Virus record (IMG/VR): IMGVR_UViG_3300043410_000219
Coordinates: 1-20,068 of that record
Length of the DNA stretch: 20,068 bases
Source: a virus
Direction: 5' to 3' (one strand)
Shown: positions 1 through 20,068 of the stretch, piece after piece
Layout: every line of letters begins with the position of its first letter
How positions within the stretch are numbered: position 1 is the first letter of the stretch
Position numbers and translations under genes: made by a program
Notes under the pieces: model-generated
The model's database searches: none
Seen by the model: only the letters and a program-made list of their open reading frames with translations
Told to the model about the DNA's origin: nothing

Positions 1-921
1 CTAAGTGGTGCTGTTGATGACTTCACTGCAACTGATGGTCAAGCTATGTTAGCGTGGGGTATGTATAATGACGATGGTCGTTATGACATTTCTCTATTAC
101 CATTGGGTAAAGCATCTTCTGTAGTTGCTAACTATGTTATCAGTAACGTGGCTGAGAGTCGTAAAGATTGCGTTGTGTTTGTATCTCCTGAAGATTTAGA
201 TACTGGCGAAATTCTAATTAATAGTCAAGGTGACAACAGTGCTATTAATAAGATTATTGAATTCCGCGATTCACTACCAAGCACTTCATACGCTGTGATG
301 GACTCTGGTTACAAATATCAATACGACCGCTATAACGATAAGTATCGTTGGGTTCCATTAAACGGAGACGTAGCTGGTCTATGTGCTCGTACTGACTACA
401 CTAACGACCCATGGTTCTCTCCAGGTGGTTTAAATCGTGGTCAAATCAAGAACGTAGTTAAATTATCTGCTCACCTACACAAAACTGATCGTGATAATCT
501 TTACAAAGCTGGTGTTAATCCAGTTGTTTCTTTCCCAGGTGAAGGAACAGTTCTTTATGGTGATAAGACTCTATTGGCTAAGCCATCTGCTTTCGATCGA
601 ATCAACGTGCGTCGTTTGTTTATCGTTCTTGAGAAGTCTATCGCTACTGCTGCTAAGTATCAGTTGTTCGAATTCAACGACAGCTTTACTCGTGCTCAGT
701 TCAAGAACTTAGTAGAGCCGTTCCTACGTGATGTTCAAGGTCGTCGTGGTATCACTGACTTCGTTGTTAAGTGTGATGATTCTAACAACACTGGTGAAGT
801 TATCGACCGTAACGAATTCGTTGCTGATATCTTCATTAAGCCAGCTCGTTCTATTAACTTTATCTCTCTTAACTTTGTTGCTGCTCGCTCTGGAATTAAC
901 TTCTCAGAGATCGGTGCGTAA
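1..921 (+). CDS. 18: Tail sheath protein gp18, 3' part (5' end outside window)
   Basis: The reading frame is open from base 1 to the TAA at 919-921, so this is the C-terminal 306 residues of a longer protein; the T4 sheath is about 660 residues. The product forms the contractile sheath around the tail tube. The C-terminal block matches my knowledge of the gp18 family: GITDFVVKCDD, then NNT..VIDRNEF, then IFIKPARSINFISLNFVA near the end. These are the conserved strands through which neighbouring sheath subunits interlock. The internal ATG at 46 is an ordinary methionine and not a start, because the frame continues upstream with no stop. The next gene is the tail tube, as in T4. Family assignment is sure; only the N-terminus is missing. 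Confidence 0.96.
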   Translation, partial: LSGAVDDFTATDGQAMLAWGMYNDDGRYDISLLPLGKASSVVANYVISNVAESRKDCVVFVSPEDLDTGEILINSQGDNSAINKIIEFRDSLPSTSYAVMDSGYKYQYDRYNDKYRWVPLNGDVAGLCARTDYTNDPWFSPGGLNRGQIKNVVKLSAHLHKTDRDNLYKAGVNPVVSFPGEGTVLYGDKTLLAKPSAFDRINVRRLFIVLEKSIATAAKYQLFEFNDSFTRAQFKNLVEPFLRDVQGRRGITDFVVKCDDSNNTGEVIDRNEFVADIFIKPARSINFISLNFVAARSGINFSEIGA

Positions 922-924
922 AGA

Positions 925-931
925 CTAAATA
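925..931 (+). promoter_or_regulatory. Late-promoter-like motif CTAAATA before gene 19
   Basis: CTAAATA lies between the stop of gene 18 and the start of gene 19. It resembles the T4 late -10 element TATAAATA and the related form described for aquatic T4-like phages. Nearly the same string (GACTAAATAAA) recurs at 7273-7283. The distance to the gene 19 ATG (953) leaves room for a short leader with the ribosome site AAGGAG. That it is recognised by gp55 is inferred. Confidence 0.6.
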
Positions 932-952
932 AAAGAGAACAAGGAGAATTAA

Positions 953-1546
953 ATGGCAAATATCGCTGATTTTAAAGCACAAATGATTGGGGGCGGAGCT
1001 CGCCCTAATCAGTTCCGTGTTGAATTGGTGTTCCCATCTTACGTACCACTTGGCGTCGTTGCTGGTCAACGTGCTCAGTTCCTATGTAAGGCTGCTCAGT
1101 TACCAGCGTCTACTATTGAAACAGTTCCTGTTTTATATCGTGGTCGTCCAGTAAACTTTGCTGGCGAACGTACTTTCGCACCATGGACTGTAACAATCTA
1201 TAACGATACTACGTTCAACATTCGCAATGCGATGGAACAGTGGCAAGGTGGCATTCAGAATTATTCTGGTACTGACGGACGTGTTAACCCACGTGACTAT
1301 CAGGTTGACTTGCAAGTTCATCAACTTGATCGTGCTGGCGCAATCATCAAGAGCTACAAGTTCGTTGATGCTTTCCCAACGCTAATTGGTCCAATCGCTT
1401 TAGATTTCGATCAACAGAATCAAATTGAACAATTTGATGTAGAGTTCAATTACAACTACTTCACTTCTCAGTCAACTGAGGGTGGTGGAATTAATCTTAA
1501 CGTTAGCGTTGATACTCCACTTGGTAGTTTCCCTCTACCAATTTAA
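953..1546 (+). CDS. 19: Tail tube protein gp19
   Basis: A 197-residue protein that would polymerise into the inner tail tube through which DNA passes. It shares with T4 gp19 the block ALP/QLPASTIETVPV (about residues 49-61), then VNFAGERTF..WTVTIYND, in the same order. T4 gp19 is 163 residues; the extra length here includes a C-terminal tail after the last predicted strand, rich in Gly, Asn, Ser and Pro. The ATG at 953 is preceded by AAGGAG at good spacing and by a late-promoter-like motif, so the start is well supported. It lies directly between sheath and portal genes, the usual order. Expected to be a late, highly expressed gene. Confidence 0.95.
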   Translation: MANIADFKAQMIGGGARPNQFRVELVFPSYVPLGVVAGQRAQFLCKAAQLPASTIETVPVLYRGRPVNFAGERTFAPWTVTIYNDTTFNIRNAMEQWQGGIQNYSGTDGRVNPRDYQVDLQVHQLDRAGAIIKSYKFVDAFPTLIGPIALDFDQQNQIEQFDVEFNYNYFTSQSTEGGGINLNVSVDTPLGSFPLPI

Positions 1547-1567
1547 TTTTAGGTTGAAAATTTAATT

Positions 1568-3148
1568 ATGCAATTATTTGGTTTCGAGATAAAACGTAAA
1601 GAAGAACCTAAGGATGTTGGGGCTGTAGTAACCCCAACATCTGATGATGGTTCAACAGTCGTATCCACTTCCAGCACTGCCTATTATGGCATGGTTATGG
1701 ATTTGGATACAATTGTCAAAAACGAAAACGAGTTAATCAAGCGTTATCGTGAAACAGCAATGTATATGGATTGCGACGCTGCAATCGAAGACATCGTAAA
1801 TGAGTCTATTATTGCTGAGTCAGATGATCAAGCTGTTAAGATTGATTTAGATAAAGTCAAATTATCAGACTCTATTAAATCAAAAATTCGTTCTGAGTTT
1901 GATGAAGTTTTAAGACTGTTTAATTTTGACGACAGAGGTCATGACATATTCCGTCAATGGTATATCGATGGTCGCTCATATTATAACATTCTTTTAGATC
2001 CAAAGAATCCTAAACTAGGTATTCAAGAATTACGATACGTTGATCCACGCAAAATTCGCAAGATTAAAAACGTTGAGAAAAAACGTAATGAACGTGGTAT
2101 TGATGTTGTAATTAAAAACGAAGAATATTTTTTATATAATGATAAGGGTATTACTGAAGCCCAAACACAAGGTGTTAAACTGTCAGTAGATTCTATCATC
2201 TATTGCCCATCTGGGTTAGTAGATCAAAATACTGGTATGATGATGAGCCATTTACATAAGGCTATCAAACCAGTTAATCAATTAAAGATGATCGAAGATG
2301 CGGTTGTTATTTACCGTATCAGTCGTGCTCCTGAACGTAGAGTGTTTTACGTTGATGTTGGTAACTTACCTAAGCTAAAAGCTGAACAGTATGTTAACGA
2401 CATTATGAACAAATTCCGTAATAAGATTGTTTATGATGCGACAACTGGTGAGACTCGTGACGATCGTAGACATTTATCTATGATGGAAGACTTCTGGATG
2501 CCACGTCGCGAAGGTGGTAAGGGCACTGAAATTACTACACTTCCAGGTGGACAGAACTTAGGAGATATTGCTGATATTCAATATTTCCAACAGAAACTTT
2601 ATCAATCATTAAATGTTCCTTTATCAAGATTACAACCATCAACTGGGTTTGCTCTTGGTAGAACTACAGAAATTACTCGTGATGAAATTAAATTTAATAA
2701 GTTCATTCAACGACTACGTAAAAAATTCTCTGGATTATTCAATGGTGCTTTGCGTGTTCAATTAATAGCAAAGAACATTATTAAACCAGAAGAGTGGGAT
2801 GCTCTTGAACAATTGATTCAATACGACTTCCAGCAAGATAATAATTTTGCTGAGTTAAAGGAAAATGAATTAATGTTACAAAGATTAACTGCTCTACAGC
2901 AAGTTGAACCATATATTGGTCGTTTTTATTCTTCACATTGGATTCGTAAAAATATCCTACGTCAGACTGACGAAGAGATTGAACTTATGAATAAAGAAAT
3001 GATGGAAGATAAAATGACTCAGTTTGATCAAGCTGAACAGCAAGGTCAAATTGCTGCTGTAACTCAAGTTGCTCAGCAGCAACATTTACAAGATAATGGT
3101 TTCGGTGGTAACGAAACTGCACCAAGTGACGCTAAACAAGGAGGATGA
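1568..3148 (+). CDS. 20: Portal vertex protein gp20
   Basis: A 526-residue protein, close to the 524 of T4 gp20. The product is the dodecameric ring at one capsid vertex that nucleates prohead assembly, serves as the packaging channel and joins the tail. Recognisable family blocks include MYMDCDAAIEDIVNE (about residues 57-71), the RAPERRVFYVDVGNLP block in the middle, and LPGGQNLGDIADIQYF followed by ALGRTTEITRDEIKF. The C-terminus is Gln-rich. The ATG at 1568 has only a weak upstream ribosome site; the N-terminal match MQLFGFEIKRK supports it. The stop at 3146-3148 lies inside the ribosome site region of the next gene, so translation is probably coupled. Confidence 0.97.
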   Translation: MQLFGFEIKRKEEPKDVGAVVTPTSDDGSTVVSTSSTAYYGMVMDLDTIVKNENELIKRYRETAMYMDCDAAIEDIVNESIIAESDDQAVKIDLDKVKLSDSIKSKIRSEFDEVLRLFNFDDRGHDIFRQWYIDGRSYYNILLDPKNPKLGIQELRYVDPRKIRKIKNVEKKRNERGIDVVIKNEEYFLYNDKGITEAQTQGVKLSVDSIIYCPSGLVDQNTGMMMSHLHKAIKPVNQLKMIEDAVVIYRISRAPERRVFYVDVGNLPKLKAEQYVNDIMNKFRNKIVYDATTGETRDDRRHLSMMEDFWMPRREGGKGTEITTLPGGQNLGDIADIQYFQQKLYQSLNVPLSRLQPSTGFALGRTTEITRDEIKFNKFIQRLRKKFSGLFNGALRVQLIAKNIIKPEEWDALEQLIQYDFQQDNNFAELKENELMLQRLTALQQVEPYIGRFYSSHWIRKNILRQTDEEIELMNKEMMEDKMTQFDQAEQQGQIAAVTQVAQQQHLQDNGFGGNETAPSDAKQGG

Positions 3149-3149
3149 A

Positions 3150-3365
3150 ATGAGTGAACATACAATGAACTTAATTAATGCAATCGCAACAGGTAATGCG
3201 GTTGAAACAGAAACTGCATTTAACGCTGCAATTTCAGATAAAATTTCTACTAGATTAGATGCAATGAGAACTACTATTGCTCAAAATATGTTTAAAGAAA
3301 AACAAGTAGAAGAACCAACAATCGAAGTCGAAGAACCTGCTGAAATCTCACAATCAGAAGAATAA
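3150..3365 (+). CDS. 67: Prohead core protein gp67-like
   Basis: A 71-residue protein. The ATG at 3150 is preceded by AGGAGG, which overlaps the end of gene 20; the longer reading frame from 3069 lies inside gene 20 and is not the start. The sequence has the gp67 pattern: an N-terminal helix (LINAIATGNAVETETAF..A), a helix around TIAQNMF, then an acidic tail (about residues 50-71). T4 gp67 is 80 residues with an acidic C-terminus; it is an internal core protein needed for head shape and is degraded by gp21. Position between 20 and 68/21 agrees. It overlaps the next gene as TAATG. Assignment rests on order, length and pattern, since sequence conservation is low. Confidence 0.8.
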   Translation: MSEHTMNLINAIATGNAVETETAFNAAISDKISTRLDAMRTTIAQNMFKEKQVEEPTIEVEEPAEISQSEE

Positions 3366-3871
3366 TGATTAAAGAAAGTATTCGTTCATATGGAAACCTC
3401 ATTCAGTTAGATACTGATGGGGTTGTCTACATTAACAGAGAATCAACAAACTTCAGTTCTTTAGAGGAAGCAAGAACATATATTAAAAATAAAAAATATT
3501 CAGACACTTTAGAAATTCAGATAACTAAAGACATATACGAAGAAATTACCGATAATCGTATTGCTAATATAATTAGAGAACATCACGATATTAAAGTAAC
3601 AGATACACTAATCGAATCATATATCGAACTTGCTTCCTCGCAAATTTTTACAATCGATCCAGTTGTTCAAAAGATTCGCTCTTTGAATAAGCTCGATGAG
3701 TTAATTGAAGGTAAAATTCATTATCAATTATCGGATGGTTCTGTTATTGCAATAAATGAACAAACACAACAAGAACTAAATACATTATTAGCTAATCAAA
3801 AAGAAATAGTTGAGTATATGAGAGAAAATAAAAATAATTTTTTTCATGTGCTTAAGAAAATTAAGGAATAA
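3365..3871 (+). CDS. 68: Prohead core protein, gp68-like
   Basis: A 168-residue protein starting at an ATG that overlaps the previous stop (TAATG), so it is translationally coupled to gp67. T4 gp68 is about 141 residues and is an internal head-core protein degraded during maturation. The part I can read is mostly helical and charged, with a Lys-rich end (HVLKKIKE). I see no catalytic motif or membrane segment. The call rests mainly on its position between gene 67 and protease gene 21 and on its character, not on strong motifs. The alternative is an unrelated head protein specific to this phage group. Confidence 0.6.
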   Translation: MIKESIRSYGNLIQLDTDGVVYINRESTNFSSLEEARTYIKNKKYSDTLEIQITKDIYEEITDNRIANIIREHHDIKVTDTLIESYIELASSQIFTIDPVVQKIRSLNKLDELIEGKIHYQLSDGSVIAINEQTQQELNTLLANQKEIVEYMRENKNNFFHVLKKIKE

Positions 3872-3873
3872 AG

Positions 3874-4305
3874 ATGGCATTAACTAAAAGCATTTTAAAG
3901 ATGACAGAAACAGAAACTGTTGTTAAAGTTTCAGGAAATGGTGGAACATCTACTATCGATCTACAAACTGATTTGGTTGATGTGAATCAGACTACTTCTG
4001 GAGCAACACAAACAGTAACTATTACTGGTGTTCGTTGGAGTGGAGAAACATCTAATACAGTTTTAATCGATAGAAATTCAGTAAGAATTTTAACTCTGCC
4101 AACAGAGCAAGCAGATTATATTGCGTTTGATGGACAAGAATTACCACCAGAAAACACACAAGCTACTCAAGATATTACTGTCGCACAAACTGGATCTGGG
4201 TATATTGAGGTATATTTAAAGTTGCGTAAAGTTTCTGGTTACGCACCTAAAGTCGAAACTGCTGAATTCAGCGTATACGACGACACTGCCACAGTAGGAA
4301 GCTAA
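3874..4305 (+). CDS. Conserved small beta-rich protein of the head operon, function unknown
   Basis: A 143-residue protein with AAGGA upstream, two bases after gene 68. I do not assign a function. The sequence reads as alternating short beta strands with many Thr, Ser, Val and Gly (for example VSGNGGTSTIDL, TQTVTITGVRW, SGYIEVYLKLRKVSGY), and no signal peptide or transmembrane helix is visible. Such a composition suits a structural beta-sandwich, for example a small capsid decoration or head protein, but that is inference. Its place between the core genes and the prohead protease argues for late expression and a role in head assembly or the virion. Similar genes occur at this place in aquatic T4-like phages, as I recall. 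Confidence 0.7.
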   Translation: MALTKSILKMTETETVVKVSGNGGTSTIDLQTDLVDVNQTTSGATQTVTITGVRWSGETSNTVLIDRNSVRILTLPTEQADYIAFDGQELPPENTQATQDITVAQTGSGYIEVYLKLRKVSGYAPKVETAEFSVYDDTATVGS

Positions 4306-4309
4306 GACA

Positions 4310-4963
4310 ATGAAACTAATTAAAGAAGTTTTCGATACAACTAACGTTATTGTTGAAAGTAAATTAGGTAAAGGTAAAGAATACTTTATCGAAGGAATCT
4401 TTCTACAATCAGAACTTAAAAACCGCAATGGTCGTATGTATCCAGAAGCAGTTATGGATAACGAAGTTAAAAGATATTGCGAAAACTATGTAGCCAAAAA
4501 TCGTGCTTATGGCGAATTAGGTCATCCTGATACTCCTTCTATAAATTTAGATAGAGTATCACACCTAATCGTTGATCTACGTAAAGAAGGTACGAATTAT
4601 ATTGGTAAGGCAAAAATTCTTGAAACACCAATGGGTATGATTGCACGTGGTCTATTAGATGGCGGAGCAAACCTTGGTGTGTCAAGTAGAGCACTTGGTT
4701 CTCTTCAAATGAACAAAGAGGGTGTTCAAGTGGTTCAGGACGATTTTATGCTGTCAACTGCAGCAGATATCGTTGCTGATCCATCAGCTCCAGATGCTTT
4801 CGTAAGAGGTATTATGGAAAGCAAGGAGTGGGTATTTGTTGATGGAAAGTTTGTGGAGAAACATATTGATGAAGCTAGATCTATGATCAAGAAAGCATCA
4901 TCTAAGAATTTACAAGAAGCACAAATTCGTGCTTTCCAAACATTTCTGAGCAAAATCAGATAA
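4310..4963 (+). CDS. 21: Prohead core scaffold protease gp21
   Basis: A 217-residue serine protease (T4 gp21 about 212) that cleaves the capsid and scaffold proteins after prohead assembly. Visible family blocks are F.IEGIFLQSELKNRNGRMYP (residues 26-45), GELGHPDTPSINLDRVSHLI (68-87) with the probable catalytic His72, and GVSSRALG (123-130) with the nucleophile Ser at 125 or 126. This His/Ser arrangement is that of prohead proteases with the herpesvirus assemblin fold. In T4 the enzyme cuts after Glu in (Leu/Ile)-x-Glu. ATG with AGGAA upstream, four bases after the preceding stop. The gene ends inside the late-promoter-like repeat that precedes gene 22. Confidence 0.95.
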   Translation: MKLIKEVFDTTNVIVESKLGKGKEYFIEGIFLQSELKNRNGRMYPEAVMDNEVKRYCENYVAKNRAYGELGHPDTPSINLDRVSHLIVDLRKEGTNYIGKAKILETPMGMIARGLLDGGANLGVSSRALGSLQMNKEGVQVVQDDFMLSTAADIVADPSAPDAFVRGIMESKEWVFVDGKFVEKHIDEARSMIKKASSKNLQEAQIRAFQTFLSKIR

Positions 4964-4973
4964 ATAATAAATA
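4959..4973 (+). promoter_or_regulatory. Tandem late-promoter-like motifs before gene 22
   Basis: GATAAATA (4959-4966) and AATAAATA (4966-4973) overlap by one base, the first across the stop codon of gene 21. Both fit the T4-like late -10 pattern NATAAATA. They lie 30-40 bases before the gene 22 ATG. As I see no comparable motif directly before gene 23, these may drive both scaffold and capsid genes. Use by gp55 is inferred. Confidence 0.6.
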
Positions 4974-5006
4974 ATTACATAGAACTATTCCAGTTAGGAG
5001 AAAACG

Positions 5007-5909
5007 ATGTCAATCGAACAAAAAATCGCTGATCTGCTTGCCGAATCAAAAGCTGCTCAATTATCTGAGCAAGTTGCTGAAGAAGTAGCAGAAGAAGTTG
5101 TCGCTGAAGAAGTTGCTACTGAAGAAGTAGTAGCAGAAGAAGTTGTCGCTGAAGAAGTTGCTGAAGAAGTTGCTGCTGAACTTACTGTTGATGTAAGCGA
5201 AGATGTTGCTGCTTTAGTTAACGGCGAAGAACTTTCAGAAGAATTTAAAACTAAAGCTGCTACAATTTTTGAAGCTGCTGTAGTTAGCCGTGTTAAGCAA
5301 GAAGTTGCTCGCATGGAAGAAGAATTCGAAGCCAAGCTAGAAGAAGCTAAGGCGCAGAATATTGAGGGTCTTGTTGAACAAGTTGATGGATATCTTGGCT
5401 ATATTGCCGAGCAGTGGATTGCACAGAATGAATTAGCCCTTGAGCATGGTATGAAGTCCGAAATCCTTGAAGGATTTGTTGCTGGACTAAAAGGTCTTTT
5501 TGAAGAACACTATATCGAAGTTCCAGAAGAGAAGTTTGATGTATTAGGTTCATTAGAAAACCAAATCGAAGAACTTGAAACTAAGTTCAACGAACAAGTT
5601 GCTACTAACGTTGAGTTGACTAAAACACTTGACGAAATGAAGCGTGCTGAAATCGTTGCAACTGCATGTGAAGGTTTATCTGACACAGAAGTTGAAAGAT
5701 TCAAAGGTCTAGCTGAAGAATTAGTTTACGAATCTGCAGATATTTTCTCAGGAAAAGTTCAAACAATTCGTGAAAGCTACTTCACTACTAAAGCACAAGC
5801 AGATGTTACATCTGTCGTTACTGATGCTCCAGTAGAAACTCTAGTTGAAGAGAAGAAAATCGACCCAACTATGGCCAAGTATCTACAAGCACTTAACTCT
5901 CGCAAATAA
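5007..5909 (+). CDS. 22: Prohead core scaffold protein gp22
   Basis: A 300-residue, Glu- and Ala-rich, largely helical protein; T4 gp22 is about 269 residues and is the main internal scaffold, later cut to small peptides by gp21. The ATG at 5007 has TTAGGAG upstream. Residues 24-58 are a run of EEV/AEEVV-type repeats, probably a long acidic helix. The remainder has several coiled-coil-like heptad stretches (for example the segments near residues 105-120 and 185-212). The C-terminal MAKYLQAL is the type of end seen in gp22. It stands between the protease and the capsid gene, the invariant T4 order. Confidence 0.9.
   Translation: MSIEQKIADLLAESKAAQLSEQVAEEVAEEVVAEEVATEEVVAEEVVAEEVAEEVAAELTVDVSEDVAALVNGEELSEEFKTKAATIFEAAVVSRVKQEVARMEEEFEAKLEEAKAQNIEGLVEQVDGYLGYIAEQWIAQNELALEHGMKSEILEGFVAGLKGLFEEHYIEVPEEKFDVLGSLENQIEELETKFNEQVATNVELTKTLDEMKRAEIVATACEGLSDTEVERFKGLAEELVYESADIFSGKVQTIRESYFTTKAQADVTSVVTDAPVETLVEEKKIDPTMAKYLQALNSRK
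5076..5180 (+). repeat. In-frame degenerate tandem repeat in gene 22
   Basis: About 105 bases (35 codons) built of GAAGAAGTT/GAAGAAGTA units joined by GCT, GTC or ACT codons. Two 30-base copies at 5088-5117 and 5133-5162 are identical, giving a 45-base period. All changes keep the frame. It encodes an acidic Glu-Val-Ala helix. Confidence 0.9.
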
Positions 5910-5930
5910 TTTTTAACAAAAGGAAATAAA

Positions 5931-7208
5931 ATGACTACTCGTCAAGACTTACTAAAAAAGTGGGCACCGATTCTAGAATCGAACAACGCTCCAGAAATCA
6001 AAGATAACTATCGTAAAGAAGTTACTGCTGTTCTTTTGGAAAACCAAGAACGCGAAATGGCTAAGCAACAAGAAGCTCTATTCGAAGTTGCTGTTAACAA
6101 TGGTGGTACTGGTGTTGCTTTAGGTGGCGCAGGTACTAACGCTAATATGGCTGGTTACGATCCTGTGCTTATCGCATTGGTACGTCGTGCTGCTCCTCAA
6201 TTAATCGCTTATGACATCGCTGGTGTTCAGCCAATGTCTCAGCCAACTGGTTTGATCTTCGCAATGAAGAGCAAATATTCAGCTCAAAACGGATCTGAAG
6301 CATTGTTCAACGAAGCTGATACAGACTTCGGTGGCGCAGCTTCTCCTGCTCACGCTGGTTCAAACCCAGTTGATGGTACTTACACTACTGGTACTGGTAT
6401 GACTACTGCTACTGCAGAAAACCTTGGTGCTAGCGATGGTGAAACTTTCAATCAAATGGCTTTCTCTATCGAGAAAACTACTGTAACTGCACAAACTCGT
6501 GCTTTGAAAGCAGAATACACTATCGAATTAGCTCAAGATCTTAAAGCAGTTCATGGTCTTGACGCTGAAGGCGAATTGAGCAACATCCTTTCAACAGAAA
6601 TCACTGCTGAAATTAACCGTGAAGTTGTTCGTACTGTTTATAAAGCAGCTAAAGCTGGTGCTGAAATTGGTACTGCTGTTGCTGGTACTTTCGACTTAGA
6701 CGTTGACGCTAATGGTCGTTGGTCTGTTGAGAAGTTCAAAGGTCTATTGTTCCAAATCGAACGTGAAGCAAACGCTATCGCTCAGACTACTCGTCGTGGT
6801 CGTGGTAACTTCATCATCTGTTCTTCAGATGTTGCTTCTGCTCTAGCTATGGCTGGTGTTCTTGACTATGCTCCAGCATTGTCAACTGGTTTGAACGTAG
6901 ATGAAGCTTCTACTACTTTCGCTGGTGTATTGAATGGTAAGTATAAAGTTTATGTTGATCCATATTCTGCTAACCAATCAGCTAGCCAGTTCTTCGTAGT
7001 TGGTTACAAAGGTACTTCTGCTTTTGACGCAGGTCTTTTCTACTGCCCATACGTACCTCTACAAAAGGTACAAGCAATCGATCCAGCTACATTCCAGCCT
7101 AAGATCGGTTTCAAGACTCGCTACGGTATGGTTGCTAACCCATTCACTAGCTTGTCTTCAGGTACTAACATCTACTACCGTAAGGTTAAAGTAACTAACT
7201 TGATGTAA
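5931..7208 (+). CDS. 23: Major capsid protein gp23 (compact form)
   Basis: A 425-residue HK97-fold major capsid protein. Clear gp23 blocks: YDPVLIALVRRAAPQLIAYD followed by GVQPM..PTGLIFA (about residues 75-110), LKAEYTIELAQDLKAVHG, INREVV, GNFIICSSDVASALA, and FQPKIGFKTRYGM near the C-terminus. T4 gp23 is 521 residues; the missing length lies mostly where T4 has its insertion domain. The N-terminus RQDLLKKWAPILE matches the cleaved propeptide of T4; a (Leu/Ile)-x-Glu site ends at Glu52 (LFE before VAVNN), a likely gp21 cleavage point. ATG with AAGGAAA upstream. The strong terminator at 7244 follows 36 bases after the stop. Codons are regular, as expected of the most abundant protein. Confidence 0.97.
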   Translation: MTTRQDLLKKWAPILESNNAPEIKDNYRKEVTAVLLENQEREMAKQQEALFEVAVNNGGTGVALGGAGTNANMAGYDPVLIALVRRAAPQLIAYDIAGVQPMSQPTGLIFAMKSKYSAQNGSEALFNEADTDFGGAASPAHAGSNPVDGTYTTGTGMTTATAENLGASDGETFNQMAFSIEKTTVTAQTRALKAEYTIELAQDLKAVHGLDAEGELSNILSTEITAEINREVVRTVYKAAKAGAEIGTAVAGTFDLDVDANGRWSVEKFKGLLFQIEREANAIAQTTRRGRGNFIICSSDVASALAMAGVLDYAPALSTGLNVDEASTTFAGVLNGKYKVYVDPYSANQSASQFFVVGYKGTSAFDAGLFYCPYVPLQKVQAIDPATFQPKIGFKTRYGMVANPFTSLSSGTNIYYRKVKVTNLM

Positions 7209-7243
7209 TCAAGTAAGAAACCTACGTAAGATAGGTAATTTAG

Positions 7244-7268
7244 AGGGGATCTTCGGATCCCCTTTTTT
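7244..7268 (+). terminator. Intrinsic terminator after gene 23
   Basis: A perfect stem AGGGGATC / GATCCCCT with the stable tetraloop TTCG, and a T run at 7263-7268 partly in the stem foot. It would end or attenuate the head-gene transcript after the capsid gene. This is the strongest hairpin in the window. Confidence 0.93.
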
Positions 7269-7274
7269 ATTCGA

Positions 7275-7281
7275 CTAAATA
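7275..7281 (+). promoter_or_regulatory. Late-promoter-like motif CTAAATA before the 7287 gene
   Basis: CTAAATA in the context GACTAAATAAA, the same as before gene 19. It lies just after the gene 23 terminator and only 5 bases before the ATG at 7287. A start site at the usual distance would fall on or beside that ATG. Confidence 0.6.
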
Positions 7282-7286
7282 AATGT

Positions 7287-7820
7287 ATGAACAATATTAT
7301 CTCTTGCCCAGTACCAGAAAACATCTCCCCATTATCACCAAATGGGTTTATGTTCTCCATTCAAAAATTGCCAGAAGTTAATTTCTTCTGCCAACAAGCC
7401 AATGTTCCAGGAATAACTATTGGAACACCAGAATTTGGAAACCCATTTAATACATCTCCAATTCCAGGCGACACTCTTACATACGACACTTTAAATGTTC
7501 AATTTTTGGTTGATGAAAATATGGCGAATTTCAAATCAATTCATAACTGGATTGTTGCTTTAGGATTCCCAGAAAATTATTCACAATATATCAATTTTCT
7601 AAATCAGCAGGAACTAACTACAACATCAGAACTTGCAAAGAACTACTCTGATGCTACACTTACAATACTTGGTGCAACTAATAAACCAGTTCAGTCTATA
7701 TTGTTTCATGATTTATTTCCAATGAGTATTGACTCATTAGTTTTCCAATCTACAAACCAAGACGTGCAGTACCTGATTGGGAATGCAACATTTAGATACG
7801 CATATTACAAGTTTATTTGA
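7287..7820 (+). CDS. Probable tail completion / tube-fold virion protein (gp3-like candidate)
   Basis: A 177-residue protein. Its layout parallels the tail-tube fold seen in gp19 of this window: F.FSIQKLPEVNFFCQQANVPGITIG at the start, then a glycine-proline hairpin (PIPGDTLTYDTLNVQFLVDENM) and IHNWIVALGFPE. Similar proteins with the LPG, PGD and DENM landmarks are common in T4-like phages, and T4 gp3, the tail completion and sheath-stabiliser protein, is 176 residues; I cannot settle gp3 versus another tube-fold baseplate protein by eye. No ribosome site is visible before the ATG, which lies 5 bases after a late-promoter-like motif. The stop codon overlaps the -35 box of the uvsY promoter. 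Confidence 0.55.
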   Translation: MNNIISCPVPENISPLSPNGFMFSIQKLPEVNFFCQQANVPGITIGTPEFGNPFNTSPIPGDTLTYDTLNVQFLVDENMANFKSIHNWIVALGFPENYSQYINFLNQQELTTTSELAKNYSDATLTILGATNKPVQSILFHDLFPMSIDSLVFQSTNQDVQYLIGNATFRYAYYKFI

Positions 7821-7845
7821 CATTATTGTAATTTCGTAGTATAAT
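7817..7845 (+). promoter_or_regulatory. Consensus sigma-70 early promoter for uvsY
   Basis: TTGACA (7817-7822), 17-base spacer, TATAAT (7840-7845): a perfect match to the sigma-70 consensus. The -35 box overlaps the stop codon of the preceding gene. The expected start is near 7852, giving a leader of about 18 bases before the uvsY ATG with a GAGGA ribosome site. Confidence 0.9.
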
Positions 7846-7857
7846 GAAACTACGAAA
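7832..7857 (+). promoter_or_regulatory. Inverted repeat across the uvsY promoter -10
   Basis: TTTCGTAG (7832-7839) and CTACGAAA (7850-7857) are perfect reverse complements, with the -10 box TATAAT in the 10-base gap. Placement over -10 and the start suits a dimeric repressor operator, or a promoter-spanning structure. No binding protein is identified. Confidence 0.55.
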
Positions 7858-7869
7858 AATGAGGATATT

Positions 7870-8307
7870 ATGACTTTAGATGAAATGCAACAAGAGTGGG
7901 ATAAAGACTGCTCCATTGACGATAACTACCTTGGTGAAAATTCCACAGCTACTCCAAAACTGCACGCAAAATACGTGCGACTCCTAGTGAGCACAAAACT
8001 TAAACACACTAAGTTAAGCTCTGACTACAACATTCTCCGTAAAAACAAATTCCGTTACTATCGTGGGGAATTGTCACGTGATGAATTAATGGAGTTAGGG
8101 TGGGAACAATGGCAAGGTGTTAAGCCACTTAAGAATGAAATGGACGAATTTCTTTCTGGCGATAACGACCTAAATACTTCAAAGGTAAGAATTGATTACC
8201 TAGAAACTATGATATATTTCCTCGAGTCTGTTCTACAGCAAATCAAAGCCAGAGACTGGCAAATTAAAACAGCTGTAGAATGGAAGAGATTTTTAGCAGG
8301 TATGTAG
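7870..8307 (+). CDS. uvsY: Recombination mediator UvsY
   Basis: A 145-residue protein (T4 UvsY 137). It loads the UvsX recombinase onto single-stranded DNA coated with gp32 and is needed for recombination-dependent replication. Family features seen are the N-terminal LDEMQQEWDKD..ID pattern, a KLH.KY...L block, YYRGELS in the basic middle region, and the C-terminal helix with IKARDWQIK...W.RFLAG, which parallels T4 IKSRGFAIKHIQDMRAFEAG. The ATG at 7870 has GAGGA four bases upstream. The next gene, uvsW, starts on the last base of the stop codon, as expected of a coupled pair; uvsY-uvsW adjacency is a T4 trait. Driven by the consensus promoter at 7817. Confidence 0.93.
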   Translation: MTLDEMQQEWDKDCSIDDNYLGENSTATPKLHAKYVRLLVSTKLKHTKLSSDYNILRKNKFRYYRGELSRDELMELGWEQWQGVKPLKNEMDEFLSGDNDLNTSKVRIDYLETMIYFLESVLQQIKARDWQIKTAVEWKRFLAGM

Positions 8308-9791
8308 TGATTATAAAAATTGAAAAATTAGATGAAGTGTATGTCCGTGTGTTCTCAGATCCAGGTATCGAACAAGAACTCTCGGACTTTTTCACATATG
8401 AATATCCAGGTGCTAGGTTCACACCACAATTCAGAGCAAGACTCTGGGATGGTAAAGTGCGCTTATATGATCAAGTAAGAAAAACTCTTTATCTTGGGTT
8501 AGTTTCTTATGTCGAAGAGTTCGCTATACGTAATGGATATCAAATCGAATATGTGAATCAAGTTAGGTTTAAAAACAATATTACACATAATGATATTGAA
8601 ACCTTCGCGAAATCTCTAAACCCACATGGTCGTGGGAAGCCAATCGAAATTCGTGATTATCAAATAGAAGCAGTTAAGACTGCTCTTGATGAAGAACGAA
8701 CACTCCTGTTATCTCCAACAGCATCAGGTAAATCCTTTATTATTTACACCACAATGTTATATCACATAGCGAACAATCGCAAGTGTATTATTATTGTGCC
8801 GACAACATCTCTAGTTGAACAATTATTCGCTGATTTTGAAGACTACTCAAGTGCTAATGGTTGGGAAGTTCCAAGGCATTGTCAAAAATTGTATAGTGGA
8901 TTCTCAAAAGATTTTACAAAACAAGTTTTAATTACAACTTGGCAGTCAGTGTACTTACAACCTAAAGCGTGGTTTAGGCAGTTTGATGTAATCTTTGGCG
9001 ATGAGGCTCATCAATTTAAAGCCAAGTCACTATCAACTGTCATGGAAAAGATGGATAGTGTTCGTTATAGAATCGGAACGACAGGTACTCTTGACAATAA
9101 AAAGGTGCATCGCTTAGTTCTTGAAGGAATGTTCGGTCCAGTACACAAAGTCACTACTACTAAAGAACTAATGGACTCTGGTAGATTGACGGAACTAAAT
9201 ATAAAGTGTCTAGTTCTTAAATATAACGATGAGATTCGTAAAGCTAAAAAGAACATGACGTATCAAGAAGAAATGGATTTCTTGGTTTCAAATGAAAAGC
9301 GAAATAAATTCATCCGTAACCTAGCTGTTTCTTCTCAAGGAAATACTTTGGTTCTGTTCCAGTATGTTGAAAAACATGGAAAAGTTTTACTTGACCTAAT
9401 TAAGGATAAGGTTCATGAAGACAGGAAAGTTTTCTTTGTCTACGGGGGTACTGAGACTGCTGATCGGGAAGCAATCAGACATATCACAGAGGGAGAAGAG
9501 GATGCTATTATCATTGCATCGTATGGGACTTTTTCGACTGGGATTAATATACCTTCAATCGAGAACGTTATTTTTGCGAGTCCTTCGAAAAGTAAAATCC
9601 GTAATCTACAATCAATAGGTAGAGGTCTTCGTTTGAAAGACGGAAAAACTAAATGTAACTTGTTTGATATTGCAGACGACCTACATTGGAAGTCTTGGAA
9701 AAATCATACCTTGAATCATGCAGCAGAACGTTACAAAACTTATGCTGAAGAACAATTTAATATTAAACTTGTGGAGATTGATCTTTGTTGA
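8307..9791 (+). CDS. uvsW: DNA/RNA helicase UvsW
   Basis: A superfamily 2 helicase that unwinds branched DNA and R-loops and turns off origin-dependent replication in T4. I choose the GTG at 8307 (494 residues), overlapping the uvsY stop as TAGTG: AGG at 8298-8300 lies six bases before it, and the resulting start, M-IIKIEKLDEVYVRV, aligns without gaps to the T4 start MDIKVHFHDFSHVRI. The ATG at 8280 would add nine residues without a ribosome site. Motifs: N-terminal FFTYEYPGARFTPQFRARLWDG domain, Walker A SPTASGKS (136-143), motif Ia VPTTSLVEQ, DEAH (232-235), GTTGT, and QSIGRGLRLKDG (from 435). Ends by overlapping the next gene. Confidence 0.94.
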   Translation: MIIKIEKLDEVYVRVFSDPGIEQELSDFFTYEYPGARFTPQFRARLWDGKVRLYDQVRKTLYLGLVSYVEEFAIRNGYQIEYVNQVRFKNNITHNDIETFAKSLNPHGRGKPIEIRDYQIEAVKTALDEERTLLLSPTASGKSFIIYTTMLYHIANNRKCIIIVPTTSLVEQLFADFEDYSSANGWEVPRHCQKLYSGFSKDFTKQVLITTWQSVYLQPKAWFRQFDVIFGDEAHQFKAKSLSTVMEKMDSVRYRIGTTGTLDNKKVHRLVLEGMFGPVHKVTTTKELMDSGRLTELNIKCLVLKYNDEIRKAKKNMTYQEEMDFLVSNEKRNKFIRNLAVSSQGNTLVLFQYVEKHGKVLLDLIKDKVHEDRKVFFVYGGTETADREAIRHITEGEEDAIIIASYGTFSTGINIPSIENVIFASPSKSKIRNLQSIGRGLRLKDGKTKCNLFDIADDLHWKSWKNHTLNHAAERYKTYAEEQFNIKLVEIDLC

Positions 9792-10303
9792 ACGGAGATG
9801 AACATTTTGTTATCGTGAAACTCGTTACTGGTGAACAAGTGATGGCTATACTAGAGTATGAGTCAGACAATGCAGTTGAATTGGTATATCCAATGTTGAT
9901 ACGCTTATTCCCAACTTTTGTTGACGGAAAGGCACATGAGCATGTTACTGCAACACCATATTCCCAATTTGCTGAAAACGCACACATATCTATTGAGAAA
10001 AGAAACATCATCTTTCTCAAAAACTTGCATCATATGTTGATTCCACACTTCGAGCGATTAGTTGCTGAAAACGAAAAGACAGTATTGGTGAACAAAAACC
10101 TAGATGGGGAAGTTAAGCGAGCAGAAGATTTAACTTGGGAAGAAGAGGAGTATCTCAATCAAGTTAGAGAAGAAGCTCAATCAATGTCGACAGAAGAACT
10201 TCAAAAGAGAATTTCTATGCTTGAATCAATCTTTGGTAAATCAGAGCAAGAGGAAGTTATAGAAGAGAAGAACTTTGTTGAAGGTAATGATACATTACAT
10301 TAA
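9785..10303 (+). CDS. Sm-barrel-like conserved protein, function unknown
   Basis: A 172-residue protein overlapping uvsW by 7 bases. No ATG is available near the start; TTG at 9785 has GGAG at 9773-9776 with 8 bases between, so it is the best start (a second TTG follows at 9788). The N-terminal 85 residues suggest a small Sm-like barrel: FVIVKLVTGEQVMAILE..., then ELVYPMLIRLFP, then SIEKRNIIFLKNL. The C-terminal half is acidic and helical (EEEEYLNQVREEAQ, LQKRISMLESIF). Similar proteins stand next to uvsW or gene 55 in aquatic T4-like phages, as I recall, with no proven function. RNA binding would fit an Sm fold but is inference. Confidence 0.75.
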   Translation: MLNGDEHFVIVKLVTGEQVMAILEYESDNAVELVYPMLIRLFPTFVDGKAHEHVTATPYSQFAENAHISIEKRNIIFLKNLHHMLIPHFERLVAENEKTVLVNKNLDGEVKRAEDLTWEEEEYLNQVREEAQSMSTEELQKRISMLESIFGKSEQEEVIEEKNFVEGNDTLH

Positions 10304-10327
10304 TTACTTAACATCAAACCTAACACC

Positions 10328-10433
10328 GTAAGTTTACCTCGTTGTCAAATAAATGTAAAATTTATTTTTCTTGTAATTAATACAATAATTTAAACTTGAC
10401 AAATTTATTAAATTGGAGTAAACTTACTCTAAT
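10328..10433 (+). promoter_or_regulatory. Dyad elements around the gene 55 promoter
   Basis: GTAAGTTTAC (10328-10337) and its exact reverse complement GTAAACTTAC (10418-10427) lie 80 bases apart. The second copy sits in a local palindrome, GAGTAA (10416-10421) AC TTACTC (10424-10429), extended by ATT/AAT arms across one mismatch, and covers the -10 box. This arrangement could be an operator pair. The rest of the 153-base gap shows only the promoter. Confidence 0.45.
10396..10424 (+). promoter_or_regulatory. Sigma-70-like early/middle promoter for gene 55
   Basis: TTGACA (10396-10401), 17-base spacer, TAAACT (10419-10424). The -35 is perfect and the -10 matches four of six. It lies 33 bases before the GTG of gene 55, with AAGG in between. 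Weaker -10 than the other promoters in the window. Confidence 0.65.
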
Positions 10434-10456
10434 GAAATAACAAAAAGGTTTTTACT

Positions 10457-11008
10457 GTGGCTCAATATGTGAACAACGCTGACTTCTTGGCAGCTATCAA
10501 AGAATACAAAAAAGAATTAAATCACGCTAAAGATAATGGATTACCCAAACCCCAAATTCCAAATTATCTTGGAGAGTGCATTTTAAAGATAGCAACACAT
10601 CTATCTTACAAACCAAACTTCATTAATTACACATATAAAGATGATATGATTCTTGATGGTATCGAGAACTGTATTAACTACTTTGATAACTTTGATCCAG
10701 ATAAATCCAGCAACCCTTTTGCATATTTCACACAAATCATTTACTACGCATTTCTGCGTAGAATTCAAAAAGAAAAGAAACATTCGTATATTAAAAATAA
10801 GTTAATTCAAGACATGCCATTTGATTCTTTTGATATACAACAACATGATGAAGATGGACACTATCATAATGCTTATCTAGATTTTATGCAAAATAATAGT
10901 AACTTTGATGCTTCTAGTTTCATAGTTAAGAAAAAAGAAAAAGTTAAAAAGAATAATCCGACTCTTGATGATTTTATAGGTGAAGAGAGTGACGACAGCG
11001 ATAAATGA
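10457..11008 (+). CDS. 55: Late-transcription sigma factor gp55
   Basis: A 183-residue protein (T4 gp55 185), the small sigma-like subunit that makes host RNA polymerase recognise late promoters. The GTG at 10457 follows AAGG with 8 bases between; no in-frame ATG is near, and the start MAQYVNNADFLAAIKEYKKEL aligns with T4 YVNNKELLQAI..WKTEL. Conserved blocks: MILDGIENCINYFDNFDP (cf. T4 MIADGIEASIKGLHNFDE), NPFAYFTQIIYYAFLRRIQKEKK, matching sigma region 2 with its promoter-binding basic helix. The C-terminal NPTLDDFIGEES parallels T4 SPSLDFLYEAND, which binds the sliding clamp. The next gene overlaps the 3' end. Confidence 0.95.
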   Translation: MAQYVNNADFLAAIKEYKKELNHAKDNGLPKPQIPNYLGECILKIATHLSYKPNFINYTYKDDMILDGIENCINYFDNFDPDKSSNPFAYFTQIIYYAFLRRIQKEKKHSYIKNKLIQDMPFDSFDIQQHDEDGHYHNAYLDFMQNNSNFDASSFIVKKKEKVKKNNPTLDDFIGEESDDSDK

Positions 11009-12179
11009 TTTTATAAGAGCAATATCTGCTAGTAAATATCCAGCAATAAGAAGTTTTCAACAACGTCTTGCGAGACCCTCTCGTGCTAGGAAGTCTACTA
11101 GATCTTTAAAACGATGGACATGGGATCACCCTGCAGAAAACCCATGTCATAAAATGATGGAAGAAAGTGAAATGAGTGATAAGATTTTTTTAGGTGTATC
11201 TGATTTTGATGATTTAATTACATCAAAGATTTTACAGAATAGAGTTACCGCTGGTAAACAAACCTTGCATAGAGAGACCACTGTTTTAGCTAATCGCCAA
11301 ACATGGTCTGTTTATGCAGAACAGCAATTTAAAGATAACTTGTTCGTACAAGGTTCTTCATCTTCTGGATTTATTATCAATGAAGACACAGATAATTATA
11401 TAACATATACAGTAAATTCAAACTCAACGACAATTCGTGCTTTCGGTGATGCTGATTTTGTTGATGGCGTCATGGGTTTGGTTCAAGATAAATTTGATGT
11501 TGTAACTTCATATGTTGAGTGGATTTATTCTGGCGATGGTAACTCAGTGAATGTTCCATTGAATAGAGATAGACTTCCAGTTGAAGAGATGTACCCATTC
11601 CTCAATGGAGAATCGTTGGCATCATATTATGATCGCTATATGGAATCACCAGCTAACATTCTTTTGTTAATTGGTCCTCCAGGAACAGGTAAAACTACGT
11701 TCATTCGTGGTTTGTTGGCTCATCGAGACGCATCGGCAATGGTGACATATGACGCTGGCATTTTAGAGAAAGATGGATTCTTTGCTCGCTTTATTGAAGA
11801 TGATACGAGTGTTATGGTTCTTGAAGATTCTGATGCGTTTTTAAAATCACGTAGCGATGGTAATACAATGATGCATCGTTTCTTAAATGTTGGCGATGGT
11901 CTTGTTACAACCAAAGGTAAGAAAATGATTTTTTCAACAAACTTACCATCTATCCGTGATATTGATTCAGCGTTGGTTCGCCCAGGACGTTGCTTCGACA
12001 TCGTTACGTTTGACACATTGACTCTCCCACAAGCAAAAACTTTGGCAGATAAACTTGGTGTCGAACTTCCAGTTAAACCACGTGGTAAAGAAACTGAAAA
12101 GTATTCAATTGCTGAGGTGTTCCATGTTCAGCAAAATCAACCATCGGCGACTACTAATAGAAAGGTAGGTTTCATTTGA
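10989..12179 (+). CDS. AAA+ ATPase, unknown role (between 55 and 47)
   Basis: An ATPase with a single AAA+ domain in the C-terminal half: Walker A GPPGTGKTT (residues 229-237), Walker B VMVLEDSD (Glu279), a sensor STNLPS, and RPGRCFD, the usual place of arginine-finger residues. Overall it resembles BCS1/FtsH-like AAA proteins. Start choice is uncertain. The frame is open from 10980; GTG at 10989 has AGG eight bases before and gives 396 residues with a basic N-terminal region. ATG at 11172 has GGAAG upstream and gives 335. I favour 10989 because the extension has no stop over 60 codons and otherwise leaves an uncoded gap. It overlaps gene 55 by 20 bases. Homologues of this ATPase occur in aquatic T4-like phages; its substrate is unknown. 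Confidence 0.8.
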   Translation: MTTAINDFIRAISASKYPAIRSFQQRLARPSRARKSTRSLKRWTWDHPAENPCHKMMEESEMSDKIFLGVSDFDDLITSKILQNRVTAGKQTLHRETTVLANRQTWSVYAEQQFKDNLFVQGSSSSGFIINEDTDNYITYTVNSNSTTIRAFGDADFVDGVMGLVQDKFDVVTSYVEWIYSGDGNSVNVPLNRDRLPVEEMYPFLNGESLASYYDRYMESPANILLLIGPPGTGKTTFIRGLLAHRDASAMVTYDAGILEKDGFFARFIEDDTSVMVLEDSDAFLKSRSDGNTMMHRFLNVGDGLVTTKGKKMIFSTNLPSIRDIDSALVRPGRCFDIVTFDTLTLPQAKTLADKLGVELPVKPRGKETEKYSIAEVFHVQQNQPSATTNRKVGFI

Positions 12180-12331
12180 TTAACGTGCAGTTTACTTTTA
12201 AAGATGGTGTTGTCAGTGTTGGGAAATTTAAAGATTACGACGAATTTACTGAACACATTAAACAATATTTTGAGTGGATGTCTGAAGTTGTAACTATGGA
12301 GGTAGGTATTGAAAGTAGCGATAATAACTGA
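12176..12331 (+). CDS. Small protein (51 aa), unknown, between ATPase gene and gene 47
   Basis: A short frame starting at TTG 12176 (overlapping the previous stop) with AAGGTAGG about 6 bases upstream, and ending at the TGA at 12329-12331. The product starts (M)INVQFTFKDGVVSVGKFKDYDE and continues with an amphipathic helix, FTEHIKQYFEWM. That looks like a real small alpha/beta protein, not random reading. Its 3' end overlaps gene 47 by 23 bases and contains that gene's ribosome site GGAGG. It fills an otherwise empty 130-base gap, which supports it. Function unknown. Confidence 0.6.
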   Translation: MINVQFTFKDGVVSVGKFKDYDEFTEHIKQYFEWMSEVVTMEVGIESSDNN

Positions 12332-13364
12332 TCAACACTTTGGTGCTCGTAACGATAGTATTGCGTTTCTAGATTTTTATCAATCTTTTTACGATAACAT
12401 ATTTTTTACAACATTAGAACAACATAAAATTTCTGATGTATTAATTCTTGGTGATACGTTTGATAGAAGAAAATATGTAAACTTCTACTCGCTTCAACGA
12501 GCAAAAGATATGTTCTTCAACAAACTTGAAGAACGTGGCATTCAGGTGCATATGTTAGCTGGGAATCACGACACATATTATAAAAACACAAACGAAGTTA
12601 ATTCACCAGATTTGCTGTTACAAGAATACGGTAACATTGATGTTATCGATTACCCAAAAACAATTAAGATTGCTGATACTGAAATCTGCATGATGCCTTG
12701 GATTTGTCCAGAGAATTATGTTGAAAGTATTGAACATATTAAAACCACAACAGCAGAAATTTGTATGGGACATTTCGAGATCGCTGGGTTTGCGATGTAT
12801 CGTGGAATGGAATCTCATGAGGGTTTGGGTAAAGATCTATTTGATAAATTTGATATGGTGTTTAGTGGACATTATCATCATCGTTCAGATGATGGTCACA
12901 TTTATTATCTTGGTAATCCATACGAATTAACTTGGCAAGATTTTAATGACCCACGTGGGTTCCATTTGTTCGATTTAACTACAAGAAAACTTGAGTTCAT
13001 CGAAAACACTTATACGATGTTCTCAAGGATCGAGTATGACGATAAGGATAAAGACCCTATTGATTTAGATTTATGTGATTTAGAAAAGAAGATTGTTAAA
13101 CTAGTAGTTGTTAACAAAACTGATTTTTATAAATTTGACAAATTTATTCAAAAGTTGTATAATAAAGGGTGTCATGAAATTAAGATTGTCGAAAATATGT
13201 CCGAGTTCGAAGAGGGCGAAATTGGAGACGAGATTAATTTAGAAGATACAGTTAGTGTTCTTTCTCATTACATCGATTCAGTTGAGACTGATGTTGATAA
13301 AGAACAAGTTAAAACATTTATGAAGTCCCTTTATACAGAAGCGATTAACGTAGAGATAGTTTGA
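12309..13364 (+). CDS. 47: Recombination nuclease subunit gp47 (SbcD/Mre11-like)
   Basis: A 351-residue calcineurin-like phosphoesterase (T4 gp47 339) that forms with gp46 the nuclease that resects DNA ends for recombination-dependent replication. Metal-binding motifs are complete: DQHFG (Asp8, His10), GDTFDRR (Asp49), GNHD (85-88), GHFE (His155) and GHYHH (187-191). Start is TTG at 12309 with GGAGG at 12298-12302; the protein start MKVAIITDQHFG matches the T4 start MKILNLGDWHLG, and no ATG lies near. The stop overlaps the next ATG (TGATG). Confidence 0.95.
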   Translation: MKVAIITDQHFGARNDSIAFLDFYQSFYDNIFFTTLEQHKISDVLILGDTFDRRKYVNFYSLQRAKDMFFNKLEERGIQVHMLAGNHDTYYKNTNEVNSPDLLLQEYGNIDVIDYPKTIKIADTEICMMPWICPENYVESIEHIKTTTAEICMGHFEIAGFAMYRGMESHEGLGKDLFDKFDMVFSGHYHHRSDDGHIYYLGNPYELTWQDFNDPRGFHLFDLTTRKLEFIENTYTMFSRIEYDDKDKDPIDLDLCDLEKKIVKLVVVNKTDFYKFDKFIQKLYNKGCHEIKIVENMSEFEEGEIGDEINLEDTVSVLSHYIDSVETDVDKEQVKTFMKSLYTEAINVEIV

Positions 13365-13675
13365 TGCAGCAACTTTGTATAGAGTATTTTTATCCACTCA
13401 CTGAGCAGATTCCTCTTGACTTAGACTTTACACCTTCAATAAAGTTTGTCGAAGAAAGACGTGTGCAGTATAATAATTCAGTTATCAGTGGTAGTTATCT
13501 GGTGTCAGGTGGTACTAGTGCAGTAACGTGGGCAACTGTCAACCCCTCAGACATTGAACCTTCATTCACTATTGATGTTGACCAGACACCTATTACAATT
13601 ACTTCGAAAGTTAAACCAAATTTCTTTAGAAGATACATCTATAAGATTCTTGGTATGAAATGGAAAGCTAAATGA
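13364..13675 (+). CDS. Small unknown protein between genes 47 and 46
   Basis: A 103-residue protein; I start at the ATG at 13364, which overlaps the gene 47 stop, instead of the TTG three bases before. I see no known motif. It reads as beta-rich (SGSYLVSGGTSAVTWATV, FTIDVDQTPITITSKV) with a strongly basic C-terminal helix, NFFRRYIYKILGMKWKAK, which could contact nucleic acid or membrane. In T4 small genes (46.1, 46.2) also lie between 47 and 46, but I cannot claim homology. The stop overlaps the gene 46 ATG by four bases (ATGA), so all three are probably co-translated. Confidence 0.75.
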   Translation: MQQLCIEYFYPLTEQIPLDLDFTPSIKFVEERRVQYNNSVISGSYLVSGGTSAVTWATVNPSDIEPSFTIDVDQTPITITSKVKPNFFRRYIYKILGMKWKAK

Positions 13676-15390
13676 TTATTTTTAAAAGTGTAGAGTGGAA
13701 GAATTTTCTATCCACTGGAAACTCAGCAAATAAAGTTATATTAGACAAATCAGCAACAACTTTAATCATCGGTAAAAATGGTGAAGGTAAGAGCACAGTT
13801 TTAGATGCTCTTTGCTTTTCATTATTCGGTAAACCTTTCCGCAATATTAATAAGAGTCAATTAATTAATAGTATCAATGGTAAAAATTGTTTAGTTACGG
13901 TTGAATTTTCTATTGGCTCTAAGAACTTTAAAATTGTTCGTGGCATCAAACCAAACGTATTTGAAATTTGGTGCGATAATGAAATGTTGAATCAAGATGC
14001 TGCTTCAAGAGATTATCAAAAGGTTCTTGAGCAACAGATTTTAAGATTAAACTATAAGACATTCACTCAAGTTGTCATTCTTGGTAGTGCTTCATTTGTT
14101 CCATTCATGCAACTACCGTCACATCAACGTAGAGAAGTTATTGAGGATATTCTTGATATCAAAATATTTTCAACTATGAATCAGTTACTTAAGGAAAAGG
14201 CGCAGGAGACCAAAGATGAGATATCTAAAATTGAGTCCGATATCGCGAACGCAAAATCAAAGGTGGAGTCGCAAACGCAACTTATCAAAACAATATCGGA
14301 AGCAAAAACGGATTCTATCAACAAGATTGAAGCCAAAATTGCAGAAAACCTTACGCACATTGGGACAAGTCAAGGAGAGATTGATACAATCATCTCGGAG
14401 ATTGGTGTACTTAAAGGCAAAATTACTAATAAAGAAAAAATTACGCAGGATCTTGAAAAAGCCAAAACAATCAAAACTAAACTTTCTCAAAAAATCGAGA
14501 CGTGCGAACATCATACAGAGTTCTTTAGCGATAATGACGTATGCCCAAGCTGTTCACAGGATATCCCAGAAGAACACAAGTCGAAAATTGTTCAAGACCT
14601 CAATAAAAAAGTGTTGGAGCACAACACTCAGATCACTGAACTTGAAACAATCTTGGAAAACCTCAATGCCAAGTTATCTGACATCAACGACATCGTATCA
14701 CAAATCACTGATAAGAACATCGAGTTATCAACCAAAAATTCAACTGTCACGCTACTTAACAGTCAAATTAAACAACTCGAAACAGAAATTGAAGATAGTA
14801 AAGCAGATACGAGTAATTTAGATGAAGAGAAGCGTAAACTAAAAGAACTGGCAGAAACTGCCATGGAAAAGATTAAACATAAAACATCTTTACAAGAGAG
14901 ACGTTCTTTGGAAGAAGTTGCTTCTATTCTTTTAAAGGACACTGGTATTAAGACTGCCATTATTCGTGAGTATTTACCAGCAATGAATAAGCTGATCAAC
15001 AAATACTTAAACGCAATGGACACATACATTCATTTCGAACTTGATGAGTCTTTTAACGAAGTCATCAAGTCTAGACATAGAGATGAATTTACATACGCAA
15101 GTTTTTCTGAAGGAGAGAAAATGCGTATTGACTTAGCAATCCTGTTTACATGGAGACAGATTGCTAAAATGAAAAACTCTGTCAATACAAACCTTTTGTT
15201 ACTTGACGAGATTTTTGATTCAAGTTTGGATACTGCAGGAACTGACTACTTTTTGAACCTAATGAACCAGTTTGGGGAAAAGGCTAACATTTTTGTTATC
15301 TCACATAAAGGTGATCAGCTGTTTGACAAGTTTAGATCGGTTATAAAGTTCGAAAAACGTAACGATTTCTCAGTTATAGCCACTCCATAA
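13672..15390 (+). CDS. 46: Recombination nuclease ATPase gp46 (SbcC/Rad50-like)
   Basis: A 572-residue SMC/Rad50-type ATPase (T4 gp46 560), partner of gp47. N-terminal Walker A GKNGEGKST (residues 34-42); two coiled-coil arms with a zinc hook CPSC (Cys291, Cys294) at the turn; ABC signature SFSEGEKMR (Ser479 onward); Walker B LLLLDEIFD (508-516); and a final ISHKGD containing the switch histidine. The ATG at 13672 overlaps the upstream stop. The product tethers and resects DNA ends to feed UvsX recombination. A terminator hairpin follows four bases after the stop codon. Confidence 0.97.
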   Translation: MIIFKSVEWKNFLSTGNSANKVILDKSATTLIIGKNGEGKSTVLDALCFSLFGKPFRNINKSQLINSINGKNCLVTVEFSIGSKNFKIVRGIKPNVFEIWCDNEMLNQDAASRDYQKVLEQQILRLNYKTFTQVVILGSASFVPFMQLPSHQRREVIEDILDIKIFSTMNQLLKEKAQETKDEISKIESDIANAKSKVESQTQLIKTISEAKTDSINKIEAKIAENLTHIGTSQGEIDTIISEIGVLKGKITNKEKITQDLEKAKTIKTKLSQKIETCEHHTEFFSDNDVCPSCSQDIPEEHKSKIVQDLNKKVLEHNTQITELETILENLNAKLSDINDIVSQITDKNIELSTKNSTVTLLNSQIKQLETEIEDSKADTSNLDEEKRKLKELAETAMEKIKHKTSLQERRSLEEVASILLKDTGIKTAIIREYLPAMNKLINKYLNAMDTYIHFELDESFNEVIKSRHRDEFTYASFSEGEKMRIDLAILFTWRQIAKMKNSVNTNLLLLDEIFDSSLDTAGTDYFLNLMNQFGEKANIFVISHKGDQLFDKFRSVIKFEKRNDFSVIATP

Positions 15391-15393
15391 TAG

Positions 15394-15421
15394 ATAACCC
15401 TACGCTCTGTAGGGTTATTTT
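15394..15421 (+). terminator. Terminator hairpin after gene 46 (recurrent element, copy 1)
   Basis: A perfect 10-base stem ATAACCCTAC / GTAGGGTTAT with loop GCTCT, followed by TTT. It starts four bases after the gene 46 stop. Related hairpins stand at 18522 and 19767. This copy has the best pairing of the three. Confidence 0.85.
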
Positions 15422-15427
15422 CCCATT

Positions 15428-15443
15428 TAAAATCAATGACTTA
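15428..15443 (+). repeat. Intergenic 16-base motif, copy 1
   Basis: TAAAATCAATGACTTA here and TAAAATCAACGACTTA at 18503-18518 differ at one base. Here it follows the hairpin; at the other site it precedes it. Function unknown. Confidence 0.5.
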
Positions 15444-15462
15444 TCAACCTAAAACATAATGG

Positions 15463-15491
15463 TTGACATAAATGTCCATTTCAGGCATAAT
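15463..15491 (+). promoter_or_regulatory. Sigma-70 early promoter before the 15499 small gene
   Basis: TTGACA (15463-15468), 17-base spacer, CATAAT (15486-15491), 11 of 12 consensus bases. The predicted start is near 15498, next to the ATG at 15499. The -10 lies within a short inverted repeat CATAA / TTATG (15486-15490 and 15497-15501). Confidence 0.85.
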
Positions 15492-15498
15492 TACTCTT

Positions 15499-15645
15499 AT
15501 GATGAATCGATACCTAGTTGTTACTCCCACTGGAAAAATTATGATGTTTTACGTGAAAGCGTGCGCCAAAATTTTTGCTGGGGAAAACGAAATAAAAGAG
15601 TTAATTATTGATACGGAAAGTGGACAATATGTGGAACGACTTTAA
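15499..15645 (+). CDS. Small protein (48 aa), unknown
   Basis: A 48-residue frame from the ATG at 15499 (a second ATG follows at 15502) to the TAA at 15643. The product reads MMNRYLVVTPTGKI, then MFYVKACAKIF, then IKELIIDTESGQYVERL: a plausible small alpha/beta protein with hydrophobic strands. No ribosome site precedes 15499, and the promoter would start transcription there, so it may be leaderless; an internal pair of ATGs at 15541/15544 preceded by GGAAAA is an alternative start (34 aa). It overlaps the next small gene by 17 bases. No function is assigned. Confidence 0.6.
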   Translation: MMNRYLVVTPTGKIMMFYVKACAKIFAGENEIKELIIDTESGQYVERL

Positions 15646-15814
15646 TGATTTTGAGCTAGCTCAATTGGCTGGTGAATATGGGTTCGAAGATTCTTTAATG
15701 TTCACCCAAAATATGACTTTGGCCAATCGAACAGAGATTGAAACCCTTTTGACTGCCTATGAATTTGATAATGCCTTTATGGTTGACAATAATTCAGAAG
15801 TAGAGTATAATTGA
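15629..15814 (+). CDS. Small acidic protein (61 aa), unknown
   Basis: Starts at the ATG at 15629, preceded by GGAAAGTGGA; the upstream TTG at 15608 is less likely. The 61-residue product begins MWNDFNDFELAQLAGEYGFE and contains LANRTEIETLLTAYEFDNAF. It is mainly helical and strongly acidic, with no catalytic motif. Small proteins of this style are frequent in aquatic T4-like phages, as I recall. The last codons (VDNN...EYN) are also the -35 and -10 boxes of the promoter for the next gene. Function unknown; an inhibitor or adaptor protein is possible but unsupported. Confidence 0.75.
   Translation: MWNDFNDFELAQLAGEYGFEDSLMFTQNMTLANRTEIETLLTAYEFDNAFMVDNNSEVEYN
15783..15811 (+). promoter_or_regulatory. 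Consensus sigma-70 promoter inside coding sequence, for the vWA gene
   Basis: TTGACA (15783-15788), 17-base spacer, TATAAT (15806-15811), perfect consensus. It lies in the last codons of the 61-aa gene. Its first 14 bases TTGACAATAATTCA equal those of the promoter at 18556. Expected start near 15818, before the AGGA site of the next gene. Confidence 0.88.
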
Positions 15815-15837
15815 GTCTTGAGATAGGAAAATATATT

Positions 15838-18048
15838 ATGACATCTAAAATTAACTCTGTAGATCTTTCAGCAAAACTTCTTGCAACCGAGAACATTAGT
15901 GTTCGTCGTGCTCGTGCAAAGACAGCTTCTTTTGATATCAACTCCCGTGTTCTTACCATCCCTATGTGGAAAGATATGTCTCCCACTGTAGAGGGTATGC
16001 TCATTGGCCACGAAGTTGGACATGCACTTTACACAACTGATGCGTTTATGGAACCAGCCAAAGAAAACTCACGTATCTTTGGTTATTTGAATGTTCTTGA
16101 AGATGTTCGAATTGAAAAACTTATGAAACGTAAGTATCCTGGTATCCGTAAAACGATGAACGAGGGATACAAAGAATTAAACGATCAAGACTTCTTCGGT
16201 GTTAAAAAACAAAATCCAGAAACTCTACTGCTAATCGATCGTATCAATCTGTACTTCAAAGCTGGCTTCAACTGTGGTGTGAAGTTTACACCTGAAGAAA
16301 AGCAATTCGTTCTGCGTGCAGAAAAAACTGAAACTGTTGATGATGTTATTTCTTTGGCTAAAGAAGTGTTTGAGCATTCAAAGCAAGAACTCGAACAGCG
16401 TATTCGCGAACAGATGGAACAAGAGCCAGAAGTATCAGACGAATTTGATGAGCAAGATCTAGATGATATGGACGAGATCGATGAAGATTTCGACATGCTT
16501 TCTATTGATGACTCTGGTATGACTGAAACTGACCAGTCAAAAGAAGAGAGTGGGTTTGCTGGTAATGAGCAGACTGGTGCTTCTATCGAAAAAGATAAAC
16601 GCACAAAAGAAGAACAGTTGCAGGATCTTGTTGACGAGAACATTGAATCGAAGACTGATAAAGTTTTTTATTCTAAATTAGAAGAACTTGCTGATGAGAG
16701 TACCGATTATCTTTATTATAATCTAGATATGGATTATCCATACAATCCAGTTGTGTCATACAAAACTGTGTTGAAAGAAACTGCGTGCACTGATGAGTAT
16801 GTTGTTGAAGATGACTGTAAAGAACGATTTGAAAAGTTTAAAACTGAATCTGCTCGTGTTGTTAACTATCTCACAAAAGAGTTTGAGATGAAGAAGTCTG
16901 CTCAACTCTACAAAAGATCGCAAACATCTAAGGTTGGTTCTTTGGATATGCGTAAAATTTGGGCATACAAACTCAATGACGATTTGTTTAAGCGTGTGAC
17001 TACATTGCCACAGGGTAAAAATCATGGTATGATTTTCTTGCTTGATTGGTCTGGTTCTATGGATAGTGTTTTGCCAGACACAGTTAAACAGGTTATCACT
17101 TTGGCTATGTTCTGCCAGCGTAACCAAATCCCTTATCGTGTGTTTGCGTTTAGTTCTAACTACAGTCTTACGACAATTCCTAATAATGTTGATTTGAATG
17201 AACAAGAAGTTGCTGATGTATATAATCGTTGTATAAAGTTGCGTGACAAACGCAGAGATATGAAACAAAACGATCTTACTAATGCATGTAATGAATTTGC
17301 TTTGCTTGAGTTTCTTTCTAGTAAGATGACAACTGTAGAATTTAATACTATGATTCGTCGCCTGCATGAGACTTACAAGTTTAAGTGGAGTAAAAACAAC
17401 GAATATCAGACTGGCGGAACTCCTCTAAATGAAGCATTGGCTTATATGGTTAAGTATATTCCAGAATTTGTTTCTGGGTCTGGTATCGAGAAGATGACAC
17501 TCATCACATTGACTGATGGTGAAGGGCATGGTCTTCATAGTAGTGGTCGCTATTCTTTGGACGAGTATCGCATTGATACTAGCGATGGTCAATATAAGAA
17601 AGTTAAACAAAAACATTTTCTACAGGACGAGGTTACCAAAAAGTCTTATCTCATTAATCGATATGGTCCTTTCCAAACTGAAGCAATCATTCGTATGATT
17701 AAAGATCGATTTGATATTGCGGTACTTGGTTTTTATGTGTGTCAAAATAGTCGTAGAGACCTTAGTTCTGCCATCAAATGTAATCTTCCAGGATCTGATG
17801 CTAACAATTACAATGTAATCGAAGTTATGCGTAAGGATTTCCGTGACCAAGGATTCTTTTCTATGAAGAACACTGGTCGTGACGATTTGTTTATTATTCC
17901 TTCATCTTCTATGAAGATTGACGACTCTGAAATTGCTGTTACTGAAAAACAAACAGCCAAGCAAATTGCTCGTCAGTTCTCAAAGGTTATGTCTGGTAAA
18001 AAGACTTCCCGAGTTCTTTTGAACAAATTTATTGGATATGTTGCATGA
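15838..18048 (+). CDS. HExxH metallopeptidase-like plus vWA-domain protein (CobT-like architecture)
   Basis: A 736-residue protein. I use ATG 15838 with AGGA nine bases upstream; TTG at 15811 lies inside the promoter. N-terminal part: IGHEVGHAL with HExxH at His58-Glu59-His62, and NVLEDVRIEKL (about 85-95), where Glu88 could be the third zinc ligand, as in minigluzincin peptidases. Middle: Glu/Gln-rich helix then a very acidic stretch (about 195-245). C-terminal part: a vWA domain with complete MIDAS: DWSGS (403-407), GGTP with Thr528, and TDG with Asp560. Acidic linker plus vWA resembles CobT, the partner of CobS ATPase; a CobS-like gene lies two genes downstream. Related genes in cyanophages are labelled peptidase. 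Whether it cleaves protein is unknown; no signal peptide. Confidence 0.85.
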   Translation: MTSKINSVDLSAKLLATENISVRRARAKTASFDINSRVLTIPMWKDMSPTVEGMLIGHEVGHALYTTDAFMEPAKENSRIFGYLNVLEDVRIEKLMKRKYPGIRKTMNEGYKELNDQDFFGVKKQNPETLLLIDRINLYFKAGFNCGVKFTPEEKQFVLRAEKTETVDDVISLAKEVFEHSKQELEQRIREQMEQEPEVSDEFDEQDLDDMDEIDEDFDMLSIDDSGMTETDQSKEESGFAGNEQTGASIEKDKRTKEEQLQDLVDENIESKTDKVFYSKLEELADESTDYLYYNLDMDYPYNPVVSYKTVLKETACTDEYVVEDDCKERFEKFKTESARVVNYLTKEFEMKKSAQLYKRSQTSKVGSLDMRKIWAYKLNDDLFKRVTTLPQGKNHGMIFLLDWSGSMDSVLPDTVKQVITLAMFCQRNQIPYRVFAFSSNYSLTTIPNNVDLNEQEVADVYNRCIKLRDKRRDMKQNDLTNACNEFALLEFLSSKMTTVEFNTMIRRLHETYKFKWSKNNEYQTGGTPLNEALAYMVKYIPEFVSGSGIEKMTLITLTDGEGHGLHSSGRYSLDEYRIDTSDGQYKKVKQKHFLQDEVTKKSYLINRYGPFQTEAIIRMIKDRFDIAVLGFYVCQNSRRDLSSAIKCNLPGSDANNYNVIEVMRKDFRDQGFFSMKNTGRDDLFIIPSSSMKIDDSEIAVTEKQTAKQIARQFSKVMSGKKTSRVLLNKFIGYVA

Positions 18049-18494
18049 TGACAGTTTGCGATTTCATTAAACAAAGGACACAATTCCATGCGAAGATGAC
18101 TTATGATGACACAGAAGTCCGCTTCGTTATGGAACAATGTCGAGATACAACTACTGGAGTTTATTTCATTGTTGATGAACAAAATGGTATGTTCGACATT
18201 CTAAAGGTTGGGAAGGCAGAAGGTAAACGAGGGTTGTCTCAACGATTAAATGGTTACAGAACTACTGGTCGAACTAGACTTCCTGTTGATAGAACTGCCC
18301 AATTATGGCACAATGTTATGACCAATCAACATAGAGGGTCAACTCTCTCTGTTTACATTTACCCATTGGCTATGACTGAAGTTCTTATTGAGGGTTATAC
18401 AGTTAGGTCGTCCATGGTTCGTTCTTTTGAGGAAACGCTCTCTAAACAGGCTCGTTTAGAGGGAAATTCAATGCTTTTATCTGGATTCGACTGA
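18045..18494 (+). CDS. GIY-YIG-like small protein, function unknown
   Basis: A 149-residue protein overlapping the vWA gene stop (ATGA at 18045-18048). The pattern resembles a GIY-YIG nuclease core: GVYFIV (38-43) for the first motif, ILKVGKA (52-58) for the second with Lys instead of Tyr, Arg67 in LSQRLNGYR, Glu129/130 in SFEETL, and Asn141 near the end. Because the second motif is changed, the protein may be a diverged or inactive nuclease, or only share the fold. Tight coupling to the vWA gene suggests a shared task. Homing activity is not indicated: there is no DNA-binding repeat and it does not interrupt another gene. Confidence 0.65.
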   Translation: MMTVCDFIKQRTQFHAKMTYDDTEVRFVMEQCRDTTTGVYFIVDEQNGMFDILKVGKAEGKRGLSQRLNGYRTTGRTRLPVDRTAQLWHNVMTNQHRGSTLSVYIYPLAMTEVLIEGYTVRSSMVRSFEETLSKQARLEGNSMLLSGFD

Positions 18495-18502
18495 AAAACG
18501 AG

Positions 18503-18518
18503 TAAAATCAACGACTTA
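18503..18518 (+). repeat. Intergenic 16-base motif, copy 2
   Basis: TAAAATCAACGACTTA, one base different from 15428-15443. It lies just after the stop of the GIY-YIG-like gene and before the hairpin. Confidence 0.5.
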
Positions 18519-18521
18519 CAA

Positions 18522-18545
18522 AACCCTACACTCTGCAGGGTTATT
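18522..18545 (+). terminator. Terminator-like hairpin (recurrent element, copy 2)
   Basis: AACCCTACA / TGCAGGGTT with loop CTC: nine-base arms with one A-C mismatch, followed by ATT. Only a short T run follows, so termination is probably partial. Same primary sequence as the copies at 15396 and 19767. Confidence 0.65.
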
Positions 18546-18555
18546 AATGAAGTCC

Positions 18556-18584
18556 TTGACAATAATTCAATAATGGGGTATAAT
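18556..18584 (+). promoter_or_regulatory. Consensus sigma-70 promoter for the CobS-like gene
   Basis: TTGACA (18556-18561), 17-base spacer, TATAAT (18579-18584), perfect consensus. A leader of about 45 bases follows to the ATG at 18635, with GGAG at 18625-18628. Confidence 0.92.
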
Positions 18585-18634
18585 TATATTATTGAAACTT
18601 GATTGATGTTGTTATTTTTATTATGGAGAAGTAT

Positions 18635-19768
18635 ATGATTGATACTGTGTTTTTGACTGAGTTGCAGAAGCAATTCCCTGACACCAAAGAAAGTGGTGTT
18701 GTTACTCGTGCTGAGATTGCTTCTACTATGGAAGTTCTTGGTACCAAAAAGTGGCCAGAATGGTTGATGGAAAATCGTGTCGGTCGTGGTCTTTATGCCA
18801 TCTCAGGTAGTAAACCTGCTGTCGTTGGAAATCTTGCCGTGAAACCAGAGGAATCTTTTAAAGTGGATTATTCTAATGTTGAGTCGCTAATCCCCAAGAA
18901 GGATTCAAACTTCGTACCATTTGGTAACTACTCAGAACTCGAGCAGATTATCAAGTCTGGTATTTTCTATCCGTCTTATATCTCTGGTCCGACTGGTAAC
19001 GGTAAATCTACCATGGTGGAACAGATCTGCGCAAAACACAAGCGTCCTTTGATTCGTGTTAACTTGAACCTTATGACTGACGAAGAGCAGTTGATTGGTT
19101 CTAAAACTTTGAACGATGGTAATGTGGAAGTTGTTGAAGGTCCAGTTCTCATCGCAATGCGTAACGGCACAACTCTCTTGCTCGATGAGATTGATGCTGG
19201 TGGTGCAAACACTCTACTTTGCTTGCAACCGATTCTCGAGGGTAAACCTTATTACTTCAAACTCAAGAATGAGATGATCATTCCTGCGCAGGGATTCAAT
19301 ATTATCGCAACTGCCAATACCAAAGGTAAAGGTAGCGATGATGGTCGTTACATCGGTACTAACGTATTGAACGAAGCGTTCTTGGAGCGATTCGCTGTTA
19401 CGTTCGAACAAGAATACCCTAACGCTAAAGTTGAAGTTAAGATTATCAAGAATCTCATGGAAACTTATGGTTGTCTTGATGTTGAATTTGCCGAGACTTT
19501 GGTCAAATGGGCAGAAGCAATTCGTCGCACCTTTGACGATGGTGGTGTTGATGAAACTATCACAACTCGTCGTATGACCCATATCGTTCGTGCCTTTGCA
19601 ATCTTTAAAGATCGCAAGAAAGCTGTTGAGCTCTGTTGCAATCGTTTTGATTCTGCAACAAAATTGGCTTTCCAAGACTTGTATGATAAGGTAGCCAACC
19701 CAGAGCCAGAGGTGCTTCCTCAGGTAGAAACCCCTGTCCAGACCCCTACAGAAGAGGTGCCGTTTTAA
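18635..19768 (+). CDS. CobS/MoxR-like AAA+ ATPase
   Basis: A 377-residue protein. I start at ATG 18635, with GGAG six bases before; the TTG at 18599 and ATG 18623 lie in the leader. Residues 1-56 are a small domain ending in PEWLMENRVGRGLYAI. The AAA+ domain follows: Walker A GPTGNGKST (118-126), Walker B LLLDEID (181-187), sensor 1 ATAN (225-228), and ERF (251-253) with the likely arginine finger. This is the CobS/MoxR type, which remodels partners that carry vWA domains. Cyanophage relatives are annotated cobS. No CobN or other cobalamin gene is present in this window, and the nearby vWA protein is the natural partner; a chaperone or remodelling role fits better than cofactor synthesis. The C-terminus is Pro/Glu-rich. 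Confidence 0.9.
   Translation: MIDTVFLTELQKQFPDTKESGVVTRAEIASTMEVLGTKKWPEWLMENRVGRGLYAISGSKPAVVGNLAVKPEESFKVDYSNVESLIPKKDSNFVPFGNYSELEQIIKSGIFYPSYISGPTGNGKSTMVEQICAKHKRPLIRVNLNLMTDEEQLIGSKTLNDGNVEVVEGPVLIAMRNGTTLLLDEIDAGGANTLLCLQPILEGKPYYFKLKNEMIIPAQGFNIIATANTKGKGSDDGRYIGTNVLNEAFLERFAVTFEQEYPNAKVEVKIIKNLMETYGCLDVEFAETLVKWAEAIRRTFDDGGVDETITTRRMTHIVRAFAIFKDRKKAVELCCNRFDSATKLAFQDLYDKVANPEPEVLPQVETPVQTPTEEVPF
18771..18789 (+). repeat. 19-base direct repeat encoding NRVGRG, copy 1
   Basis: AAAATCGTGTCGGTCGTGG, identical to 20050-20068, in the same protein context (ENRVGRG / KNRVGRG). It marks the shared N-terminal domain of two successive genes. Confidence 0.9.
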
Positions 19769-19790
19769 CCCTACACCCTGTAGAGTTATT
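19766..19790 (+). terminator. Terminator-like hairpin (recurrent element, copy 3)
   Basis: TAACCCTACA / TGTAGAGTTA with loop CCC, one C-A mismatch in a ten-base stem, starting in the stop codon of the CobS-like gene. Then TT. Related to the elements at 15394 and 18522. Confidence 0.65.
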
Positions 19791-19801
19791 GTAAAAAATA
19801 C

Positions 19802-19830
19802 TTGACAAATATGGTTAAGTCGGGTATAAT
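19802..19830 (+). promoter_or_regulatory. Consensus sigma-70 promoter for the 19863 gene
   Basis: TTGACA (19802-19807), 17-base spacer, TATAAT (19825-19830), perfect consensus. The leader TATTGTTAACTTGAT is close to TATTGAAACTTGAT downstream of the promoter at 18556. Confidence 0.92.
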
Positions 19831-19862
19831 TATTATTGTTAACTTGATGAAGGAAATATATT

Positions 19863-20068
19863 ATGTTGAAATTTGCAGATCTTACTAAATCACAAAAAAC
19901 TTTTATTGTTCGTACTCTTGAACTTTTCCCTGAATATCGTTCAGAAAAAACTCTTGGTGCTAAACAAATTCACGCATCTTATTTTAAGATGAAAGATGAC
20001 CGCAGTTCTACTGGTGAAAAGTTGGGTTATCCTAACTGGTTGCAGAATAAAAATCGTGTCGGTCGTGG
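19863..20068 (+). CDS. Gene with a CobS-like N-terminal domain (partial, runs off the window)
   Basis: A frame from ATG 19863, with AAGGAAA eight bases upstream, open to the end of the window (68 codons and two bases). The visible part is a small helical domain: TLELFPEYRSEKTLGAKQI, then KLGYPNWL and KNRVGRG. Its end matches the N-terminal domain of the CobS-like protein just upstream (FP...T...I, PEWLMENRVGRG). The rest is not visible, so the gene could be a second ATPase, a small stand-alone domain, or a protein with another C-terminal part. The W-L...RVGRG motif resembles the last strand of a winged-helix fold, but this is only a guess. It has its own consensus promoter. Confidence 0.85.
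   Translation, partial: MLKFADLTKSQKTFIVRTLELFPEYRSEKTLGAKQIHASYFKMKDDRSSTGEKLGYPNWLQNKNRVGR
20050..20068 (+). repeat. 19-base direct repeat encoding NRVGRG, copy 2
   Basis: Identical to 18771-18789; it reaches the last base of the window, so the identity may go further. Confidence 0.9.

Follow-up and report, generated by a model that had tools for sequence, protein, structure and literature searches.

A phage gene pair labelled cobT and cobS encodes a vWA protein with a predicted zinc-peptidase domain and a MoxR-type AAA+ ATPase

Introduction

Several systems are known in which a MoxR-type AAA+ ATPase is paired with a vWA protein. In group 2.2 jumbo phages, a MoxR protein accompanies a vWA protein fused to an N-terminal metallopeptidase, and a role in virion assembly was proposed for the pair (PMC7824862). 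A passage of the same paper cites an archaeal virus in which MoxR-vWA pairs assemble the viral tail. Salicola phage SCTP-2 was considered as a jumbo-phage example and set aside, as its numbering does not fit. For NorD of Paracoccus, deletion of residues 637–638 at the C-terminus abolishes the co-purification of NorQ, and the NorD finger is required for function (PMC13036017). A zincin with an AAA+ partner is also known, the minigluzincin-like protease Wss1, which works with Cdc48 (PMC4559962).

The corresponding phage pair has been proposed to be a viral cobaltochelatase (PMC8651126, PMC2984593), and earlier papers conflict about its larger protein. In one of these, the annotation 'peptidase' is considered an error, whereas the other (PMC7824862) describes a metallopeptidase-vWA/MoxR pair in jumbo phages. 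Here, we describe such a pair in a marine viral DNA and compare it with these systems. A preliminary description of this DNA had proposed a three-gene, early-expressed machine composed of a peptidase-vWA protein, a GIY-YIG-like partner, and a CobS/MoxR-like ATPase.

Results

The window, that is, the whole stretch of DNA analysed, is the 20,068-nt IMG/VR fragment IMGVR_UViG_3300043410_000219. The genes are in T4-like order, with head genes, uvsW, gp55, gp47, and gp46 followed by the cobT/cobS pair, and the source is a marine T4-like phage. The best DNA matches of the window are cyanophages, which cover gp23 only, at ~75% identity. The pair corresponds to phrog_459 and phrog_249 of T4-like cyanophages (T4-GC 146 and 150 of S-PM2) in gene content, order, domain layout, and full-length profile match. 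However, the window protein is about 32–35% identical to the members from cultured phages, and in the window an additional ORF separates the two genes. All features given below are on the plus strand. A further gene begins at position 19863, at the 3′ end of the region 15838–20068.

The first gene of the pair (15838..18048) encodes a CobT/NorD-like protein of 736 aa, of which residues 12–736 match the phrog_459 ('peptidase') profile with E = 5e-186. Pfam gave only vWA matches below threshold, and a search of PDB sequences with the protein and with its profile gave no real match. The DUF2201_N metallopeptidase (PF13203) was tested as the family of this protein and did not match. As the preliminary description had noted, the protein contains an HExxH motif, an acidic linker, and a complete vWA MIDAS. 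The motif, HEVGH at residues 58–62 (16009..16023), supplies the predicted zinc ligands H58 and H62 and the predicted catalytic E59, and it is followed by EDVRIE at residues 88–93 (16099..16116), in which E88, on a glutamate helix, is the predicted third ligand. An HExxH with a Glu ligand on the following helix is the motif of gluzincins and minigluzincins. The MIDAS is formed by DxSxS at residues 403–407 (17044..17058), T528 (17419–17421), and D560 (17515–17517). Across the 93 aligned relatives from viruses and contigs, no substitution occurs at H58, E59, H62, E88, D89, R91, D403, S405, S407, or D560, T528 is Thr in 91, and the N-terminal set remains invariant (49/49) once bacterial proteins are added. 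Thus, the HExxH is not a chance occurrence, since both it and the ED.R helix are found in all 93 relatives. The protein ends in Val-Ala (18040..18045), a predicted AAA+ docking tail by analogy with NorD 637–638; 76 of the 93 phage-type proteins end in VA or IA, and cellular CobT has no such ends.

The full-length model of the protein has a mean pLDDT of 83.8, and residues 200–251 are unstructured (pLDDT <50), within the acidic, predicted-disordered linker at about residues 196–256 (16423..16605). By structure comparison, the best match to the vWA half is NorD from the cryo-EM complexes of NorQD (Z 16.0, rmsd 5.0, 260 residues aligned), followed by the Mdn1/Rea1 MIDAS domain, while generic vWA domains rank lower. 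Before the MIDAS strand, the model has a strand-helix-strand element at about residues 362–389, the place expected for a NorD-like finger, and on this modelled secondary structure we tentatively assign residues 355–392 or so (16900..17013) as the finger. The N-domain (residues 1–195, 15838..16422) was folded alone because the whole-protein VIA list was uninformative about it; its model has a pLDDT of 91.4, with E88 on a helix at residues 78–99. Its structure lists, from both Foldseek and VIA, are headed by HExxH enzymes, namely jannalysin, abylysin, selecase, ArdC, BepA, BlaR1, and IrrE/PprI. Taken one by one, these matches are weak (Foldseek E of 0.14 or worse, VIA Z of 5–7), so the zincin-like assignment depends on the run of zincins in the lists. 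Overall, the modelled N-domain tentatively resembles a gluzincin.

The HExxH site is also found in distant viral proteins annotated as CobT or hypothetical, from Vibrio phage ICP2, halovirus HCTV-5, Microcystis phage Mae-Yong1326-1, Rhizobium phage RHph_N1_10, Salmonella phage SSU5, and Escherichia phage PhiR41_1. The protein of Gordonia phage Woes has HEIGH, with no clear ED.R helix. Phages nickie and BUCTxx99 have lost the HExxH and kept the cobT/cobS pair; therefore, the peptidase activity is not indispensable everywhere.

The second gene of the pair (18623..19768; the start may be at 18635) encodes a 381-aa protein that matches phrog_249 ('cobS') with E = 5e-105. The preliminary description of it as a CobS/MoxR-like AAA+ ATPase holds. 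It matches AAA_5 in Pfam (63 bits, cut-off 22, E = 4e-17) and has Walker A (GPTGNGKS, at 18986), Walker B (LLLDE, at 19175), LERF (at 19382), sensor 1, and an Arg finger, as expected for a MoxR AAA+ protein. The CbbQ/NorQ C-terminal domain (PF08406) scores 20.5 against a cut-off of 20.6 in the window and 22.2 in MED4-213. The two genes are consistently found together. In cultured phages, there are equal numbers of cobT and cobS records, each with 365 from Synechococcus, 61 from Cyanophage, and 24 from Prochlorococcus entries; cobS is present in 108 cobT-carrying loci, adjoining cobT in nearly all of the loci with room, and was recovered from all 20 of the longer records, while a 52 kb fragment (G052) has only a weak cobS match. 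Weak phrog_249 matches were disregarded because the family scores in all 14 control genomes. The 'cobS' genes of Staphylococcus and Listeria phages were also set aside, since the protein that comes next is DUF7192 and not CobT. An AAA+ gene occurs in the same locus in the bacterial relatives L135–L138 and L140, directly adjoining in L136 and L137.

The 149-aa ORF between the genes (18045..18494) does overlap the cobT stop codon by ATGA, as had been reported. However, it lies within an insertion of ~480 bp (about 18046–18523), placed ahead of a terminator-like hairpin, CCCTACACTCTGCAGGG (18524..18540). In the related loci L002 (91% identical) and L003 (78%), the cobT stop is followed directly by the counterpart of this hairpin, then the promoter and cobS, with no gene between. 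The ORF is present in this contig only and absent from all other loci. A pattern GVYFI...LKVGKA...R...E can be seen in it by eye, but Pfam GIY-YIG (PF01541) gave nothing against its product even at E = 10, other Pfam families gave no convincing match, and no relatives were found in phages or viral contigs. The top PDB match, ribosomal S4, was judged spurious. Furthermore, the ATGA overlap with the cobT stop recurs with different genes in 23 of the 125 other loci with room, including genes for DNA-binding proteins of phrog_624 and for a 2OG-Fe(II) oxygenase. Because these unrelated genes overlap in the same way, the ATGA overlap is a property of the slot and not of this ORF, which is no component of the machine.

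Both cobT and cobS are preceded by a perfect sigma-70 promoter (TTGACA-17-TATAAT). That of cobT (15783..15811), 27 bp upstream, is conserved in L002, L003, L005, L006, and L007, and that of cobS (18556..18584) is also present in L002 and L003. These are 2 of the 5 perfect sites in the window, where 100 shuffles gave 0, and the 7.8 kb head-gene stretch has none. Across loci, a perfect site is found at ≤150 bp for 13 of 120 cobT and 12 of 93 cobS genes, with about 0.006 expected per gene. These promoters suggest that both genes may be expressed early, as the preliminary description had supposed. A search for the T4 late promoter (TATAAATA) found none, which is uninformative, since the head genes also have none, and a literature search found no link of cobS to transcript timing. 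In T4-like phages, the pair has gp47/gp46 and genes for the clamp or clamp loader as its neighbours; in ICP2, it lies near primase, helicase, and polymerase genes; and in the SSU5/Rhizobium/nickie/BUCTxx99 group, near those for ligase, primase, and DNA polymerase III alpha. This neighbourhood suggests a possible role with replication.

What is the relation of these proteins to CobS, CobT, and NorD? The AAA+ protein matches the CobS model TIGR01650 with E = 2e-22, but its 79.7 bits are far below the cut-off of 558.55 bits. The CobT model TIGR01651 found nothing in the 736-aa protein at E 0.001, with a positive Caulobacter control. Comparison of the phage-family profile with Rhodobacterales CobT is colinear and weak (P 0.006–0.02, probability under 10%); the link to CobT is made through viral intermediates such as SSU5. 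These SSU5-like proteins connect to CobT via PF06213 and PF11775, and the Pfam CobT N-domain match covers the HExxH region in the proteins of SSU5 (E = 2e-37) and PhiR41_1 (E = 9e-27). Among 60 cellular CobT proteins from Pseudomonadota aligned with these two, none has the HExxH, while the Glu equivalent to E88 is kept in 56 and the Arg in 57. The N-domain profile also finds bacterial proteins of ~750–790 aa with a vWA part that matches structures of NorD at E = 1e-30 to 1e-46. These NorD-type proteins have H-M-A-A-H or similar, keeping both His residues and ED.R.E, with the catalytic Glu replaced. The simplest reading of these sequences is that catalysis was lost in the cellular proteins, which presumes a direction of change. 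CobN (PF02514) was found in 0 of 25 related records. Thus, as had been suspected, the cobS label is misleading.

Discussion

We propose, with a probability of about 0.6, that the products of the two genes form a single ATP-driven machine, an early-expressed zinc peptidase or remodeller and not a cobaltochelatase. The proposal builds on the observed sequence features, their conservation, the pairing of the genes, and the promoters, and on two modelled folds. The two-gene part of the machine described earlier is thereby retained, as the MoxR-type AAA+ and peptidase-vWA genes co-occur and adjoin, the vWA domain is closest to those coupled to MoxR proteins, and the N-domain appears zincin-like; the GIY-YIG partner is dropped. 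The architecture has already been published, and the core finding is real and not new in kind. Our data favour the second of the two conflicting papers, in that they support the view of the domain as a peptidase and weaken the B12 reading.

In the mechanism that we infer, the CobS-like protein would form a MoxR-type AAA+ ring. The vWA domain of the partner would be seated on it in the manner of NorD on NorQ, with the finger in the pore and the C-terminal [VI]-A tail held against the ring. Cycles of ATP would twist the vWA domain, with a substrate bound via the MIDAS metal, and the twisting would pull the acidic linker that tethers the N-terminal gluzincin-type peptidase (putative zinc ligands H58, H62, and E88, and putative catalyst E59). 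The peptidase could then cut the presented protein, or activate itself or its target. The pair would be expressed early, alongside replication and recombination genes.

An alternative is a metal-insertion chaperone of the NorQD/CbbQO type, in which the N-domain binds a metal or target without cleavage and a metalloenzyme of the phage or the host is matured by the motor. NorQD is the closest structural parallel; the pairs of Paracoccus and Jhaorihella share with the phage pair the vWA fold (Z 16), the C-terminal VA, an N-domain with a disordered linker, the MoxR partner, and, by prediction, the finger. Furthermore, the N-domains of NorD type resemble catalytically dead relatives, and two phage members have lost the HExxH. 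However, the H-x-x-x-H of NorD-type relatives lacks the catalytic Glu and NorQ-NorD matures nitric oxide reductase, whereas all 93 viral members have E59, which metal handling alone would not need. We consider metal insertion unlikely.

Virion assembly, in which a MoxR-vWA chaperone carries a peptidase that processes structural proteins, has been published for the jumbo phages (PMC7824862), whose pair is alike by its description, and it gains from the tail assembly by archaeal-virus MoxR-vWA pairs cited in a passage there, and from the presence of head genes in the window. Nevertheless, the two genes have separate early-type promoters and the head-gene stretch has none, and the neighbours are gp46/47 and clamp or clamp-loader genes here and primase, ligase, and polymerase elsewhere. 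Since location and promoters suggest an early role for the present pair, in contrast to the assembly role proposed there, we find virion assembly rather unlikely.

A more specific form of the peptidase reading, which we offer as a doubtful conjecture, is that the pair is a viral functional counterpart of Wss1-Cdc48, an AAA+-driven zinc protease that would clear proteins off phage DNA during replication and recombination, and that cellular partners of the CobT/NorD/CbbO type are relatives whose protease site decayed to a scaffold. Like the minigluzincins abylysin, jannalysin, and selecase, and like Wss1, which has its AAA+ partner, the phage N-domain appears to be a small zincin with HExxH and a Glu helix. 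The structural match is weak, however, Cdc48 is not a MoxR protein, and Wss1 has no vWA domain.

As a viral cobaltochelatase, the CobS-CobT pair would hijack the CobN of the host and raise cobalamin, for example for ribonucleotide reductase. Aerobic CobS-CobT likewise joins a MoxR AAA+ to a vWA protein, and the CobT N-domain keeps the E..R.E helix; the distant homology to CobS, that to CobT through SSU5-like viral proteins, and the presence of CobN in some hosts agree with this proposal. On the other hand, the score below the CobS cut-off, the lack of a CobT match, and the lack of CobN, which CobS-CobT requires, in the 25 related records are against it, as are the zincin site that viruses retain and all 60 CobT proteins have lost, the different C-termini, and the location of the pairs in replication modules. 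This function is improbable, and the vitamin B12 label of the pair is probably wrong. A three-gene system with a GIY-YIG-like protein is scarcely credible, since the ATGA overlap and the motif seen by eye are outweighed by the absence of the ORF from all other loci, even at the same spot in close relatives, by the lack of an HMM match, and by the unrelated ATGA-coupled genes in the slot, and the protein is refuted as a conserved partner.

Essentially all sequenced T4-like cyanophages, a group that ranks with the most abundant viruses of the sea, carry the pair, which is commonly treated as a vitamin B12 gene. The present evidence reconciles two contradictory published annotations. The partner of the ATPase keeps an apparently complete zinc-protease site that the bacterial B12 protein with which it has been equated has lost. 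On this evidence, CobT and NorD, the partners in metal insertion, may have an ancestor in common with an AAA+-linked protease.

The gene directly after cobS, the MoxR/CobS-like AAA+ ATPase gene, lies at window 19863-20066, where the contig end cuts it; its counterpart in L002, the locus of a near relative, occupies 10156-10581. The N-terminal domain of CobS is related to a domain in this gene (hhalign probability 96%, E 2e-9), and a perfect sigma-70 promoter at 19802 belongs to it. The gene is conserved among near relatives.

The slot between cobT, the peptidase-vWA gene, and cobS holds in the cobT-bearing locus L012 (10040-10579) a conserved DNA binding protein of about 175 aa, phrog_624. In many cyanophage-like loci this protein has a 4-nt overlap with the cobT stop, and the arrangement is similar to that of L012 in L018, L067, L103, L113, and L121.

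An AAA+ ATPase ORF of phrog_14322 (window 10980-12179) stands between gp55 and gp47. It is retained in L002 and L031, and the corresponding place in the cyanophage S-PM2 has no phrog_14322 AAA+ ORF. The small ORF at 13361-13675, flanked by gp47 and gp46, has no family match; S-PM2 and the comparison phage S-CAM4 likewise have a small ORF there.

The TATAAATA late promoter was not found for the head genes (window 1-7820) or elsewhere in the window. The late promoter of this phage group may differ from TATAAATA.

The N-terminal domains of NorD-type proteins (bacterial loci L218-L233) carry H-x-x-x-H and ED.R.E. Judged by these sequences, they look as if they were catalytically dead zincins, in which metal binding would still be possible.
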